From Alphaproteobacteria bacterium (GTDB taxonomy: Bacteria; Pseudomonadota; Alphaproteobacteria; Sphingomonadales; Sphingomonadaceae): a stretch of 64,000 nucleotides of DNA. The stretch lies in NCBI GenBank assembly GCA_030430365.1, contig JAUIFP010000001.1, positions 1-64,000 on the forward strand. Direction: 5' to 3'. Positions 1 to 64,000 of the stretch are shown in pieces; within the stretch, counting starts at the first letter, position 1; every line of letters begins with the position of its first letter. The translations under genes were made by a program, and so were the position numbers. Under the pieces are notes generated by a model, which was given only the letters and a program-made list of their open reading frames with translations, was not told the origin of the DNA and searched no databases.

Positions 1-476
1 CCTGGAAAGGGAAGTTCGATCTGCCGTTCTATCCCGACACCTGGGACGGCTATGAATGGGCGCGAGAGCGCTTCTACGCGCTCAGCCGTGAAGCTGGGGC
101 GGGGGACGTGGTGTTCCTTTCGGGCGACAGCCACAGCTTCTGGGCGAGCCAGCTGGCCGATGCGGAAGGGCGCGCTGCAGGTGTCGAGCTCGGCACGGCG
201 GGGATTTCATCGCCCGGCGATTTCGTGGCGAGCGGGTTCGGCATGGCCGCTGCGCCCAAATTGGACCAGGCTTTCATCGATCACAATGAGGAGGTCCGTT
301 GGACCGACAACATGCATCAGGGCTATGTCCGGCTCATGCTGCAGCGCGGCGGGGCAGTGGCAAGTTTCGTGGCCGTCGATACGGTGTTGCGGCCTGTCTA
401 CACCACAAGCGAGTTGCGCCGCTTCGCCATCGAGCGGAAGGAAGGCGCCATCTCTCTGTCTCAGCGGGAAATCTAG
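1..476 (+). CDS. phoD: Alkaline phosphatase D (PhoD) family, C-terminal part
   Basis: The gene enters from the left edge and only the last 157 residues are present. The reading frame begins at base 3 and ends at TAG 474-476. Readable family marks are the DTWDGYEWAR segment near the start, the GDSHSFWAS stretch that carries metal-binding Asp and His of the PhoD phosphoesterase fold, and a late segment DNMHQGYVRL typical of the family end. PhoD enzymes are secreted, metal-dependent phosphodi/monoesterases that release phosphate from organic esters; the signal peptide lies outside the window. It ends just before a perfect hairpin and converges on pldA. Family assignment is firm; substrate is unknown. 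Confidence 0.85.
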   Translation, partial: WKGKFDLPFYPDTWDGYEWARERFYALSREAGAGDVVFLSGDSHSFWASQLADAEGRAAGVELGTAGISSPGDFVASGFGMAAAPKLDQAFIDHNEEVRWTDNMHQGYVRLMLQRGGAVASFVAVDTVLRPVYTTSELRRFAIERKEGAISLSQREI

Positions 477-479
477 AGC

Positions 480-502
480 GGCAGCGACCGGCTTTCGCTG
501 CC
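480..502. terminator. Bidirectional terminator-like hairpin between phoD and pldA
   Basis: GGCAGCGA and TCGCTGCC form a perfect 8-bp stem with a 7-nt loop. It lies exactly between the stop of the phoD fragment and the stop of the convergent pldA. No long T-run follows, so termination is inferred from position and symmetry. Confidence 0.6.
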
Positions 503-503
503 C

Positions 504-1751
504 CTAGCGCACGAGCGCAAAGCCAACCCGCAGGCGCGTCGCGCGTTGATCGTAATCGAGCAGGTTTTCTCCGTAGCCTGTGAAGCCCTGAGCGAATAGG
601 TAAAAGGCAGGCGCGCTGCGCCAAATGTTCTGCAGCGGATAGGAAAGGTCCGCGAAAACCGCGCCATTGCCCGTCGCAAAATTGAAGCGCGTCGCGGTTG
701 AGAGCCGCAAACCGTCGTCCTTGCCGATCTCGACGAAGAGGGATGTCGTCCCGCGATAGTCCAGAATATCGGGATTCTCGGACTTGTCGCCGACCAGGAA
801 TGAGAGCCTTGGTGCGACCACCATCCGATATTCGCCGCCCAAGGGCATCGAAGCCATCGGCGCGACGTAAAGCGCGTTGAGGCTGCGCGATTCAGGCCCC
901 GCACGACCGTTGGATTCATGGCGCAGGCCGACTTGTCCGCCCAGCGATATCCGGTTGCCCAATGTCGCGGAGGGGGAGACGTATGTCAGCTCGGGCAGGA
1001 AGTCGATGTTGTGAAAGGGAGAGGATTCCGCGTCCACGTCCCAGAACATCCTTTGCGTGTAGGCGAAATGGATTCCGTCGCGCCAGGATGCCTGTTTCTC
1101 CTTCGCATTGCTCGATCCGAACAGGCGATATTGGAAACTGATCTGGATTTTCGCTGCCGTGTTCGTTCCCGGGCCGAAGATCGCATAAATCGGCTCATAC
1201 GCCGTGAGATTGTCCAGAAGATCGTTGCCCGCATTTCTGTCGGCAGGCGGCGCCATGGTCCAGGTCGCTCTCTCATCGTCCTCTGCGGACTGCTGCGGCG
1301 CTTCCTGGGGCCCATCGCGCTGGGCCAGAACGCCATCGCGCTGGGAAATTGCCACCTGCTGCTGCGTCCAGGCTGGAATGGTCAGCAACGCATTTGAGAG
1401 GTCGGTCTCCGGCGGATTGTGCATTGCGTATCCAACGCGCGCAAAACCGCCTGGCGGGACGGAGATTTCCGAAGACGTCTCATCGCTGCGCCTCAGCCAG
1501 GCCTTCGATTGCGATTGCGCGCTTGCGATATCTGCCTGCACAAGGTCGGGAAGCGGGATGGTCTCAGCTTCCGGGCCTTCGTTGATGAGCAGCAACTCGG
1601 CGACGACTTCCTGGCTCTCAACGTCGTGCGTGACATTGCCGATGACGATTTCAAGCGGTGCGGCAATGCCGCGAGAGGTTTCGGCCGACGCCGGATGCCA
1701 GGCAAGCAGGAGCAGCAACATCAACAGATAGCGTGCGGCGGTGCAGCTCAT
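504..1751 (-). CDS. pldA: Outer membrane phospholipase A (OMPLA) with N-terminal extra domain
   Basis: Calcium-dependent outer-membrane phospholipase A1/A2. ATG 1751 gives 415 residues and a good signal peptide (MSCTAARYLLMLLLLLAWH, cut after ASA); a TTG 18 nt further upstream is possible. The C-terminal part is the 12-strand barrel: YTQRMFW, then HESNG with the catalytic His and Ser, and Asn 14 residues after the His, the same spacing as His142/Ser144/Asn156 of the E. coli enzyme. The barrel occupies about the last 250 residues. Roughly 150 residues before it are absent from the 289-residue E. coli protein and look like a beta-sandwich periplasmic domain. It is a single gene converging on phoD. 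Confidence 0.88.
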   Translation of the reverse strand: MSCTAARYLLMLLLLLAWHPASAETSRGIAAPLEIVIGNVTHDVESQEVVAELLLINEGPEAETIPLPDLVQADIASAQSQSKAWLRRSDETSSEISVPPGGFARVGYAMHNPPETDLSNALLTIPAWTQQQVAISQRDGVLAQRDGPQEAPQQSAEDDERATWTMAPPADRNAGNDLLDNLTAYEPIYAIFGPGTNTAAKIQISFQYRLFGSSNAKEKQASWRDGIHFAYTQRMFWDVDAESSPFHNIDFLPELTYVSPSATLGNRISLGGQVGLRHESNGRAGPESRSLNALYVAPMASMPLGGEYRMVVAPRLSFLVGDKSENPDILDYRGTTSLFVEIGKDDGLRLSTATRFNFATGNGAVFADLSYPLQNIWRSAPAFYLFAQGFTGYGENLLDYDQRATRLRVGFALVR

Positions 1752-2068
1752 TTCGTTCGCAAACCCCAATTTACTCCGTCGGTCTCACTGCTTGCTCAAC
1801 AAGACAGGTTCATTCTTTCAGAATCGCTAAATTCCAGGCCGCAGAGCTGATCTCTCCTGGCATCATTTGCCCAATTTTGAAGTTGATAGAGAACAACGGC
1901 TGGCGGGGGAAAGTGTAGGCGCCTGCCAATTTGTCTACAAGATCGCCGCTGGGAGACCTTCCTTGTTCGAAGGGCGGGGCGAACATTCGATCAGACTTCT
2001 TGCCCAATTTTGCTGCGCTGCAGCAATTTTGCTCGACCAATGCCGTCATTGACGTATGATGCCCGTCC
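1752..2068. other. 317-bp intergenic region between pldA and the TauE/SafE gene
   Basis: I see no convincing gene here. It must hold the promoters of the two divergent genes. The 13-mer TTGCCCAATTTTG occurs at 1867-1879 and again at 2000-2012. The second copy runs into a perfect inverted repeat, TTGCTG-cgctg-CAGCAA (2010-2026). These could be regulatory sites, but nothing identifies the factor. Confidence 0.5.
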
Positions 2069-2887
2069 ATGACGGATCTCGGCTCGATGCTGTTGCCCTT
2101 CGCGATACTTCTTATCGCAGGGATCGCAGCAGGCTTCGCCGGCGGTCTATTCGGTATCGGGGGCGGCTTCGTTGTAGTGCCCGCGCTCGTTCTCATCCTC
2201 CCACTGCTACACACGCCGCCCGAGATGGTCACGCATCTGGCTGTCGGAACTTCGCTGGCGACCATAATCTTCACTTCAATCCGCTCGGTTCGCAGCCATG
2301 CACGGCATGATTCCGTCGATTTCGCCCTGTTGCGGCAATGGGCGCCGTGGATCGTTGTCGGCACGGCAGTAGGCGCATGGATTGCCGACCTTGTTTCTTC
2401 CTCGATGCTGGCACTGATCTTCGGCTGCGGAGTGCTCGCCTTTGCGGCCCATTTCCTTGTGCCCGCTCTGAATGAGAGGCGCGTTTCGGACACCATGCCG
2501 GGCGGCGCTGCGCGGATAGGGCTGGCGGGCGGCGTGGGGCTGCTTTCTGCGCTGCTGGGCATAGGCGGCGGATCCATCACTACAATGGTCAAGACCATGT
2601 GCGGCAGCCCGATCCACCGGGCGATCGGCACGGCATCGGGAATGGGCGTGATTATCGCGCTTCCCGGCTCGATCGGCTTCATCCTGATCGGCATGGGCGA
2701 AAAGGGGCTGCCCTGGGGATCGCTGGGTTACGTCAACATCCCTGCGGCGCTGGCAATTATCGCAACCTCCGTGCTTGCCGCGCCGCTCGGCGTTGCGGCC
2801 GCGCACAAGCTCAGCCCCCTGCTGCTGAGAACCGTCTTTGGAATGTACCTGATTGTAGTCGGAGTGACGATGATCGCGAATAGCTAG
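2069..2887 (+). CDS. TauE/SafE family anion exporter
   Basis: A 272-residue integral membrane protein of the TauE/SafE (DUF81) family, whose members move sulfite, sulfoacetate or other small organic anions across the inner membrane. The N-terminal half has the glycine-rich GGLFGIGGGFVVVPAL motif and the C-terminal half repeats it as ALLGIGGGSITTMVK, the usual pseudo-symmetric duplication. About eight hydrophobic segments can be counted. ATG 2069 has no clear Shine-Dalgarno sequence, so the start is less certain than the family. It lies 19 nt before the aminotransferase gene and may be co-transcribed with it. Substrate cannot be told from sequence. Confidence 0.85.
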   Translation: MTDLGSMLLPFAILLIAGIAAGFAGGLFGIGGGFVVVPALVLILPLLHTPPEMVTHLAVGTSLATIIFTSIRSVRSHARHDSVDFALLRQWAPWIVVGTAVGAWIADLVSSSMLALIFGCGVLAFAAHFLVPALNERRVSDTMPGGAARIGLAGGVGLLSALLGIGGGSITTMVKTMCGSPIHRAIGTASGMGVIIALPGSIGFILIGMGEKGLPWGSLGYVNIPAALAIIATSVLAAPLGVAAAHKLSPLLLRTVFGMYLIVVGVTMIANS

Positions 2888-2906
2888 AGAAATTGGAAGG
2901 GAACGC

Positions 2907-4022
2907 ATGATGGACGTCAATCGCAGATTTTTCCTTGCTGGAAGCGCAGCGACTGCCGGGCTGGCGACAGCCGCCGCAGCGCAAGAGACAAAGGAAGCGT
3001 TGCCGTTCGGGCCGCCGCCCGAACACGCTCAGCTCTCCCGCAACGAGAATCCATACGGTCCGGCTCCTTCGGCGCTTCGGGCCGTTTCCGAAACGGCGAG
3101 CAAGGGGTGCTACTACGCCGATAGCGGCAAGCAACGCCTGACGCAGATGATTGCGGAGCGTCATGGAGTGGATCCTTCCAACATTGTCATTGGCAGTGGA
3201 TCGACGGAACTGCTTTCTGCCATCGCACTGGCATGGGGCAGATCGGGCAAGATCGTCTGCCCCGGCCTGTTTTGGGATACCACGATCAAATATGGCGAGC
3301 GCCAGGGCGTGCAAGCGGTACGCGTGCCGCTCGCCGCCGACATGAATGTGGATCTCGCCGCCATGCTCGCCGCCGTGGATGACGGCGTTGCGCTGGTTCA
3401 GATATGCAATCCCAACAATCCCACCGGCATGCTGATCGACAACGCATCGCTGCGGGCATTCGCTGCCCAAGTGACGCCGCAGGCCACGTTGCTGGTCGAC
3501 GAAGCCTATAACGAGCTGACGGACACGCCGGAGTCTGAAACCCTGGTGGACCTGGTGAAAGAGGGGCAGGACGTCATCATCTGCCGCACTTTCTCGAAGA
3601 TCTACGGCATGGCGGGTATGCGCGTGGGCTACGCCATTACCTCTCCCGAAAACGCGCAGCTAATCGAAAGCTATATCATGAGCTTCGGCGGCAATGTCTC
3701 CGGTCTAGCCGGGGCGATCGCATCCTATAACGACACGGCCTTTCTCGAAAAAAGCAAGGCAATGATCCTGGAGGGCCGCCAGATGATCCTTGAGGCCGTG
3801 GCCAGCGCGGGCGCGACCGCTTTGCCGTCGCAGACCAATTTCGTTTACGTCGTCGTGCCCGATGCCGATGCGGTGCAGGCGGCCATGGCGCAGCGCGGGA
3901 TTTTCATTCGCGGGGCCTACGGTCCGTGGAAGCAATATTCACGTGTGAGCACGGGCATACTCAAGGATGTGGAGCGCTACGTCGCGGCATTGCCGGAGGT
4001 CCTTGGTTCGCTTCAGGCTTAG
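2907..4022 (+). CDS. Tat-exported PLP-dependent aminotransferase, histidinol-phosphate type
   Basis: Fold-type I aminotransferase of 371 residues. Visible marks are NPNNPTG (about residue 171), VDEAYNEL with the PLP-binding Asp and Tyr, and RTFSKIYGMAGMRVGY with the Schiff-base Lys. The family closest by motif is histidinol-phosphate aminotransferase (HisC). Unlike HisC it starts with a twin-arginine leader (NRRFFLAGSAATAGLA, ending AAAAQE), so the enzyme probably folds with PLP in the cytoplasm and is exported to the periplasm. ATG 2907 follows GGAAGGG; the next codon is also ATG. A perfect hairpin follows the stop. The periplasmic substrate is unknown; a biosynthetic HisC role is unlikely because of the export signal. 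Confidence 0.85.
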   Translation: MMDVNRRFFLAGSAATAGLATAAAAQETKEALPFGPPPEHAQLSRNENPYGPAPSALRAVSETASKGCYYADSGKQRLTQMIAERHGVDPSNIVIGSGSTELLSAIALAWGRSGKIVCPGLFWDTTIKYGERQGVQAVRVPLAADMNVDLAAMLAAVDDGVALVQICNPNNPTGMLIDNASLRAFAAQVTPQATLLVDEAYNELTDTPESETLVDLVKEGQDVIICRTFSKIYGMAGMRVGYAITSPENAQLIESYIMSFGGNVSGLAGAIASYNDTAFLEKSKAMILEGRQMILEAVASAGATALPSQTNFVYVVVPDADAVQAAMAQRGIFIRGAYGPWKQYSRVSTGILKDVERYVAALPEVLGSLQA

Positions 4023-4049
4023 GCGAGCGGTAAAGAATATGCGCTCGCC
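4022..4049 (+). terminator. Terminator-like hairpin after the aminotransferase gene
   Basis: GGCGAGCG (4022-4029) and CGCTCGCC (4042-4049) form a perfect 8-bp stem around a 12-nt loop directly behind the stop codon. No strong T-run follows. Confidence 0.5.
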
Positions 4050-4146
4050 CTAATGCATTTGCAGCACAGCATGGTAATATTGCTGTGGTGATGGCGCTGA
4101 ATGTTCTTCGGCTTTGACGCCTGGTTGCAGCCGCTGCTTGTGAAGA

Positions 4147-6816
4147 TTGAATAGGTTCGTGGACGGGACATCTGGAGATCGCGATTGGCATGCCGTCTCC
4201 GCAGAGGAGACGCTCGGCCGGCTTGAGACTGTTCGCGGTGGGCTGGAAGAAGCGGAGGTGTCTCGCCGATTGGCAGAGGCAGGGCCCAACGCGTTGCCTG
4301 AACCCCGCACGATCGGATTGGTGCGGACATTCGCCGGACAGTTCACCAGTCCGCTGATCTATCTGCTGCTGATTGCGGGAATGCTTTCCCTGGTGATCGG
4401 TGATCGCTGGGACGCGATCTTCATCTTCGGAGTGCTGCTGGCCAATGCAGCGACAACGACGTTCCAGGAAATGAAAGCGGACGCGAGCGCGCGCGCACTG
4501 CGTTCTCTCGTCCCGCAGACCGCGCGCATACGCCGATCCGGTATCGCGCGGGACGTTCTTTCGGCCGAGATCGTGCCCGGTGACATCGTCGAACTGGAAA
4601 GCGGGATGCGCATTACAGCGGATCTGCGTTTGATCGAGACGCTGGGATTGCAGATCGATGAAGCGGCGCTCACCGGCGAATCCCTCCCGGTATCCAAAAA
4701 GGCCGAAACACTTCTCGACCAGGCAACGCCGGTCGGCGATCGGCGCAATCTGGCCTTTGCAGGCACGACAATCATGGCTGGCCGCGGGTTGGGCGTGGTG
4801 GTCGAAACCGGTGAGCGGACGCAACTGGGCCACATTGGGCGCACCTTGGAGGAAGCCGCGCATCTCGCGGTTGACACTCCGCTCGTCCGGCGCCTGGACA
4901 AGCTTGCCCGGCAGATCGCCATCGGCGCCATCCTGCTGATCGTTCTACTGTCGGCCATCTTGCTTTTGCAGGGCGATGGCTGGCGCGAGATCCTGCTGCT
5001 GGCAATCGCACTGGCAGTCGCTGCAATCCCGGAAGGCTTGCCTGTGGCCGTCACGGTCGCGCTGGCTGCCGCATCGCACCGCATGGCCCGGCGCAACGTT
5101 ATCGTGCGGGAATTGCCGGCCGTCGAAGGGCTTGGCGCCTGTACGCTGATCGCAACCGACAAGACCGGCACGCTGACTGTCAATCGCCTCACGGCCGAGC
5201 GCGTGGTGCTTGCGGACGGAATCTCTGTCGATCGTAAGGCCTGGCAAAGCGGGGAGGGGGCTAAGGCTGCATTGCGCGAATTGGGCCTCGCTGCGGCACT
5301 CTGCAACGAAGCCCGTCTGACGGAGGCTGGCAGCCCGGTTGGCGATGCGGTTGACGTGGCGCTGCTCAGTTTCGCGCGCGAAAACGGCCATGATCTGACT
5401 TCCCTGGTTGAGGCTGAACGGCTGGCCGTCATCCCTTACGAGCCGGAACTGCGCTTTGCCGCGGTGGAGGCCGAAGTCGGCGAGCATACGCGTATCGTGG
5501 TGAAGGGCGCCCCCGAGGCGGTGATACCCATGTGCGGCGGCGATACGGACGATCTGCATGCGATCGCCGAAGAGCTGGCGGCCGATGGATACCGCGTTCT
5601 GTTTCTCGCCGAGGGCATTGCTGACGAACGGACGGAGCGTATCAGAGACCGGCTTGCAGGGCTGAGGCCCATTGGCTTTGTCGGCCTGACTGATCCCTTG
5701 CGCAGCGGCGTTGTCGAAGCGGTGGCGCATTGCCGCGAAGCCGGCATTGCAGTGCGCATGATAACCGGCGATCATCCGGCAACGGCCCTGGCCATTGCGC
5801 GTCAGATCGGCTTGCCGGCTACCGGTGACAGCGTGGTGACCGGCGCTCAGCTGAAGGAATGGGCCGATGATCCTGACTTGATGGAGCGCAAGATCGGCCA
5901 GGCGAGCGTGTTTGCGCGGATCGAGCCGGCGCAGAAGCTCTCGATTGTCCGCATGCTCGCCAAACAGGGGCATATCGTCGCTGTAACAGGCGATGGCGTG
6001 AATGACGGGCCGGCCCTGCGTGCCGCGGATATCGGCGTTTCGATGGGGGTGCAGGGTACTGACGTCGCTCGCGGCGCTTCGGATCTCATTCTGGCCGACG
6101 ACAATTTCGCAACCATCGTCTCGGGCGTCGAGGAAGGACGCATCACCTTTGCCAATATCCGCAAGATCGTGCTGTTCATGCTGGCCACCGGCATTGCAGA
6201 GATCGCCATGTTCCTTGGCGCGCTGCTCGCCGGGTTGCCGATGCCGCTCACACCCGTGCAGCTCCTTTGGCTCAATCTGGTGACCAATGGCATCCAGGAT
6301 GTGACGCTGGGCTTCGGCCGGGGAGAAGGCGACGAATTGAAGCATCCGCCCCGCCGTCGCCTGGCCTCCCTCATCGACCGGGAAGCACTCATCCTGATGG
6401 TGCCCGGCGCATTGGTGATGACGGGAATGGCCGTCTGGCTTCTCGGCCAGCTCTTGGCGGACGGCGCGCCATTGGCGGATGCCCGCAATGGCGTGTTGCT
6501 GATGGTCGTCCTGTTCCAGAATGCGTTTCTGCTGGCGATACGCAATTTGCGGAGCCCATTCTGGCGCTGGCACCAGCCCGAAAATGGATGGATGTTCCTG
6601 GGCATCGCCGCGGCGCTGTCACTGCATCTGGGGGCCATGCACTGGCCGGTGACTCAGCAATTGCTGGGCCTGCGCCCGGTCGGGATGGAGCAGGTTCTCT
6701 ATTGCCTGCTGGCGGGCGCGCTCGTTCTGATCGTGACGGAAATCGCCAAGTTCTTTGCAGAAAGAAACGGCAATTCGGACCATTCGCGTGACCGGCACGA
6801 TGCTTCACCGATCTAG
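4147..6816 (+). CDS. P-type cation-transporting ATPase (P2 class)
   Basis: An 889-residue ion pump. It has the N-terminal cation-ATPase domain, TGES actuator loop (ALTGESLPVS), PEGLP in M4, the phosphorylation motif DKTGTLT with Asp near residue 338, MITGDHPATA, and TGDGVNDGPAL. PEGLP and overall layout place it with Ca2+-ATPase-like P2 pumps. In M6, however, the segment reads NLVTNGIQD, with Asn where SERCA has the calcium ligand Asp800, so the transported ion is uncertain. The frame opens with TTG 4147; GTG 4159 is an alternative and neither has a strong ribosome site. It is followed after 5 nt by the acyl-CoA synthetase gene, suggesting translational coupling. Confidence 0.88.
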   Translation: MNRFVDGTSGDRDWHAVSAEETLGRLETVRGGLEEAEVSRRLAEAGPNALPEPRTIGLVRTFAGQFTSPLIYLLLIAGMLSLVIGDRWDAIFIFGVLLANAATTTFQEMKADASARALRSLVPQTARIRRSGIARDVLSAEIVPGDIVELESGMRITADLRLIETLGLQIDEAALTGESLPVSKKAETLLDQATPVGDRRNLAFAGTTIMAGRGLGVVVETGERTQLGHIGRTLEEAAHLAVDTPLVRRLDKLARQIAIGAILLIVLLSAILLLQGDGWREILLLAIALAVAAIPEGLPVAVTVALAAASHRMARRNVIVRELPAVEGLGACTLIATDKTGTLTVNRLTAERVVLADGISVDRKAWQSGEGAKAALRELGLAAALCNEARLTEAGSPVGDAVDVALLSFARENGHDLTSLVEAERLAVIPYEPELRFAAVEAEVGEHTRIVVKGAPEAVIPMCGGDTDDLHAIAEELAADGYRVLFLAEGIADERTERIRDRLAGLRPIGFVGLTDPLRSGVVEAVAHCREAGIAVRMITGDHPATALAIARQIGLPATGDSVVTGAQLKEWADDPDLMERKIGQASVFARIEPAQKLSIVRMLAKQGHIVAVTGDGVNDGPALRAADIGVSMGVQGTDVARGASDLILADDNFATIVSGVEEGRITFANIRKIVLFMLATGIAEIAMFLGALLAGLPMPLTPVQLLWLNLVTNGIQDVTLGFGRGEGDELKHPPRRRLASLIDREALILMVPGALVMTGMAVWLLGQLLADGAPLADARNGVLLMVVLFQNAFLLAIRNLRSPFWRWHQPENGWMFLGIAAALSLHLGAMHWPVTQQLLGLRPVGMEQVLYCLLAGALVLIVTEIAKFFAERNGNSDHSRDRHDASPI

Positions 6817-6821
6817 ACCTT

Positions 6822-9020
6822 GTGTCACGCCCCGCCGTGCGCCCAGATGCACCCCGAAAGCGAGGACCATCTCCATTGCCTGAAACGAACTCGCCATCCG
6901 ATCACCGGCTTCCGGGCCTGTCCGAACAGATCCTCAGGCCGAGCAGAGTCGTTCTGCTGGGTGCCTCCAGCCAGCAGGGTTCGGTCGGTCACGCGCTGTT
7001 GCAGAATCTCGAAGCCGGTGCCGACCGGTTCGAATTTCATGCGATCAATCCGCATCGCGTGGACGTCGAACTGGGCACGTGGCACGCCAGTATCGATGAT
7101 CTGCCGTCCGGCCCGGGTTTAGCCGTGATCGCCTTGCCGGCCCGGCTTGTGCCGCAGTCCATTCGCGAGATCGGCGCGAAAGGGATCGATACGGCGATCG
7201 TCATCTCGGCAAATCTGGGTCCGGACACCGAGCTTGGCGGGGAGTTGCTGGCGGCTGCCCGCGATACGGGTGTGCGCATGCTGGGCCCCAATTGCCTGGG
7301 CCTGTTCCTGCCGCATGTCGGAATCAATGCGTCCTTCGCCACCACCACTCCGAAGCCGGGGGGAATGGCCCTCCTGTCGCAGAGCGGCGCCATCGTGACG
7401 GGCATAGTCGAATGGGCCGAGGCGCAGGAGATCGGTTTCTCCGCAATCATCTCGGTCGGCGATATGGCCCAGACCGGCCTCGGCGAACTGATCGAAGTAC
7501 TTGCCGATGACGAGCGCACAGAGGCTATCCTGCTCTATGTCGAAGGGCTGAAGGCGCCGGAGCGCTTTCTGCAGGCCGCACGCAAGGCAAGCTGCGCAAA
7601 GCCCGTCATCGCGCTCAAGGCCGGCCGCAGCCTCGCAGCCGGCCGCGCGGCCCTGTCGCATACCGGCGCGCTGGCGGGATCGAGCGAAGTCTATGAGGCA
7701 GCCTTTGCCGATGTCGGTGTTGTCCAGGTGGGCAGTCTCGATGAATTTTTCGACGCTGCAGAGGCCGTATATTTCTCGCTTCCGGCATGTGGGCCCCGGC
7801 TGGCCATCCTCACCAATGGCGGGGGCGCAGGAATCCTTGCCGTCGATGCATTGGATGGAACTGAGGCGCAGCTCGCGGAGCTGAGCGCCGATACGATCGA
7901 GCGTCTGAACAAATGCCTCCCTCGTGGTTGGTCGCAGGCCAATCCCGTCGATATCATCGGCGATGCCGATGCCGAGCGATACCGGGCAAGCGTGGCCGCA
8001 TTGCTTGAGGACGAGGCAAGCGACGCGGTCCTGGTGATGAATTGCCCGACAGCGGTGCTGGCTCCTGGCGAAGCGGCTGAAATTGTTGCCGATGCCGTGA
8101 CGGAGGCGAGAAAGAAGAACTGCCGCAAGCCGGTGATCGGCTGCTGGCTTGGGCCGGCCAATCTGGCATCTGCGGAACCTCACCTGAGGGAGGCAGGTAT
8201 CGCCGCAGTGGCCACTCCGAGCCAGGCCGTGGAGGCCTTCAATTTTCTGCTCAAACGAAGCTCCGCCCAGGCGGCGGCATTGGCAGTGCCAGCAGCAAAG
8301 CAGGCTGACGGGGAATTGGCACGCGCCAGGCAAATCATTGCCGGGGCGCGGGCGGATGGGCGCAAGCTCTTGAGCGAAGTGGAAGGCAAGCAATTGCTGG
8401 AATGCTTCGACATTCCTGTAGTGCACACCGTGCTAGCGTCTTCGGTCGAGGAGGTGGAGCGTTGCTGCGCCGATATCGTTGCGCCTTACGTCGTCAAGAT
8501 CGTCTCCCCCGAAATTGTCCATAAATCGGATGTCGGCGGGGTGGCAGTCGGCCTCGCCACTGCCGAGGAGGCGCGCAAGGCTGCCCAGCAAATGGCCGAC
8601 AGAGTGCAGGGCAGCATGCCCGAAGCCCGGATCGATGGCTTCGCCCTGCAACAGATGGTCGAACGCAAGGGCGCCATGGAACTGTTCGCAGGTATGATTA
8701 TCGATGCGACCTTTGGCCCCGTCATAGCTTTCGGCGCCGGCGGAACGGCGATCGAGGTGATCAATGACAAATCTATCGCGCTTCCGCCCGTTTCGCGGGA
8801 GAAGGCACATGCAACCATTGAGCGAACTCGTATCTCCCGCTTGATGAAGGGTTATCGCGATGTACCGCCGGTCGACAGTGAAGGCGTTGCGAAAGTCCTG
8901 GCAGCATTGTCCGTAATCGCTCGGGCGCTGCCGGAAATCGCCGAGATCGACGTCAATCCGCTTCTGGCCGATCAAGATGGCGTGGTCGGCCTGGATGCGC
9001 GCGTGGTGCTGTCTGCCTGA
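6822..9020 (+). CDS. ADP-forming acyl-CoA synthetase (FerA/acetyl-CoA synthetase ADP-type), orphan copy
   Basis: A 732-residue single-chain ADP-forming acyl-CoA ligase. It has an N-terminal CoA-binding Rossmann domain (VVLLGASSQQGSVG), a succinyl-CoA-ligase-like middle with the conserved phospho-His in LSHTGALAGS, and a C-terminal ATP-grasp domain (VVKIVSPEIVHKSDVGG, ending EIDVNPLL). GTG 6822 lies just after the ATPase stop; TTG 6876, preceded by GCGAGGA, is a credible alternative start. No acetyltransferase domain is attached, so it is not a Pat-type fusion. It is one of three such genes here but has no hydratase/lyase partner. Acid substrate is unknown. Its coupling to an ion pump is odd for a catabolic ligase. 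Confidence 0.82.
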   Translation: MSRPAVRPDAPRKRGPSPLPETNSPSDHRLPGLSEQILRPSRVVLLGASSQQGSVGHALLQNLEAGADRFEFHAINPHRVDVELGTWHASIDDLPSGPGLAVIALPARLVPQSIREIGAKGIDTAIVISANLGPDTELGGELLAAARDTGVRMLGPNCLGLFLPHVGINASFATTTPKPGGMALLSQSGAIVTGIVEWAEAQEIGFSAIISVGDMAQTGLGELIEVLADDERTEAILLYVEGLKAPERFLQAARKASCAKPVIALKAGRSLAAGRAALSHTGALAGSSEVYEAAFADVGVVQVGSLDEFFDAAEAVYFSLPACGPRLAILTNGGGAGILAVDALDGTEAQLAELSADTIERLNKCLPRGWSQANPVDIIGDADAERYRASVAALLEDEASDAVLVMNCPTAVLAPGEAAEIVADAVTEARKKNCRKPVIGCWLGPANLASAEPHLREAGIAAVATPSQAVEAFNFLLKRSSAQAAALAVPAAKQADGELARARQIIAGARADGRKLLSEVEGKQLLECFDIPVVHTVLASSVEEVERCCADIVAPYVVKIVSPEIVHKSDVGGVAVGLATAEEARKAAQQMADRVQGSMPEARIDGFALQQMVERKGAMELFAGMIIDATFGPVIAFGAGGTAIEVINDKSIALPPVSREKAHATIERTRISRLMKGYRDVPPVDSEGVAKVLAALSVIARALPEIAEIDVNPLLADQDGVVGLDARVVLSA

Positions 9021-9055
9021 TCTGGCCAGGTGATGGTCGGTTCTTCGTCTCCGGC

Positions 9056-10090
9056 TCAGGGCGCCGCGAGATAAAGCAGGAAGGCCGCACCAAACAGATA
9101 GAGGCAGATTGCGGCAATCGAATCCTCACCCATTCTCAGGAAGGTGCGGTCGCGCCGCTCGATCAGTCCGAGGACGAAGATTCCGGACATTCCCAAAGCG
9201 AGCAAGGCGGCCAGCGCTTCGAAAGACCCGGCCTGGCTGAGCACGGGCTCTCCGCGTGCCGCGATATCGATCACGAAGATGATGCCGAGATTGAACAGGT
9301 TCGATCCGAAGACTTCGCCAACGGCGAGTTCGTATCGTTGATTGCGCATGGCGCCGACAATGGCGCTCAGCTCGGGAAGCGAGGTTGCCGCGGCGGCGAA
9401 TAGCAGGCCGACCAGACCAGCGCCCAATCCGGTCTGCCGCGCGATCGTATCTCCCGTGACGGCCAGGATCACGCCGCCGACCAGGATCAGTAGTGCCAAG
9501 CCTCCGAGGCCGAGCGCGAGATGCTTCCATGCAATCGCAGAACGCTCGGCTTCGACGGCCAGATCGAGATCCGGCGGGTTCACCACCATCCACATGGGCC
9601 GCCTTTCGGCCCGGTCGGCGATGCGAATGGCAATCAGGCACAGCGCGAAGATGACAGTCGACCACGGCCCCACGAAGCCCGCCCAGTCCGCATTTCCAGC
9701 AGTGATGGCGGCGATGACCGTTGCCAGCAGCATCATGCCGAGCACGCCCTGAATCAGCGTGGCGGGGCGGGCAATGACAGAGGTCAGCGGACGTTTGCCA
9801 AGCACCATGTCCGCCAGTGCAAGCAGCAGGATGTTAAAGCTGGCGCTGCCGAGAATATTGTTGAGCGCGAGCAATGGCGTGCCCAGCGCGGCGGCGCTTG
9901 TCGCGGTTGCCAGCTCCGGCAGCGAGGTGATCCCTCCCAGCACCAGCATTCCGGCGAATCCCTGGCCCAATCCGGTCTTCTCGCTCAGCGCTACGACATA
10001 TCCCGGCAGCCGTGTCCCGGCCCACCAGACAAGGGCGGCCGCAGCGATAAATCCGCCAATAGCGATGGGGAGCGAGTCGAAGTTGTGCAT
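9056..10090 (-). CDS. Sodium/calcium exchanger family antiporter (CaCA)
   Basis: A 344-residue inner-membrane cation antiporter of the YrbG/CaCA family. The two alpha-repeats are clear: GGITSLPELATATSAA followed by NNILGSASFN in the N-terminal half, and AAAATSLPELSAIVGA followed by GEVFGSNLFN in the C-terminal half. The acidic residue in each SLPEL motif is the expected cation ligand. About ten hydrophobic segments are present. ATG 10090 gives the complete first repeat. It converges on the P-type ATPase/acyl-CoA synthetase pair, so two predicted cation transporters lie close together. Which cations are exchanged is not decided by sequence. Confidence 0.87.
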   Translation of the reverse strand: MHNFDSLPIAIGGFIAAAALVWWAGTRLPGYVVALSEKTGLGQGFAGMLVLGGITSLPELATATSAAALGTPLLALNNILGSASFNILLLALADMVLGKRPLTSVIARPATLIQGVLGMMLLATVIAAITAGNADWAGFVGPWSTVIFALCLIAIRIADRAERRPMWMVVNPPDLDLAVEAERSAIAWKHLALGLGGLALLILVGGVILAVTGDTIARQTGLGAGLVGLLFAAAATSLPELSAIVGAMRNQRYELAVGEVFGSNLFNLGIIFVIDIAARGEPVLSQAGSFEALAALLALGMSGIFVLGLIERRDRTFLRMGEDSIAAICLYLFGAAFLLYLAAP

Positions 10091-10191
10091 GCCCGCCGGA
10101 ACGTCTCTGGAATGACAAGCATAGCCTATTCGCAGAGCCGTGTAACGGGGTGTTCAGGCAATGGACCTGCAGCCGGAGCGGCTATGGATCG

Positions 10192-11382
10192 TCAATCCGG
10201 AAGCAATCCCTTGCGCCGGCTCCAGTCGATCACCGTTTCGATGCATTGGCTTAATAGTTCCGGCTGGCCGACATAATAATGCGTCGCGCCCTTCAAGCTC
10301 ACGAATTCCTTGTCCGGTGTGGCGAGCGCGGCGCGGATGATCGGATTATGCGTGGCAGGCACGGCTTCATCGGCAGTGTTTTCAATCTGCAGGACCGGCG
10401 TTTTCTCTATCCGCTCGGCATTCATCGGGCCCTTGGCGTTGGAAAGATCGTAGCTCCATTGGCTGAGCCAGGAGCGCAGCGTGGTGTAGCGGGCGAGGCC
10501 GACTGGCCCGACATTCACCGCGCGCGGATCGCCCATGTAAGTCCAGCCCGGCCGCCGGTCCGATGGATCGATCGACGGATCCAGCCAGCGGACATCGCAC
10601 ATGGTGCGGTGGACGATGAAGGGGCGTTCCTGTTCGAGGCCGCCCTTGCGCTTCAGCCGGTCAAGCTGATCCAGGGCCCATTGTGTGATGCGCCGGTTGC
10701 GCACCTGCTGCGCCTCGCGAAAGTGCGCAACGAAATCCGCGTCATAGGGCGGCTGATGCGGGCAGTCGGGCGAGTAGATGTCGAATTCGCTATCGCGCTC
10801 TTCCGGATCGAGCTCGTTCAGAAGCGAAGGATCCATCCATTCGGTCAGCGTTTCCGCGCGTGAAAGATGCGCGGCAATGAAAATCACGCCGTCTGCCATT
10901 TGCAGCCCGGCGGAAGTCAGGTCGACCGGATCGCCCGCCGGCGTCTGCGTGATGATGGGGTTCTCCGCCTGCGCCTGGTAGAAGAGCGAGAGCGAACCGC
11001 CGCCGGACCAGCCGACCAGCACAACGCGTTCATAGCCGAGCTCTTCGCGCGCATAGGCGACCCACTTACCCAGATCGATCGCGACCTTTTCCATGATCAG
11101 CGCGGTATCGTTGCGCGGGTAGCGGCTGGCCGCGCACAACACGTGCAGCCCCGCATCCGCCAGGGCCGTCGGCATGGGCAAGAGGTGCAGCACCGATGTC
11201 GGGTGCATGAAGATGTAGACCGTGCCGGATTTCGATTTCGGATCGTGCAGCAATTGGCCTTCAAGGTTCACTTTGCCCGAATTGCCTGCGAACCCGTAAG
11301 TCTCCGTGAAATTCGGGTTGTCGGGGAACGAGACGATCAGCGGCGTACGCGTCCAAGCGGTCTTTTCGGTATCGGATGCCAT
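10192..11382 (-). CDS. Alpha/beta hydrolase, 396 aa
   Basis: A large alpha/beta hydrolase with the nucleophile elbow GWSGGG (VVLVGWSGGGSLSLFY, Ser about residue 132) and a late ATHYYVGQ segment that probably supplies the catalytic His. ATG 11382 was chosen because the longer frame upstream runs into the preceding FAD-monooxygenase gene. The 14-nt gap to that gene indicates a two-gene operon. In this setting it could hydrolyse an ester or a ring-cleavage product, but the family is broad and the substrate is not recognisable. Confidence 0.75.
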   Translation of the reverse strand: MASDTEKTAWTRTPLIVSFPDNPNFTETYGFAGNSGKVNLEGQLLHDPKSKSGTVYIFMHPTSVLHLLPMPTALADAGLHVLCAASRYPRNDTALIMEKVAIDLGKWVAYAREELGYERVVLVGWSGGGSLSLFYQAQAENPIITQTPAGDPVDLTSAGLQMADGVIFIAAHLSRAETLTEWMDPSLLNELDPEERDSEFDIYSPDCPHQPPYDADFVAHFREAQQVRNRRITQWALDQLDRLKRKGGLEQERPFIVHRTMCDVRWLDPSIDPSDRRPGWTYMGDPRAVNVGPVGLARYTTLRSWLSQWSYDLSNAKGPMNAERIEKTPVLQIENTADEAVPATHNPIIRAALATPDKEFVSLKGATHYYVGQPELLSQCIETVIDWSRRKGLLPD

Positions 11383-11396
11383 CTTCGTTTGTGTCC

Positions 11397-12617
11397 TCAG
11401 GCGGGTTCGACCGCGCTTCCGGCTAGCGGAATGCTGGTGGCATCGTAGCGGAACAGCCATTCATAGCGGTCGACCACCTTTTGCGGATCCCATTGCTCGT
11501 CGACATATTGCTGCGCCCCGGCCTTGCTCGCCAGTATGGGATTGTGGAAGCGCTCGGCATTGGCGGCCGCGCCATTGACCGCCTTGGTCGTGCGCGGCAC
11601 GCGAATTGTCTGGTACCGGTCCAGGGCTTCTTCGACCGTGTCGAATTCCTCGAACGCCCGGCCCAGAATGCATCCGTCTTCCAGCGCCATGACGGCCCCC
11701 TGTGCCAGGAAGGGCAGGGAAGGGTGGCACGCATCCCCCAGCAGGGCGACGCGTCCTTCCACCCATCGCTGCATCGGGGGACGTGCGATCAGGGCCCATT
11801 TGAAAGGTTGCGGGATCGCCTCGATATAGGCGTGCACATCCTCGTTCCAGCCGGGGTAGTCCGCGTGATATTCGGCATTGGTGCCGGGTTCGGACCAACT
11901 TTCAACCTGCCAATCGCGCCGTTCGACCACGCTGGTGAAGTTCATCAGTTCGCCGCGCCTGATCGGATAATGGATGACATGGCCGCCCGGGCCCACCCAA
12001 TTTGTGCCGACAGGCCTGCGCAGGCGCTGCGGCAAGCGTTCCATGGGGATGACGCCGCGCCATGCGACCAGCCCGGTGAACTTGACCGGGCCGGAACCGA
12101 ACAGCTGTTCGCGCAGCTTCGAATGCACGCCGTCCGCGCCGATCACCACCTCATGGGTGGCCGAAGGCTTCCCATCGAAATGGATCGTCGCCTTGCTGCC
12201 GCTTTGCTCGATATCCGTGGATCGATGGGCAAGCTTGATCGCATCCGGCTTCAGCGCATCCACGGCACGCTTCAATATCTGATGCAGGTCGTTGCGGTGA
12301 ACGGTGATGTAGGGAAAGCCGTAACGCTCGACCGATTCCTGCCCCAGATCGAACAGCTTCCAGGTGTCGCCCGTACTCCACAGGCGGATTTCCTTGCCTT
12401 CGGGGATGAAGGCAATCCCCATCAGTTCTTTCTCGATGCCGAGTGAGGCGAGCACGCGCACCCCGTTGGGGCTGATCTGAAGGCCCGCGCCCACTTCCTG
12501 CAGCGTGGCCGTCTGCTCATACACGGTGACGTCGAAGCCGCGCCGCAACAGCGCAAGGGCGGCAGTGAGGCCGCCAATGCCGCCCCCGACGATTCCTATC
12601 CCGATATTGGTTTTCAA
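11397..12617 (-). CDS. FAD-dependent aromatic hydroxylase (salicylate / 3-hydroxybenzoate hydroxylase type)
   Basis: A group A flavoprotein monooxygenase of about 406 residues that should hydroxylate a phenolic acid using NAD(P)H and O2. It has the FAD dinucleotide motif GIVGGGIGGLTAALAL, the GADGVHSKLRE segment (DG motif region) and the second FAD motif VALLGDACHPSLPF with AQGAVMALEDG. TTG 12617 is preferred because AAGGGG lies 8 nt upstream. A GTG at 12665 would extend the protein by 16 residues but sits inside a perfect palindrome that looks like an operator. It is the first gene of a two-gene operon and is divergent from an IclR regulator, its probable controller. Confidence 0.85.
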   Translation of the reverse strand: MKTNIGIGIVGGGIGGLTAALALLRRGFDVTVYEQTATLQEVGAGLQISPNGVRVLASLGIEKELMGIAFIPEGKEIRLWSTGDTWKLFDLGQESVERYGFPYITVHRNDLHQILKRAVDALKPDAIKLAHRSTDIEQSGSKATIHFDGKPSATHEVVIGADGVHSKLREQLFGSGPVKFTGLVAWRGVIPMERLPQRLRRPVGTNWVGPGGHVIHYPIRRGELMNFTSVVERRDWQVESWSEPGTNAEYHADYPGWNEDVHAYIEAIPQPFKWALIARPPMQRWVEGRVALLGDACHPSLPFLAQGAVMALEDGCILGRAFEEFDTVEEALDRYQTIRVPRTTKAVNGAAANAERFHNPILASKAGAQQYVDEQWDPQKVVDRYEWLFRYDATSIPLAGSAVEPA

Positions 12618-12654
12618 GCCGATGGCCCCTTCGAATACGGAGTGAGAGATAGGT

Positions 12655-12675
12655 TTGACGAACACTATTCGTCAA
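12655..12675. promoter_or_regulatory. Palindromic operator between FAD hydroxylase and iclR genes
   Basis: TTGACGAA-cacta-TTCGTCAA is a perfect 8-bp inverted repeat with a 5-nt spacer. It sits in the divergent promoter region between an aromatic hydroxylase operon and an IclR-type gene, the usual place for an IclR site. Binding by that protein is inferred. Confidence 0.65.
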
Positions 12676-12772
12676 TATCAAATACCGTTCAAAAGCCGGG
12701 CGGCAATTCGCCAATGGACAGATCGGGGCGATAGCGTCAGGAACATGGCTCAGATTGTTGAGGGTGAAGCAT

Positions 12773-13588
12773 ATGGCGAAGGGAGCGGCAGAACAGTCGC
12801 AGCGTCGTGTCCAGTCGATCGAAGTGGGGTTCCGGGTGCTTCGCGTGTTGCGCATGGCGGAAGGGCCCTTGCCGCTGCGCGAGATTGCTGCGCGTGCGGA
12901 AATGCCGCCGAGCAAGGTTCATCTCTACCTGGTCAGCTTCGTGCGCGAGAATATGGCCTATCAGGACGTCTCGACGGGCCATTACGGCCTGGGCAGTTTT
13001 GCAATCCAGCTCGGGCTGGCAGCGATCCGCCAACTCGACGTCGTATCCCTTGCCACCGATCTGCTGGCCGGGGTGCGGGACCAGACGGACTGTGCAGTCT
13101 ATCTCTCGCTTTGGGGCGATCAGGGGCCGTGTATCGTCTCCAAGGCCGATGGAGGGCTGCAGGGGGCCTTTACAGTGCGTCTAGGTTACATTCTGCCCCT
13201 CACCACTACGGCGACCGGTTTGGTCTTCCTCGCGCATCTGCCGAAGGATGAAACCGATCGCGCTCTCGAGGCGCAGCAGATCTTCGCAGCGGGGCGCAAG
13301 GATGCCGGCAGCGTTTCGAAGCGCGCTGTCGAGCAAGGCGTTAGAGACGTTCGCAAGCTCGGCTATGCGCAGACGGTCGGCCGCCTGCATCGCAATTTCT
13401 CCGGCATCTCCGTCCCGGTATTCGATCATAGCCATGCCTTTGCGGCGGCGATCACCTTGCTCGGCCCGACCGATTATATGGATAGCGGCCGCAAGCAGGC
13501 GTTCTCGAAGTTCATGCTCGATGCGGCAGGCGAGCTTTCCCAGCGTCTCGGCGCATCGGCATCTGTGGCGAGCCAAACGGAAACCTAG
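12773..13588 (+). CDS. IclR family transcriptional regulator
   Basis: A 271-residue regulator. The N-terminal winged helix (about residues 15-75) contains LREIAARAEMPPSKVHLYL as recognition region. The C-terminal ligand-binding domain contains GYILPLTTTATGLVFLAHL, the effector-pocket signature of IclR proteins. ATG 12773 follows GAGGG with 9-nt spacing; a TTG 18 nt upstream is less likely. It is divergent from the FAD hydroxylase operon and convergent with the FAH/extradiol operon, so it is well placed to respond to an aromatic acid and control one or both. Whether it activates or represses cannot be read from the sequence. Confidence 0.88.
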   Translation: MAKGAAEQSQRRVQSIEVGFRVLRVLRMAEGPLPLREIAARAEMPPSKVHLYLVSFVRENMAYQDVSTGHYGLGSFAIQLGLAAIRQLDVVSLATDLLAGVRDQTDCAVYLSLWGDQGPCIVSKADGGLQGAFTVRLGYILPLTTTATGLVFLAHLPKDETDRALEAQQIFAAGRKDAGSVSKRAVEQGVRDVRKLGYAQTVGRLHRNFSGISVPVFDHSHAFAAAITLLGPTDYMDSGRKQAFSKFMLDAAGELSQRLGASASVASQTET

Positions 13589-13611
13589 GCCTTTCGGCCA
13601 ATCGCGCGGGG

Positions 13612-14448
13612 CTAGACCACCGGATTGGCAAGCACGCCGATCTTCTCGATCGCCACTTCCACCCTGTCGCCCGGTTTGAGGTAAACCGGCGGTTCGCGCC
13701 GCGATCCCACGCCTCCCGGAGTGCCGGTGAAAATCACGTCTCCCGGTACGAGCTCGGTGAAGGTGGAGATATATTCGATCAGATGCGGCACGTCGAAAAT
13801 CATGTCGCCAAGCTTGGCGTCCTGCATCGTCTTGCCGTTCAGCCGGCACTTGATGCTCAGCGGGGCGAGATCGTCTATCTCGTCGCGCGTGACCATCCAG
13901 GGGCCGAGCGGCCCAGTGGTGGGCCAGTTCTTGCCTGCAGTCATCTGGGATGTGTGGCGCTGCCAGTCGCGCACGCTGACATCGTTGGCGCAGGCGAACC
14001 CGGCGACATGTTTCATCGCGTTGGACTTGCTGATGCCCCGTCCGCCTCGGCCGATGATGACCGCAAGTTCGGCCTCGTAATCGAGCTTTGTCGTTTCGGC
14101 CGGGTGTTCGATCGGCATTCCCTGACCGCTCAGCGCGTTGGCGAAGCGCACGAACAGCGTGGGATGCTTGACCTCTGGGTTCTTCGTTTCCTCGCGATGT
14201 TCGAGGTAGTTGAGGCCGACGCACAGGATCTTGGATGGTTCGGGGATGACCGGAAGGAGCTTGACCGCGATCATCGGCAGAAGCGGGGCTGCCGCGATGG
14301 CGTCCAGCACCTTAGGCATGCCGTTCTGCTCCAGCATGGCCCTGATCGTCGGCATTTCCGGGAAGACGGCGCTCATATCACGCAAATGGTCGCCTTCAAC
14401 GACGCCCCAGCCTTTCTGGCTGTCATGCACGAAGCTAGCGATTTTCAT
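13612..14448 (-). CDS. Fumarylacetoacetate hydrolase family enzyme
   Basis: A 278-residue FAH-fold metalloenzyme with an N-terminal lid-like part, the core start ILCVGLNYLEHREE, the metal-binding LDYEAELAVIIGR segment, and the late TGTPGGVGSRREPP signature. Such enzymes act as hydrolases or decarboxylase/hydratases on ring-cleavage products, for example fumarylpyruvate or 2-hydroxypentadienoate-type acids. ATG 14448 follows GGGAGAATTCAA, a good ribosome site. It lies 32 nt behind the extradiol dioxygenase gene on the same strand, so it probably takes that enzyme's product or a later intermediate. The exact reaction within the family is not decided. Confidence 0.85.
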   Translation of the reverse strand: MKIASFVHDSQKGWGVVEGDHLRDMSAVFPEMPTIRAMLEQNGMPKVLDAIAAAPLLPMIAVKLLPVIPEPSKILCVGLNYLEHREETKNPEVKHPTLFVRFANALSGQGMPIEHPAETTKLDYEAELAVIIGRGGRGISKSNAMKHVAGFACANDVSVRDWQRHTSQMTAGKNWPTTGPLGPWMVTRDEIDDLAPLSIKCRLNGKTMQDAKLGDMIFDVPHLIEYISTFTELVPGDVIFTGTPGGVGSRREPPVYLKPGDRVEVAIEKIGVLANPVV

Positions 14449-14480
14449 TTGAATTCTCCCAATCGGACGGCTTCGTTGAA

Positions 14481-15455
14481 CTAGTTCGTGCCGCCCGGAC
14501 GCACGAAGTCAGGTGCTCTATGCCCGGCAGCAGCGGCGCCGAGCCGGAGTGAACGCGCTTCTGCCCGTTTCGTCTCGTCGAGCCAGGAACGCTCGTGGCC
14601 CCACAGGCTCGGGCCGTAATCGCATTCGCGCGGCTCCCACGTTTCGGGATTGATCGATCTTCCGCCCCAGCCATACTCCACCATCAGTCCGGATGGCGAA
14701 CGTGCATAGAACGACGTCATGAAATCGTTGGTGTGGCGCCCGAGAGATACGGCGACCTGTTCTTCTTCAAGCAATGCCAGATCATACCCTTGACCAACAT
14801 CGTCGAGCGAATTGAGTTCCACCATCAGGTGGTGAAACCCTTCCTTACCGGTTTCGACCATCGCGAAGCTGTGATGCCGCTCATTGAGATGGAAGAAATA
14901 GGCCTTGAACGGTCGCAGCGCGTAATCGCTCAGCCGAAAGCCAAGCACATCGCGATAGAACGGGATCAACGCGTCGATGGAGCGGGTGGTGAGCACGATA
15001 TGGCCCAGGCCCAGGGAGCCGGTGCGAAAGCCGCTGATCTCTCTCCCAGGTGCGAAAGGCGTGGGCGCATCTGCCGGGCCATGGAAGAATTCCAATGCGT
15101 TGCCGGCCGGGTCGTGCGTCTGGATGAGTTCGGTCACCTGCCGGCTTGCAGCCTGTCCGGCCGTTCCCAGCGTCACTTCGTTTCCCGCATCGGAGAGTTT
15201 CGCGGCCAGCATGGCGAGAGCATCGGCATCGTCGACTTCCCAGCCCATCGCCGTCACGGTTTCCATCTCGCCCGTTTCCACAAACAGGCGTGCCGCCCGT
15301 TCGTCGGTTCGCAGAGCGATGCCGCTGCGGCCCTTTTCCGCAACTTGCATGCCCAGCAGGCCGGTCGCAAAATCCGCCCATTCGCCGGTTCGCGCGGTAG
15401 ATATGCCGATGTAGCCCAGTGAACGGAGCACAAACCCTCGATCGCAATCAGTCAT
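14481..15455 (-). CDS. Type I (VOC) extradiol ring-cleavage dioxygenase
   Basis: A 324-residue two-domain vicinal-oxygen-chelate dioxygenase of the catechol 2,3-/biphenyldiol 1,2-dioxygenase kind. The C-terminal domain shows the iron ligands in order: His in LGHIVL, His in HHLMVEL, and Glu in GLMVEYGWGG. The N-terminal domain is the degenerate copy without ligands. ATG 15455 was chosen as the first start giving a full first domain (LRSLGYIGIS). It is the first gene of a two-gene operon with the FAH enzyme and is divergent from a carboxymuconolactone-decarboxylase-like gene, with an inverted repeat between them. Expected role: meta-cleavage of a substituted catechol. Confidence 0.85.
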   Translation of the reverse strand: MTDCDRGFVLRSLGYIGISTARTGEWADFATGLLGMQVAEKGRSGIALRTDERAARLFVETGEMETVTAMGWEVDDADALAMLAAKLSDAGNEVTLGTAGQAASRQVTELIQTHDPAGNALEFFHGPADAPTPFAPGREISGFRTGSLGLGHIVLTTRSIDALIPFYRDVLGFRLSDYALRPFKAYFFHLNERHHSFAMVETGKEGFHHLMVELNSLDDVGQGYDLALLEEEQVAVSLGRHTNDFMTSFYARSPSGLMVEYGWGGRSINPETWEPRECDYGPSLWGHERSWLDETKRAEARSLRLGAAAAGHRAPDFVRPGGTN

Positions 15456-15478
15456 CTTCGGACATCCACCTATCTTAA

Positions 15479-15495
15479 TATCAGCTTGACTGATA
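15479..15495. promoter_or_regulatory. Inverted repeat in divergent promoter of the extradiol operon
   Basis: TATCAG-cttga-CTGATA is a perfect 6-bp inverted repeat in the 103-bp gap between two divergent genes. Position fits an operator. No binding protein can be assigned. Confidence 0.45.
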
Positions 15496-15558
15496 CTGCA
15501 AATGCGCAAGTTTGCTGTGTTGGCGGATTTTTCGCCCCTTTTGTGGCAAGGAATGAAG

Positions 15559-16125
15559 ATGATGAAAGAGACTTCCGCACCGCCAATCGGCCTGGGCGCG
15601 GACCTTGCCGGGGCCGATGCCGAGCAGCGCCGCGTGGTCGATCTGATCAAATCCGGGCCGCGAGGAAATGTGCCGAAGCCGTTCCTCGCCATGCTGGACG
15701 CTCCGGGCCTCGCCGAGGCGATCCAGTCTGTCGGGGCGACTATACGGTACGGATCGACACTGCCGGACGATCTGCGCGAACTCGCCATCCTGACGGCCGC
15801 GGCCAGGGCGGATTGCGGCTATGAGTGGAATCATCATTTGCCGATCGGCAAGGCGGCAGGGCTTGAGCCTGCTGCCATCGCAGCCGCGCGTGGCGGAGCG
15901 GCAGGTAAGGCGCCCCGCGCGCAGCAAGCTGCCGTCATTTCTCTTTGCCTGGAGGCTTTTGCGGGCGGCAAGGCCAGTTCGGGCACGCTTGCCGCGGCAA
16001 TTGACGAACTTGGGCGGACTGGCGCGACCGAGGTGGTGGCGATCGCAGGCTATTACCCACTGCTTGCCGGCTTCATCCGCACTGCCGGTTTCGATGAGAA
16101 TTTCGAACCGCTGCCGGACGGCTGA
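15559..16125 (+). CDS. Carboxymuconolactone decarboxylase (AhpD-like) family protein, 188 aa
   Basis: An all-helical CMD/AhpD-fold protein. The central part LPDDLRELAILTAAARADCGYEWNHH carries the conserved E-x-A/R-R helix and a Cys plus His-His pair that usually line the active site. There is no CxxC, so a peroxidase role is unlikely. ATG 15559 (or 15562) follows AAGGA with suitable spacing; the frame stays open further upstream without a ribosome site. It is divergent from the extradiol/FAH operon and is the longest of four CMD-like proteins in this window. Reaction unknown; isomerase, decarboxylase or lactonase-type chemistry on aromatic breakdown products is plausible. Confidence 0.72.
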   Translation: MMKETSAPPIGLGADLAGADAEQRRVVDLIKSGPRGNVPKPFLAMLDAPGLAEAIQSVGATIRYGSTLPDDLRELAILTAAARADCGYEWNHHLPIGKAAGLEPAAIAAARGGAAGKAPRAQQAAVISLCLEAFAGGKASSGTLAAAIDELGRTGATEVVAIAGYYPLLAGFIRTAGFDENFEPLPDG

Positions 16126-16172
16126 TTGCGCGCAGCCATGCTCTATCGATGAATGGACCCGCGCTGCCGGGA

Positions 16173-17366
16173 TCATCCCACCCCTTCGTAGCGCGCATCC
16201 AGTTCGACCTCCTGCAGCTCTTTCAGCCGAGGCGCTACTTCCTGCGCAATGAGCGTGAGATTGTCGGCGGTTGCGGCATGATCCAACTCGCCGGCCTGGC
16301 CCATCATAAGCAAATGTCCGAAACCGCCGACATCGTCGTGGAAGCGGGCGATCTGTTCGTAGACGTCGTCTGGCGTACCCACGAAATAAAGCCCTGCATC
16401 CATGTACTCCTCGATCGATCCATCGGGCGGAACCGGTTTGCCATTGCGCATCAGCGGACGGAATCCGCCGCCGCCGCCGGACATGAGCATCTTCACATTC
16501 GCTTCGACCGGATTGAAGCCCAAGGGATTGCGGAATGTCGGCTCAAGGCGGGCCGCAGTCGCAAAATAGCTCTTCATCTGTTCGGCGCGCTTGAAGGCTT
16601 CGGAGCGGTCATTGGCGCAGGCGACCAGGCAGAGATAGCCGAGCCTGTCCCGGTTCGCTTGGTGGCCGAACTGCGCCGCGTAAGCCTGGCGGTAGCCCAG
16701 GAAAACGGAACGCGCGACTGAACCGCTAAGGAAGGTTGTGCAGACAGTGCCCATCTTCCCATAGACCGCCGCGCTGCTGGCGCTCGATGCGGTCATCCAG
16801 ATCGGCGGGGTTGGCTGCTGGATCGGCCGCGGCCACAGGCTCGCTGTGCGATAGTGGAAGTGCTCGCCTTCCCAGGAGAAGTTGTCGCCTTCGTTGGTCA
16901 GCGCCGCCATGATGAGGTCATAAGCCTCCCAAAACCGGTCCATAAAGCCGGTCGGCTGCCGATTGGACATGAACAGTTCGTAGCTCGCGCCCTTGACGAA
17001 GCCGATCTCGGTCCGCCCGCCGGAAAGGCAGTCCGCCATGGCAATCTCTTCCGCCACCCTCAGCGGATTGGACCGGTTGGCCAGCGGAATTCCCAGCGCC
17101 AGAAGCCGCGCTTTCTTGGTCTGCCGGGCAAGGATTGCCAGTGTCGTCATGCAACTGGTCGACATGCAGGTTGCGGCCGCGTGATGCTCGTTGATCATGA
17201 TGTTGAGGCCGAGTTCGTCGGCCAGCATATATTCGTCGAGATAACGGTTCAGCAGCTTGCCTGCCTCTACGGGATCGCATTCGCTTTGGGGCAGCGTAAC
17301 GCGCATGTTCCCGGGGACTTCGAAGGCCGGGTAATAGGCCTGTTCGCTGAATTGCCAGATATCCAT
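16173..17366 (-). CDS. LLM-class (luciferase-like) flavin-dependent monooxygenase
   Basis: A 397-residue bacterial-luciferase-like TIM-barrel flavoprotein. Recognisable parts are the N-terminal DELGLNIMINEHHAA strand, LALGIPLANRSNPLRVAEE, and SGGRTEIGFVKG, all of which line the FMN site in this family. It needs reduced flavin from a separate reductase, none of which is apparent next to it. ATG 17366 has GGAGG upstream. It lies 23 nt behind the alpha/beta hydrolase gene in a two-gene operon divergent from a LysR regulator. A second LLM protein is encoded at 27.4-28.7 kb. Substrate unknown; oxidative ring or ether cleavage is possible. Confidence 0.82.
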   Translation of the reverse strand: MDIWQFSEQAYYPAFEVPGNMRVTLPQSECDPVEAGKLLNRYLDEYMLADELGLNIMINEHHAAATCMSTSCMTTLAILARQTKKARLLALGIPLANRSNPLRVAEEIAMADCLSGGRTEIGFVKGASYELFMSNRQPTGFMDRFWEAYDLIMAALTNEGDNFSWEGEHFHYRTASLWPRPIQQPTPPIWMTASSASSAAVYGKMGTVCTTFLSGSVARSVFLGYRQAYAAQFGHQANRDRLGYLCLVACANDRSEAFKRAEQMKSYFATAARLEPTFRNPLGFNPVEANVKMLMSGGGGGFRPLMRNGKPVPPDGSIEEYMDAGLYFVGTPDDVYEQIARFHDDVGGFGHLLMMGQAGELDHAATADNLTLIAQEVAPRLKELQEVELDARYEGVG

Positions 17367-17389
17367 GGCTCGCCTCCGTCCAGTTCTGA

Positions 17390-18196
17390 TCAGGCGCCTG
17401 CGAGCGACGCAATGCGTGCCGCGATGGCGGCGGGTTGGTCGGCATGCAGGCGAAAGCCAGCGCCTTCTATTGTCGCTGTTTCAGCCTGCGGCATGGCCGC
17501 TGCCCATGCCTCGTGATAGGCAGGCGTCGCGATTGCATCTTCCACGCCCCACAGGATCCGGGCGGGGCAGGTGATCCGGTGCAGACGCTCCGCCAGCTTG
17601 GGATTGCACATATACGGGGTCCAGCCATAGAGGCTCATCGCCTCGTCATTGCGCATCGCGCGGCGCAATTGTTCTTCAGGCAGATCCATCACATTCTGCA
17701 GCGGGCCGGGCTCTCCAACCTGCATGCGCTTGGCGAGTTCCTGCTTCGCCACCATGAAGATGTCGGCGACATATTGTTCGCGGCGCTCAGCTGTTTTCAG
17801 CCCGAGCGGGGAGATAAGCGTCAGCGAGGAAGCACGGGCGGGCTCCTTGGTCAGGATCTCGGCCGCAAGCCAGGCCCCGAAGCTCGTGCCCGCCATGGCT
17901 GGCTGCTGCAGCTCGAGCTGATCCATCAGGTCGAGATAGAAATATCCCAAATCATCGACCCGGTTCACGCCATCGCGTTGCTGCGAACCGCCGAAGCCGG
18001 GGTGGGAAGGCGCATAGACCGTAAACTGCTCCGCAAGCGCCCGCATGGCTTCGGCCGCACCTTCCAGTCCGTCGAGCCCGTGCAGAAAGAGCAGCGGCGC
18101 GCCGGAGCCTGCCTTGAAGAGCTCGACTTGTGTGCCGCGGATGGCGATTGCTGAAAGCGTGCCGAACTCCAGCCCGGCAAGGCTTACGGTAGCCAC
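17390..18196 (-). CDS. Alpha/beta hydrolase of meta-cleavage-product hydrolase type
   Basis: A 268-residue alpha/beta hydrolase resembling the BphD/DmpD C-C hydrolases in size and layout. Oxyanion region LLFLHGLDG, nucleophile elbow AGTSFGAW, acid in ILWGVEDAIATP and base His in GAGFRLHADQP are all visible. The start is GTG 18196 behind GGGAGA. It is the first gene of an operon with the LLM monooxygenase and divergent from lysR. The likely job is hydrolysis of a ring-cleavage product or an ester; the extradiol enzyme encoded 2 kb away could supply the substrate, but that link is inference. Confidence 0.8.
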   Translation of the reverse strand: MATVSLAGLEFGTLSAIAIRGTQVELFKAGSGAPLLFLHGLDGLEGAAEAMRALAEQFTVYAPSHPGFGGSQQRDGVNRVDDLGYFYLDLMDQLELQQPAMAGTSFGAWLAAEILTKEPARASSLTLISPLGLKTAERREQYVADIFMVAKQELAKRMQVGEPGPLQNVMDLPEEQLRRAMRNDEAMSLYGWTPYMCNPKLAERLHRITCPARILWGVEDAIATPAYHEAWAAAMPQAETATIEGAGFRLHADQPAAIAARIASLAGA

Positions 18197-18271
18197 TTAC
18201 ATTCTCCCAATTCGGTCGTTTTCGACTTCGGCTGCAGATTGTGGCCGGCAAACCGATAGGTCCAATGCTTT

Positions 18272-18291
18272 GATATTGAACAACCGATATC
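18272..18291. promoter_or_regulatory. Dyad in the lysR/hydrolase divergent promoter
   Basis: GATAT-N10-ATATC lies 20 bp before the lysR start, in the 114-bp divergent gap. This has the T-N11-A type symmetry seen at LysR-family binding sites. Assignment rests on position and symmetry only. Confidence 0.4.
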
Positions 18292-18310
18292 CAAAAGGTA
18301 TTAGTTACAT

Positions 18311-19222
18311 ATGGAGCTGCGGCATCTGCGTTATTTCCGCGCCGTCGCGCGCGAGGAACATTTCGGGCGGGCATCTGCCACGTTGCGCATCGCTCAGCCT
18401 GCCTTGACCCGCCAGATCCGGGATCTCGAGACGGAACTCGGCGTCGAACTGTTCGAACGCTTGCCACGCGGCGTTCGGCTGTCGGATGCGGGCGGTGTCT
18501 TCCTGGAAGACGTGGAAGAGATTCTCGCTCAGGTCGATCGCGCCGCCGACCGCGCCAAAAAGCTCGGCAGCGGCCATCTCGGCACCATACGCGTGGGGCT
18601 GAGCGAGATTATCTCGCAGCACGAATTCATTTCCTACGGGCTTCTGCATTTCCGTGAGAGCGAACCGGGTGTGGCGCTCGATTTGCGGTCCATGGGTTCG
18701 GCAGCGCAGATCTCCGCTCTCAAGGAAGGCTCTCTCGATGCGGGTATCGTCTATGACGCGCATCTGGATGATCGGGATGCCGAGGTGCTCGATCGGGCGG
18801 CGCTGGGCATGGGCGAGACCATGCTGGCGGTCCACCGCAATCATCCGCTTGCAGGCCGCAAGAGCGTGGCCATGGCGGAACTGGCGGACGAACCGGCGTT
18901 GTGGCCGGAACGGCGTGCAGCACCGGGCTATTTCGCGCGCCTGATGGCGGCCTGTCTTGAAAGCGGAACGGTGCCGCGCGTCGTGCAGGAATGCACCACC
19001 AATTCGATCCTGCTCAGCCTCGTCGCAGTGGGCATGGGGATCGGCTTCGTCACCGTCACAGGCCCGCTGCCAGCGGCCCAGAACATCGTCCTCGTGCCGA
19101 TCCGCGATCTGAATTTGAAGTTCAAGGTGCTGCTTGTCTGGCGCCGCCGCGATCACTCGGCAGCGCTGAGGCATTTTGTCGAGACGATGAGCCGAAACGA
19201 AAGCCTATCTCAGGTAGGCTGA
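18311..19222 (+). CDS. LysR family transcriptional regulator
   Basis: A 303-residue LysR-type regulator. Residues 1-60 hold the helix-turn-helix (MELRHLRYFRAVAREEHFGR, ALTRQIRDLETELGVELFER), followed by the linker helix and a periplasmic-binding-protein-like effector domain with IRVGLSEI and VGMGIGFV. The sequence ahead of the start has a dyad that probably binds the protein itself. It is divergent from the hydrolase/LLM operon, the classical arrangement for a LysR activator of a catabolic operon; the VOC gene downstream on the same strand may also be under its influence. Confidence 0.9.
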   Translation: MELRHLRYFRAVAREEHFGRASATLRIAQPALTRQIRDLETELGVELFERLPRGVRLSDAGGVFLEDVEEILAQVDRAADRAKKLGSGHLGTIRVGLSEIISQHEFISYGLLHFRESEPGVALDLRSMGSAAQISALKEGSLDAGIVYDAHLDDRDAEVLDRAALGMGETMLAVHRNHPLAGRKSVAMAELADEPALWPERRAAPGYFARLMAACLESGTVPRVVQECTTNSILLSLVAVGMGIGFVTVTGPLPAAQNIVLVPIRDLNLKFKVLLVWRRRDHSAALRHFVETMSRNESLSQVG

Positions 19223-19310
19223 TACTTGCATCGCTGCTCGCTCGCGCCCATGAAACAGCGAGAATGAACTGATTCTGTGGCCCTTGGTGGGCGGCAAAGA
19301 GGAGCGGGAA

Positions 19311-19832
19311 ATGGCTGAAGCAAGACCTCTTAAGGGCATGTATCATTTCGCTTTTCCAGCGCGTGATGCGGAAGAAACGCGCCATTTCTATGAAGATATT
19401 CTAGGCCTGCCGCTAGTCAATTGCATGATGTCGGAAAAGGTGCCGAGCACTGGCGAGGAAGCGCCTTATGTGCACTTCTTCTTCGAATTGATGGACGGTT
19501 CCTACATCGCTTTTTTCGACCTGGGGAAGGACGAGTTTCCGGCGCCGTCACCCAATACGCCTGACTGGGTGCAGCACTTCGCGATCGAAACGGAGTCGGT
19601 GGAAAATGTTGCGGCGATGCAAAAGCGGCTGGAGGAAAACGGTGTGGAGTGCATCGGCGTGGTCGACCACGGCTTCCTCAAATCCGTCTATTTCTTCGAT
19701 CCGAACGGCTTGCGGCTGGAGATCACCAGCCGCACCGAACCGGAAGGCTTCCTGGAAAAGTCGGCCGCGGAAGCGCATGACATCCTGAACCAGTGGACCG
19801 AACGCAAGCGCAAGGGGCTGGTCAAGAACTGA
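19311..19832 (+). CDS. VOC family (glyoxalase-fold) protein
   Basis: A 173-residue single-chain vicinal-oxygen-chelate protein. It starts HFAFPARDAEETRHFYED, a usual first beta-alpha unit with a metal-ligand His, and later has VQHFAIE and FFDPNGLRLEIT with the remaining His and Glu positions. ATG 19311 is preceded by AGAGGAGCGGGAA; the start 27 nt upstream has no ribosome site. It may be a dioxygenase, isomerase or lyase on small aromatic fragments. It stands alone between lysR and the convergent aldehyde dehydrogenase. Confidence 0.78.
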   Translation: MAEARPLKGMYHFAFPARDAEETRHFYEDILGLPLVNCMMSEKVPSTGEEAPYVHFFFELMDGSYIAFFDLGKDEFPAPSPNTPDWVQHFAIETESVENVAAMQKRLEENGVECIGVVDHGFLKSVYFFDPNGLRLEITSRTEPEGFLEKSAAEAHDILNQWTERKRKGLVKN

Positions 19833-19848
19833 GGTTGCAGCCCCTCAG
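19829..19848. terminator. Bidirectional hairpin between VOC and ALDH genes
   Basis: CTGAGG-N8-CCTCAG is a perfect 6-bp stem spanning the two convergent stop codons. Short, with no T-run; weak evidence. Confidence 0.35.
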
Positions 19849-21350
19849 ATTGCCATAGCGACCGATTTGGTCTCCGTATAAGCCTCGATCCCTTCGCGCC
19901 CGTTTTCGCGTCCCCATCCGGACTGCTTGAAGCCGCCGAAGGGCAGCGCGGGATCCAGCCCGCCGCCATTCACTCTGACAGTGCCGGCTTTGAGCTTTCG
20001 TGCGAGCCGGTGCGCAGCGGAGAGGTTGTTGGTCCAAAGCACCGCGCCCAGTCCGTAGTCACTAGCATTGGCCTGCGCGGCGAGCGCTTCCAGATCGTCA
20101 TCGCCGAACGACATGGCGCACAGGACGGGGCCGAAGATCTCCTCTCGGCGTACCGCCATTTCGGCCTGGGTATCGGTGAGCACGGTGGGCGCGACGAAGG
20201 ACCCTGGCCCGGAAATATCGCGTGCACCCGCCCGAATGGTGGCGCCTGCATCCACCCCGCCGCTTACATATCCAAGAATGCGATTGCGCTGCGTGTCGCT
20301 TATCACCGGGCCCATCTGCGTTTCGGGATCGAAACCTGCACCCACTTTCATGGCATCGGCGATGCGCGAGACGCCTTCGACAACCTCATCAAAATGGCGC
20401 TTATGAACGAATAGGCGGGAGCCTGCGTTGCAGACCTGCCCGGCATTGCCGAAGATCGACCGGGCTGCCCCTTCGATGGCCTGCGGCACATCCGCGTCCG
20501 GCAGGACGATAACGGGCGTTTTCCCGCCCAATTCCAGCGTGACGCGTTTGAAGTTGCCCGCAGCGGCCTTGATGATCAGCCGCCCGACCTCGGTCGATCC
20601 GGTGAAGGTCACCTTGTCCACGCCGGGATGCTCGGTCAGCGCGGCGCCGGCGGTTTCGCCGAAGCCGGTCAGCAAGTTGAACGCGCCCGCCGGGAAGCCG
20701 ACTTCCTCGATGAGATGGGCCAGTTTGAGCGCGGTCAGCGGCGTTTCTTCCGCCGGTTTCAGGATCACCGCGCAGCCCGCGGCCAGCGCCGGAGCGATCT
20801 TGGCGCAGGCCATCGCGATCGGCGCATTCCACGGCACGATCTGGGCGACGACGCCGACAGGTTCCTTCAGCGTATAGGCATGCCAGGTGCCCGGGCCTGA
20901 AAGGGCAATGCTTTCGCCATTGAGCTTGGTTGCCCAGCCGGCGAAATAGCGCAGCTGATCGATCGCATAGGGAATGTGGAAATAGCGCGCATCGCGCACC
21001 GGCATGCCGTTATCCAGCGTTTCCAGCGCGGCAAGCTCATCCGCATTGCGCTCCAGCGCATCGGCCAGGCGGTAAAGCAGCAGGGCGCGCGCATTGGGTT
21101 TCATGTCCGCCCATTCCGCACTCTCCATCGCCTTGCGCGCGGCCTTTACCGCAAGGTCCGCATCCGCAGCCGAGGCGCTTGCGATGTCGGCCAGATTCTC
21201 GCCCGTTGCCGGATCCTGCGTAGCGAAGGTTTCGCCTTCTCGCGGATCGGCCCAGGCTCCACCGATGAACAGGCGATGCGGGCCGGCGGCAAAGCGGCGT
21301 GCGTCTTCCAGGGCGGGCACGGCATCGGGCGCGGTCGTGGTGGCATTCAT
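19845..21350 (-). CDS. NAD(P)-dependent aldehyde dehydrogenase
   Basis: A 501-residue ALDH-superfamily enzyme. It has the oxyanion/NAD motif VVAQIVPWNAPIAM, FTGSTEVGRLI, the catalytic Glu in TLELGGKTPVIV, the catalytic Cys in NAGQVCNAGSRLFV, and PFGGFKQSGWGRENG near the end. ATG 21350 is 8 nt behind GAGGA; the frame continues upstream across the divergent promoter but nothing there looks coding. The closest functional groups are betaine-, vanillin- and hydroxymuconic-semialdehyde dehydrogenases, which I cannot separate by eye. It is divergent from the GMC oxidoreductase: alcohol oxidation there could feed aldehyde oxidation here. Confidence 0.85.
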   Translation of the reverse strand: MNATTTAPDAVPALEDARRFAAGPHRLFIGGAWADPREGETFATQDPATGENLADIASASAADADLAVKAARKAMESAEWADMKPNARALLLYRLADALERNADELAALETLDNGMPVRDARYFHIPYAIDQLRYFAGWATKLNGESIALSGPGTWHAYTLKEPVGVVAQIVPWNAPIAMACAKIAPALAAGCAVILKPAEETPLTALKLAHLIEEVGFPAGAFNLLTGFGETAGAALTEHPGVDKVTFTGSTEVGRLIIKAAAGNFKRVTLELGGKTPVIVLPDADVPQAIEGAARSIFGNAGQVCNAGSRLFVHKRHFDEVVEGVSRIADAMKVGAGFDPETQMGPVISDTQRNRILGYVSGGVDAGATIRAGARDISGPGSFVAPTVLTDTQAEMAVRREEIFGPVLCAMSFGDDDLEALAAQANASDYGLGAVLWTNNLSAAHRLARKLKAGTVRVNGGGLDPALPFGGFKQSGWGRENGREGIEAYTETKSVAMAI

Positions 21351-21488
21351 CCTCTGGTTCCTCATTCGTCTGGATATTTCGGTCTGGCTGTGCTCAGCCT
21401 TTCTTTCGTCCATAGCGAACGGCGTTAGGCCTTGTCGAATGATATTCGTAATGGCAGAACGGCCAGCGAGAGGATTGCCCGGCGGGAA

Positions 21489-23111
21489 ATGCAGACATTC
21501 GACTACATCATCGTCGGCGCAGGATCGGCCGGCTGCGTGCTCGCCAACCGGCTGAGCGAAGGCGGCTCGGACGAGGTCCTGATCCTGGAAGCGGGAGGTT
21601 CGGACAGCAACTGGCTGCTCAAGATGCCGCTTGGCTTCATGATGGCGGCGGGTAACCCACAATATGATTGGGGCTATAGCAGCGAGCCGGACGAGAAGCT
21701 GGGCGGGCGAAGCCTGCCATTGCCGCGCGGCAAGCTTCTGGGCGGGTGCTCTTCCATCAACGGCATGATCTATATGCGCGGCCATGCGCGCGATTACGAT
21801 CACTGGGCGCAGACGGGCGCGCGCGGGTGGAGCCACGCCGACGTGCTCCCCTATTTCCGGCGGATGGAAAGGAGCTGGCGCGGCGAAGGCGATTATCATG
21901 GCGGCGGCGGCCCGATCGAAGTCACCAAGGTGCCCGATGAACGGCTGCTGGGCGCGCCGATCCGTCAGGCGGTGCGCGCTGCAGGCTTTTCGGAAACGGA
22001 CGATCTGAGCGGAACAGAGCAGGAAGGCTATTCCTGCGCGGAAGCCACGGTCGACAGGCGGGGGCGGCGCTCCAGCACTTCGGCGGCCTATCTCCGGCCC
22101 GCCATGTCGCGCCGCAATCTGCAGCTTGAATCGCAGGCCCACGTCACGCGCGTCCTTATCGAAGAAGGGCGGGCCGTCGGTGTGGAATATTCCCAGGGCG
22201 GCAAGACTGTGCAGGCGCGCGCACGCAAGGAAGTGATCCTGTCGGGCGGCGCATACAATTCGCCGCAATTGCTGATGCTCTCTGGGATCGGCCCTTCGGC
22301 CGAATTGGCCGAACATGGGATCGATCCGCTGGTGGATGCACCCGGTGTCGGCGGCAACCTGATGGAACATCCGGTGCTCTATATGGGCTTCGGTCTGAAC
22401 GAGCCGCGCAGCTTCCTCTCCGAACTTCGTTTCGACCGGGCGGCGCGTTCGGTGATCAATTGGAAGCTGGCAGGCAAGGGCGCCTTCGCCAGCCAGATAA
22501 CCACCGGCATGATGGCTTTGCGCACACGGCCGGAGAAGGAACGGCCCGACATCCAGCTGGTCTTCCTGCCCGTGCGGCTGGATGCCAAGCTGTGGTACCC
22601 GCTAAAGGGGCCCGGCATGGCGCATGCGCTTTCGGTGATGGTCATGCAGCTGCGCCCGGAAAGCCGCGGCAAGCTGTCCCTGCGCTCGGCCGATCCGTTC
22701 GACAGACCTGCCATCGATCTCAATCTGCTTTCGACGCAGAATGACTTTGCGGAGCTTCGTGGGGGCATTGCCGCTGTGCGGCGGATTTTCGACGCGCCGC
22801 CGCTCAAGGAGATGGTCAGCGAGGAAATGGTCCCCGGCTCCGGAGTTCAAAGCGATGATGAGCTCGACGCCTTCATCCGCGAGCGGGTCACGATCTTCCA
22901 GCATCCCTGCGGCACGTGCCGGATGGGCGAAGACGCAGCGGCCGTGGTGGATAGCGAGCTGCGCGTCAAAGGGATCGAAGGGCTGCGCGTCGTCGATGCG
23001 TCGGTATTCCCGGGGATACCGGGTGCGAATATCAACGCCGCCGTCATCATGGTGGCCGAACGTGCTTCGGACCTGATACGGGGCGTGGAGCCTCTATCGG
23101 CTGCCGCCTAG
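21489..23111 (+). CDS. GMC family FAD-dependent alcohol oxidoreductase
   Basis: A 540-residue glucose-methanol-choline oxidoreductase. It has the N-terminal FAD motif DYIIVGAGSAGCVLANRL, GMC signature 1 (LPRGKLLGGCSSINGMIYMR), signature 2 (SGGAYNSPQLLMLSGIG), and the C-terminal catalytic block HPCGTCRMG followed by DASVFPGIPGANINAAV. ATG 21489 gives the normal start just before the FAD motif; a TTG 57 nt upstream is unlikely. Enzymes of this group oxidise choline, aryl alcohols or polyethylene-glycol-like alcohols. It is divergent from an ALDH and its stop codon shares CTAG with the convergent CMD-like gene. Substrate is not known. Confidence 0.87.
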   Translation: MQTFDYIIVGAGSAGCVLANRLSEGGSDEVLILEAGGSDSNWLLKMPLGFMMAAGNPQYDWGYSSEPDEKLGGRSLPLPRGKLLGGCSSINGMIYMRGHARDYDHWAQTGARGWSHADVLPYFRRMERSWRGEGDYHGGGGPIEVTKVPDERLLGAPIRQAVRAAGFSETDDLSGTEQEGYSCAEATVDRRGRRSSTSAAYLRPAMSRRNLQLESQAHVTRVLIEEGRAVGVEYSQGGKTVQARARKEVILSGGAYNSPQLLMLSGIGPSAELAEHGIDPLVDAPGVGGNLMEHPVLYMGFGLNEPRSFLSELRFDRAARSVINWKLAGKGAFASQITTGMMALRTRPEKERPDIQLVFLPVRLDAKLWYPLKGPGMAHALSVMVMQLRPESRGKLSLRSADPFDRPAIDLNLLSTQNDFAELRGGIAAVRRIFDAPPLKEMVSEEMVPGSGVQSDDELDAFIRERVTIFQHPCGTCRMGEDAAAVVDSELRVKGIEGLRVVDASVFPGIPGANINAAVIMVAERASDLIRGVEPLSAAA

Positions 23112-23449
23112 TCCGGCTCTTTGCCTTCCTTGCGCTTCTGGACCACATCGTAGAAAATTCGCGTCGCCGCGATCGCATTCGGCCATGAGCAATAGAAGGC
23201 GAGCTGCAGCATGATCTCGCCCATTTCCTCTTCGGTCACGCCGCTATTGAGTGCGTGATTGATATGCGCTTCCAGCCTGGGATGCTGGTTGCCGGCGACC
23301 AGCGCGGCGACCGTGACCAGGCACCGGTCCCGCAGGGCGAGCTTGTCCGACCTTTCCCAGACTTCCCCGTAAAGCACGCGGTTGGTCATATCGACCAGGC
23401 CGGGGGCAACCTCGGCCAGTTCGTCTCCCTGCTTGCTCGGTCTCTTCAC
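23108..23449 (-). CDS. Small carboxymuconolactone decarboxylase-like protein, 113 aa
   Basis: A short CMD-fold protein: RDRCLVTVAALVAGNQHPRL, then HINHALNSGVTEEEMGEIM and AFYCSWPNAIAATR, the standard family helices with the conserved His and Glu. GTG 23449 is preferred because it follows GGAGGAAGG and lies two bases after the stop of the FerB-like gene; the frame runs on upstream only as overlap with that gene. It closes the four-gene operon CMD, FerA-like, FerB-like, CMD. Possibly a decarboxylase/isomerase or a helper for the hydratase/lyase product. Activity unknown. Confidence 0.75.
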   Translation of the reverse strand: MKRPSKQGDELAEVAPGLVDMTNRVLYGEVWERSDKLALRDRCLVTVAALVAGNQHPRLEAHINHALNSGVTEEEMGEIMLQLAFYCSWPNAIAATRIFYDVVQKRKEGKEPD

Positions 23450-23451
23450 CT

Positions 23452-24300
23452 TCAGCCTTCCTCCTCTGCCCGCTCGTAATTCCCGTGTCCGGGCTTGAAC
23501 GTCTTCTGGTCGAGGAATTGGCTGAGGCCCTGCTGCTTGCCCTTTTCCGGATCGACCAGGTCGGTCTGGTCGGCCTTGGCAGTCAGATATTCTGAGGCCT
23601 GCTCCCAATTCATCTCGCGCGCATATTTATATGCCATACGGGCCTGGCGCAGCACAGTCGGGTTCTTGCCCAGCAGCTCTCTGGCCAGTTCGCGGGTTTC
23701 GTCCTTCAGTTTCGCAGCGGGCACGGCATCGTTGACCAGCCCGAGTTCCTTGGCCCGGCGTCCGTCGAACTTCTTGCCGGTCATGACGTAATACAGCGCC
23801 TCGCGGTCTCCCATCAGCGTGGAAATCGCCTTGGAGACGACCCCGCCGGGGATCACCCCCCAGTTGATTTCCGAAAGGCCGAACACCGCGTCTTCATCGG
23901 TGATCGCAAGGTCGCAGCAGATCAGCGGGGTGAAGGCACCGCCGAAGCACCAGCCATTGACCATCGCGATGGTCGGCTTGGCGTAATACATCAGCGTGCG
24001 CCACTGCCAGGCACGGGTTTCGCGGTAGATCCGGTGGCGTTCGACATCGGACAGGCCTTCCATCGCGCGGAAGAAGTCCTTCAGATCCATGCCGGCGGAA
24101 AAGGCTTCTCCGCTGCCGGTCAGCACGATCACGCCGCAGCGATCGTCCGTTTCCAGCTTGTCGAGCACGTCGTTCATTTCACGGGCCAGGCCGATGCTCA
24201 TGGCATTGCGCTTTTCAGGCCGGTCGATGTGGACCCAGGCAATGCCGTCTTCGAATTCCACCTTCACATCGTTTCCGCCGGGGATCGGTTTGTCGCTCAT
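23452..24300 (-). CDS. Hydroxycinnamoyl-CoA hydratase/lyase (FerB/HCHL-like), copy 1
   Basis: A 282-residue crotonase-fold enzyme of the p-hydroxycinnamoyl-CoA hydratase-lyase group, which converts feruloyl- or coumaroyl-CoA into the benzaldehyde plus acetyl-CoA. Group marks are IDRPEKRNAMS, GSGEAFSAGMDLKDFFRAM, the aromatic-rich WQWRTLMYYAKPTIAMVNGW, CFGGAFTPLICCDLAI, and GLSEINWGVIPGG holding the catalytic Glu expected for this subgroup. ATG 24300. It is preceded by its probable CoA-ligase partner and followed by a CMD-like gene. The paralogue at 34 kb has the same hallmarks. The side-chain acid could be ferulate or a larger lignin-derived cinnamate. Confidence 0.85.
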   Translation of the reverse strand: MSDKPIPGGNDVKVEFEDGIAWVHIDRPEKRNAMSIGLAREMNDVLDKLETDDRCGVIVLTGSGEAFSAGMDLKDFFRAMEGLSDVERHRIYRETRAWQWRTLMYYAKPTIAMVNGWCFGGAFTPLICCDLAITDEDAVFGLSEINWGVIPGGVVSKAISTLMGDREALYYVMTGKKFDGRRAKELGLVNDAVPAAKLKDETRELARELLGKNPTVLRQARMAYKYAREMNWEQASEYLTAKADQTDLVDPEKGKQQGLSQFLDQKTFKPGHGNYERAEEEG

Positions 24301-24343
24301 GCTGCTGCTCTTTTCGTTGACTGCAATGGGATGATGCTCGCGC

Positions 24344-26434
24344 TCATGAGGTGACGATCAGGGCATCGAGCGCGATTGCGCCTTCGCCTTCGGCCATGAG
24401 CATAAGCGGGTTGATATCGATTTCGCTGATGCCGATGCCGGAGCGCATCGCGCCGCCCAGCTTCACAACGATATCGGCAAGGGCGGCGACATCGCGCGCC
24501 GGCTGACCGCGAAACGGGCCAAGCAGCTTGGCACCGCGCAGCGCCATGATCCGTTCGACCGCGCGGTCATGCGAAATGTCGGCCGGCATCAGCGTGGTCG
24601 CGTCCAGCGCTTCGGTCCACACCCCGCCCAGGCCGACAAGCACCGATGAGCCCCAATCGGGATGACTGCGCGCTCCAACGATCATTTCCAGGCCGGGCGA
24701 GGACATCTGTTCCACTAATATGCCGTCGAGGTGGACGCCCTTGAGATTGTCCATGAGCTGCTGCCAGCTCACGCGCAGTTCCGCTTCGCCCCGCAGGTTC
24801 AGGATCACGCCGCCGGCATCGCTCTTGTGGGAGAGAGCGGCTGACTGCGCCTTCAGAACCAGCGGGAAGCCGATCCGGCCGGCGATCTCCAGGGCCTCTT
24901 CCAGGCTGGATGCCATGCCGCCTTCGGGCACCGGGATGCCGATGCTGCGCAGGAAGGTCTTGCCGGTATATTCGGGTTTGATGCCCGGCTCGCTCCAGCC
25001 GCTGAGGCCGGTTGCTGGCGCGGTTCGATCATTTGCGGCTGCAAGGGCCTTCGCGTAGCGTCCTGCCGCCGCGAAGGCGCGCATGGCACGCTCGGTAGAG
25101 CGGAACAGCGGGGTCTCGCTCTTGCGCATATCTTCAAGGAATTCCGGATCGAGCGGAGCCTCGTCACCGGTCAACGCCATCGCCACGGGCTTGCTTGCGG
25201 CCATCGCCACCGGCATCACGGCTTCCGCCTTGGACCGCTGCTGCGGGGGCGCACCGCCGGCCATGGGCAGCAAGACGCCGCCGACTGCGGGATCTGCCAG
25301 CATCGCTTCGGCCGTCTGGCCGAAGACTGCGCCATTGACGAAACCGGTCGTGCCGACATCCAGCGGATTGTCGATTTCCATGCCTTCTGGAAGGCAACCG
25401 GCCAGCTTGCCCAGCGTGTCCGCACTCAGCTGCGCGACCGGCAGGGCAATGTCTTCGGCGAAGTCGAAACACATGCCGCGGATCGCGCCGCTATTGGTCA
25501 CGATGCCCAGCTCGCCTGCAGGCGGCGAGGGATAGCGGTGCAGCAGCGCAAGCGCGTCGAACAGCTCGTCCATCGTATCGACGGCCACGACGGCTTCGTT
25601 CTCGACCGCGCAGCGCATCACGGCATAGTCGCTTGCCATCGCCCCTGTGTGCGATGCGGCGGCTTCCATTCCCCGCTTGCTGCGCCCTGGATGCAGCAAG
25701 ACGATCGGCACGCCCTTGCTGCGGGCAATCCCGGCAGCGGCCAGGAAGCGATGCGGATCGCGTATCTGTTCGGCATAGATGCCGATGGCGTCCGCTGCTC
25801 CTTCGGCGATGACGAACTCGACCAGGTCGCTGGCGTCGACCACTGCTTCATTGCCCGTTGCCGCAGAGAGCGAGACGGAAATCCCGCGGCCCTGCATGGC
25901 CGATCGGATATTGGAAGCCGTCGCCCCGCTTTGCGCGATTACGGCAACGCTGCGCCTGTCCTCCAATGGGGCGGGGTGGGCAGGCTCGAACGTCAGGGCG
26001 ATGCCGCCGGCAAAGTTGATATAGCCAAGGCAATTGGGCCCGAGCATCGCCATGCCCGCTTCCTGGCAGATCGCGGCGATGCTCTCCTGATCGGCGCGGC
26101 CTTCTTCACCGGCCTCCGCAAAACCAGAGGCGAAGACCACGATCCCGCCGACATTCTTCCTGGCGCAGCTTTCCACCATTGGACGGATTGCTGCGCGCGG
26201 AACGTTCAGCACCACGGCATCGACATCGTCCGGCAGGTCGTCGGCGGTCTTGATGCAAGCCCGGCCGTTGATCTCGTCGCGGGTCGGAGAGATCAGGTGA
26301 ATGGCGCCTTCAAAGCCGAAGCGGTCCAGATTGGCCAGCACGGCGCCGCCCATGGTCTTGGGATCGGGCGAAGCGCCTGCAATGGCAATCGATCGGGGAC
26401 GCAGCAGCCGCGTCATGGCGTTGGTTTCAGGCAC
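24344..26434 (-). CDS. ADP-forming acyl-CoA synthetase (FerA-like), copy 1
   Basis: A 696-residue ADP-forming CoA ligase. The CoA-binding domain begins SIAIAGASPDPKTMGGAVLANL, the middle has the phospho-His motif ASHTGAMASDY, and the C-terminal ATP-grasp has VLKAQSAALSHKSDAGG and ends SEIDINPL. FerA of Sphingobium SYK-6, which activates ferulate, belongs to this unusual ligase class rather than to the AMP-forming one. GTG 26434 follows AGAAGGA by 8 nt. It is 43 nt upstream of the FerB-like gene, so activation and chain cleavage are paired. It probably activates a hydroxycinnamic-type acid. Confidence 0.84.
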   Translation of the reverse strand: MPETNAMTRLLRPRSIAIAGASPDPKTMGGAVLANLDRFGFEGAIHLISPTRDEINGRACIKTADDLPDDVDAVVLNVPRAAIRPMVESCARKNVGGIVVFASGFAEAGEEGRADQESIAAICQEAGMAMLGPNCLGYINFAGGIALTFEPAHPAPLEDRRSVAVIAQSGATASNIRSAMQGRGISVSLSAATGNEAVVDASDLVEFVIAEGAADAIGIYAEQIRDPHRFLAAAGIARSKGVPIVLLHPGRSKRGMEAAASHTGAMASDYAVMRCAVENEAVVAVDTMDELFDALALLHRYPSPPAGELGIVTNSGAIRGMCFDFAEDIALPVAQLSADTLGKLAGCLPEGMEIDNPLDVGTTGFVNGAVFGQTAEAMLADPAVGGVLLPMAGGAPPQQRSKAEAVMPVAMAASKPVAMALTGDEAPLDPEFLEDMRKSETPLFRSTERAMRAFAAAGRYAKALAAANDRTAPATGLSGWSEPGIKPEYTGKTFLRSIGIPVPEGGMASSLEEALEIAGRIGFPLVLKAQSAALSHKSDAGGVILNLRGEAELRVSWQQLMDNLKGVHLDGILVEQMSSPGLEMIVGARSHPDWGSSVLVGLGGVWTEALDATTLMPADISHDRAVERIMALRGAKLLGPFRGQPARDVAALADIVVKLGGAMRSGIGISEIDINPLMLMAEGEGAIALDALIVTS

Positions 26435-26463
26435 TGCAGCGTCCTTCTAATGGCCCGGCGGGC

Positions 26464-26853
26464 TCAATAGGCATCCAGTTCCTTTAGCGTCTCGGCGGCC
26501 CATTCCCAGGCGCCCACGCCGTTCGCGACGCCGGAATAGACGGTCACCTGCAGCAGCACTTCGCGAATATCGTCCTTGGAAAGACCGTTGGTAATGCAAA
26601 GGCGCGTCAGGCGCCTTGTCGGCAGTTCCTTGCCCATCGCGGCCACGATGCCGAGCGTCACCAGCAGGCGTTCGCGCAGCTGCAGTTCGTCTCGCGTCCA
26701 GGTTTCGCCGAACACCGTCTTGGTGACGAAGTTTTCCAGCGGGACGTGAAAGTCGTCCGTGGCGTCGAGCCGGGCGACGCCGGCCTCGCCCATCAGCTTG
26801 CGGCGCATTTCGCGCCCGGCCTGGAATGATGGATCGTCGGTCTGCAAACTCAT
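26464..26853 (-). CDS. Carboxymuconolactone decarboxylase-like protein, 129 aa
   Basis: First gene of the operon that continues with the FerA-like and FerB-like genes (29-nt gap). The 129-residue protein resembles gamma-carboxymuconolactone decarboxylase in length: RRKLMGEAGVARLD at the start, VTKTVFGETWTRDELQLRER, and LTRLCITNGLSKDDIREVL, where classical PcaC has an H-x-x-AL-x-G block. Here the usual His before the x-x-G helix is replaced (RLCITNG), so catalysis may differ. The start ATG 26853 follows GAGAGGAAG. Upstream lies a copy of the shared AGCC-A-GGCT operator. Confidence 0.75.
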   Translation of the reverse strand: MSLQTDDPSFQAGREMRRKLMGEAGVARLDATDDFHVPLENFVTKTVFGETWTRDELQLRERLLVTLGIVAAMGKELPTRRLTRLCITNGLSKDDIREVLLQVTVYSGVANGVGAWEWAAETLKELDAY

Positions 26854-26946
26854 GGGCTTCCTCTCCGTTCAAGAACGCCGCCTGCGGCCCGTCCGGGGTT
26901 CCGGACTGGCGGGGCAGGCAAGCGATGCGATTGCCAAAGGCGGCAT

Positions 26947-26967
26947 ATTGTAAGCGTGGCTTATTAT
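26947..26967. promoter_or_regulatory. FerC-like operator, degenerate copy upstream of CMD/FerA/FerB operon
   Basis: Read on the minus strand the site is AATAAGCCACGCTTA, matching 13 of 15 positions with the best copy at 33.97 kb (AATAAGCCAGGCTGA). It contains the perfect short dyad TAAGC-gtg-GCTTA (26951-26963). It is about 100 bp upstream of the first gene of the minus-strand operon and between divergent genes. Confidence 0.55.
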
Positions 26968-26975
26968 GGTTCGAG

Positions 26976-26992
26976 TGCCATTTTGAATGGCA
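26976..26992. promoter_or_regulatory. Perfect inverted repeat in divergent CMD promoter region
   Basis: TGCCATT-ttg-AATGGCA is a perfect 7-bp inverted repeat with 3-nt spacer, 9 bp from the FerC-like site and about 90 bp before the plus-strand CMD gene. It differs from every other dyad in the window, so a second regulator may act here. Confidence 0.5.
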
Positions 26993-27081
26993 TTTGTAAA
27001 TGCTGACTGGCAGGGTTCGCCGGTGGTTGCGGCGCCTCGGCCATTCGGGCGCGATTGCCGCTCTGAAATGGGAGAAATGCG

Positions 27082-27420
27082 ATGAAGAGGCCATCGGGCG
27101 GACGCGGCAAGCAACTGGCGGCGGTTGCTCCTCTGCTCAACCAGATCACGCAAGATCTGCTCTATGACGATGTGTGGGAGCGGCCCCTGCTTTCGAAGCG
27201 CGAACGCAGCCTGCTGACCCTGGCCGTGCTGATCGCGCAGGGGCGCGACCAGACGAAGGGCCATATGGAAACCGCGCTGGAAAACGGGCTGACCATCGAG
27301 GAACTGGGTGAGGCGGTGACGCATCTGGCTTTCTATGCGGGCTGGCCCTCTGCCGTCATGGCGGGCCGGAAATTGCTGGAAATCGCCGAAGAGCGCGATG
27401 CGGCGGGGCAGGGCGGCTAG
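27082..27420 (+). CDS. Small carboxymuconolactone decarboxylase-like protein, 112 aa
   Basis: A 112-residue CMD-fold protein similar in length and pattern to the one at 23.1-23.4 kb: VWERPLLSKRERSLLTLAVL, HMETALENGLTIEELGEAV, AFYAGWPSAVMAGRKLL. ATG 27082 follows GGGAGAAATGCG. It is divergent from the CMD/FerA/FerB operon and its stop codon shares the four bases CTAG with the convergent LLM monooxygenase. Function unknown; the recurrence of these small proteins next to CoA-dependent side-chain genes suggests a dedicated step in the same pathway. Confidence 0.75.
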   Translation: MKRPSGGRGKQLAAVAPLLNQITQDLLYDDVWERPLLSKRERSLLTLAVLIAQGRDQTKGHMETALENGLTIEELGEAVTHLAFYAGWPSAVMAGRKLLEIAEERDAAGQGG

Positions 27421-28721
27421 CTCTTGCGACCCGGTTCCTGGGCGACGGGTGCCAACGGATCGTCTGGCACGACGGCTACGCCCCCTCCGCGGTCGGAGCG
27501 GAAATTGGCGTAGGTCCCTGCATCCTTCTTGCGCTGCCCGAAGGATACGACCGGTTCGACTGCTTCCTGCTTCAGGGGGGCCATCTTCTTTTTGCGCGCC
27601 AGTGCCGCTTCTATGTAAGGCGCAAGCTCGGCCTGTTTCTTTGCCTGCCGCTCTTCCTCGCCTGCCGTCAGCCGCGGCATGGCCGTGTTGGCGAACAGCT
27701 CGAGCGATTCCACGATATGGCCGTGATTGGCGGGGCCCGTCTGCTGCACGAAGATGATCTGGTCCACGCCGACATCGGCATAGCCCTTGCAATGCTGATA
27801 GACCTGTTCCGGCGTGCCTATGCCGCCATTGCCGTGATTGTCCTCGATCGAATCCTCTGCCTTCAGGAATTTCTCCCACACTTGCGAGAAGCCGGGCTGC
27901 GTGCTGCCGAAGGATGAATAATAGCCCAGCGAATAGCCGAAGAACTTGAAGCCCTGCGTTCCCCGGCGGATCGCCTCTTCCTCGTCCTCATGCACGGAAA
28001 GCGCGGTCACGATCGCGAAATTGGCATTCACCGAATGCCCGATCGGCACGCATTCTTCCGATCGAATGATGTCGTAATATTCCTTGACCCATTTGCCGGC
28101 CTGTTCGGGCGCAGTGAAGCCGAAGACCAATGCCCCCATGCCGTTGCGCGCGGCGTGAAGGATCGTGTCCCTGCGCGAACAGGCGACCCATAGTGGTGGG
28201 TGAGGCTTCTGCAGCGGCTTGGGCACGACATTGCGCGGCGGCATGGAGAAGTACTCGCCCTGATATCCGGGATAGGGGGACATCGCCATCATGTTGGCGC
28301 ATTGCTCCGTCGCCTCGCGCCAGGCGTCCTTCTTGGTGTCGACGTCCACGCCGAAGCCTTCCAGCTCGACCGCGGTGCCGCTCTCCCCGGTCCCGAAATC
28401 GATCCGGCCGCCGGTGAGAAGGTCCAGCGTCGCGATACGTTCCGCCACGCGGGCAGGGTGGTTGATCTTGGGCGGCATCACGCAGATTCCGTGCCCCAGG
28501 CGCATGCGTTTCGTGCGCTGGCTGAGCGCGCCCAAGAACACTTCCGGCGCGGAACTGTGCGAATATTCCTCCAGGAAGTGGTGCTCCACCAACCAGGCGT
28601 AATCATAGCCGAGCTTGTCGGCGAGCTCGAGCTCGTCGAGCGCGTTGTTGAAGATCTGGTGGTCCCTCTCTGCCGAAAAGGGCGCGGGGGATTGATGCTC
28701 GTAGAAAAGCCCGAACTGCAT
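27417..28721 (-). CDS. LLM-class flavin-dependent monooxygenase, second copy
   Basis: A 434-residue luciferase-like flavoprotein. N-terminal MQFGLFYEHQSP, then LGYDYAWLVEHHFLEEYS, LGHGICVMPPKINHPARVAE, and LTGGRIDFGTGES are standard FMN-site segments. A roughly 60-residue Lys/Glu/Pro-rich tail (about 375-434) is unusual. ATG 28721 is used; GGAGAGG lies upstream. It converges on the small CMD gene, sharing CTAG at the stops, and is divergent from the Rieske fusion gene. It needs a flavin reductase, not seen nearby. Substrate unknown, plausibly an aromatic or a ring-cleaved intermediate. Confidence 0.82.
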   Translation of the reverse strand: MQFGLFYEHQSPAPFSAERDHQIFNNALDELELADKLGYDYAWLVEHHFLEEYSHSSAPEVFLGALSQRTKRMRLGHGICVMPPKINHPARVAERIATLDLLTGGRIDFGTGESGTAVELEGFGVDVDTKKDAWREATEQCANMMAMSPYPGYQGEYFSMPPRNVVPKPLQKPHPPLWVACSRRDTILHAARNGMGALVFGFTAPEQAGKWVKEYYDIIRSEECVPIGHSVNANFAIVTALSVHEDEEEAIRRGTQGFKFFGYSLGYYSSFGSTQPGFSQVWEKFLKAEDSIEDNHGNGGIGTPEQVYQHCKGYADVGVDQIIFVQQTGPANHGHIVESLELFANTAMPRLTAGEEERQAKKQAELAPYIEAALARKKKMAPLKQEAVEPVVSFGQRKKDAGTYANFRSDRGGGVAVVPDDPLAPVAQEPGRKS

Positions 28722-28895
28722 GATGCGGCTACCTCTCCAAAGGCGAAACAATGTCTTTTCGGCCGGGCGCGATCGGCATAGCCGAAGGGCCCGAACGTGC
28801 GTTCGTTTATATCATATCATATACGGTAATATTGAAATTGCCAGCGGGCCGCCGGATTTTCTCTCCATCCCAAGCTCACACGAATCAGGTTGACT

Positions 28896-28916
28896 TATAT
28901 AAGCCAGGCTGTGCAT
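28896..28916. promoter_or_regulatory. FerC-like operator upstream of the Rieske fusion gene
   Basis: Contains ATAAGCCAGGCTG, identical over 13 bases to the site before ferBA. The outer right arm is poorly conserved. It lies 40 bp before the start codon at 28956 and directly behind TTGACT, a possible -35 box, so binding could block transcription. Confidence 0.6.
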
Positions 28917-28955
28917 TCGCTGCCAAGAGAGGGAGAGGATGAAAGAGGCGCCCGA

Positions 28956-30080
28956 ATGAGCAGTGGTTGGGTGAAGGTATGCCGCGAGGATGAAATTCCG
29001 GCGGACGAAGGCAAGCAGGTGGAAGTGGATGGCATCGCCATCGGGCTCTACCGCCTGGAAGACGGGTGCTATGCGCTCAACGATATCTGCACGCATGCCT
29101 TCGCCCATCTGACGACCGGCTGGGTGGAGGACGACACGGTCGAGTGTCCGCTGCATCACGCCCGCTTCGAAATCCGCACCGGCAAGGCCTTGGATGGGAT
29201 CGCGCCCGAGGACGTGGAAGCTTACGCCGTGAAAGTCGAAGACGGTGACGTCTATGTCGAGCTTGGCGCTGGTGACGAGGGCGCAGCGCCCGATGAAGGC
29301 ACGGATTCGCAGCTCGCAGACACATTGCTGGAATTATTGAAATCGGGCGCGGGTGCCGGCGAATGGAAGCCGATCCTTGCCGAAGCGGCCGAATTCGAAG
29401 TGCTGGGCAGCCATCTGCAGGGAAGCGATGCCGTGGCGGAGCGGCTCGGCGGCACCGAGACGAAGCATCTCGAATGGAGCCGGCTGGAAAAGCCCGGATG
29501 CATTTTGATCGGCCAGCCGCGCAGCGCGACGAATGACCGCGGAATGGCGCTGATGTTCGCATCCACCGAAGTGGGTGTGACCCGCGTTTCCCAGCAGAAT
29601 TTGGCGATGCCGCCGCGCCCCGCAATGCCCATGGCGATGGATGCCGCGATACGCGAACGCATCGACAATGCGCTCGCGGCCAAGCGGCCCATGTCGCTGT
29701 CCTATGTCGACGCCGAAGGCCGGCCGCATCTTTCGCTGCGGGGTTCGATCCTCAGCATCGCGGACGACCAGCTCGGGCTTTGGGCGCGCAGTGCAGAAAC
29801 GGGCCTGGCGGCGGCGGTCTCGGCAAACGCCAATGTCGCCTTGCTCTATCGCGACGAGGAAACGCGCGCGACCTATCAGATCCGCGGGCGCGCAAGCGTG
29901 GCAGAGGACGAAGCGACCCGGGCTCAGATCTATAATGCGATGCCGAAAGTGGAGCGTGACCACGATTTTGCCATGCTCGGTTCCGCCATCGTGATCGAGC
30001 TCGACGTCGTCGAAGGCTGGGCAGGCATCGGCCCGAACGGTCCGATCAACCCTGTCCGGATGGTGCGCGGCCAGGCCTGA
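28956..30080 (+). CDS. Rieske ferredoxin fused to a PNPOx-like flavin-binding split-barrel domain
   Basis: A 374-residue fusion. Residues 1-105 are a complete Rieske [2Fe-2S] domain: C45-x-H47, 16 residues, C64-x2-H67 (CTH, CPLHH). Residues about 110-225 are not confidently recognised; a distant NTF2/SnoaL-like fold is possible. Residues about 230-374 (ERIDNALAAKRPMSLSYVDA, LGLWARSAETGLAAAV) resemble a pyridoxamine-phosphate-oxidase-like FMN barrel. ATG 28956 follows AAAGAGG; a TTG further upstream falls inside an operator. The next gene is a Rieske oxygenase, so this protein may be its electron donor, combining ferredoxin and flavin centres in one chain. That role is inference; the domain order is seen directly. 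Confidence 0.78.
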   Translation: MSSGWVKVCREDEIPADEGKQVEVDGIAIGLYRLEDGCYALNDICTHAFAHLTTGWVEDDTVECPLHHARFEIRTGKALDGIAPEDVEAYAVKVEDGDVYVELGAGDEGAAPDEGTDSQLADTLLELLKSGAGAGEWKPILAEAAEFEVLGSHLQGSDAVAERLGGTETKHLEWSRLEKPGCILIGQPRSATNDRGMALMFASTEVGVTRVSQQNLAMPPRPAMPMAMDAAIRERIDNALAAKRPMSLSYVDAEGRPHLSLRGSILSIADDQLGLWARSAETGLAAAVSANANVALLYRDEETRATYQIRGRASVAEDEATRAQIYNAMPKVERDHDFAMLGSAIVIELDVVEGWAGIGPNGPINPVRMVRGQA

Positions 30081-30123
30081 CCACTGGCCGCTTGGCTTCG
30101 CGCGGGGCGTGTGATAGCAAAGC

Positions 30124-30144
30124 TATAACAGCCAGGCTGATAAA
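30124..30144. promoter_or_regulatory. FerC-like operator upstream of the Rieske oxygenase operon
   Basis: TATAACAGCC and GGCTGATAAA flank a central A; 8 of 10 positions are symmetric. It shares AGCCAGGCTGAT with the site before ferBA. It lies 19 bp before the oxygenase start. Confidence 0.65.
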
Positions 30145-30162
30145 CAAGGATGGAGAGGGGCA

Positions 30163-31380
30163 ATGCTCAGCCACGAGGACAACGAACTGCTGAGCCGGGT
30201 CGGCAAGGATACGCCGATGGGCACGGTCATGCGCTCCATCTGGTTGCCGCTATGCCGGAAGCAATATCTGGAAGCTGGCGGTACGCCGCGCCGGATGCGC
30301 CTGCTGGGTGAAGACTTGGTCGCTTTTCGTGCTGCCGACGGCCGGGTGGGCGTGCGTGATGAGAAATGCCCCCATCGCCTGTGTTCGCTCGCTTTGGCGC
30401 GCAATGAGGGTGACGGCCTGCGCTGTATCTATCATGGCTGGAAGTTCGATGTTTCGGGCGAAGTCGTGGAAGTCCCCACGGAGCCTGCGGACCGCGCGAA
30501 GGATTTTGCCGCCACGGTGCCCAAGCGGCACAAGCCTGTGCGTGAAGCTGGCGGGATCGTCTGGGTGTGGCTGGGCGAGGAAGAGGCTGGCACCTTCTAC
30601 AATTGGAACTGGCTGGATATTCCCGACGAGCAGATCGAAATCCGCGTAGGCCACGCCGCCTGCAGCTGGCTCAATGGTTTGGAGACCGCACTCGATACGG
30701 CGCATGTCGGTGTGCTGCACACCAATGCGATCGAAGACGACACTTACATTCACAAGACCGATACGCTGGCGCTTTCGGCCGAAGACAAGGCGCCGCATTT
30801 CGAATTCGAAATGCAGCCTTACGGTTACCGCGAGGCTGCTTTGCGCAATCTCGGCGATGGCAGCAAATATCTGCGTCTGCGCGAATATGTGATGCCGTTC
30901 TTCAGCTACATTCCGGTGGGCCCGCGCGACAACGATCAGTTGCTGACGATCTATGTCCCGATCGACGATTACCATTCGGCGCATTGGGACATTCGCTACA
31001 ATCTCGTCGGGCCGAAAAAGCTGACCTGGTTCGATGGCTTCGATCTGGACGATTACGCGCCGGTCATGGGCAATATGGACAATCTGTTCCACCAGGACCG
31101 CGAAGCGATGAAGAATGGCAGCTGGAGTGGCTTGCCGAATATCCGCCATGAAGACATTGCGGTGGGCGTTTCGCAAGGCGCCATTCCGGACCGGACGCAG
31201 GAGTTTCTCAGCTCCAGCGACCTGTCCATTGTCCGGGCACGCCGCATGCTGCTGAAGGCGGCCAAGGCGGCGGCAAAGGGAGAGCCGCACTCCATCGATC
31301 CGAGCATCGACATGTCGGAGCTCAGAGCGATCGAGGAAGTGCTGGAACCCGGCGCCGATTGGCGCGTGCTGCAGCCCTGA
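30163..31380 (+). CDS. Rieske non-haem iron oxygenase, catalytic (alpha) subunit; LigXa-like
   Basis: A 405-residue ring-hydroxylating or O-demethylating oxygenase. The Rieske centre is C69-P-H71 and C88-x2-H91 (CPHRLCS, CIYHGWKFD). The mononuclear iron site has D179-x2-H182-x4-H187 (LDTAHVGVLH). No beta subunit gene follows, as in the phthalate-4,5-dioxygenase/VanA/LigXa group. ATG 30163 has GGAGAGGGG upstream. It is followed within 7 nt by a LigB-type dioxygenase and then a LigY-like hydrolase, the same order of reactions as in dehydrodivanillate breakdown: O-demethylation, ring opening, C-C hydrolysis. The true substrate is unproven. Confidence 0.85.
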   Translation: MLSHEDNELLSRVGKDTPMGTVMRSIWLPLCRKQYLEAGGTPRRMRLLGEDLVAFRAADGRVGVRDEKCPHRLCSLALARNEGDGLRCIYHGWKFDVSGEVVEVPTEPADRAKDFAATVPKRHKPVREAGGIVWVWLGEEEAGTFYNWNWLDIPDEQIEIRVGHAACSWLNGLETALDTAHVGVLHTNAIEDDTYIHKTDTLALSAEDKAPHFEFEMQPYGYREAALRNLGDGSKYLRLREYVMPFFSYIPVGPRDNDQLLTIYVPIDDYHSAHWDIRYNLVGPKKLTWFDGFDLDDYAPVMGNMDNLFHQDREAMKNGSWSGLPNIRHEDIAVGVSQGAIPDRTQEFLSSSDLSIVRARRMLLKAAKAAAKGEPHSIDPSIDMSELRAIEEVLEPGADWRVLQP

Positions 31381-31387
31381 GAGAGCG

Positions 31388-32392
31388 ATGGCACGGATCG
31401 TCCTGGGCCTGGGCCTGTCCCACACGCCGCTGCTGGTTCTAGGGCCGGAGCGTTGGGCGGAGCGTTCGGAAGACGATTTCGTCAGCAAGCGGCTGTTCTT
31501 CGCCGATGGCCGCAATGTCAGCTATGACACCATCGTCGCGGAGCGCGGCGAGCCTTACATGCGTGAAGCGACGCTCGAGAACTTTACTCGCCAATATGAT
31601 GACGCACAGGCCGCGCTGGACCGGCTCGCCGACGAGATCGAAGCTGCCGCGCCGGATGTCGTGCTGATCGTGGGCGACGATCAGGGTGAGTTGTTCGCGA
31701 AAGACACCATGCCTGCCTTCGCCATCTATCACGGCAAGGACGTGGTCACCCATCCGTGGCAGAATCTCGATGCCGAACCCAATTGGCGCATCCCCGTGAC
31801 CGTCGGCTACATGATGGATGACGCGCATGTCATACCTGGGCATGCGGAGCTGGGCGAACATCTGATCCGTGGGCTGATTGCGCGCGATGTCGATGTCGGC
31901 ATGGCCAGTGCGGTGCCCGAGCCTGAAAAGCGCGGTTTCGGCCATGCCTATGGCTTCGTGGTCGATCGGCTGTTTCGCGGCCGCGAAATTCCGATCGTTC
32001 CGCTTCTGCTCAACACCTATTTCCCGCCCAGCACGCCGCGCCCGGCCCGCTGCTACGACATTGGCCTCAAGATCGCAGAAGCGCTCGCCGAATATCCGGA
32101 CGATTTGAAAGTCTGCGTGGTCGCCAGCGGCGGCCTCAGCCATTTCGTGACCGATGCCGATCTGGACATGCGCGTGATCAAGGGGCTGTTTGCCGACGAC
32201 CGGGAAGTTTTGGCCGGCATCCCCGAAAGCTCGCTGTTTTCGGGCTCATCCGAAATCCGCAACTGGCTCATGGTCGGGGGCATCGTCTCCGGCATGAAGC
32301 CGGCTTGGTACGAATATTTTCCCGTTTACCGCACGCCCGCGGGAACCGGCGTTGGGCTCGGTTTTGCCGCCTGGCATCCCGCCAACGGATAA
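31388..32392 (+). CDS. LigB-superfamily (class III) extradiol dioxygenase, LigZ-like
   Basis: A 334-residue protocatechuate-4,5-dioxygenase-beta-like enzyme that opens a catecholic ring with Fe(II) and O2. Visible are the N-terminal GLGLSHTPLL with the metal His at residue 12, VVLIVGDDQGELF, and VVASGGLSHFVTD with the conserved active-site His, then SSEIRNW with the likely third metal ligand. There is no separate alpha (LigA) gene, so it resembles single-gene members such as LigZ or DesZ. ATG 31388 is 7 nt after the oxygenase stop, and the LigY-like gene follows 20 nt later. In this operon it should cleave the product of the Rieske oxygenase. Confidence 0.86.
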   Translation: MARIVLGLGLSHTPLLVLGPERWAERSEDDFVSKRLFFADGRNVSYDTIVAERGEPYMREATLENFTRQYDDAQAALDRLADEIEAAAPDVVLIVGDDQGELFAKDTMPAFAIYHGKDVVTHPWQNLDAEPNWRIPVTVGYMMDDAHVIPGHAELGEHLIRGLIARDVDVGMASAVPEPEKRGFGHAYGFVVDRLFRGREIPIVPLLLNTYFPPSTPRPARCYDIGLKIAEALAEYPDDLKVCVVASGGLSHFVTDADLDMRVIKGLFADDREVLAGIPESSLFSGSSEIRNWLMVGGIVSGMKPAWYEYFPVYRTPAGTGVGLGFAAWHPANG

Positions 32393-32412
32393 TCCGAAAG
32401 GAAGCACCGACC

Positions 32413-33423
32413 ATGATCATCGATATTCACGCCCATGTCTGCGCCGCGCCGGAGCTCTATGCCTGGAAGGACCAGATCTTTTCGGCCGCTGGCGCTCTGG
32501 GGCCGCGTTACCGCAACTGGGACGTGGACTGGATCCGCGATCATCCGGTGACGATGGGCAATATCAAGACGATGGATAAGGTTGGCACCGATATCCAGTT
32601 CATATCGCCGCGCCCCTTCTCGCAAGCGCATAGCCAGCAGCCGGGCAAACTGGCGCATTACTGGAATGTCGGCGTCAACAGCTACATCGCCAAGGTCGTC
32701 GAAGCGCATCCCACGCGCTTTCGCGGCGTTTGCGGCCTGCCGCAACCGGTGGGCGAGCCGATCGAGAACTCGCTCGAAGAGCTGGAGCGCTGCATCACGG
32801 AACTGGGCTTTGTCGGCACGCTGCTCGATACCGATCCGGGCGAGGGCGACAATTCGACGCCCACGCTCGACAATGAATACTGGTTTCCGCTCTATGAGAA
32901 ACTCGTGGAGCTGGACGCGCCGGCTCTGATCCATTCGGCCGGCTGCCAGCATGGCCGCGAAACCTACAGCGAGCATTTCATTACCGAGGAAAGCCTGGCG
33001 ATCCTCTCGCTGTGCAAATCGCGCGTGTTCGAGCATTTCCCGAACCTGAAAATCATCGTCGCCCATGGCGGCGGTTCGGTGCCTTACCAGGTCGGGCGCT
33101 GGCGGGCCGAACGCGGCCTGCCCAACTGGTCGTCACCGCAGGGCAATACGGAGACCTTCGACGAGGCGCTGTCGCATCTCTATTTCGATACCGTTTTGCA
33201 CGAACGCAATTCGCTCGAACTGCTGCTGAATCTCGTGGGATCGGACAAGATCCTGTTCGGCACGGAAAAGCCGGGGGCCGGATCCGCGCCCAATCCGGTG
33301 ACCGGCAGGGACTTCGACGATATCAAGCCGACCATCGAGGATATACCGGGCATCACGGCGGAAGATTGCCAGAAGATCTTCGAGGACAATGCCCGCAAGC
33401 TCTATAGCCGGTTCAAGACCTGA
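32413..33423 (+). CDS. Amidohydrolase-superfamily meta-cleavage hydrolase, LigY-like
   Basis: A 336-residue metal-dependent amidohydrolase (family 2). The H-x-H metal site is IDIHAH at the start; ISPRPF, GLPQPVGEPIEN, IVAHGGGSVPYQVGRW, LYFDTVLH and ILFGTEKPGAGS follow, and the end reads IFEDNARKLYSRF. The combination of GEPIEN, PGAGS and the final block recalls LigY, the C-C hydrolase acting after LigZ on the opened biaryl; LigJ-type oxalomesaconate hydratase is the main alternative. ATG 32413 follows AAAGGAAG. It is the last gene of the Rieske oxygenase/LigZ-like operon, 44 nt before the MarR gene. Confidence 0.8.
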   Translation: MIIDIHAHVCAAPELYAWKDQIFSAAGALGPRYRNWDVDWIRDHPVTMGNIKTMDKVGTDIQFISPRPFSQAHSQQPGKLAHYWNVGVNSYIAKVVEAHPTRFRGVCGLPQPVGEPIENSLEELERCITELGFVGTLLDTDPGEGDNSTPTLDNEYWFPLYEKLVELDAPALIHSAGCQHGRETYSEHFITEESLAILSLCKSRVFEHFPNLKIIVAHGGGSVPYQVGRWRAERGLPNWSSPQGNTETFDEALSHLYFDTVLHERNSLELLLNLVGSDKILFGTEKPGAGSAPNPVTGRDFDDIKPTIEDIPGITAEDCQKIFEDNARKLYSRFKT

Positions 33424-33467
33424 TAGCCTTACTGGACAGCGCCTGTTCTCTCCGCTTAACAGAGCCT

Positions 33468-33986
33468 GTGAGCGAGAAGAAAATACAATCGAACAAGGGC
33501 AAAGGGGGCATGCTGCCCCCTCGTACGCTCTATCTGGTGAAACAGCTCCAGTATAAGACCTATGTCCGGCTGGAAGATGCGCTGCGCCCGCTGGGCATAA
33601 CGTCGGCCCAGTTCCGCATCATGAACACGCTGGAGGATCACGGCAAACGCTCCTCGGCGGAGCTGTCGCGCATGTTCGGCGTCAAACCGCAAACGATGAT
33701 CAAGCAGATCGCGATCCTCGAAAATCGCGATCTCGTGACGCGGACGGCCGCGCCCGAAAACAAGCGCGTTCTGGAAGTCGATCTGACCAAGGAAGGCAAG
33801 CGTGTGCTTGCCAAGGCCACGGCGAGGGCGGTCGAGCTGGACAATTCGGTGATGTCCGCGCTCGATCCCAAAGAGCTGGAGGCGTTCCGCGGCACGATCC
33901 TGACTTTGCTGCAAAGCCTAGGCCATACGGAACACGAAGCGGAAGAATACGAACTGGTGCCCGGCCAGTTAAATAAGCCAGGCTGA
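33468..33986 (+). CDS. MarR family regulator (FerC-like)
   Basis: A 172-residue MarR-type winged-helix protein: LGITSAQFRIMNTL, RSSAELSRMFGVKPQTMIKQI as recognition helix region, then the wing NRDLVTRTAAPENKRVLEVDLTKEG split over residues about 85-110. GTG 33468 starts the frame; ATG 33510 directly behind AAGGGGG is an alternative. It stands immediately upstream of a FerB/FerA pair, as FerC does in SYK-6, where it represses ferBA and responds to feruloyl-CoA-type thioesters. The best palindromic site in the window overlaps its last codons and stop. It probably binds all five related sites described here. Confidence 0.82.
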   Translation: MSEKKIQSNKGKGGMLPPRTLYLVKQLQYKTYVRLEDALRPLGITSAQFRIMNTLEDHGKRSSAELSRMFGVKPQTMIKQIAILENRDLVTRTAAPENKRVLEVDLTKEGKRVLAKATARAVELDNSVMSALDPKELEAFRGTILTLLQSLGHTEHEAEEYELVPGQLNKPG

Positions 33987-33990
33987 TTTA
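33970..33990. promoter_or_regulatory. FerC-like operator upstream of ferBA, best copy
   Basis: TAAATAAGCC and GGCTGATTTA about a central A form a 21-bp palindrome with 9 of 10 symmetric pairs. It overlaps the stop of the MarR gene (33984-33986) and lies 67 bp before the FerB-like start. MarR-family operators are typically of this size and symmetry. Confidence 0.72.
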
Positions 33991-34056
33991 TGTTGCCCGC
34001 CCGGGGCGATTTCCATAGTCTCCTCCCGATAACGCGATATCTGGGAGAGAGAACGC

Positions 34057-34917
34057 ATGAGCCAAGGCATCATCACGCCCGAATTCGATCCGCCGCTGAC
34101 ATGCGCACGCGCGGAGATTGAAAACGGCGTCGGCTGGGCCATCCTGAACCGGCCGGATAAGCGCAACGCGATGAGCCCCGCGCTCAATGACGATATGCTG
34201 GCCATTCTCGAAGCCTTCGAAATCGATGAGCGGGTGAAGGTCGTGGTCATCACCGGTGCGGGTGACACTTTCTCGGCCGGGATGGATCTGAAGGAGTTCT
34301 TCCGCGATCTCGATCATCTGCCCTACAACCAGAAGATGCGGGTGAAGCGTTCCGCCTGGCAATGGCAGTGGAAGACGCTGCTCTATTACCAGAAGCCGAC
34401 CATCGCGATGGTCAATGGCTGGTGCTTCGGCGGGGCCTTCACGCCGCTGGTGGCCTGCGACCTGGCGATCGCGGCCGACGATGCGCAGTTCGGCCTGTCG
34501 GAAATCAATTGGGGCATCATTCCGGGCGGGCAGGTGACCAAGGCGATTACCGCCACCATGGCCCATCGCGATGCGATGTTTTACGCGATCACGGGTGAGA
34601 CCTTCGACGGCAAGAAGGCTTCCGAGATGCGGCTGGTCAACGAATCCGTACCGGCAGAGCGCCTGCGCGAACGCACCTACGAACTTGCGCAGCAGCTGGC
34701 GGGCAAGAACCCCACCGTGATGCGCGGAACCAAGATGGCCGTGCGCATGGTGCAGGAAATGTCCTGGGACGTTTCGGACGACTATCTGATGGCCAAGAGC
34801 TCGGAGGCGCTGTTTCTCGATCCCGAACGCGGGCGTCAGCAGGGTCTGAAGCAGTTTCTCGATGACAAGAGCTACAAGCCCGGCCTTTCCGGCTATGCCC
34901 GCGAAAGCGGCGAGTGA
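34057..34917 (+). CDS. ferB: Feruloyl/hydroxycinnamoyl-CoA hydratase-lyase (FerB-like), copy 2
   Basis: A 286-residue crotonase-fold enzyme with the full set of hydroxycinnamoyl-CoA hydratase-lyase marks: LNRPDKRNAMSP, GAGDTFSAGMDLKEFF, WQWQWKTLLYYQKPTIAMV, GWCFGGAFTPLVACDLAI and GLSEINWGIIPGG with catalytic Glu149. It adds water to the CoA-activated cinnamate double bond and releases the aldehyde plus acetyl-CoA. ATG 34057 follows GGGAGAG. It overlaps the FerA-like gene by four bases (GTGA), and a MarR gene precedes it, reproducing the ferC-ferB-ferA order of SYK-6. The symbol reflects that context; substrate range is not proven. Confidence 0.87.
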   Translation: MSQGIITPEFDPPLTCARAEIENGVGWAILNRPDKRNAMSPALNDDMLAILEAFEIDERVKVVVITGAGDTFSAGMDLKEFFRDLDHLPYNQKMRVKRSAWQWQWKTLLYYQKPTIAMVNGWCFGGAFTPLVACDLAIAADDAQFGLSEINWGIIPGGQVTKAITATMAHRDAMFYAITGETFDGKKASEMRLVNESVPAERLRERTYELAQQLAGKNPTVMRGTKMAVRMVQEMSWDVSDDYLMAKSSEALFLDPERGRQQGLKQFLDDKSYKPGLSGYARESGE

Positions 34918-37046
34918 CGCAATCCGCCGAGTTGCAACGCGTGACTGCCCAGTCAAGCCTACGCCGCCTGTTGCGGCCGACAAGCGTCGCGATCGTCGGC
35001 GCTTCGCCTTCTCCCGGCTCGCTGGGCGGGGGAGTGCTGGCCAATCTGCGGCGCTCCGGCTTTTCCGGCGGGATTCATCCGGTCAATCCGAAATATGATG
35101 CAATCGAGGGCCTGGCTTGCACGGCAAGCGTGGAAGACCTGCCCGATGGCGTCGATTGCGTGGTGTTGGCGGTCGGTCGTGCGCATGTCCCCGCTGCCGT
35201 CCGGGCCTGTGCGCAGCGAAATGTTGGCGGCGTGATCGTGCTGGCTAGCGGCTTTGCCGAAGAGGGCGAAGAAGGCCGCGCCATGCAGGCTGAAATTGTC
35301 GCCACGGCCGAGCAGGCGGGCATGGCGCTGCAGGGCCCCAATTGCCTGGGCACGACGAATTATGTCGATTGCGCTGCGATGATGTTCGGCACCGCGCCTC
35401 CCGATCCGCTCGGCACCAGGCCGGGCGTGGCCATGGTATCGCAGAGCGGCGCCATGGCGGCGGTGGTGCGCGTGGCGCTGCAGGCGCGCGGCATCGGGCT
35501 GAGCTATGTCGTCTCGACCGGCAACGAAGCGGCGTTAGGTGCGGAAGACTTCCTCGAGGAATTCCTGGAAGACGATCATACGCGCGTTGTTGCCATGCTG
35601 ATGGAGCAGATCAGGGATCCGGCGCGGTTCCTTGCCCTGGCCGACCGGGCACGCGCCTTGGGCAAGCCGATCGTGCTGCTGCATCTCGGGCGGACGGCGG
35701 CAGGCGCCGAAGCGGCGCAGACGCATACCGACGCGTTGTCGGGCGATTATTCCACCATGGCGGCGCAGGTCACGGCGCGCGGCGTCCATCTGGTGGATAG
35801 CCTGGAAGCACTGGTGGATTTGCCGGAGATGTTCATTCGTTTCGGCCCGCGAGTGCCGGAAGGCGGGGCGATGGTGGTTACCGAATCCGGAGCCTTCCGC
35901 GGCCTCACGTTGGATTTCTGCGCAGCGGCAGGCCTCGACCTGCCGCAACTGCCGCAGCCGATCTTTGCCGCACTTAGAGACGAACTGCCGCCCTTTTCGC
36001 CGCCGAGCAATCCGCTCGATCTTACGGCCCAGGCGCTGGTCGATCCCAGCCTCTATTTCCGCGTGATCGAGGCGGTCGCGGAAGATCCGGCATATGGCAG
36101 CATTGTGATCGCCATTACCCTGCCCAGTGCGGAAGCAGCCGATCGCAAACTGCCGCCGATCATCGATGCCTTGCGCGATCTGGCCGGCCGCAAGCCGGTG
36201 GTCTTCGCCATGCTGGGGGAGGATTGCCCGATCCCGGAGCATCATGTGGACGCCATTCGCGCCACAGGCACGCCATTCTTCCGCTCCCCGGAGCGCGCTT
36301 TTCGCGCATTGGCTCAATTGACGCGCGGCAACGCGGCCGGGATCGTGCCGCCGGCCGAACGGGGCGGAAAGGATGCACCGGCGCTTCCGGCAGGGACCAT
36401 GCCGGAATATCAGGCGAAGCCTTTCCTGGCGGAATTCGGCCTGCCCTTTGCGAAGGGCGGTCTCGCCACTTCGGTAGAAGAAGCTGTCAGTATAGCCGAG
36501 CAGATTGGGTGGCCGGTCGCGCTCAAGGCGCAAGCCGCGGATCTGCCGCACAAGTCCGATGCGGGCGGGGTGGCGCTTGACCTGCGTGATGCGGAGGCTC
36601 TGCGCGGCGCGTGGGACAAGATGCAGTCACGCTTGGCCGAGGCGGCCCCGGGCCTCACGCTCGATGGCGTGCTGGTGGAAACGATGGCTGCGCCCGGCGT
36701 GGAACTGATTGTCGGCGCGCGCAATGACGGCGAATGGGGCCCGGTTATCCTGGTGGGAATGGGGGGCGTTTTCACCGAGATATTGGGCGATGCGGCGCTC
36801 ATTCCCGCCCAGGCATCGCGCGACGCGATGAAGAGGGCCCTGGAGTCACTGGCGGGGGCGGCCTTGCTGGGCCCTTATCGCGGTGCCAGTGCGGCCGATG
36901 TGGAGGCCGGGCTGGATATTATCGAGGGGCTGGCGCGGGCTGTGCTGCACCATCCGGAGATCGCGGAAGTCGATCTGAACCCGGTCGTCCTGCATGAAGA
37001 AGGGGAGGGAGCAAGCGTGATTGATGCTCTGATAGTCGTCCTATGA
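34914..37046 (+). CDS. ferA: ADP-forming feruloyl-CoA synthetase-like ligase (FerA-like), copy 2
   Basis: A 710-residue ADP-forming acyl-CoA synthetase: CoA-binding start SVAIVGASPSPGSLGGGVLANL, QGPNCLGTTNY, the phospho-His region QTHTDALSGDYSTM, and the ATP-grasp VALKAQAADLPHKSDAGG with the ending AEVDLNPVVL. GTG 34914 overlaps the FerB-like stop, so the pair is translationally coupled; the thioesterase start overlaps its own stop (ATGA). It should activate ferulate or a related cinnamate with CoA and ATP. Compared with the 24-26 kb copy it has HTDALSG instead of HTGAMAS next to the phospho-His, a possible substrate or partner difference. Confidence 0.86.
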   Translation: MTQSAELQRVTAQSSLRRLLRPTSVAIVGASPSPGSLGGGVLANLRRSGFSGGIHPVNPKYDAIEGLACTASVEDLPDGVDCVVLAVGRAHVPAAVRACAQRNVGGVIVLASGFAEEGEEGRAMQAEIVATAEQAGMALQGPNCLGTTNYVDCAAMMFGTAPPDPLGTRPGVAMVSQSGAMAAVVRVALQARGIGLSYVVSTGNEAALGAEDFLEEFLEDDHTRVVAMLMEQIRDPARFLALADRARALGKPIVLLHLGRTAAGAEAAQTHTDALSGDYSTMAAQVTARGVHLVDSLEALVDLPEMFIRFGPRVPEGGAMVVTESGAFRGLTLDFCAAAGLDLPQLPQPIFAALRDELPPFSPPSNPLDLTAQALVDPSLYFRVIEAVAEDPAYGSIVIAITLPSAEAADRKLPPIIDALRDLAGRKPVVFAMLGEDCPIPEHHVDAIRATGTPFFRSPERAFRALAQLTRGNAAGIVPPAERGGKDAPALPAGTMPEYQAKPFLAEFGLPFAKGGLATSVEEAVSIAEQIGWPVALKAQAADLPHKSDAGGVALDLRDAEALRGAWDKMQSRLAEAAPGLTLDGVLVETMAAPGVELIVGARNDGEWGPVILVGMGGVFTEILGDAALIPAQASRDAMKRALESLAGAALLGPYRGASAADVEAGLDIIEGLARAVLHHPEIAEVDLNPVVLHEEGEGASVIDALIVVL

Positions 37047-37936
37047 GCGGTGAAGCGATCGAAGTCTGGCGGGGAAGCGTTCAGTCCTGGGAATGCGACC
37101 ATATGGGCCATTTCAACACGCGCTTCTATGTCCAGAAGGCGGAGCTGGCGCTTGCCTATCTCTTCGCCGAACTCGGCATCGATAGTGCGCAGGTAACCGT
37201 CAAATCCCAGCATCACCGGTTCCACCGCGAAGTGCGGGCAGGCGGGCCGATCTATGCAACGGCGCAGGTCGCGAGCATGGGCGAAAGCGATGCGCATGTG
37301 ATGATCCGCATCCTGCACTCTGCCAGCGGGGACCTTTCCGCCAGTTTCAGTTTTCACGTGACTGGAGATGCCCCGTGGAGCGCAGCAAGTCTTGAACAGG
37401 CGGCAGCGATTACCGGGCCGCTGGATGCCGCCGTTCTGCCGCGCGGTTTGCAGGAGGATGAAGGGGCCGACCCCGATGCGAACCGTGAGCGGGCGATCGC
37501 AATCGGTATGCAGGCGACTGGCCGGACCGTTCTGCAAAGCGGCGATTGCGACGCTGAGGGCCGCCTCAGCATGAGCGCCGCGATGGGCATCATTGCCGAT
37601 TCCATACCGAATATGCGCGGTTCCGAATGGCGTGAAGTCCTGAAGCAGACTGCGCCGGGCAAACCGGAGCGGATCGGCGGCGCGCTGGTGGAATTTGCTT
37701 TCCATCATCGCAGCTGGCCAGTTCTGGGTGATCGCGTGGAAGTCTGGTCGGGGCCGGTGGATTGCACCGACAAGGTCACCAAGGTGGCGCATTGGCTGAT
37801 CGATCCCGCATCGGGGGAAGCATTGGCCAGCGTGCGGGCGGTGGGTGTCTCACTTGATCTGGATGCGCGGCGGCTGATCCCGCTGACGCAGGAGGCGCAG
37901 GAAGCCTATCGGCGGGAAGCTGTCGCCGGGCTCTAG
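37043..37936 (+). CDS. Double-hotdog acyl-CoA thioesterase
   Basis: A 297-residue protein with two hotdog domains. The first has DHMGHFNTRFYVQKAELAL, matching the 4-hydroxybenzoyl-CoA-thioesterase-type D-x-x-x-H-x-N-x-x-x-Y signature; the second (about 165-290) has ADSIPNMRGSEW and GGALVEFAFHHRSWPVLGD. It overlaps the FerA-like gene by ATGA and so belongs to the ferBA operon. It could release CoA from a dead-end or intermediate thioester and thereby also lower the inducer level sensed by the MarR protein. That role is inferred. Its stop shares CTAG with the convergent BKACE gene. Confidence 0.8.
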   Translation: MSGEAIEVWRGSVQSWECDHMGHFNTRFYVQKAELALAYLFAELGIDSAQVTVKSQHHRFHREVRAGGPIYATAQVASMGESDAHVMIRILHSASGDLSASFSFHVTGDAPWSAASLEQAAAITGPLDAAVLPRGLQEDEGADPDANRERAIAIGMQATGRTVLQSGDCDAEGRLSMSAAMGIIADSIPNMRGSEWREVLKQTAPGKPERIGGALVEFAFHHRSWPVLGDRVEVWSGPVDCTDKVTKVAHWLIDPASGEALASVRAVGVSLDLDARRLIPLTQEAQEAYRREAVAGL

Positions 37937-38826
37937 GCCTGTTTCTTCAGGTGAAGGATTTCGCGCGCTTCCTGCGGCGTGGCGACGCTCTTGCCCAGGC
38001 AGTCCAGCAAGGTGCATGCCTTTTCCACCAGCTGCGCGTTGGTGGCGAACACGCCGCGCGACAGGTAGAGATTGTCTTCCAGCCCCACGCGCACATGGCC
38101 GCCCATCAGGGCCGTCTGCGCCACGATCGGCATCTCTTCGCGCGCTATCCCGAATGCGCCCCACAGCGCGCCTTCGGGCAGGATGCTGTGCATGAATTCC
38201 AGCGATTTGAGCCCGCCCGGGATCCCCCATTTTACGCCCAATGCGAACTGGAAGAATGGCGGCCCGTCGATCAGCCCTTCTTCCATCAGCGTCTTGCCCA
38301 TCACGATATCGCCTGAATCGAACACTTCCAGTTCGGGCTTCACGCCCAGTTCCTGAAACTTCTTGGCCATCAGGCGCATTGCGCGCGGCGTGTTCATATA
38401 GACCGCTTCCATCGGCCCGAAGAGGCGGTTGCCGGCGGTGATGTCGAACGATGCCAGTTCCGGCAGGCTGCGCACGACATGCCGCATCCGGATGTCGACC
38501 GGGTACATCTTGCTGTTGGGCAGGGCCTTCGCCTCGTCTTCCGGATCCGGGAAGAACATCGCGCCCTGGCCGCAGGTGAGGTTCAGAACGATATCGATGC
38601 CGTTGTCCCGCACCCTGTCGACGACTTCATTGAACAATTCCGGATCGTCGGAGCTTCTGCCCGTTTCCGGATCGCGCACATGGATGTGGGCGACGGAAGC
38701 ACCGGCCTTGGCCGCTTCGATACAGTCATTGGCGATCTGTTCGGGCGTGATGGGAAATGCGGGATGCTTGGGATGCGGCAGCGATCCGCCTGTGACTGCG
38801 CAGGTCAGTATCGTCTTGTCGCTCAT
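37933..38826 (-). CDS. BKACE family beta-keto acid cleavage enzyme, copy 1
   Basis: A 297-residue zinc-dependent TIM-barrel enzyme of the 3-keto-5-aminohexanoate cleavage family, which exchanges acetyl-CoA with a beta-keto acid to give acetoacetate plus a new CoA ester. It shows TILTCAVTGG, the metal site VAHIHVRDPETGR, and the RVGLEDNLYLSRG block with metal-binding Glu. ATG 38826 follows GGGAGA. A second member lies at 63 kb and is clearly diverged near the N-terminus. The keto-acid specificity cannot be read. It converges on the thioesterase and is 44 nt downstream of the RidA gene on the same strand, so the two are probably co-transcribed. Confidence 0.84.
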   Translation of the reverse strand: MSDKTILTCAVTGGSLPHPKHPAFPITPEQIANDCIEAAKAGASVAHIHVRDPETGRSSDDPELFNEVVDRVRDNGIDIVLNLTCGQGAMFFPDPEDEAKALPNSKMYPVDIRMRHVVRSLPELASFDITAGNRLFGPMEAVYMNTPRAMRLMAKKFQELGVKPELEVFDSGDIVMGKTLMEEGLIDGPPFFQFALGVKWGIPGGLKSLEFMHSILPEGALWGAFGIAREEMPIVAQTALMGGHVRVGLEDNLYLSRGVFATNAQLVEKACTLLDCLGKSVATPQEAREILHLKKQA

Positions 38827-38870
38827 AGTCCAATCTCCCAAATCTGCGCCGTTGCCGGGTCTGCGCGCAA

Positions 38871-39263
38871 TTAACGCTCGTCGATCATTGCCAGGAATTC
38901 CGCCGCGATCAGCCGCGGCCCCTCTGGCATGGGCTCCGGATCGACATGGCGTGCCGGGCGCGAATTTTCATCCGGGAAGGCGCGCAGCCAATGTTCGTTC
39001 AGCGATGCGCGATTGGACGGGTCGGCAAGCTTGATGGCCACATGAATGACATCATCCAGGCTTCCTCCGGCCGTGCTCAGGATTTCTTCCATGGTGCTGA
39101 ACAGATTGGCACATTGCTCGTTCAGGCAGATGGTGCCTGTCGGCTTGGAAGGAGAACCGTAGACGGCACTCGATGCAAGCATGCCGTTCTTGATGCTGGC
39201 CGCAGGTATGGGATGGGCGCCATGACCTTGCGCGCCAACATAGATGCTTCGCCGTAATCCCAT
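38871..39263 (-). CDS. RidA/YjgF-family protein
   Basis: A 130-residue member of the Rid superfamily (HPIPAASIKNGMLASSAVYG, then ICLNEQCANLFSTMEEIL and LDDVIHVAIKLAD). Canonical RidA hydrolyses reactive imines and has an Arg near residue 105; here the matching region reads ENSRPARHVD, so that site may be kept. ATG 39263 is preferred because GGAGAG lies upstream and the typical N-terminus follows; GTG 39311 would add 16 residues. A copy of the FerC-like operator lies about 55 bp upstream, linking it and the BKACE gene to the aromatic regulon. Its role there is unknown. Confidence 0.75.
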   Translation of the reverse strand: MGLRRSIYVGAQGHGAHPIPAASIKNGMLASSAVYGSPSKPTGTICLNEQCANLFSTMEEILSTAGGSLDDVIHVAIKLADPSNRASLNEHWLRAFPDENSRPARHVDPEPMPEGPRLIAAEFLAMIDER

Positions 39264-39317
39264 GGCCCTCTCCGCCAGTTTGCTCTTTGCCCGGCGCATC
39301 AGATCGTGCACCGTTTG

Positions 39318-39338
39318 AATGTCAGCCTAGCTGTCATT
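39318..39338. promoter_or_regulatory. FerC-like operator upstream of RidA/BKACE genes
   Basis: AATGTCAGCC and AGCTGTCATT about a central T; 8 of 10 positions are symmetric. On the minus strand it reads CAGCTAGGCTGA, a one-base variant of the shared core. It lies about 55 bp before the RidA start, on the upstream side of that gene. Confidence 0.55.
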
Positions 39339-39388
39339 ATTGGCGCTGGCAATTGCCTGTGAAGGACAGGGAAGCGTCTTAGATGAAG

Positions 39389-41347
39389 TTAGAGGTCCAT
39401 GGTCATGCGCAGCGTGAACTTGCGCGCGTCTCTGTAAGTGAGCGAGCCGCTGCGCCCCACGTTCCAGCCATAATTGTCGAACAGATTGTCGAGTTTGCCG
39501 CGAAAGACCACGGATTGGCCGCCAAGCTCCGTCCGGAAACGAAAGCCCAGATCGAATCTGTTATATTGCGGAACGAACAGGGTGTTGGCCGCATTCACGG
39601 CCCTGTCTCCGACATGCTCGAAGCCGAGATCGAAGGACCAAGCCGACTGGCCGGCGTCTGGCCGCCAGTCGATATTGGCAATGGCGCGGTTGCCCACCGT
39701 TGAAATCGGCCGCTCTTCGATCAGCCCCGTTTCGACCGCCTCACCTTCGATCTTGGGATCCGCCAGGACTGCGCCGCCAAGGATTGTGATGCCCGGGGCC
39801 GGATTGGCGCGGAGTGAGAATTCCACGCCCTCGATGTTCAAGTCGCCGAGCAGGCGAAAATACATATCCTCGTCGAGATTGTGATACGGGCGCGAAATCC
39901 TGAATGCGCCCAGCAGCATCGTCAGATCAGGAGAGGGACTGAACCTCAATCCGACTTCTTCCTGCTTTGTGTGAACCGCTGCCGGTGCTTCGAAGCGGTT
40001 CACGGCACGGTCGGGTGCGGTCAACGCTTCTTCCATACCCCTTACGATCGAAGCGAACACCGTGAAGTCTTCCAGAAACGTATAGGAAATCGCAGCATTC
40101 CAGAGGATGGGTGTATCTTCCGTCAGCACGATGGGGGCGGACGGATCGGCGAAGGTCACTTCCTTGCGATAGCTGGTCCGCATGATCCCGGCATCGAGCG
40201 TAATGGCATCGCCCAGCATGCCGGAATAGGCCAGGCCGACCGTCAATTGCCGCACGTCGTCGTCATTGGGTTCGCCGACGTTGATCTCCGGGAGTTCGCG
40301 GATATCCCGCTCAAGCAGCGTGGACGGCCCCAGGTCGATGCGCTGGGCGCCGCCGAACTGCCGTGACCTGTCGCGGCCGCGCACGCTCAGCATCAGCATG
40401 TTTCGCGGGTCCAGCGGCTTGATCAGGCGCATCTCGCCCGAGAGCGAACCCTCTTTCTGGTCGGCGCGGGTAATGATGAAGCGTTGGCCCACTGCTCCGT
40501 CGGGCGTGACACCCGTCATCTGGTCGGAAAACCAGGCGAAGTCGTTGTGATGGGCATAGAAAACGCCCGTCTCCAGCCGCATTCCAGCCAAGGGCATCTT
40601 TGCGATCAGGCCCCAAGCCTGGGTCAAATATTCCGATTCAGCCCAGGGCTGGGCCAGGTTCCGCTCCCTCTCGATCTCGGGGGGAAGATAATCGCCTCCC
40701 ACAAGGATGCTGGGCTGCGGCTCGGCTTTGCCGCGGTACTGCCCGCTGCCAAAGGCGATGACCTCGCTGGTCGCCGAAGGCCGCCATTCGAAGACCCCGG
40801 CATAGTTGCCGACAATCGCCTTGTCGCCATAGGCGTAGTTGCGGCCGAAGAATCCCGCGCCCCCGAAGAAAGCGGCATCGGTGCCCTTGATCGGCAGGGA
40901 CGCTTCCAGAGAACCCCCAGTCCCCACATTGAAGTCGGTCTCCGCCTCGAGCACGGCTGACGTTTCCTGCGCCGGCTTGTTGATCGAATAATCGACTAGT
41001 CCGGAAGGGGCGGGGAAGGGATAGCCGAGCGCGTTGTAGCCGACGCGGATGGAGTTGCCCTGGATCAGGCGGGCAGACATGCGGCTTAGCTGATCGAAAT
41101 AGAGCCCCTCTATTCGGGCATTGCCTGCCGATATGGGATCGAAGCCGCGCACTTCGCCCGTCGTGTAAAGGCCGGTGGTTTCATAGCCGACCGTCCGGCC
41201 GAATGCGTCATTGGCGCTGGCCACCGCGTCTTCGACGATATCCTCGTCATCGCCGGTGCCAGTGTCTGGATCCTGCGCGAATGCAGGCGCGGCGCATATC
41301 GCGCTGCCAGCAGCAAGCAGGTGGAATAGTGTCGCAGAAATGCGCAA
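39389..41347 (-). CDS. TonB-dependent receptor with shortened plug
   Basis: An outer-membrane receptor-like protein of about 652 residues. TTG 41347 gives a clean signal peptide (MRISATLFHLLAAGSAICA, ending AFAQ); TTG 41401 would add 18 residues. After about 40 acidic residues the plug joins at VRGFDPISAGNARIEGLYFD and GYNALGYPFPAPSGLVDY. The usual TonB box and first part of the plug are not seen, so it is shorter than the 750-900 residues typical of the family. The barrel ends in YRDARKFTLRMTMDL with a terminal hydrophobic residue, as expected for Bam-inserted barrels. It probably imports an aromatic or other substrate for neighbouring pathways. TonB dependence is uncertain because of the missing box. 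Confidence 0.78.
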   Translation of the reverse strand: MRISATLFHLLAAGSAICAAPAFAQDPDTGTGDDEDIVEDAVASANDAFGRTVGYETTGLYTTGEVRGFDPISAGNARIEGLYFDQLSRMSARLIQGNSIRVGYNALGYPFPAPSGLVDYSINKPAQETSAVLEAETDFNVGTGGSLEASLPIKGTDAAFFGGAGFFGRNYAYGDKAIVGNYAGVFEWRPSATSEVIAFGSGQYRGKAEPQPSILVGGDYLPPEIERERNLAQPWAESEYLTQAWGLIAKMPLAGMRLETGVFYAHHNDFAWFSDQMTGVTPDGAVGQRFIITRADQKEGSLSGEMRLIKPLDPRNMLMLSVRGRDRSRQFGGAQRIDLGPSTLLERDIRELPEINVGEPNDDDVRQLTVGLAYSGMLGDAITLDAGIMRTSYRKEVTFADPSAPIVLTEDTPILWNAAISYTFLEDFTVFASIVRGMEEALTAPDRAVNRFEAPAAVHTKQEEVGLRFSPSPDLTMLLGAFRISRPYHNLDEDMYFRLLGDLNIEGVEFSLRANPAPGITILGGAVLADPKIEGEAVETGLIEERPISTVGNRAIANIDWRPDAGQSAWSFDLGFEHVGDRAVNAANTLFVPQYNRFDLGFRFRTELGGQSVVFRGKLDNLFDNYGWNVGRSGSLTYRDARKFTLRMTMDL

Positions 41348-41567
41348 GTTCAGGCCGTCCCTCGTCCATATCAGGGCTCGACCGGCAGCGAATGGAATCA
41401 AGCGATCCTCTGCGGCCTTGCCCTACTATTTGCTTGTTTTTCCTCTTAACTCTCCGGGCGCTGCTTCCACGCGCGCGCAAGAGAGGCAAGAAGCGAGAGG
41501 AGAGGAGCCATATTGGCAAATTTGAACAGTCCGTGCCGAACGGGCCGGCCGGGCATGCCAATCGACG

Positions 41568-41588
41568 CCGGCCGCGCTCTGCGGCCGG
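41568..41588. terminator. GC-rich hairpin downstream of the PQQ-dehydrogenase operon
   Basis: CCGGCCGC-gctct-GCGGCCGG is a perfect 8-bp stem with a 5-nt loop, 47 bp beyond the last gene of the minus-strand operon at 41.6-44.2 kb. No T-run; likely but unproven terminator. Confidence 0.45.
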
Positions 41589-41635
41589 TGCTGGAAATAC
41601 GCAAATGGGCAGATGCGGCGGGGTAAACTTAGCCG

Positions 41636-42004
41636 CTAGCTCGCCTTTTTCTGGCGCAGAAAGTGCAGCGCCACGATCAGGGGCACGATATAGATCGCCA
41701 GCCGGAAAATCAGCGTGGGGTATTGCACGGCCGGATTGGCGACTTCGAACTGATGGGTCATCTCGGCGAGAAGCATGTTCTGTTTGAGCCCGCGAAGCAT
41801 CGATGCCAGGCAGCGGATCGCGATGAATCCGGCCCCGGTCAGGTAAAGAAGCGTGGCGAGCCGATAGGTCGTCTTGTCCCACGGCGCGTCGCTGCGCCGG
41901 CTCAGAAAGATGAAGGCGAGCGCCCACGCCATATAGGCCAGGGTCGCGAAATCGAATTCGTAGCGCGAGCCCACGATCAGTTGCTGAACTTCAAATTCAG
42001 TCAT
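41636..42004 (-). CDS. Small membrane protein of unknown function, 122 aa
   Basis: Not recognised. The 122-residue protein has three hydrophobic segments (AYMAWALAFIFLS, LATLLYLTGAGFIAIRC, LIFRLAIYIVPLIVALHFL), the last followed by a basic end (RQKKAS). ATG 42004 is preceded by GGGAGAGG. It follows the PQQ dehydrogenase gene after 54 nt on the same strand. It might anchor or pass electrons for that lipoprotein enzyme, but no haem- or quinone-binding motif is seen. Confidence 0.65.
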   Translation of the reverse strand: MTEFEVQQLIVGSRYEFDFATLAYMAWALAFIFLSRRSDAPWDKTTYRLATLLYLTGAGFIAIRCLASMLRGLKQNMLLAEMTHQFEVANPAVQYPTLIFRLAIYIVPLIVALHFLRQKKAS

Positions 42005-42058
42005 GTCTTGCCTCTCCCCTTCGGTCTTTTGTTGTCCCGTGGTTTGCGAACCCTTCGC

Positions 42059-44158
42059 CTAGTGCGAAGCCTCCCGGTAGTGAGCGCCGGCCTGCTGCCC
42101 TTCCTGCCGTTTTTCGATCGTGTCGTTGACGATGAACGCCTTAAGCGCGGCAATATCCGGTTTGCTCAGCACGTTGGAGAAATCGCCCATTCCCCCATAG
42201 ACCAAGGCGCCTTCGCCCACGATCGCCTCGAAAGCATCGATTGTGCCCGGCGCCATGTTCCACAGATTGGGGTAGTTGCTGCGCGAGCCGCCCAGCATGT
42301 GGCAGCGATTGCAGGTCGTCTGATAGAGGCTCCGTCCGCGCTCCATCGTCTGCGCGCTGGCAGCAATCGGCTCGGGCATAGGTTGCTGCACTTCGTTTGC
42401 GAGCGGCGGCGGCATCGGGATCTCACCGCCATCGAGTTTGAGCACAACCAGGCGTTCGAAATTTTCATATTTCATGGCCGCTGAATCGGGCGGGAAGGCG
42501 GCGCCGGGCCCGGCATAGCCGGCCAGAATTGCGACATATTGTTCGCCGTCCAGATAATAGGACATCGGGGCTGCCAGTATCGCCGTGCCGATTTCGATCC
42601 GGCGCAGAACCTCGCCCGTCTCTGCGTCGTAAGCGGTCAGGAAACCGTCGCTGCTCCCTTGCAGAACGATATCGCCGATCACCAATGTGCCGCCGCTCAG
42701 GAAGGGCAGCGGTTCGCTCGTCCATTTGGCCGTGCCGCTCACCGGATCCCACGCCTTCAGGCGGCTTTCGATGACTTGCGACGGACCAGCTTCGAATTGG
42801 CGCTGCAGGTCCGGGTCTTCGAAGGGCGGGAAACCATTGCGCGCGCCGGAAAGCGTCGATCCGGGCCGGAATTCCGCCTTGACGGTCGCGTAGCTTGCCG
42901 GTGCGTCATAGACCTGGAGATAGGTCAGGCCGGTCTTTGGGCTGAATGCCATCGGCGTCCAGGCGTGCCCGCCTGCCATGCTGGGCCAGATGACCTTCGG
43001 CGCATCTCGGAAGATCGCATCTTCCGTCAGGACGGGTCGGCCGGTCTCCATATCGACATGCGACGCCCAGTTGACCGGCGTGTAGGGCGATGCTTCCAGC
43101 AATTCCCCGGTCAGCCTGTCCAGAACGTAAAAGAATCCGTTCTTGGGGGCCTGCATGATGACGCTGCGCGTCTCTCCTCCAATCTCCAGCTCCGCCATGA
43201 TCAGCGGCGATGTGGCGGCATAGTCCCAGCTATCCCCCGGTGTCGTCTGGTAATGCCATTTCACCCGGCCGTTCTCTGCATCCAGGGCAACGATGCTGGA
43301 AAGATAGAGCTGGTCAGTCATTTCGCCGGATTGGCTCCGCAGCCAGGCGGGGTGAGGGCCGCCATTGCCCGTCCCGACAAAGACGGTGGCGGTTTCCGGA
43401 TCATAGGCGATCGCATCCCAGGCATTGCCGCCCAGTCCCAACGACCAGTCGGTATCTTCCGGCCAAGTCGCGCGGGCCGCAGTCACGTCGGGGTTCTCGT
43501 CCGGCTCCTCTTCCGGATCGCCAGGCACGATCCAGAAACGCCATTTCAATTCGCCGCTGGCCTGATCGTAGGCGCTGACATATCCGCGCGAGCCCATGTC
43601 GCCGCCGGAATTCCCGATCACGACGAGATCGCCTGCAACCTGCGGGGCACCGGTGCTGGAATAGTTCCAGTCATGCCGGTAGATCGTATCGACTTTCCAG
43701 AGCTCTTCCCCGCTGTGGCGGTCCACTGCCGCCAACTGGCCATCGGTCGCGGCAACGAACAGCCTGTCCCCGGAAATCACGGCACCGCGATTGACGGCGT
43801 CGCAGCAGGCGTTCCGCGCCGCTTCGCCGTCGGCATCCGGATCGTAGGTCCATCGATGTTCGCCCGTCCGGGCGTCGAGAGCGTAGGAAATTCCCCAGGG
43901 CCCTGAAAAATACAGGGTCCCGTCCACCATCAGGGGCGTCGCTTCGACACCGCGATGGGTTCTGCCGCGTATCATGAAGTCCCGGAATTCGAACGCCAGG
44001 CCTAGCCGGTCCAGATCGCCTGCTGTAATTTCGGATTGCGCCAGGCTGCGCTGGCCGCGCCAATCGCCGCCAAGATGCTCCCATTGCTCCGTTTTGCTTT
44101 CTTGGCCCTGACAAGCGGCCAGAAGCAGCAGGGACGCTGCGAGTAACGCAATGCGCAT
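42059..44158 (-). CDS. PQQ-dependent alcohol dehydrogenase lipoprotein with C-terminal cytochrome c
   Basis: A 699-residue type II quinohaemoprotein dehydrogenase. The signal peptide ends in a lipobox (LLLLAACQG), so it should be lipid-anchored in the periplasm. The eight-bladed propeller has the vicinal-cysteine ring in RNACCDAVNRG, GNAWDAIAYD, and catalytic Asp in TPGDSWDYAATSP. The residue two after that Asp is Ala, not Asp, so the lanthanide signature of XoxF/PedH is absent and calcium is expected. The last 100 residues hold one c-type haem (CNRCHML) and a later Met (GGMGDF). ATG 44158. It likely oxidises an alcohol and donates electrons to the respiratory chain; substrate unknown. Confidence 0.87.
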   Translation of the reverse strand: MRIALLAASLLLLAACQGQESKTEQWEHLGGDWRGQRSLAQSEITAGDLDRLGLAFEFRDFMIRGRTHRGVEATPLMVDGTLYFSGPWGISYALDARTGEHRWTYDPDADGEAARNACCDAVNRGAVISGDRLFVAATDGQLAAVDRHSGEELWKVDTIYRHDWNYSSTGAPQVAGDLVVIGNSGGDMGSRGYVSAYDQASGELKWRFWIVPGDPEEEPDENPDVTAARATWPEDTDWSLGLGGNAWDAIAYDPETATVFVGTGNGGPHPAWLRSQSGEMTDQLYLSSIVALDAENGRVKWHYQTTPGDSWDYAATSPLIMAELEIGGETRSVIMQAPKNGFFYVLDRLTGELLEASPYTPVNWASHVDMETGRPVLTEDAIFRDAPKVIWPSMAGGHAWTPMAFSPKTGLTYLQVYDAPASYATVKAEFRPGSTLSGARNGFPPFEDPDLQRQFEAGPSQVIESRLKAWDPVSGTAKWTSEPLPFLSGGTLVIGDIVLQGSSDGFLTAYDAETGEVLRRIEIGTAILAAPMSYYLDGEQYVAILAGYAGPGAAFPPDSAAMKYENFERLVVLKLDGGEIPMPPPLANEVQQPMPEPIAASAQTMERGRSLYQTTCNRCHMLGGSRSNYPNLWNMAPGTIDAFEAIVGEGALVYGGMGDFSNVLSKPDIAALKAFIVNDTIEKRQEGQQAGAHYREASH

Positions 44159-44396
44159 AGATTGTTTTCTCTTTTGAACCTCACCCAGTGACCCGAATTG
44201 ATAACCGCAAAATGAATAAAATCTAGGTAGGAGATTCTAGCTAACGAACGGGTGCGGTCAGGCCAGGCGTGCAGCTTGGCAATTCTCCGCCCATGTACCG
44301 AATGACTTGTATAGAGGGCGCAGAAGCCTGCATGGGCGGATGAGGCTTGGAAGGTCCGCGTCCATAGGGGAGGGGGAATTTGAACAGGGTGCAAAT

Positions 44397-45389
44397 ATGC
44401 TGAAGATTCTCCGTCCGGACTCCTTCAGCATCAGCTTGATCCTGGTGATCGTGATCGCCAGTATTTTTCCGGGGCGCGGCGCCTTTGGCGATGTCCTGCA
44501 AATGGCTACGCGTGCGGCGATCACGCTGCTGTTCTTCATGCACGGGGCGAAGCTTTCGCGTGAGGCGATCCTGCGCGGCATGGGGGCGTGGCGCCTGCAT
44601 GTCTCGGCGCTGGCGATTACCTTTGTGTTCTTTCCGGTGATGGCGGTCGCTCTGACGATGCTGCCTGATCAGCTGATCAAGCCGGAAATCAAGATCGGCA
44701 TCCTGTTTCTTTCAGTCGTTCCGGCGACCGTTCAGTCCTCCGTATCCTTCACGTCGATCGCGGGCGGGAATGTGGCCGCAGCGGTCTGTAATGCCTCCTT
44801 GTCGAACATTCTGGGTGTTTTCCTGACGCCATTGCTGGCCGGCCTGCTGATCCATGCGTTTGCGGGCAATGGCGGCGTAGACACCGCCACGGCCATTCAG
44901 ACCGTGGTGCTCACCTTGCTGGTTCCCTTTATCGTCGGCCATCTTTCCAGGCCGCTGATCGCGTCCTTCGTCGATCGGCACAAAAGCGCGCTGACCTTGC
45001 TCGATCGCGGTGCGATCATCCTGGTCGTCTATTCGGCTTTCGGGGCTTCCGTCATTGACGGGCTCTGGTCGCGTGTCTCCGGGCTCAACCTGTTTACGAT
45101 CGTGACGGTCAGCATCGCGATGCTCGCCGCCGCGTTGCTGATTTCCGTGTTCGCCGCGCGCGTGATGCATATGAGCAGGCCGGATGAAGCTGCGCTGGTC
45201 TTCTGCGCATCCAAGAAGAGCTTGGCCAGCGGCGTTCCCATTGCCGCGGCGCTCTATCCGGCGGCCATGGTCGGCGTCATGATTCTGCCGCTGATGATAT
45301 TCCACCTGATTCAGTTGATCGTTTGCGCCGCGATCGCCCGCGCCTATGCGCAGAAGAATATCGCAGAGCAGCGGGCCGAAGCGATCTGA
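44397..45389 (+). CDS. Bile acid:sodium symporter (BASS) family transporter
   Basis: A 330-residue membrane protein of the YfeH/SBF-like subfamily. About nine or ten hydrophobic segments are seen; characteristic blocks are LLFFMHGAKLSREAIL, SVVPATVQSSVSFTSIAGGN and FCASKKSLASGVPIAAAL. Such proteins import organic anions or steroids with sodium. ATG 44397 follows AGGGTGCAAAT; upstream in-frame starts are not credible. It is divergent from the PQQ dehydrogenase operon and 19 nt before another membrane protein gene. Possible role: uptake of an aromatic acid. Substrate unproven. Confidence 0.85.
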   Translation: MLKILRPDSFSISLILVIVIASIFPGRGAFGDVLQMATRAAITLLFFMHGAKLSREAILRGMGAWRLHVSALAITFVFFPVMAVALTMLPDQLIKPEIKIGILFLSVVPATVQSSVSFTSIAGGNVAAAVCNASLSNILGVFLTPLLAGLLIHAFAGNGGVDTATAIQTVVLTLLVPFIVGHLSRPLIASFVDRHKSALTLLDRGAIILVVYSAFGASVIDGLWSRVSGLNLFTIVTVSIAMLAAALLISVFAARVMHMSRPDEAALVFCASKKSLASGVPIAAALYPAAMVGVMILPLMIFHLIQLIVCAAIARAYAQKNIAEQRAEAI

Positions 45390-45408
45390 CGGCAGGCGGT
45401 GCAGATAA

Positions 45409-45981
45409 ATGATTTCGCTGGTCCCATATATCATTCTGTTCGCCATCGTTCTGGGCGTGAACATGCTGCCGGCATTCGGGCCGCCGACATGGTCCATCGT
45501 GGTGCTCTACGGGCTCAATACGGATCTTCCGGTTGCCGCGATTGTGGTGGTCAGCGCTATGGCCGCCGCTACCGGGCGTTTCTTGCTGGCCATGGGTTTC
45601 AGGCTGCTCGGCGGATATGTTCCGGAGAAGATGCGCAGCAATCTGACTGCGGCCAAGGAGGCTTTCGAACGCAACCGGCGAAACGGGATCATGGCGCTCG
45701 GCCTATTCGCGCTGTCTCCCGTGCCCTCGGCGCAACTGTTCGAGGCCGCGGGCCTTGCCGGTGTCCGCCTCGTCGGATTTACGATCGCATTCTTCTGCGG
45801 GCGCGTCGTTTCCTATTCGATCTATGCCTTCACCGCAGTGGAAATCCGGGAGTCCTCCTTCGGCGACGTGGTTACGAGATATTTGACGAGCCCTGTGAAT
45901 ATAGCTCTTCAAATAGCTATGATCATTGGACTAGTTGCGCTGACGCGGATCAATTGGCGGCGCCTGCTGGACCGGAAATGA
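45409..45981 (+). CDS. Membrane protein of unknown function, 190 aa (VTT/DedA-like?)
   Basis: A 190-residue protein with about five hydrophobic segments. Between them are a basic loop (GGYVPEKMRSNLTAAKEAFE) and ALSPVPSAQLFEAAGLAGV, a proline-containing segment like that of the VTT/DedA (SNARE-associated) family; the resemblance is weak and the assignment tentative. ATG 45409. It lies 19 nt after the BASS transporter and is probably co-transcribed. The C-terminus is basic (INWRRLLDRK). Confidence 0.6.
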   Translation: MISLVPYIILFAIVLGVNMLPAFGPPTWSIVVLYGLNTDLPVAAIVVVSAMAAATGRFLLAMGFRLLGGYVPEKMRSNLTAAKEAFERNRRNGIMALGLFALSPVPSAQLFEAAGLAGVRLVGFTIAFFCGRVVSYSIYAFTAVEIRESSFGDVVTRYLTSPVNIALQIAMIIGLVALTRINWRRLLDRK

Positions 45982-46012
45982 AGGGCAGCCCGGCATCGGC
46001 TGGGCCTGTTTA

Positions 46013-46687
46013 CTATCGCTTGCCGGGCCCGGCAAAACTCGCAGCCTGCGCCAGCAGCTCGACAACTTCGGCATCCTCGGTCTGTCCGAAATCGGCGTAA
46101 TGCGCACCAACGGCGTGGAACGGTTCGGGCGTCGCGAGACATACGATCCGCGTGCACAGCTCCGAAAGTTCTTCGAGGGTCGAAGCCGGTGCGACCGGGA
46201 CGGCCAGCACGATGGAGCGTACCTTCGATTGGGCCAGCGCCTGCAGCGCGGCCTTGACCGTGCCGCCCGTGGCGATCCCGTCATCCACCAGGATGATATT
46301 GCGTCCGCCAAGCGCGATCGCCGGGCCTGTACGGTAGAACTTCCGGCGGCGCTCGATCTCGGCCAGTTCACTGGCGACTTCGCCTTCGATATAGGCCTTG
46401 TCGGCGCCCACCAGCCGGGCGGCATCTTCGTCGATGACGATCTGCGGCGATGCACCGTCCACCAAGGCGCCGATCCCGTATTCCTTGTGGCCGGGCGCGC
46501 CGATCTTGCGCACCATCAGGATGTCGAGCGGCGCCTGCAGCCTGCGGGCAATCTCGAAGCCCAACGGCACGCCGCCGCGCGGCAATGCGAGCACGACCGG
46601 ATCGTCTATTGCCAGCGGCTCGACGGCATCGGCCAGCAGCCGGCCGGCCTCGCGCCGGTTGGTGAAATAGGCGCGGCCATTGCTCAT
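46013..46687 (-). CDS. Phosphoribosyltransferase-domain protein
   Basis: A 224-residue type I PRTase-fold protein with the PRPP loop IILVDDGIATGGT. The N-terminal LALPRGGVPLGFEIARRL and VRKIGAPGHKEYGIGA are typical of the stand-alone group often found with dienelactone hydrolase and erythromycin esterase domains, not of purine salvage enzymes. ATG 46687 overlaps the stop of the preceding hydrolase by four bases (ATGA). It is the last gene of a three-gene operon. Base substrate is unknown; fusions of this PRTase with hydrolases are known in mycobacteria. Confidence 0.84.
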   Translation of the reverse strand: MSNGRAYFTNRREAGRLLADAVEPLAIDDPVVLALPRGGVPLGFEIARRLQAPLDILMVRKIGAPGHKEYGIGALVDGASPQIVIDEDAARLVGADKAYIEGEVASELAEIERRRKFYRTGPAIALGGRNIILVDDGIATGGTVKAALQALAQSKVRSIVLAVPVAPASTLEELSELCTRIVCLATPEPFHAVGAHYADFGQTEDAEVVELLAQAASFAGPGKR

Positions 46688-47343
46688 CGCGGGCTCCCGT
46701 CCAGATATTTGCCGAACCATCCTATCGCCAGGTCCACAACCTCATCCAGTGTGCCCGGCTCTTCGAACAGATGGCCTGCACCCGGCACAATCGCGAGCTG
46801 GCGCTCGCAGCGCATGGCATCGTGAGCCGCCTGGTTGAGCTCGATCACCACTCCGTCCAGGCTACCGACGATCAGCAGCGTCGGGGCGGTTACGCTTTTG
46901 AGCGCATCCGCGCCGGCAAGGTCGGGCCTGCCGCCGCGCGAAACGACTGCCGCAACACTTGGGTCATTGGCGGCGGCACGTAGCGCGGCACCGCCGCCGG
47001 TGCTCGAGCCGAAATAGGCCGGCCTCAGATGCGCCGTTTCAGGCTGGCCGGCTGCCCAGCCGCTGGCCAGGCGCAAGCGCGAGGCAAGCAGGCCGATATC
47101 GAATACGTTGCGCCGGTCCTGTTCTTCCACCGGAGAAAGCAGGTCCAGCAGCAGGGTTGCAAAACCGGCATCGCGCAGACGCTGGGCAACGTAATTGTTG
47201 CGCGGGCTCAACCGGCCGCTGCCGCTGCCATGCGCGAAGATCACCAGGCCATTCGCATCCGCAGGAATGCCTAGGAAGGCCGCAAGCTTGTGCTCGCCGA
47301 TTGCAACCTCGCTGCAGTCGGAAGGGATCTGAAACGAACTCAT
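46684..47343 (-). CDS. Dienelactone hydrolase-like alpha/beta hydrolase
   Basis: A 219-residue alpha/beta hydrolase. It has LVIFAHGSGSGRLSPRN (oxyanion), GSSTGGGAALRAA (nucleophile Ser), the acid in IVGSLDGVVIEL and the base in VPGAGHLFEEPG. The Cys nucleophile of true dienelactone hydrolase is replaced by Ser. ATG 47343 overlaps the erythromycin-esterase stop (ATGA) and its stop overlaps the PRTase start, giving strict coupling on both sides. Substrate unknown. Confidence 0.82.
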   Translation of the reverse strand: MSSFQIPSDCSEVAIGEHKLAAFLGIPADANGLVIFAHGSGSGRLSPRNNYVAQRLRDAGFATLLLDLLSPVEEQDRRNVFDIGLLASRLRLASGWAAGQPETAHLRPAYFGSSTGGGAALRAAANDPSVAAVVSRGGRPDLAGADALKSVTAPTLLIVGSLDGVVIELNQAAHDAMRCERQLAIVPGAGHLFEEPGTLDEVVDLAIGWFGKYLDGSPR

Positions 47344-48677
47344 AGCCCGAATGGCCATGTTTCTGGTGCGCCATGGGGCCGCTCGCGGCCGAGCGGAGTT
47401 ACTGCGCGGCTTTCTTCGAACCATACGAAGGCGTCAAACTGATCGGCCAGGACGGCTTCGAAATAGTGGCTCGCGAGCTCCGTCTGCGGGCGGTAGACCA
47501 CGCCGATCGCGCGTTCGAGCAGCGGCTGAGAAAGTGCGGAGACAAGCTCTTCCTTTCCCTTGCCGCGCCAGTCCGTGAGGAAGCGTGCAATGCCGGTATG
47601 GCGAAATGCGCCTTCCCAGCTGTCGCCGCGCGCAGGGCGCACCCGCATCACTTCCATGTCAGCGCCCCAGTCCGAAGCGGCGGCAACCGTTCCGCGGTCC
47701 GTACCGAAGCCGATCAGCACGGCCTGGTCGCCATAGGCGGTGCGGGTAAGCTCACCGATATTGAATTCGCCCTGCCATCCCATCGCCGTGGCGGAGGCGT
47801 TTCCGACATGCGAATTATGCGCCCAGATCACTGCGCGGGCATCCTCTTGATGCGCCATCAGCGTTTGCAGGGTGTCGAACATGTGGCGGTCGCGCAGGTT
47901 CCAGCTCTCTGCCGCTCCGCGGTACATCGAACGGTAATAGCGTTCGGCCGCACGCACGATCCGCGCATTCTGTTCGGCATCGAAATAGGCTTCGCCGTCC
48001 CCGCTGCCATTGTCTTCGATCAGTTGCATGCGCCGATGAAGCAGGTCCGTCAGTTGCGCGATCAGGGAATTCTCACAGCTCGCCAGGCCGCCATGCTCGA
48101 CCGCGCGTCCATATGCTTGCGGTTCGTCCTGCCAGGGCGTCAGGCAGCCATAGCGCCGCCGGGCTTCCGCTGCAGCGTCAGGGGCATGCTCGTCGAGATA
48201 GGCGATGACTGCGTGAATCGATTGCCGCAGGCTGTACACGTCGAGCCCGCGCATGCTGACGCGGTCCTTCTGCGCCAGGGGCTGGTTGTGGCGGCGCAGC
48301 CAGTCGGCGAAGGCCTGCACTTCCTCATTGCGCCACATCCAGGTGGGGAAGCGGACGAAGGGATCGCCGCTGCGCGCGCGAGGTGCGTTATGGCGGACAT
48401 AGTCGTCTATCTGGGCGACATCCGGCCAGTCGCCTTCGACGGCGACGATATTGAAGCCATGCTTCTCGATCAGGCGGCGCGTGATTTTTGCGCGCGCGGT
48501 GTAAAATTCATGCGTACCGTGGGTCGCCTCGCCAAGCAGAACGACGCGGGCATCGCCGAAGCGATCGAACGCGTCGGCAAAATCGGGCGCGTCCGGCTCC
48601 GGCAGGTTCTCGGCATGAGCGCGCAAGACAGCGGCCAGCTCGGAGGAGTCCGGCGGAATCTGAGCGTGAACTGTCAT
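47340..48677 (-). CDS. Erythromycin esterase family protein
   Basis: A 445-residue member of the EreA/EreB-like superfamily. It has LLGEATHGTHEFYTARAKI with the conserved Glu and His, VAVEGDWPDVAQI, and VIWAHNSHVGNASA. ATG 48677 follows AAAGGAGAG. It is the first gene of the coupled operon with the hydrolase and PRTase. Chromosomal members in environmental bacteria rarely act on macrolides, so resistance should not be assumed; the family assignment is good and the function open. Confidence 0.83.
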   Translation of the reverse strand: MTVHAQIPPDSSELAAVLRAHAENLPEPDAPDFADAFDRFGDARVVLLGEATHGTHEFYTARAKITRRLIEKHGFNIVAVEGDWPDVAQIDDYVRHNAPRARSGDPFVRFPTWMWRNEEVQAFADWLRRHNQPLAQKDRVSMRGLDVYSLRQSIHAVIAYLDEHAPDAAAEARRRYGCLTPWQDEPQAYGRAVEHGGLASCENSLIAQLTDLLHRRMQLIEDNGSGDGEAYFDAEQNARIVRAAERYYRSMYRGAAESWNLRDRHMFDTLQTLMAHQEDARAVIWAHNSHVGNASATAMGWQGEFNIGELTRTAYGDQAVLIGFGTDRGTVAAASDWGADMEVMRVRPARGDSWEGAFRHTGIARFLTDWRGKGKEELVSALSQPLLERAIGVVYRPQTELASHYFEAVLADQFDAFVWFEESRAVTPLGRERPHGAPETWPFGL

Positions 48678-48783
48678 GGCTCTCCTTTCCATGATCAGCG
48701 CAGTTTGCGGCCATTAAGGCCATGGCATCCCATACGGGTGCGGTCATTAACGCGGGTCAAACCCGCGCCGGCGCCCCGTTATC

Positions 48784-49383
48784 TTACTTTGCAGCGAAGA
48801 TCAGGCTTCCCGGGCCAAGCCGGTCCAGCACTTCGCCGATCTTGTTTTCCTGCACGGCAAAACAGCCCAGGCTCCTGCCGATGCGGCCTTGCTGGCCGAT
48901 CAGGTCGCGGCTCACATACCCGGCACCATGGAGAACGATTGCGCGGTCGAATGCGAGGTCGTTCGACGGATCCAGCCCGTGTAGCCTGCGCGAATGGCCG
49001 TGTTTGCCGTAATAGGATTGGCCGGTGACATAGCTGCCATCGGACGAAGCGTTCGAACCCGGGCGGTTCGAAAAGCGCTTCACCCAGCCGCTATGTCCCG
49101 GATCGGAACCGCGGCCATGGGCCACCAGATACGATTGTGCGATACGGCCATTGGCGATGTCCACGAGATGGAATCTTTGTTCGCGCGAATGACTTGCGAA
49201 GTCGACTATGCCCAGCAGATCGCGTTGGACGATGCTGGAACTGTGTCTATCAAGTGCGGCCATTGCCTGGGAAAGCAGAGCGGGCCTATCGGCGCTTTTC
49301 ACAGCTGCGAAAGCTGGCGATGATACAAGCCCTGCAGATCCGGCAACGATAGCACCGAGAAAATGGCGCCTGTTAATATTCAT
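48784..49383 (-). CDS. Tat-exported murein L,D-transpeptidase-like protein
   Basis: A 199-residue protein with a twin-arginine leader (NRRHFLGAIVAGSAGLV, ending AFA). The rest matches the YkuD_2 group: YLVAHGRGSDPGHSG, SNRPGSNASSDGSYVTG, and VLHGAGYVS with GRSLGCFAV, whose His and Cys form the catalytic pair. It probably makes 3-3 peptide cross-links or links murein to proteins in the periplasm. ATG 49383. It is divergent from the second L,D-transpeptidase gene with only 75 bp between the starts. Confidence 0.82.
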   Translation of the reverse strand: MNINRRHFLGAIVAGSAGLVSSPAFAAVKSADRPALLSQAMAALDRHSSSIVQRDLLGIVDFASHSREQRFHLVDIANGRIAQSYLVAHGRGSDPGHSGWVKRFSNRPGSNASSDGSYVTGQSYYGKHGHSRRLHGLDPSNDLAFDRAIVLHGAGYVSRDLIGQQGRIGRSLGCFAVQENKIGEVLDRLGPGSLIFAAK

Positions 49384-49458
49384 TTCCGATCCCAAATATG
49401 CGTTTTAGCTTATATAGGATTCGGCAGGGTGCATTCAAATTTGGGGAAGGTTAACGCG

Positions 49459-50643
49459 ATGAAACGACTTTGGCTTGCGATGACTGCATTTGCCGTCTGC
49501 GTCGCAGCGGCTCCTGCTCCATCGCCTGCGCCCGCTGAGGATTCGTCTCCGGACTGGTCGGCCGACAATATCGCCACGCTCGAACGCTGGGTCGCCATGG
49601 CGCCGCGTGACGCCATGCGTTCCCCTTCGGCCGATGCGCTGCACACGGCCATCGAACGGTCGGATACGGATGCAGTCGACGATGCGGCAACGGCTCTGGC
49701 CTTGCGGCTCGCCCGGATGCATTTGCTTGGCAGCGCCTCGCAAAGCGAGCGCGCGGGCTGGCATATCGAAGATACCGACAAGGCGATCGATCTGGAGCGG
49801 CTTCTCCGTCAGTCTCTTTCGGTCGGCACGCTCGATGCCTATTTCGCCAGCCTTTCGCCGCGTCATCCCGATTACACCGCCCTGCGAACCGCCTATGGCG
49901 AGGAAACCGACACGCAGCGAAGAAGAGCCATTGCCAGAAACATGGAGCGCTGGCGCTGGATGCCGCGTTCGCTCGGTAGTGACTATATTCTGGTCAACGC
50001 CGCCCAATTCGAAGCGCGCCTCTGGAGGAATGGAGAAAAGGCCGGAACATGGCGGGTCATCGTCGGCAAACCGAGCACGCCGACGCCGGTTTTCAGCACC
50101 ACGGTGACCGGCGTAATCCTCAATCCCTGGTGGGAGATACCTGCCAGCATCGTGCGGGAGAGCATCGGCTCGCTCGTTCGCCGCAATCCGGCCTATGCGC
50201 GTTCGCGCGGCTATGTCTGGAGCGAGGGCAAATACCGGCAGAAACCGGGCCCGAACAATGCGCTGGGGGAAATGAAGCTGGCCATGCCGAACCGCTTCAG
50301 CGTTTACATGCATGACACGCCGAACAAGGAACTGTTCGAGCAGGAAACCCGTGCTTTCAGCCATGGCTGCATCCGTACCGGCGATGCCTTGGGCTTTGCT
50401 GCCACATTGCTGGAAGGGGTGAAGAGCCGCGAAGAAATCGATGCGATTGTCGAGACACGCAAGACGACCACCGTCGAACTTGCGCATAGCCTTCCGATCT
50501 ACATCACCTATTTCACGGCAGCGCCGGATGCCGATGGAAATGTGGAGATCCTGAACGATCTCTACCACCGCGACGGGCGTATTTCCGTGGCGAGCGCAGC
50601 CGAAACCGAATGTGCGGGCTGGCAAACTCTCGCCATGTCCTAG
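49459..50643 (+). CDS. L,D-transpeptidase (YkuD/YcbB-like)
   Basis: A 394-residue secreted transpeptidase with a signal peptide (MKRLWLAMTAFAVCVAAAPA). A helical scaffold (about 40-190) precedes the YkuD catalytic domain, which has YMHDTP and the active-site AFSHGCIRT with His and Cys. In E. coli, YcbB (LdtD) has the same order but is longer and has a peptidoglycan-binding domain that I do not see here. ATG 49459 follows GGGGAAGG at ideal spacing. The kinase gene starts 11 nt after its stop. Confidence 0.84.
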   Translation: MKRLWLAMTAFAVCVAAAPAPSPAPAEDSSPDWSADNIATLERWVAMAPRDAMRSPSADALHTAIERSDTDAVDDAATALALRLARMHLLGSASQSERAGWHIEDTDKAIDLERLLRQSLSVGTLDAYFASLSPRHPDYTALRTAYGEETDTQRRRAIARNMERWRWMPRSLGSDYILVNAAQFEARLWRNGEKAGTWRVIVGKPSTPTPVFSTTVTGVILNPWWEIPASIVRESIGSLVRRNPAYARSRGYVWSEGKYRQKPGPNNALGEMKLAMPNRFSVYMHDTPNKELFEQETRAFSHGCIRTGDALGFAATLLEGVKSREEIDAIVETRKTTTVELAHSLPIYITYFTAAPDADGNVEILNDLYHRDGRISVASAAETECAGWQTLAMS

Positions 50644-50654
50644 AGAATGGCGAG

Positions 50655-52193
50655 ATGGAAGAATCCGAAGAGCAGCAAGCGACAATCGATTTTCTGTCCC
50701 GTCCCGAAAGTTATGAAGGAGTATCCTCCGTCAAACGGATCGATACCCATGCGGCCATCGTCTTCCTTGCCGGCGACTGCGCGTACAAGCTCAAGAGGGC
50801 GGTCCGCTATTCTTATCTGGATTTTTCGACGATCGAGAAGCGGCGGAAGGTCTGCGAAGCCGAACTGCATCTGAACCGCAGAACCGCGCCGGAGCTGTAT
50901 CTGGAAGTGCGCAGTGTTAACCGCATGGCGGACGGTTCGATGGGCTTCGGCGAAGGCGAGACAGTGGACTGGCTGATCGTGATGCGCCGTTTCGACAGTG
51001 ACAGCCTGCTTGAAGAAGTTGCCGAGCGCGGTGAACTCGAAGCCCCGCTCGTACGCGACCTCGCCGATCACATCGTGAGCTTCCACAAGGACGCGGAAAT
51101 CGTCGAGGACGGCGATGGAGCCGACCGCTTGCACAAGGTCATCGACGGTAATCGGGGGAGCATGTCCGCTCTGCCTGAGGATGCACTCGCGCCGGAGGAC
51201 TGCGAAGACTTGCACAGGCGCAGCCTGGAGGCGCTGGAGGTTGTATCTGGTTTGTTGGATGAGCGGGCTGCGAACGGCCATGTCCGCCATTGTCACGGCG
51301 ACATGCATCTGGCGAATATCTGCCTCTGGCAAGGCAAGCCCACTCTCTTCGATTGTCTCGAATTCGAAGACGAACTCGCCAAGATCGACGTGCTCTACGA
51401 CCTGGCCTTTCTGCTGATGGATTTGTGGGAGAAGGGCTATCACGCCCAGGCGTCATTGCTGTTCAACCGCTACCTTGATCTCTGCAACGAGACGGACGGG
51501 ATCGCGGCCATCCCGCTCTTTCTGTCCGTCCGTGCGGCAGTTCGGGCCCATGTCAGCGCCACAGCCGCGGACCGACAGAGATCGGATGAGGAAAAGTCGG
51601 AGTTGCTCCGCACCGCTCGCGAATATCTGGCAGCGGCCAAGTCCTTCCTCGAAATGCCAGAGCCGATGCTGGTTGCGATCGGCGGCCTCAGCGGCACCGG
51701 CAAATCGACATTGGCGGGGCTGCTGGCGCCGGAAATCGGCGGGGCGCCGGGCGCCCGTTGGCTGCGAAGCGATGTGACGCGCAAATTGATGGAGGGCGTC
51801 GGCCCGGAGGAAAAGCTGCCGGCCGATGCCTACACGCCGGAACGCAGTGCCGCCGTTTATGCAAGATTGATGGAAGACGCGCAGCGCGCACTGGCAGCGG
51901 GGCGAACCGTCATCGTCGATGCCGTTTTCGCTCGGCCGGAAGAACGCCAGATGGTCAGCGAAGTGGCCAATAAAGCTGGCGTTCCCTTCACCGGTTTCTG
52001 GCTCGAGGCGTCCCAGCAGACCCTTCTCTCGCGTGTCGAGGCCAGAAAAGGGGACGCATCCGATGCCGATCGGGACGTGGTGCGCCGCCAGCTCGACTAT
52101 GAGGTAGGTGATCTGACGGACTGGATCCGCGTCGATTCCGGCAAGCCCAAAGAGCAGAGCTTGTCGACCCTTCTGGCCTCGCTCAAGCAGTAG
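50655..52193 (+). CDS. Bifunctional protein: aminoglycoside-phosphotransferase-like domain plus P-loop kinase
   Basis: A 512-residue two-domain protein. The N-terminal part (1-330) is an APH/protein-kinase-like fold with HCHGDMHLANICL as catalytic loop and FDCLEFEDELAKIDVLYD carrying the metal Asp. The C-terminal part (about 335-512) has a Walker A GGLSGTGKST and RSDVTRKLMEGV, as in gluconate-kinase/zeta-toxin-like P-loop kinases. ATG 50655 follows GAGAATGGCGAG and lies 11 nt after the L,D-transpeptidase stop. Proteins of this architecture are widespread and uncharacterised; antibiotic resistance is not implied. Confidence 0.8.
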   Translation: MEESEEQQATIDFLSRPESYEGVSSVKRIDTHAAIVFLAGDCAYKLKRAVRYSYLDFSTIEKRRKVCEAELHLNRRTAPELYLEVRSVNRMADGSMGFGEGETVDWLIVMRRFDSDSLLEEVAERGELEAPLVRDLADHIVSFHKDAEIVEDGDGADRLHKVIDGNRGSMSALPEDALAPEDCEDLHRRSLEALEVVSGLLDERAANGHVRHCHGDMHLANICLWQGKPTLFDCLEFEDELAKIDVLYDLAFLLMDLWEKGYHAQASLLFNRYLDLCNETDGIAAIPLFLSVRAAVRAHVSATAADRQRSDEEKSELLRTAREYLAAAKSFLEMPEPMLVAIGGLSGTGKSTLAGLLAPEIGGAPGARWLRSDVTRKLMEGVGPEEKLPADAYTPERSAAVYARLMEDAQRALAAGRTVIVDAVFARPEERQMVSEVANKAGVPFTGFWLEASQQTLLSRVEARKGDASDADRDVVRRQLDYEVGDLTDWIRVDSGKPKEQSLSTLLASLKQ

Positions 52194-52238
52194 TTTCTAC
52201 CCCGTCGCCAGGGGCGAAGAACAAAATGGCTGGCCAAA

Positions 52239-52256
52239 TTTGGTACCGGTAACTAA
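52239..52256. promoter_or_regulatory. LacI-type operator 1, upstream of SDR genes
   Basis: TTTGGTACC and GGTAACTAA meet at a central CG; six of nine pairs are symmetric. It lies 62 bp before the first SDR start. The same core GGTACCGGTAAC recurs at 53.87 and 57.95 kb and in part at 61.99 kb. Confidence 0.7.
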
Positions 52257-52317
52257 CAAAGGGCATAAGCTGGACGAATCCAATTCATCAGTTCGGCGCC
52301 CTGGAGGAGAGAGACCC

Positions 52318-53055
52318 TTGGCATCACCAATCATGCTCGTGACGGGCGGCAGCCGAGGTATCGGCGCGGCCATCGTCCGCCTCGCCGCCGAACGCGGCTA
52401 TGACGTTGCGTTCAACTATGCCAGCCGGCGGGACGAAGCTGAAAAGATCGCGGACGAGGTCAGGGCCAAGGGGCAGCGGGCGCTCGTTGTTCAGGCCGAC
52501 ATGGCGAGTGAGGCGGACATCGTGAACATGTTCGAGCAAACCGATGCCGAGCTCGGCCGGCTCGACTGCATGGTCTACAATGCGGGCATCGGCCCTTCGC
52601 CCGGCCGGCTTGCAGATGCCGATTGGGGGGAGCTGCGCCGGGTAATGGATGTGAACCTGCTGGGCGCGCATATTGCATGCCGTGAGGCGGTCAAGCGCAT
52701 GTCTACCGAGCGTGGCGGGCAGGGCGGAAGCATCGTCCTGATGGGCTCGCGCGCCGGCTATTACGGCGCTCCCGGAAGGGCGATCGTCTATGCGACGTCC
52801 AAGGGCGGCATGGACGCGCTCAATTACGGCCTCGGCAAGGAAGTGGCGGCCGAAGGGATCCGCGTGAACCTGGTTTCGCCAGGGCCGATTTCAACCGACA
52901 TGAACAATGAACAGTCTGCTCCGGAGCGGGTGAAAGAGATACCGATGGGCCGCTATGGCAAGCCGGAAGAGGTCGCCTCTGCCGTGCTCTTCCTTGCCTC
53001 CAGCGAGGCTTCCTTCGTCTCGTCGGCCAGCCTCATGGTCAGCGGCGCACGCTGA
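52318..53055 (+). CDS. Short-chain dehydrogenase/reductase 1
   Basis: A 245-residue classical SDR: VTGGSRGIGAAIVR (NAD(P) motif), DCMVYNAGI, catalytic Ser in LMGSRAGYYG and YATSK, and the SPGPISTDM segment. TTG 52318, behind GGAGGAGAGA, is the best start; the frame opens upstream inside the LacI-type operator. It heads the SDR pair of the catabolic cassette. It should oxidise a hydroxyl or reduce a keto group of a sugar-acid-like substrate; direction and substrate unknown. Confidence 0.85.
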   Translation: MASPIMLVTGGSRGIGAAIVRLAAERGYDVAFNYASRRDEAEKIADEVRAKGQRALVVQADMASEADIVNMFEQTDAELGRLDCMVYNAGIGPSPGRLADADWGELRRVMDVNLLGAHIACREAVKRMSTERGGQGGSIVLMGSRAGYYGAPGRAIVYATSKGGMDALNYGLGKEVAAEGIRVNLVSPGPISTDMNNEQSAPERVKEIPMGRYGKPEEVASAVLFLASSEASFVSSASLMVSGAR

Positions 53056-53085
53056 GACAGGCCCGGAAAATCAGGAGATAGCAAG

Positions 53086-53826
53086 ATGACTGCACCTGTT
53101 ATGCTCGTCGCTGCCGGAAGCCGCAGCATTGGCGCCGCGATTGCGCGCAAGGCCGCGGATGACGGTTATGATGTTGCGATCAATTTCGTCAGCAACCGGG
53201 AGGCTGCCGAAGGCGTAGCTGAATATGTTCGGGGTAAGGGCCGCAAAGCCGCCCTTATCCAGGCCGACATGTCCAAGGATGACGAAATCCGCAAAATGTT
53301 CGCAGAGTTTGACCAGCATTTCGACCGCCTCGATTGCCTGGTTTACAATGCCGGCGGCGCGGGCGGGAAGGGATCCCCGCTGGCCGACGTTCCCACCGAA
53401 ACCTTGCGCAAGGCGCATGATCTCAATGCCCTGGGCGCGCATTTCTGTGCCGCCGAGGCGATCCGGCGAATGTCGACCAAGAATGGCGGCGACGGCGGAA
53501 ACATCGTGTTCATCACTTCGCGCTCGGCCGAGTATGGCAATCCGGGGCTTGCCGTTTGGTACGCCTCCACCAAGCGCGCGCAGGAGGTACTGGCGACCGC
53601 CCTCAGCAAGGAAGTGGCGGAGGATGGGATCCGCGTAAATGCCGTCTCGCCCGGCCCGATCCATACTGATGCCAACGATCCGAATGTATGGCCGGAGCGG
53701 ATCAACTGGATCCCCATGCGGCGCTTCGGCAAGCCGCCGGAAGTGGCCAATGCGGTATTGTTCCTGGCATCGCCGGAAGCCTCTTTCATCACAGGCGTGA
53801 TCCTCAACGTATCGGGAGGGCGGTAG
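53086..53826 (+). CDS. Short-chain dehydrogenase/reductase 2, altered cofactor motif
   Basis: A 246-residue SDR paralogue of its neighbour. The catalytic Ser (ITSRSAEYG) and YASTK are intact, but the dinucleotide motif reads AAGSRSIG where TGxxxGxG is normal, so the second and third of the invariant residues are replaced. Cofactor binding may be changed or lost. LVYNAGGAG and SPGPIHTDA are present. ATG 53086 has AGGAG upstream and lies 30 nt after the first SDR. The two could form a heteromer; that is speculation. Confidence 0.82.
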   Translation: MTAPVMLVAAGSRSIGAAIARKAADDGYDVAINFVSNREAAEGVAEYVRGKGRKAALIQADMSKDDEIRKMFAEFDQHFDRLDCLVYNAGGAGGKGSPLADVPTETLRKAHDLNALGAHFCAAEAIRRMSTKNGGDGGNIVFITSRSAEYGNPGLAVWYASTKRAQEVLATALSKEVAEDGIRVNAVSPGPIHTDANDPNVWPERINWIPMRRFGKPPEVANAVLFLASPEASFITGVILNVSGGR

Positions 53827-53863
53827 TCGCCAGCTTGGATGGAACTGATTTTTTTGCTTCGAA

Positions 53864-53881
53864 ACAGGTACCGGTAACAGG
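53864..53881. promoter_or_regulatory. LacI-type operator 2, upstream of NHL-repeat gene
   Basis: ACAGGTACC and GGTAACAGG meet at a central CG; the 12-bp core is identical to operator 1. It lies in the 247-bp gap before the gene at 54074, whose start follows GAGAGGATG. Nothing else was seen in the gap. Confidence 0.7.
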
Positions 53882-54073
53882 AATCGATTGCGGATGAGCA
53901 GGCTGCGCCATAAGGTCGGAGCAAGACTGGCGCACTGCTTGCGCGGCTGGCCGAATGGCTAGCGATGCCGACAGACAGCGCAGCCCATAAGGCAGAAAAT
54001 GCCGGGCATATTTCGAATGGATATCCGGGCGACGAAAGTTTGCCCGGGAACGATTGAATGAGAGGATGATGGA

Positions 54074-55096
54074 ATGGCGAAAGAGGAAGTCCGCTTCGAA
54101 CTGGTGCCCAATTGGGAAAAGTGCCCCGAGGGCGACGAATATTCGCATGAAGACGTTGCCGCGGTGGCGTGCGATTCGAAGGACAGGGTCTATCTTCACA
54201 CCCGCAATGCACACCGCGTCATGGTCTATGACGAGGATGGCAACTTCATAAAGAAGTGGGGCGACGGAGTGTTCGGCCGCGCCCACGGCATGACGATCAA
54301 GGACGATATCTGCTATTGCACCGATGACATCCAGAGTGTGATCCGCGTGTTCGACCTGGACGGCAATTTCCAGTGGCAGCTCGGCGAACCGTTCAAGGTA
54401 ACCGACACCGGCTATGGCAATATCCGGGGACGCAAGGCCGAGATCCATCACAACGAATTCGTCGAACGCGCTCTCGGGCCGTTCAATTGCTGCTGCAACG
54501 TCGCGGTTGCCGCGAACGGCGATATCTTCGTTGCCGACGGATACGGCAATGCCCGCATCCATCACTTCGACAAGGACGGCAATCTGCTCAATAGCTGGGG
54601 CGAAGTCGGCACCGAGCCCGGCCAGTTCCATCTGCCGCATGGTATCGCGCTGGACAATGACGAGAATGTCATTGTCTGCGATCGGGAGAATGACCGCTTG
54701 CAGTTCTTCACCCGCGAAGGCGAGTTCATCAAGGAGTGGACGGACGTGCTCCGCCCCACCGATTGCACGGTGGATGAAGACGGGCTGATCTATGTTTCAG
54801 AGCTCTGGCGTCCGGCGGAGCCGGGGCAGGGCAGCTTCGTTCACGGCTTCCCCGATACCGATCTGCCCGGTCGGGTGACGGTCTATTATCCCGATGGTAC
54901 GATTGCCGCGCGTTGGGGCGCGGATAGTGAGAACCGCACGGCGCCCGGCAATTTCATTGCTCCGCACGGCCTTGCACTGGACAGCAAGGGCAGCCTCTAT
55001 GTGGCTGAAGTTTCGACGACGTTCGGCGGTTTTCGCAAGATCCCGAAGGAAGAAACCTGCGCGCATCAGATCCAGAAATTCCGCCGCGTGCGGTAA
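54074..55096 (+). CDS. NHL-repeat protein, peptidyl-alpha-hydroxyglycine lyase-like
   Basis: A 340-residue six-bladed NHL-type propeller. Repeated blade segments are DRVYLHTRNAHRVMVYDEDG, IFVADGYGNARIHHFDKDG, VIVCDRENDRLQFFTREG and SLYVAEVS. This pattern is used by the peptidyl-alpha-hydroxyglycine alpha-amidating lyase family in bacteria, whose real substrates are mostly unknown. No signal peptide is seen. It is the first gene of an operon with ThuA-like and unknown proteins under LacI-type operator 2; it may be a lactonase or lyase on a sugar-acid derivative. Reaction is not decided. Confidence 0.78.
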   Translation: MAKEEVRFELVPNWEKCPEGDEYSHEDVAAVACDSKDRVYLHTRNAHRVMVYDEDGNFIKKWGDGVFGRAHGMTIKDDICYCTDDIQSVIRVFDLDGNFQWQLGEPFKVTDTGYGNIRGRKAEIHHNEFVERALGPFNCCCNVAVAANGDIFVADGYGNARIHHFDKDGNLLNSWGEVGTEPGQFHLPHGIALDNDENVIVCDRENDRLQFFTREGEFIKEWTDVLRPTDCTVDEDGLIYVSELWRPAEPGQGSFVHGFPDTDLPGRVTVYYPDGTIAARWGADSENRTAPGNFIAPHGLALDSKGSLYVAEVSTTFGGFRKIPKEETCAHQIQKFRRVR

Positions 55097-55105
55097 TTGG
55101 GGGGC

Positions 55106-55828
55106 ATGATGCCACAACCACAGGTCGCCAACCTCGTCTGCGGCAGTCCCTGGCGCAATCACGACTATGACAATGCACGGCTGCGCCTTGGCCAGGTGCT
55201 CTACGATCTGAACGGGATCAGGACAGATTGCTACCAGGATTACGAGGATCTTGGCGGCATCGCGTTGGGCGATCTGCTTGTGACCTATACTTCGCAGATC
55301 GAGGTGACCGAGAAAGCTTCCACCAATCTGCGCCGCTGGCTGGAGAAGGGCGGCCGCTGGTTCGCCATGCACAGCACCACCTCGGTGGCCGGCAATATGG
55401 CGATGGCGAGCCTGCTCGGTAGCCAGTTCATCGATCACCCGCCCTATCATGAGTTCACTGTGAACGTGATGAAGCCGGATGATCCGCTGCTTGAGGGGAT
55501 ATCGGACTTTACCGTCGCGGACGAGCTGCACTGCGTCGAGAAAGTCACTGAGGATATCGAGGTGCTGCTCCAGGCGACCTGGGGCGGCAGGGGCATTCTG
55601 GGCAAGGACCACGAAGTGGCGGACCGGCCGCTCATGTATCGCCGCAAGATCGGGGATGCCGGTGGCGGGGTGCTCTATCTGGCACTGGGCCATGCCAATA
55701 GGCCTTATGACAAGCCGCGGCCTAACTATCCCGACCAACCCGAATATCGCGGCCCATGGGGCAGCGAGCCTTTCGACACGATTATACGCCGCGGCTGCGA
55801 ATGGGCAGCCAGACGCAGGGAGTTCTAG
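55106..55828 (+). CDS. ThuA-like domain protein
   Basis: A 240-residue ThuA (trehalose-utilisation) fold protein: the loop LVCGSPWRNHDYDNARL, then GGRWFAMHSTTSVAG, FIDHPPYHEFTVNV and YLALGHANRPYD are the usual core strands. ThuA-type proteins relate to class I glutamine amidotransferases and occur in sugar and 3-keto-glycoside pathways; their activities are poorly known. Start uncertain: ATG 55106 or 55109 behind GGGGGG; a TTG at 55097 directly follows the previous stop. Second gene of the operon. Confidence 0.76.
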   Translation: MMPQPQVANLVCGSPWRNHDYDNARLRLGQVLYDLNGIRTDCYQDYEDLGGIALGDLLVTYTSQIEVTEKASTNLRRWLEKGGRWFAMHSTTSVAGNMAMASLLGSQFIDHPPYHEFTVNVMKPDDPLLEGISDFTVADELHCVEKVTEDIEVLLQATWGGRGILGKDHEVADRPLMYRRKIGDAGGGVLYLALGHANRPYDKPRPNYPDQPEYRGPWGSEPFDTIIRRGCEWAARRREF

Positions 55829-55832
55829 AGAC

Positions 55833-56186
55833 ATGGCAGTTGAAATGATGCGGCTTATCCTCAAGCCGGCCGGAGCCGACGAGGCGACCGCCGCCGCAAA
55901 GCAGATCTGGGTCGATCTGGCAGTGGACAGCGAAACCGGGCAGAGCACGGGGCCGTTTCCGGCATGGGGCCGGGTGGGTGATTGGCAGCAGCCCGGCACT
56001 CTGGTTCCATTCACGCTGATGATGGACGGCCGGATGGACACCGGCATCTATGCGAGCGACGATCAGCGCAGCGATGTGCTCGAAATTCGCAAGGCTGACC
56101 TGGGCGAGGGCAAGACGATTGTCCTCAAGTCCGGAAGCGATACGAGCAATTATGTGATTGAGAGCCTCAAGCCGCTTATCGGCTGA
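55833..56186 (+). CDS. Unknown protein, 117 aa, in the cassette
   Basis: Not recognised. It starts at ATG 55833, 4 nt after the ThuA-like stop, so it is almost certainly translated from the same message. The 117 residues are mostly beta-strand-like, with MMRLILKPAGADEATA near the start and WQQPGTLVPFTLMMDGRMD in the middle; no cysteine or histidine-rich site and no membrane segment. The small, soluble, beta-rich form would suit a subunit or binding module. Low-information sequence; function open. Confidence 0.65.
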   Translation: MAVEMMRLILKPAGADEATAAAKQIWVDLAVDSETGQSTGPFPAWGRVGDWQQPGTLVPFTLMMDGRMDTGIYASDDQRSDVLEIRKADLGEGKTIVLKSGSDTSNYVIESLKPLIG

Positions 56187-56213
56187 CGCGGGTCGCTGGC
56201 AGAACGCTGCGCT

Positions 56214-56666
56214 TCAGTTCTTCATCCAGGGATTGTCCTTGTCGGCCTGGACCTCCGGGCCGTGGCCGATCCGCGAAAACAGCTTGATTACGCGGCCGTC
56301 CGGATCTTCGATGCCAACTGCCCAGGATAGGCCGGTCGCGAAAACGCCCGAGTGCTTGATGTCGCCCAGGCTATCCAGATGCTCCGACCATGCCTCCAGC
56401 GCGGCGAGGTCGGGAACGTGCAGCGTCACGGGATCGAAGCGCTTCGCCGCCTTGGCATGTTCGGGCAGAAGCCGCAGGTCCAGCGTCGCAAAGCCATCGA
56501 TGCGGCAGATATAGGCATAGATATTCCCGTCCGCGTCGACATGGTCGGCCGCCGCGATGCGTTCTGCGCCAAACACGCGTTCGTAAAACGCAAGCGAGCG
56601 GGCGCAATCCGCCACTGCAAATTTCAAGGTGCGAAGCCCGTCCAGCTTGGGTGCATCACCAGTCAT
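56214..56666 (-). CDS. VOC family protein, 150 aa
   Basis: A 150-residue glyoxalase/bleomycin-resistance-fold protein: LKFAVADCARSLAFYERVFG is the first module, DPVTLHVPDLAALEAWSEHL the second, and DPDGRVIKLFSR the last. The metal-ligand pattern is only partly clear. ATG 56666. It is convergent with the NHL/ThuA operon and lies 41 nt downstream of the enolase-superfamily gene on the same strand, so it is probably the second gene of that operon. Lyase, isomerase or epimerase activity is possible. Confidence 0.76.
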   Translation of the reverse strand: MTGDAPKLDGLRTLKFAVADCARSLAFYERVFGAERIAAADHVDADGNIYAYICRIDGFATLDLRLLPEHAKAAKRFDPVTLHVPDLAALEAWSEHLDSLGDIKHSGVFATGLSWAVGIEDPDGRVIKLFSRIGHGPEVQADKDNPWMKN

Positions 56667-56707
56667 TCAATTTGGCCTTTCGCTGTTTGGGATACTTTGC
56701 GCCGGAA

Positions 56708-57763
56708 TCAGGCAACGGCGCATTTGGCGAGCACGTCTTCATCGAATTCCAGCCCGAGCCCGGCAGCTTCCGGAAGAACCACTTCGCCGTCTTCGATCCG
56801 CATCGGTTGCTTGAACAAGGGCTGGCCCCAGGGGACGAGGCCGACAATCAGACCGTTGGGGACCGCCGCAAGGCCATGGCTGAGTGCTTCGGATGCCAGA
56901 TGATTCACAACTTGCCTGCCATGGGCTTCGGCCATGTGCGCGACTTTCAGAAAGCCGGTGAGCCCCAAATCCTGGTCGATCATGACATAGTCGGAGCATC
57001 GGCCTTCCAGCAGGCGCGCGAATTCATGCGCATACTGAAACACCTCGCCGGCGCAGGTGCGCTGATCGATGGTGTCCGTGACCTGGCGCATAGCCTCATA
57101 GTCGTGAGAGGCGACCGGGTCTTCGATCCAGAACAGGCCGAGTTCTTCGGTTTCGCGGGCGAAGCGGACGGCATTGCGCAGGCCCCATTGGAAATTGCCG
57201 TCCACGATGATCTTGATATCAGGGCCAACGCATTCGCGGATAAAGCGTACATGCTCGATCGCTGTTTCCAGCGGGGCGAGCCCGCATGGAGCTTTGACGG
57301 TCCGAAAACCGCGCCCGATCACATCTTCAAGATGCTTTGCCACCTTGTCCCTCGGCGGGCCGGGCATGAGCCCCCAATTCGCCGAGACGGGCATACGGTT
57401 TCGAAATCCGCCGGCGAGCTTCCAAACCGGAAGACCGGCCGCCTTGCCTGCAATATCCCAGCAGGCGACATCGATTGCGCTTGCTGCGCGCAATTCCAAG
57501 CCAGACAGCGCCGCCCCCAGTTGCCCGGTATAGAGCGCCTTGTGCATGACTTCCGTCCGTGTGGGATCGGAACCGGCCAGGTTGTCGACCATGGCTTCGA
57601 TCAGCAGAACCATGGGCCGTGTGTTTCTGGGATTGATCCGGCTGACATAGGCGATCCCAGTAACGCCTTCATCCGTTTGGAGCTGCAGCGTGACATGGCG
57701 GCCCTTCATCACGCCTTCGAAATCGACATCGACGGCAGCCACCCTGCATCCTGTGATTTTCAA
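56708..57763 (-). CDS. Mandelate racemase/muconate lactonizing enzyme family (enolase superfamily)
   Basis: A 351-residue acid-sugar-dehydratase-like enzyme. Metal ligands are D188 (IIVDGNFQW), E214 (FWIEDPV) and E240 (CAGEV); K157 lies in FRTVKAPCG, and VVNHLASEALSHGL holds a late His. Only one Lys is present where many MLE-type enzymes have K-x-K, and D-x-N at the first metal site is like the mandelate racemase group. TTG 57763 behind GGGAGAAGG is preferred to starts further upstream. It is divergent from the MetE-like gene with LacI-type operator 3 between. It probably dehydrates or racemises a sugar acid. Confidence 0.84.
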   Translation of the reverse strand: MKITGCRVAAVDVDFEGVMKGRHVTLQLQTDEGVTGIAYVSRINPRNTRPMVLLIEAMVDNLAGSDPTRTEVMHKALYTGQLGAALSGLELRAASAIDVACWDIAGKAAGLPVWKLAGGFRNRMPVSANWGLMPGPPRDKVAKHLEDVIGRGFRTVKAPCGLAPLETAIEHVRFIRECVGPDIKIIVDGNFQWGLRNAVRFARETEELGLFWIEDPVASHDYEAMRQVTDTIDQRTCAGEVFQYAHEFARLLEGRCSDYVMIDQDLGLTGFLKVAHMAEAHGRQVVNHLASEALSHGLAAVPNGLIVGLVPWGQPLFKQPMRIEDGEVVLPEAAGLGLEFDEDVLAKCAVA

Positions 57764-57949
57764 ATGCCTTCTCCCATTCGCGGCATGCCCGGCACTATGT
57801 GCATTGTCTTCGTAACGCTGTTTCCTGGCACGAGCAGCCCGCCTTTTGCCGCAGTGTGGAATGCCCATTGGCAAACCAGTATGCCGACAGACGATTACAT
57901 CCCCCGCCAAGAATCGATATTTTGCCCTTCATACACACACCGAACGCTG

Positions 57950-57967
57950 CTAGGTACCGGTAACAAA
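57950..57967. promoter_or_regulatory. LacI-type operator 3, between enolase-superfamily and MetE-like genes
   Basis: CTAGGTACC and GGTAACAAA meet at a central CG; the 12-bp core is identical to operators 1 and 2. It lies 33 bp before the MetE-like start in a 236-bp divergent gap, so it may serve both directions. Confidence 0.7.
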
Positions 57968-57999
57968 ATTTGACAATCTTGTGGAGCGGATAAGAACTA

Positions 58000-59214
58000 A
58001 TGCGTCATTCGACCGATCATATTCTCAGCAGCCATGGCGGAAACCTTCCTCGTCCGGCGGAATTCGACAAGCTTCTGGCAAAGGCCAGCGAGCATCAGGA
58101 AGAAGTGCAGGCAAAGCTGCCCGGCGCGGTCGAATGGGTGATCGACAAGCAGATCGAATGCGGCGTCGATATCATCAATGACGGCGAATATGTTAAAGCT
58201 GCCGAAGGGGGCAATTACGGGTCCTACATGGCGGCACGCTCTGTCGGCTTCGATGTGCGCGATACGCCTGAAGGAACCAAGCCCAAGCGGGGCTTCACCG
58301 CCGAACGCGAGATTCCCGATTTCCCGGGCTTCTATAAAAGCGGCCTGTGGTTCGCGGGATCCGGCGGCCCGATCCGTCCCGGTTTCGCAACTCCTGGAGG
58401 GCAGATGATCAATTTCGGCGCCCGGCAGCAGACCTGTACAGGCGATCTGAAATATACCGGCTACGATCTGATCCAGGCCGATATCGATGCAATCAAGAAG
58501 GGGCTTGAAGGCAAGAGCGGAGTGGACGGCTTTGTCGCTTCGCTTGGACCGCTCAGCCTCGGCGCCGGCAAGACCAACCTGCATTATGCCAGCGAAGAAG
58601 AATATATGTTCGCTGTCGCGGACGTCATGCACGAGGAATACAAGGCGATCACGGATGCAGGCCTGATCGTGCAGGTGGACGAACCCGAATTCGCCACGAC
58701 CTGGAGCTTCTATCCCGACTGGACGGTCGAGGACCTGCGCAAATATCTCGATTTCGCGGTCGAGATCATCAACCACTCGCTGCGCGGATTGCCGGAAGAG
58801 CTCGTGCGCTTCCACATGTGCTGGGGTTCGGGCCATCGCCCGCATGTGCACGATATCGGCTTCGAACATCTCGCGGACAAGCTGCTGGGCATCAATGCGC
58901 AATGCTACACGTTCGAAGCTTCGAACCCGCGCCATGCGCATGAATATCACGTCTTCGAGGATCTCAAGCTGCCCGACGGCAAGATCATCGCTCCGGGCGT
59001 TGTCGGCCATTATACCGACCTTGTCGAACACCCCGAGCTCGTTGCCGAGCGCCTGATCAACTATGCCAAGCTGGTCGGGATGGAAAACGTCCATGCCAGC
59101 ACCGATTGCGGCATCGGTTCGCGCGTCGGGCATGAAGAGATTGTGTGGGCGAAGCTCAAAGCAATGAGCGACGGCTGCCAGATTGCGACCAAGCGCTTGA
59201 AAGCGGGGCTCTGA
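58000..59214 (+). CDS. MetE C-terminal-like zinc methyltransferase (cobalamin-independent methionine synthase II family)
   Basis: A 404-residue single-domain relative of the catalytic half of MetE. The zinc ligands are kept in order: H272 and C274 (RFHMCWGSGH), E306 (TFEASNP) and C370 (ASTDCGIGSR). The N-terminal half of true MetE is missing, so it cannot be a standard methionine synthase. Members of this branch include methyl transferases to thiols and epoxyalkane:CoM transferase. ATG 58000. With an MFS transporter and acid-sugar enzymes around it, a demethylation or thiol-alkylation step in catabolism is plausible but unproven. Confidence 0.82.
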   Translation: MRHSTDHILSSHGGNLPRPAEFDKLLAKASEHQEEVQAKLPGAVEWVIDKQIECGVDIINDGEYVKAAEGGNYGSYMAARSVGFDVRDTPEGTKPKRGFTAEREIPDFPGFYKSGLWFAGSGGPIRPGFATPGGQMINFGARQQTCTGDLKYTGYDLIQADIDAIKKGLEGKSGVDGFVASLGPLSLGAGKTNLHYASEEEYMFAVADVMHEEYKAITDAGLIVQVDEPEFATTWSFYPDWTVEDLRKYLDFAVEIINHSLRGLPEELVRFHMCWGSGHRPHVHDIGFEHLADKLLGINAQCYTFEASNPRHAHEYHVFEDLKLPDGKIIAPGVVGHYTDLVEHPELVAERLINYAKLVGMENVHASTDCGIGSRVGHEEIVWAKLKAMSDGCQIATKRLKAGL

Positions 59215-59353
59215 CCGGATGGCGAGGGCCATCCGTGACAGGTCTATGAGCGTTTAGAAATCAAGGCGCGTCGAAGCGATGAATTGAAGCGAATACGCTC
59301 TCGCAAGGGCGCGACATAAGCTGCTGAAAAAGCGGCAGGTGAGAGGACTATGT

Positions 59354-60754
59354 ATGGCGAGTACGACCGCAGACGGTGAAGCTCCAAAAGGCGAGCCTGC
59401 GGGTGAAGCCAAGAGCGAAGCGCAAAAGCTCGCCGAACAGCCGTGGCCCCCGCGCAAGGATGCCTACTACTCGCTGATCGTCATGACGATCGTTGTGATG
59501 TTCACAGTGATCGATCGGCAGATCATGAGCGTCATGATCGAGCCGATGAAGGAGACCTATCAGGTCAGCGACACGATGATCGGCCTGCTGGTAGGGGCGG
59601 CGTTTTCGATCACCTACGGGATTGCCGGCCTTCCGATCGCGCGCTTTGCGGACCAGACCAATCGCCGCAATCTCGTTGCAGCATCGATCGGCTTCTGGAG
59701 TTTTTGCACGGCCGCCTGCGGCATTTGCCAGAATTACTGGCAGATATTCATTGCCCGTCTGGGCATTGGCATTGGCGAATCCGGTTACGGCCCAGCGGCA
59801 TGGTCGATCGCGACTGACAATTTCCCGCGGGAAAAAGTCGCAATGGCGACCGGCACATATGGCATCGGCGCCATGGTCGGCACCGGCATGGCCATGTTCA
59901 TGGGCGGGGCCGTATTGGCGCTGGTCCAGGGCATGCCCCTGGTCGAATTGCCTTTTGGCGGGGTGATCCATCCGTGGCAGTGGGCTTTCATCGTGGTGGG
60001 CCTGCCGGGCCTGCTTTGGGCTTTGGTTGTCATGACGACCAAGGAGCCGCCCCGCCGCGGCGTGGCCGCTGGAGAGAAATCTCCCAAGGTTCCACTCAAA
60101 GAGCTTGGCAAATGGCTGAAGGATGATTGGCGGACTTATACTGCGGTCATCCCCGCTTCAGGCATGAAGCAGCTGATCGCCGCGGGGCAGCAGGTATGGG
60201 GCGTCACCTTCTTCCACCGCGAGTTCGATTGGAGCGTGTCTTATTCCGCCGTGATGATGGGATTGATGACGATTATTGTCTCGCCCGTCGCCATGATTCT
60301 CGGCGGCAAGCTCTCGGAATATCTGGCCAAGAACGGCCGCCACGATGCCAATCTGCGCGTGGTGATCTATGGCTTGCTCGGTTCGGTGCCATGCCTCGCT
60401 CTCGCGCCCCAGCTGCCCAATGGCTATGCGTCCCTGACGCTGTTCGGCGTCGGGATTTTCATCGGGACCTTGGGTTTCGGGCCCGGGATCGCGGCGTTCC
60501 AGGTCATCACTCCCAACCGCATGCGCGCACAGGTCAGTGCACTCAGCCAGTTCGGCAGCAATGTGCTGGCCTACGCTCTGGCCCCGGTGATCGTGGCGTT
60601 GTTCACGGATTTCGTGTTCCGGGATCCGGCCATGCTGAAATACTCGATGACGGCCACTACGCTCTCGATGGGCATTATCGCTCTCCTGCTCGCGCTGCAG
60701 GGGTTGAAGTCATATGGCCGATCCTATGAGCGGGCCGTGCGGGAGAATTTCTGA
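59354..60754 (+). CDS. MFS transporter
   Basis: A 466-residue major-facilitator protein with about twelve hydrophobic segments. The N-terminal domain has FTVIDRQIMSVMIEPMKETY and the loop RFADQTNRRNLVAAS; FIARLGIGIGESGYGPA is the motif-C-like helix of the anion:cation symporter/spinster-like group. ATG 59354 follows GAGAGGA. The first 40 residues are polar and disordered-looking. It lies 139 nt after the MetE-like gene and is the only clear importer in the cassette; the solute is likely the pathway's substrate. Confidence 0.84.
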   Translation: MASTTADGEAPKGEPAGEAKSEAQKLAEQPWPPRKDAYYSLIVMTIVVMFTVIDRQIMSVMIEPMKETYQVSDTMIGLLVGAAFSITYGIAGLPIARFADQTNRRNLVAASIGFWSFCTAACGICQNYWQIFIARLGIGIGESGYGPAAWSIATDNFPREKVAMATGTYGIGAMVGTGMAMFMGGAVLALVQGMPLVELPFGGVIHPWQWAFIVVGLPGLLWALVVMTTKEPPRRGVAAGEKSPKVPLKELGKWLKDDWRTYTAVIPASGMKQLIAAGQQVWGVTFFHREFDWSVSYSAVMMGLMTIIVSPVAMILGGKLSEYLAKNGRHDANLRVVIYGLLGSVPCLALAPQLPNGYASLTLFGVGIFIGTLGFGPGIAAFQVITPNRMRAQVSALSQFGSNVLAYALAPVIVALFTDFVFRDPAMLKYSMTATTLSMGIIALLLALQGLKSYGRSYERAVRENF

Positions 60755-60775
60755 CCCTGCGATTGGGCTTGCCGG

Positions 60776-61861
60776 CTAGCGTCCCGGGCGGTGCAACTGG
60801 CGCCAGGCGCCATGCGCCTCGCCCAGGGCCCGCGGTGAACCGAAGCCGCCGCTCTTGGTGATGAGAGTGTAATCGCGGCCATTGGCATTGCCTGTTGCCA
60901 ACGGCATCCCGGGTGCCAGGCTGCAGCGAGGCACGAGCAGGTCGATGCCGGCTTGGCGGACGAATGCTGCCGCGGTGTCTCCGCCGCTTAAAAGGAGCGC
61001 GGAAATATCTTGTTCTTCGGAAATCCTGAGTGCGGCAGCCGCAAGGTCGTTCGCAACGGCCGCAGGCTCCCGCTCGGCAGCGTCGGGGCGCAGCAATATC
61101 AAATCGGCGGACGCGGCCGAATGCGGCAATGGAGCATCTCCGACGATTTCCAGATAGGGAATTTCCGATTTCGATAATGCGGGAATCTGGCCGAGCGTGA
61201 TCGGATCGCGCGAGCCGATCACCATGAGCATGCGCGCATCGCCGGGCAGAGTTGTGCGATGCCCCGCCTGAGCCCTCTTGGTTTCTCCAGGGGCGAGCGC
61301 ATGCGCCATGGCTTCGGCAAGGCCGCTTGCACCAACCGCGATAGCCGTCTTGCAATCTCCGATTGCCTCGTCTGCGATACGGGCCATCTCCGCCATGTCG
61401 CCGCAGTCTCTAACTTCCCATTCGGCTTGCCAGCCGGCCAATTCCGCAATGGGCAAGGGGGACTCTATACCGAACCCGGTCACCATCCCGCCGCTGGTAA
61501 AGCGCCCCATTGAAGGAATGGCGGGGCTGACGATCGCACGTGTCCGGCCGCTCAGGCCCATGATCGCAGCCAGTTCTGCAGCGATATTGCCTTTCATGCG
61601 AGAATCGACTTTTTTGAAAAGGCATTCGGCATTCCAGGGGGCGATAATCTGCCATGCCCTGGCCGCCGCTTGCGCAGCCTCTTCAGGCGCCATCTGCCGG
61701 CTGTCGACATTGAGGGCGACGACATCGAAACCGGCAAAGGATGCCGTGCTTACCGCATCGAGGGAGGGGAAGACCGCTCCATGCAGGCCTGCCTCTGCAA
61801 ATGCCACGCAGCTGTCCAGCGCACCTGTCAGGTCGTCGGCCAGGATCGCCAGTCGCAGCAA
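60776..61861 (-). CDS. Four-carbon acid sugar kinase (DUF1537/OtnK family)
   Basis: A 361-residue kinase of the family that phosphorylates D-threonate, L-threonate or D-erythronate at C4. It has the N-terminal LAILADDLTGALDS, KKVDSRMKGNIAAEL, and the nucleotide-binding LLLSGGDTAAAF with ITKSGGFGSPRAL at the end. TTG 61861 follows GGAGGATATCCG; the frame continues upstream but nothing coding-like is seen. At 361 residues it is shorter than the usual 400-440. It is divergent from pdxA-like and converges on the MFS gene. With PdxA2 it completes the known acid-sugar-4-phosphate route. Confidence 0.86.
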   Translation of the reverse strand: MLRLAILADDLTGALDSCVAFAEAGLHGAVFPSLDAVSTASFAGFDVVALNVDSRQMAPEEAAQAAARAWQIIAPWNAECLFKKVDSRMKGNIAAELAAIMGLSGRTRAIVSPAIPSMGRFTSGGMVTGFGIESPLPIAELAGWQAEWEVRDCGDMAEMARIADEAIGDCKTAIAVGASGLAEAMAHALAPGETKRAQAGHRTTLPGDARMLMVIGSRDPITLGQIPALSKSEIPYLEIVGDAPLPHSAASADLILLRPDAAEREPAAVANDLAAAALRISEEQDISALLLSGGDTAAAFVRQAGIDLLVPRCSLAPGMPLATGNANGRDYTLITKSGGFGSPRALGEAHGAWRQLHRPGR

Positions 61862-61984
61862 CGGATATCCTCCCCTTCTCCTGTGCGGCGGCGCGGGCAA
61901 CGAGTATACGTTCCAGCGCTTCCAGCATTCGGAACTAACGCTTTTCCTTACCATTTGCATGGGTTAGCGCAGATGGGAGCGGCG

Positions 61985-62002
61985 TTTTGGTACCGGGATC
62001 AG
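61985..62002. promoter_or_regulatory. LacI-type operator 4 (half-degenerate), upstream of pdxA2
   Basis: TTTGGTACC is identical to the left arm of operator 1; the right arm GGGATCAGA departs from GGTAAC. It lies 21 bp before the pdxA2 start, in the divergent gap with the kinase gene. Likely weaker or asymmetric binding. Confidence 0.55.
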
Positions 62003-62022
62003 AATAGAGGTAAGCAGGCCTT

Positions 62023-63033
62023 ATGCGCAAACTTCTGATCACTATGGGTGACCCGGCCGGAGTGGGGCCGGAAATCATCTGCCGCGCGCTTGCCGAGTTG
62101 GATGAAGCACGCCGATCCAGAATGGTAGTGATCGGTACGCTCGAAGTTCTGGAGCGGGCAAGGCAAGTCACGGGCGCGAATGTCACCTTCTCGGCCAGTC
62201 CCCAGCCTGGCGCGATCCATGTCGAGCAGGTCGGCCTTCCGGTGCCCCTCCCGCAATGGGGCCGCGTGGAGCCCGCGGCAGGCGATGCTGCCTTTCGCTA
62301 TGTCGAACGGGCGGTCAGGATGGCTCAGGAAGGCGGTGGCTGCATAGTAACGGCCCCGATCAACAAGGAAGCGCTCAATCGTGCCGGGCATCATTATGAT
62401 GGCCATACGGGGATGATCGCGGCTCTCACGAAGTCGCCGACATCATTCATGCTGTTGGCGTCGGAGGTGTTGTCTGCGATCCACGTTTCGACCCATGTTT
62501 CGCTGCAGGATGCGATCGGGCGGGTCACCGCTTCACGCGTGCTCGCTACGATCGAGGCCGGCCATCAATTCTTTCGCAGGATCGGTGTCGAATCTCCGCG
62601 AATTGCCGTGGCCGGACTCAATCCGCATTGCGGAGAGAACGGCCTGTTCGGCAGTCAGGAGGCGAAATTCATTGCGCCCGCCATCTCAGAGGCGAAGCGT
62701 ATGGGCATTGCCGTAACCGGGCCGATATCGCCCGATTCCGTGTTCCATAGGGCGTTGCAAGGCGAATTCGATCTGGTCGTCGCCCAGTATCACGATCAGG
62801 GGCATATCCCCGTAAAGCTCGCCGCGTTCGAGACGACGGTGAACATTTCCCTGGGTCTGCCGATAGACCGCACATCCGTGGATCATGGCACCGCGTTCGA
62901 CATTGCGGGCACCGGACAGGCATCGCACCGCAATATGCTTTCCGCGATCGCCTATGCGGAGACTCTGGCCGAACTGCCGCGCGCAGAAGAACGCACATCC
63001 AGCACACACAAAACACAGCCGGAGACATCGTAA
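62023..63033 (+). CDS. PdxA family 4-phospho-acid dehydrogenase (PdxA2)
   Basis: A 336-residue zinc-dependent dehydrogenase of the PdxA family: [13 protein letters not shown], metal His in DGHTG and in [10 protein letters not shown], and [14 protein letters not shown]. In pyridoxine synthesis PdxA oxidises 4-phospho-threonine; the PdxA2 branch oxidises 4-phospho-threonate or -erythronate, followed by decarboxylation to dihydroxyacetone phosphate. The kinase gene divergent to it makes PdxA2 the better call. ATG 62023. It is followed by the BKACE gene after 28 nt on the same strand. Confidence 0.84.
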
Positions 63034-63061
63034 CGGCGTTCCGGGGAGAGGAGCCAACACA

Positions 63062-63934
63062 ATGCGAAAGATCATACTCACCTGTGCCGTGACAGGCGCA
63101 TCGATCACTGCGGACAAGAATGACGCAGTGCCTGTCACACCGCAGGAAATCATAAAGTCCTGCCTCGATGCACACGCGGCAGGGGCGGCGGTCGTCCATA
63201 TTCACGTGCGCGATCCCGAAACTGCCCGGCCGGCCACCGATCTTCATCTCTATCGCGAAGTGGTCGAAGGTATCCGTGCGGCCGGAACGGACGTCGTCAT
63301 CAATTTGACGACCGGCCCCGGGCAGCATTTCTACAACGATCCTGCCAAGCCGAGCGTCATGCTGGACAAGAGCTGGTTGCTGACGCCTGAAGAGCGCGTG
63401 GCGCATGTCGCAGCGCTCAAGCCCGATATTTGCAGTCTCGACGTTTGCAGCTTCAACCGCCCGGATCACATCGTCGTGAATTCGCTCGATACGATCCGCC
63501 TCATGGCCGGGGCCATCCGGGATACGGGCGTGAAGCCCGAACTGGAGATTTTCGAGGCGGGCCAGATGGGCATGGTGAGCGATCTTCAGGCAGAAGGGCT
63601 GATCGACGGCCCGCTGCTTTTCTCTTTCGTGATGGGGACCAAATACACCGCGCCGCCAACACCGCAGATGGTGAGCGTCCTGGCCGGTCTGGCGCCCGCA
63701 GGTTCATACTGGGCTGCATTCGGCGCAGGTGCCCATGAATTCCCGATCGCGGCCCAATCGGTGACGAATGGCGGCCAGATCCGTGTCGGCCTGGAAGACA
63801 ATCTGTATCTCCGGCGCGGCGTGAAAGCGAAGAGCAATGCCGAATTGGTGGAGCGCGCCGTGCAGCTAATCGATATTCTGGGATACGATCTCGCGACCCC
63901 TGCCGAGGCGCGCGAGATGCTGCAGATCAAATAG
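63062..63934 (+). CDS. BKACE family beta-keto acid cleavage enzyme, copy 2
   Basis: A 290-residue BKACE protein: ILTCAVTGASITADKN, the zinc site VVHIHVRDPETAR, LKPDICSLDVCSFN, and IRVGLEDNLYLRRG with the late metal Glu. ATG 63062 follows GAGAGGAG. The opening CAVTGASITAD differs from the CAVTGGSLPHP of copy 1, so keto-acid specificity may differ. It closes the pdxA2 operon and suggests that a beta-keto acid arises in the cassette pathway and is cleaved with acetyl-CoA. Confidence 0.84.
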   Translation: MRKIILTCAVTGASITADKNDAVPVTPQEIIKSCLDAHAAGAAVVHIHVRDPETARPATDLHLYREVVEGIRAAGTDVVINLTTGPGQHFYNDPAKPSVMLDKSWLLTPEERVAHVAALKPDICSLDVCSFNRPDHIVVNSLDTIRLMAGAIRDTGVKPELEIFEAGQMGMVSDLQAEGLIDGPLLFSFVMGTKYTAPPTPQMVSVLAGLAPAGSYWAAFGAGAHEFPIAAQSVTNGGQIRVGLEDNLYLRRGVKAKSNAELVERAVQLIDILGYDLATPAEAREMLQIK

Positions 63935-63943
63935 TCACATGGG

Positions 63944-63958
63944 GCGGCCCGGGGCCGC
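63944..63958. terminator. GC-rich hairpin at end of pdxA2/BKACE operon
   Basis: GCGGCC-cgg-GGCCGC is a perfect 6-bp stem with a 3-nt loop, 10 bp after the BKACE stop and before a probable convergent gene. No T-run. Confidence 0.4.
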
Positions 63959-63963
63959 GCAGG

Positions 63964-64000
63964 TCAGGAGAGCAGGACGGCGGCGATCGCCATTCCGCAT
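63964..64000 (-). CDS. Possible C-terminus of a convergent gene
   Basis: Reading the minus strand from the right edge, one frame gives GMAIAAVLLS and a TGA at 63964-63966. The hydrophobic end would fit a membrane protein. Only about 11 codons are inside the window, so this is a weak call. Confidence 0.25.
   Translation of the reverse strand, partial: CGMAIAAVLLS

Follow-up and report, generated by a model that had tools for sequence, protein, structure and literature searches.

An apparent accessory catabolic island with a candidate PAL-type lyase and a single-domain MetE-like protein in a sphingomonad

What does a sphingomonad break down with a block of about 12 genes in which a DUF1537 kinase and an extra PdxA copy lie beside proteins of the NHL, ThuA, enolase, MetE and BKACE families? 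The block lies at positions 52318-63934 of the window, that is, the stretch of 64,000 nucleotides that was analysed. It had earlier been proposed, in what we call the original prediction, to encode an undescribed catabolic pathway larger than the known route of DUF1537 and PdxA2 and equipped with its own importer. The block looks like a genuine degradation pathway for some small molecule and indeed appears to be larger than that route. A literature search found no pathway with this gene set among the matches listed (the best 25 of 143 and the best 20 of 12,347, mostly without subscription journals). Overall, the original interpretation is partly supported, and 52318-63934 is apparently an accessory catabolic island of sphingomonads.

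Gene content of the island

Profile searches with Pfam and NCBIfam located all the families that had been named: an SDR pair, NHL, ThuA-like, enolase-type, MetE-like, DUF1537, PdxA2 and BKACE. The island opens on the forward strand with the short-chain dehydrogenase SDR1 (52318..53055; Pfam adh_short_C2), which starts with a TTG at 52318 preceded by GGAGGAG, carries the motifs TGGSRGIG and YATSK and is 98% identical in the sister genome. Its paralogue SDR2 (53086..53826, forward, 54%) has the glycine motif changed to AAGSRSIG. The NHL beta-propeller gene (54074..55096) and a ThuA-like gene (55109..55828) follow on the same strand; the ThuA-like protein matches Pfam PF06283 with 61.1 bits against a cut-off of 33.4, and a sequence search of the PDB at E 0.01 gave no relative. 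Next come a forward gene for a 117-aa protein (55833..56186), which is without a Pfam match and has relatives of 43–46% in three NHL-MetE loci (L066, L071 and L072), and a reverse-strand gene for a VOC/glyoxalase-fold protein (56214..56666), recognised by Pfam search. These two were absent from the title of the original prediction, and the importer was named in its text only.

The mandelate-racemase-type enolase is encoded on the reverse strand (56708..57910, start perhaps at 57742). Both MR_MLE_N and MR_MLE_C score above the Pfam cut-off, and the predicted metal ligands D237, E263, E289 and H337 are kept. However, at the position of KxK, which we take to be the lysine pair motif of MR-type enolases, the second lysine is replaced by proline in all four aligned members; a relative on a plasmid reads KMK. 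The single-domain MetE-like zinc enzyme (58000..59214, forward) and an MFS importer (59354..60754, forward; profile searches) precede the DUF1537 acid-sugar kinase on the reverse strand (60776..61861), which has a TTG start and is short (361 aa). PdxA2 (62023..63033) and, 28 bp behind it, BKACE (63062..63934) close the island on the forward strand. BKACE matches Pfam PF05853 with 309.3 bits (cut-off 24.8), and the best NCBIfam equivalog that would name its substrate class, NF052387, reached 244.9 bits against a cut-off of 382. The gene to the right (63964-65037) matches tartrate dehydrogenase above the curated cut-off and is followed by two large genes that read as TonB receptors, so the gene set need not end at the right edge.

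Conservation and recurrence of the island

The sister genome carries the identical gene set in identical order. All 12 island genes are under purifying selection when compared with it, with dN/dS values of 0.020-0.174 and no stop in the sister frame, and on these grounds we do not regard the island as a chance assembly. Carrier loci were collected by means of short exact peptide patterns over the genome contigs, which gave at least 23 loci, and gene counts were made with tblastn (at least 60% query coverage) because some genes (MetE in L057, NHL in L070) had been masked by antisense frames in the gene calls. In the seven loci with a close ThuA, the MFS importer was present in 7, NHL and the MetE-like gene in 6 each, the enolase in 5, and BKACE and an SDR (at least 45%) in 4 each. 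DUF1537 and PdxA2 occurred in only two of the seven, in the window's own genome and its sister, to which the VOC gene was likewise confined. The original prediction had asked whether conservation might be limited to the kinase and pdxA2; the reverse was seen, these two being the variable part. Elsewhere, L058 has an SDR directly before BKACE, and L088 has NHL, ThuA, BKACE and MFS in a row.

Among 396 genomes of the order, the window's own included, a close enolase was found in three, the same three that have a close ThuA, and these fall inside the six that carry the MetE clade (cut-offs in this survey 1e-50, 1e-100 and 1e-130). A fourth ThuA match was only 38% identical and had a different context. 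Across 398 phylum-wide genomes, a close ThuA was seen in the window's own genome only (E up to 1e-50). No plasmid record had a best match of at least 60% identity for MetE, NHL, BKACE, SDR1 or the enolase, and the whole set was annotated in none of the 14 plasmid-search neighbourhoods examined.

The NHL and MetE-like proteins

The propeller protein had been described as lyase-like. It can be named more sharply as a candidate zinc lyase of the type of peptidyl-alpha-hydroxyglycine alpha-amidating lyase (PAL), as judged by five PAL catalytic residues that are kept in its sequence. In PAL these are His585, His690 and His786, which we take to be zinc ligands, and Tyr654 and Arg706, presumably catalytic; in the window they read H71, H189, H298, Y157 and R204. 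All ten sequences compared, that of the window among them, have all five in each of three alignment modes, although one of five Thin repeats likewise has a His matched at the H189 column. PAL Arg533 falls at an uncertain alignment column, and R44 is invariant nearby. The predicted model (pLDDT 85) has an NHL beta-propeller fold like that of PAL, and it matches 3fvz (Z 35.0, rmsd 2.5, 279 aligned) on a par with the NHL domains of Thin and TRIM proteins. PAL (3fvz) and the window protein have in common the six-bladed NHL propeller, the three zinc His, and the Tyr and Arg, whereas the latter is about 27% identical, bacterial and located in a catabolic locus. In NCBIfam the best match was ScyF (scytonemin synthesis), with 107.8 bits far below the cut-off of 350.

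The MetE-like protein consists of a single domain, the folate half being absent. When aligned to 3rpd, the MetE zinc ligands His641, Cys643, Glu665 and Cys726 correspond to H272, C274, E306 and C370, which are invariant in all 35 aligned sequences. Two homocysteine residues also match (Glu484 to E63 and Asp599 to D227), whereas Ser433 is replaced by Asn in all 19 clade rows, the 16 other rows having Ser (13) or Arg (3). As aligned, the protein would deviate from methionine synthase in its homocysteine residues at Ser433. The core methionine synthases MesA-MesD, as presented in the accessible part of PMC7857596, share with it the single MetE catalytic domain and the four zinc ligands, and MesD (structure 3rpd) two of the three homocysteine residues; they differ from it in that the window protein has the Asn substitution, occurs in catabolic loci and has several paralogues in its genome. 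MesX, the partner protein in the MesD type, was found in none of four genomes, the control genomes likewise giving no match.

The DUF1537 kinase and PdxA2

The DUF1537 protein scores 95.3 bits for SBD_N (cut-off 25) and 50.6 for NBD_C (28.3), both partly covered. We considered and rejected the possibility that it is a pseudogene: there are no stops, dN/dS is 0.174, and the motifs ADDLTG, KKVDS and SGGDT are readable. For PdxA2, only the generic pdxA equivalog of NCBIfam was matched at or above cut-off; the specific D-threonate kinase and 4-phosphate dehydrogenase profiles reached 119 of 450 and 309.6 of 583 bits, respectively. Two PdxA copies are present in both the window's genome and its sister, against one in each of the six other genomes of the eight compared, which include the island carriers G397 and G154, the latter also having a DUF1537 locus (C2:98356). 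That PdxA2 is the sole PdxA of its genome was ruled out, the other copy lying at G000:C96. DUF1537 kinase and PdxA2 reportedly form the D-threonate/D-erythronate route described by Zhang and colleagues in 2016 (cited in PMC9997740). The window resembles that route in that DUF1537 adjoins an extra PdxA copy, and differs in the missed NCBIfam cut-offs and in that the pair forms a single addition to a larger island.

Proposed pathway and alternatives

Our best model as a whole, which we put forward tentatively, is an SDR and BKACE route onto which DUF1537 and PdxA2 have been grafted for a C4 sugar acid. The substrate would enter via the MFS importer, and perhaps also via the downstream TonB receptors. 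The PAL-type NHL protein, the single-domain MetE-like enzyme, the ThuA-like protein and the MR-type enolase, whose family membership is established, would then process it by reactions that we can only infer. By analogy with the oxidative deoxyribonate pathway, an SDR may convert a 3-hydroxy acid to the 3-keto acid, and BKACE would use acetyl-CoA to cleave this, the products being acetoacetate and an acyl-CoA. For BKACE a beta-keto acid is the substrate; the enzyme is not a source of one, contrary to the earlier suggestion that such an acid is a cleavage product. In this lineage the acyl part might be a C4 sugar acid, erythronate or threonate, derived from a 2-deoxyhexonate-like chain, which the added kinase and PdxA2 would convert to DHAP and CO2. 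Use of the BKACE-derived C4 acid by PdxA2 would explain why pdxA2 stands 28 bp ahead of BKACE.

In favour of this model, NHL, ThuA, the enolase, MetE, SDR, BKACE and MFS recur in other sphingomonads; the gene orders in L058 and L088, the shared distribution of enolase, ThuA and MetE clade in the order, the second PdxA copy, the kept PAL residues and the likeness to the deoxyribonate operon also speak for it. Against it, three of the seven ThuA loci lack BKACE in the stretches that were read, three of seven lack an SDR of at least 45%, and 10 kb separates SDR1 from BKACE in the window. Neither a CoA-transferase nor a thioesterase, which could free the C4 acid, was recognised in the cluster. Furthermore, BKACE, the kinase and PdxA2 all stay below the cut-off of every NCBIfam equivalog that names a sugar-acid enzyme, and the same holds for each SDR among its 25 top-ranked matches. 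From an MR-type dehydratase one would expect 2-keto-3-deoxy rather than 3-keto-2-deoxy acids, and NHL, ThuA and MetE are left without an assigned role. According to the accessible part of PMC6365646, the oxidative deoxyribonate pathway of Pseudomonas simiae has a putative operon that contains an SDR, a BKACE and two MFS genes, the proposed BKACE products being acetoacetate and a hydroxy-acyl-CoA. The same part shows further likeness in a kinase that consumes the freed sugar acid and in that a dedicated acid-freeing gene was not found there either. In contrast, it lists no NHL, ThuA, enolase or MetE-like gene, and its kinase is a glycerate kinase rather than DUF1537/PdxA2. A lactonase, which is part of the deoxyribonate locus, was not recognised within 52318-63934.

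A possible reading, about which we are slightly less confident, is that of new catabolic chemistry: a zinc carbinol lyase of PAL type and a zinc-thiolate enzyme of MetE type would act in consecutive steps to degrade a substrate class outside known pathways, one branch being extended by ThuA, the altered MR enolase, SDR and BKACE. Consecutive steps are suggested by the adjacency of the two genes, NHL lying directly upstream of the MetE-like gene in nine other loci, though not in the window. If the island works as proposed, sphingomonads would use as catabolic enzymes both single-domain MetE homologues and bacterial relatives of PAL, which in animals is a peptide-hormone enzyme. The MetE homologues are usually labelled methionine synthases in the plasmid records examined, and many such annotations would then mislead. 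The pair of DUF1537 and PdxA2, if grafted as in our best model, would be a neat example of a known tail on a pathway without known counterpart. Since the island recurs in isolated Sphingobium strains, S. xanthum NL9 and S. nicotianae H33 being carriers, the substrate should be findable through growth and mutant screens.

It is somewhat unlikely that two unrelated sets merely lie side by side, namely an NHL-ThuA-enolase-MetE-MFS(-BKACE) island and a threonate/erythronate pair that was acquired independently and shares no intermediate with it. The restriction of DUF1537 and PdxA2 to two of seven ThuA loci agrees with this, as do their codon scores, the two lowest of 66 genes, their GC3 (second and third lowest) and the dN/dS of DUF1537, the highest in the island. 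However, the pair has MFS on one side and BKACE on the other, with pdxA2 only 28 bp from BKACE on the same strand, an order that is kept in the sister genome.

Demethylation of an O-methylated precursor by the MetE-like enzyme, as the original prediction had it, is unlikely. Two sphingomonad plasmids do carry distant MetE-like relatives (about 32%) in the neighbourhood of methylene-THF reductase, PurU, FolD and a homologue of GcvT-type demethylases, with LigAB as well on one plasmid, but these relatives belong to a different subfamily. The proposal also fits poorly with the absent folate half, with the Asn at Ser433, with the result that the cluster showed no further recognisable gene of the folate cycle, and with the presence of the MetE clade in loci of very different content.

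More improbable still is an epoxide-type route, in which the MetE-like enzyme would add a thiol to an electrophile, in the manner of epoxyalkane:CoM transferase, and the SDR pair would oxidise the adduct. Epoxyalkane:CoM transferase is a member of the MetE-like superfamily. Its cluster contains hydroxypropyl-CoM dehydrogenase, according to the accessible part of PMC11507031, and the window has both an SDR pair and invariant zinc ligands. However, ComA, for CoM synthesis, was found in none of four carrier genomes, two of them near complete and the other two (the window's genome and its sister) only about 79% complete, with 2 of 14 controls positive; the profile searches recognised no monooxygenase in the cluster. 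A different thiol, such as glutathione, may be used.

Finally, 4-hydroxythreonine is a B6 precursor, and its salvage by DUF1537 and PdxA2 with no catabolic role here is very improbable: the title of Thiaville 2016 (cited in PMC9997740) gives DUF1537 kinases a recycling role, and PdxA2 can catalyse the PdxA reaction according to the accessible part of PMC9997740, but the other pdxA copy is presumably the housekeeping one, and the pair is located inside a catabolic island.

Gene content and conservation of the island

All genes that the original prediction placed at 52318-63934 are present there, together with genes for a 117-aa protein and a VOC protein. SDR1, SDR2, NHL, the ThuA-like gene and the 117-aa gene are on the plus strand; VOC and the enolase gene, on the minus strand, diverge from the plus-strand MetE-like and MFS genes, and DUF1537, also on the minus strand, diverges from PdxA2 and BKACE on the plus strand. 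A tartrate dehydrogenase gene (63964-65037; 573 bits vs a cut-off of 470) lies beyond the window, and after it come two putative TonB receptor genes, then a second small cluster. The right end originally given to the island is set by the edge of the window and is not a demonstrated boundary of the gene set.

The source genome is incomplete (3.02 Mb in 163 contigs, 78.5% complete), the window being bases 1-64000 of contig C10. A family label in common with the island carriers G154 and G397 suggests that it belongs to a sphingomonad. The sister genome carries the same genes in identical order on its contig C60. Across the 12 island genes the sister reading frames are uninterrupted and dN/dS is 0.020-0.174, the constraint being weakest for DUF1537 (0.174) and the enolase (0.126). 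The gene set is a genuine, partly conserved and unassigned catabolic island, apparently a new combination of genes from known families.

Distribution of the island genes

A scan for the MetE clade over 84,980 species genomes gave at least 23 loci, all from sphingomonads or unplaced alphaproteobacterial MAGs except for two from Chloroflexota. After addition of stretches from further genomes and removal of duplicates (L056, L064, L073 and L076 left out; L061 identical to L045), the final table held 26 distinct loci, all but two of which have a MetE-clade member. NHL occurs in 16 of these 24 (35% identity in L075, at least 51% in the others) and was not found in L010, L044, L045, L058, L068, L074, L077 and L078. 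In nine of the 16 (L060, L062, L063, L065, L066, L067, L069, L071 and L072) it immediately precedes a co-directional MetE gene, 11-36 bp away; eight of the nine are named sphingomonads and L062 is an alphaproteobacterial MAG. In the window the two genes are separated by 2.9 kb and other genes. This recurrent pairing of a PAL-like with a MetE-like protein is the surprising part of the island, and is open to direct test in isolated strains.

A close ThuA (at least 62% identity) was found in seven loci: own genome, sister, S. nicotianae, SCN18 P_65_26, S. xanthum C2 and C3, and SCN18 B_66_9. Counting presence anywhere in the stretch read, and absence for that stretch (four of the seven end at a contig end), these contain MFS in seven, NHL and MetE in six each, enolase in five, and BKACE and SDR (at least 45%) in four each; MFS and ThuA are about 24 kb apart in S. 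nicotianae and 15 kb in S. xanthum C2. Within the order, 396 genomes include four with the ThuA family (one with only a 38% relative in a different context), three with the enolase and six with the MetE clade. The three enolase genomes are those with close ThuA, and all belong to the MetE-clade six, a patchy distribution that fits an accessory island.

SDR adjoins BKACE in L058, and L088 reads NHL, ThuA, BKACE, MFS, with no MetE-clade member in the 34 kb read. The Chloroflexota MAG contigs L074 and L075 carry MetE-clade members at 63% and 56%, outside Proteobacteria; in L075, NHL, a luciferase-like protein and MetE stand in a row. In the sphingomonad loci L066, L070, L071 and L072, the genes after MetE clade and NHL encode a biphenyl-diol-dioxygenase-like protein, an alpha/beta hydrolase, a luciferase-like monooxygenase and a RibBA-like protein; L066, L071 and L072 also have a flavin reductase. 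By eye, several of these downstream genes have apparent relatives at 12773-19832 of the window.

The individual enzymes

The NHL model (pLDDT 85) superposes on PAL with a Z of 35.0. NHL domains of Thin and TRIM proteins match it equally well (Z 33-36), and the fold alone is therefore little informative. The residues are more telling: H71, H189, H298, Y157 and R204 align to PAL H585, H690, H786, Y654 and R706, which have catalytic roles, in all ten sequences and under three MAFFT modes. PAL R533 had no placeable counterpart column in this alignment. As a caution against over-interpretation, His is also found at the H189 position in one of the five Thin repeats that align with it. Since PAL acts on carbinolamides, releasing glyoxylate, a natural guess by analogy would be that the NHL protein cleaves a hemiaminal- or hemiacetal-type bond.

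The MetE-like protein consists of one catalytic domain (model pLDDT 89; Z 34.4 to the MesD structure 3rpd and 33.2 to T. maritima MetE), with all four zinc ligands invariant in 35/35 sequences. Of the three homocysteine-binding residues given by Price et al. (PMC7857596), two are kept, whereas Ser433 is Asn in 19/19 clade members; rows outside the clade have Ser or Arg there (16/16). ComA was found in none of the four carrier genomes, nor was MesX, the latter in a search without a working control. The protein is therefore filed neither as a methionine synthase nor as an epoxyalkane:CoM transferase, although it may still work by thiol activation.

The own genome has several MetE-like paralogues, seen as 13 matching stretches of which some are pieces of one gene. 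They include stretches on contigs C1, C37, C98 and C125 (L010, L048, L013 and L012), and those in L010 and L048 adjoin MFS genes related to that of the window. Two sphingomonad plasmids (L091 and L095) carry a distant MetE-like protein (~32%) near a GcvT-type demethylase homologue, methylene-THF reductase, PurU and FolD, with LigAB in L091 only.

Both Pfam domains and the metal ligands are present in the enolase, but in 4/4 members the KxK motif carries proline in place of its second lysine; a plasmid relative has KMK. SDR2 (53086-53826) has lost the standard glycine motif, reading AAGSRSIG, and its cofactor site may therefore be altered. BKACE is a clear family member that matched no named substrate class.

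DUF1537 and PdxA2

The original prediction had anchored the island on DUF1537 and PdxA2, whose substrates are erythronate and threonate. This pair turned out to be the least conserved part and is probably the newest, as judged by its limited occurrence and its codon and GC3 values. Both genes are present in only two of the seven close-ThuA loci (own genome and sister). These two genomes have PdxA2 in addition to another PdxA copy, against a single PdxA in each of six others; DUF1537 occurs in three of the eight, the third being G154, another island carrier, where it is on the same contig as the ThuA locus, 47 kb away. Codon scores of the 66 genes longer than 600 bp in 98 kb of the own contig are lowest for DUF1537 and PdxA2, and by GC3 these two rank second and third from lowest, with the enolase fifth and BKACE 11th. 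The kinase pair is an add-on to the island.

A candidate route

Among described pathways, the oxidative deoxyribonate pathway comes closest in its logic. There, an SDR gives the 3-keto acid, BKACE yields acetoacetate and glyceryl-CoA, a kinase takes the freed acid, two MFS genes are included, and the acid-freeing step had no dedicated gene found (PMC6365646). By analogy, we infer a route from 2-deoxyhexonate to a C4 sugar acid: this substrate, one carbon longer, would give trihydroxybutanoyl-CoA and thus erythronate or threonate, which would enter DUF1537 and PdxA2. If the model holds, it would explain the 28-bp spacing of pdxA2 and BKACE. The proposed route leaves NHL, ThuA, MetE and enolase without a role, and against it, a dehydratase of the enolase's class would be expected to yield 2-keto-3-deoxy acids instead.

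Neighbouring clusters

The second small cluster (L009:14718-19827, own contig 72718-77827, outside the window) contains a BKACE scoring 484 bits, above the 430 cut-off of 3,5-dioxohexanoate:acetyl-CoA acetone transferase, an AHL-lactonase-like hydrolase and, by eye, a 3-hydroxyisobutyrate-dehydrogenase-like protein, an SDR and MmgE/PrpD; it perhaps serves triacetate-lactone breakdown. Within the window, genes at 28956-38826 look by eye like those of oxygenases, an amidohydrolase and acyl-CoA enzymes; this part also holds a class III extradiol dioxygenase relative at 31388-32392 (72 bits, below cut-off) and a third BKACE at 37933-38826.
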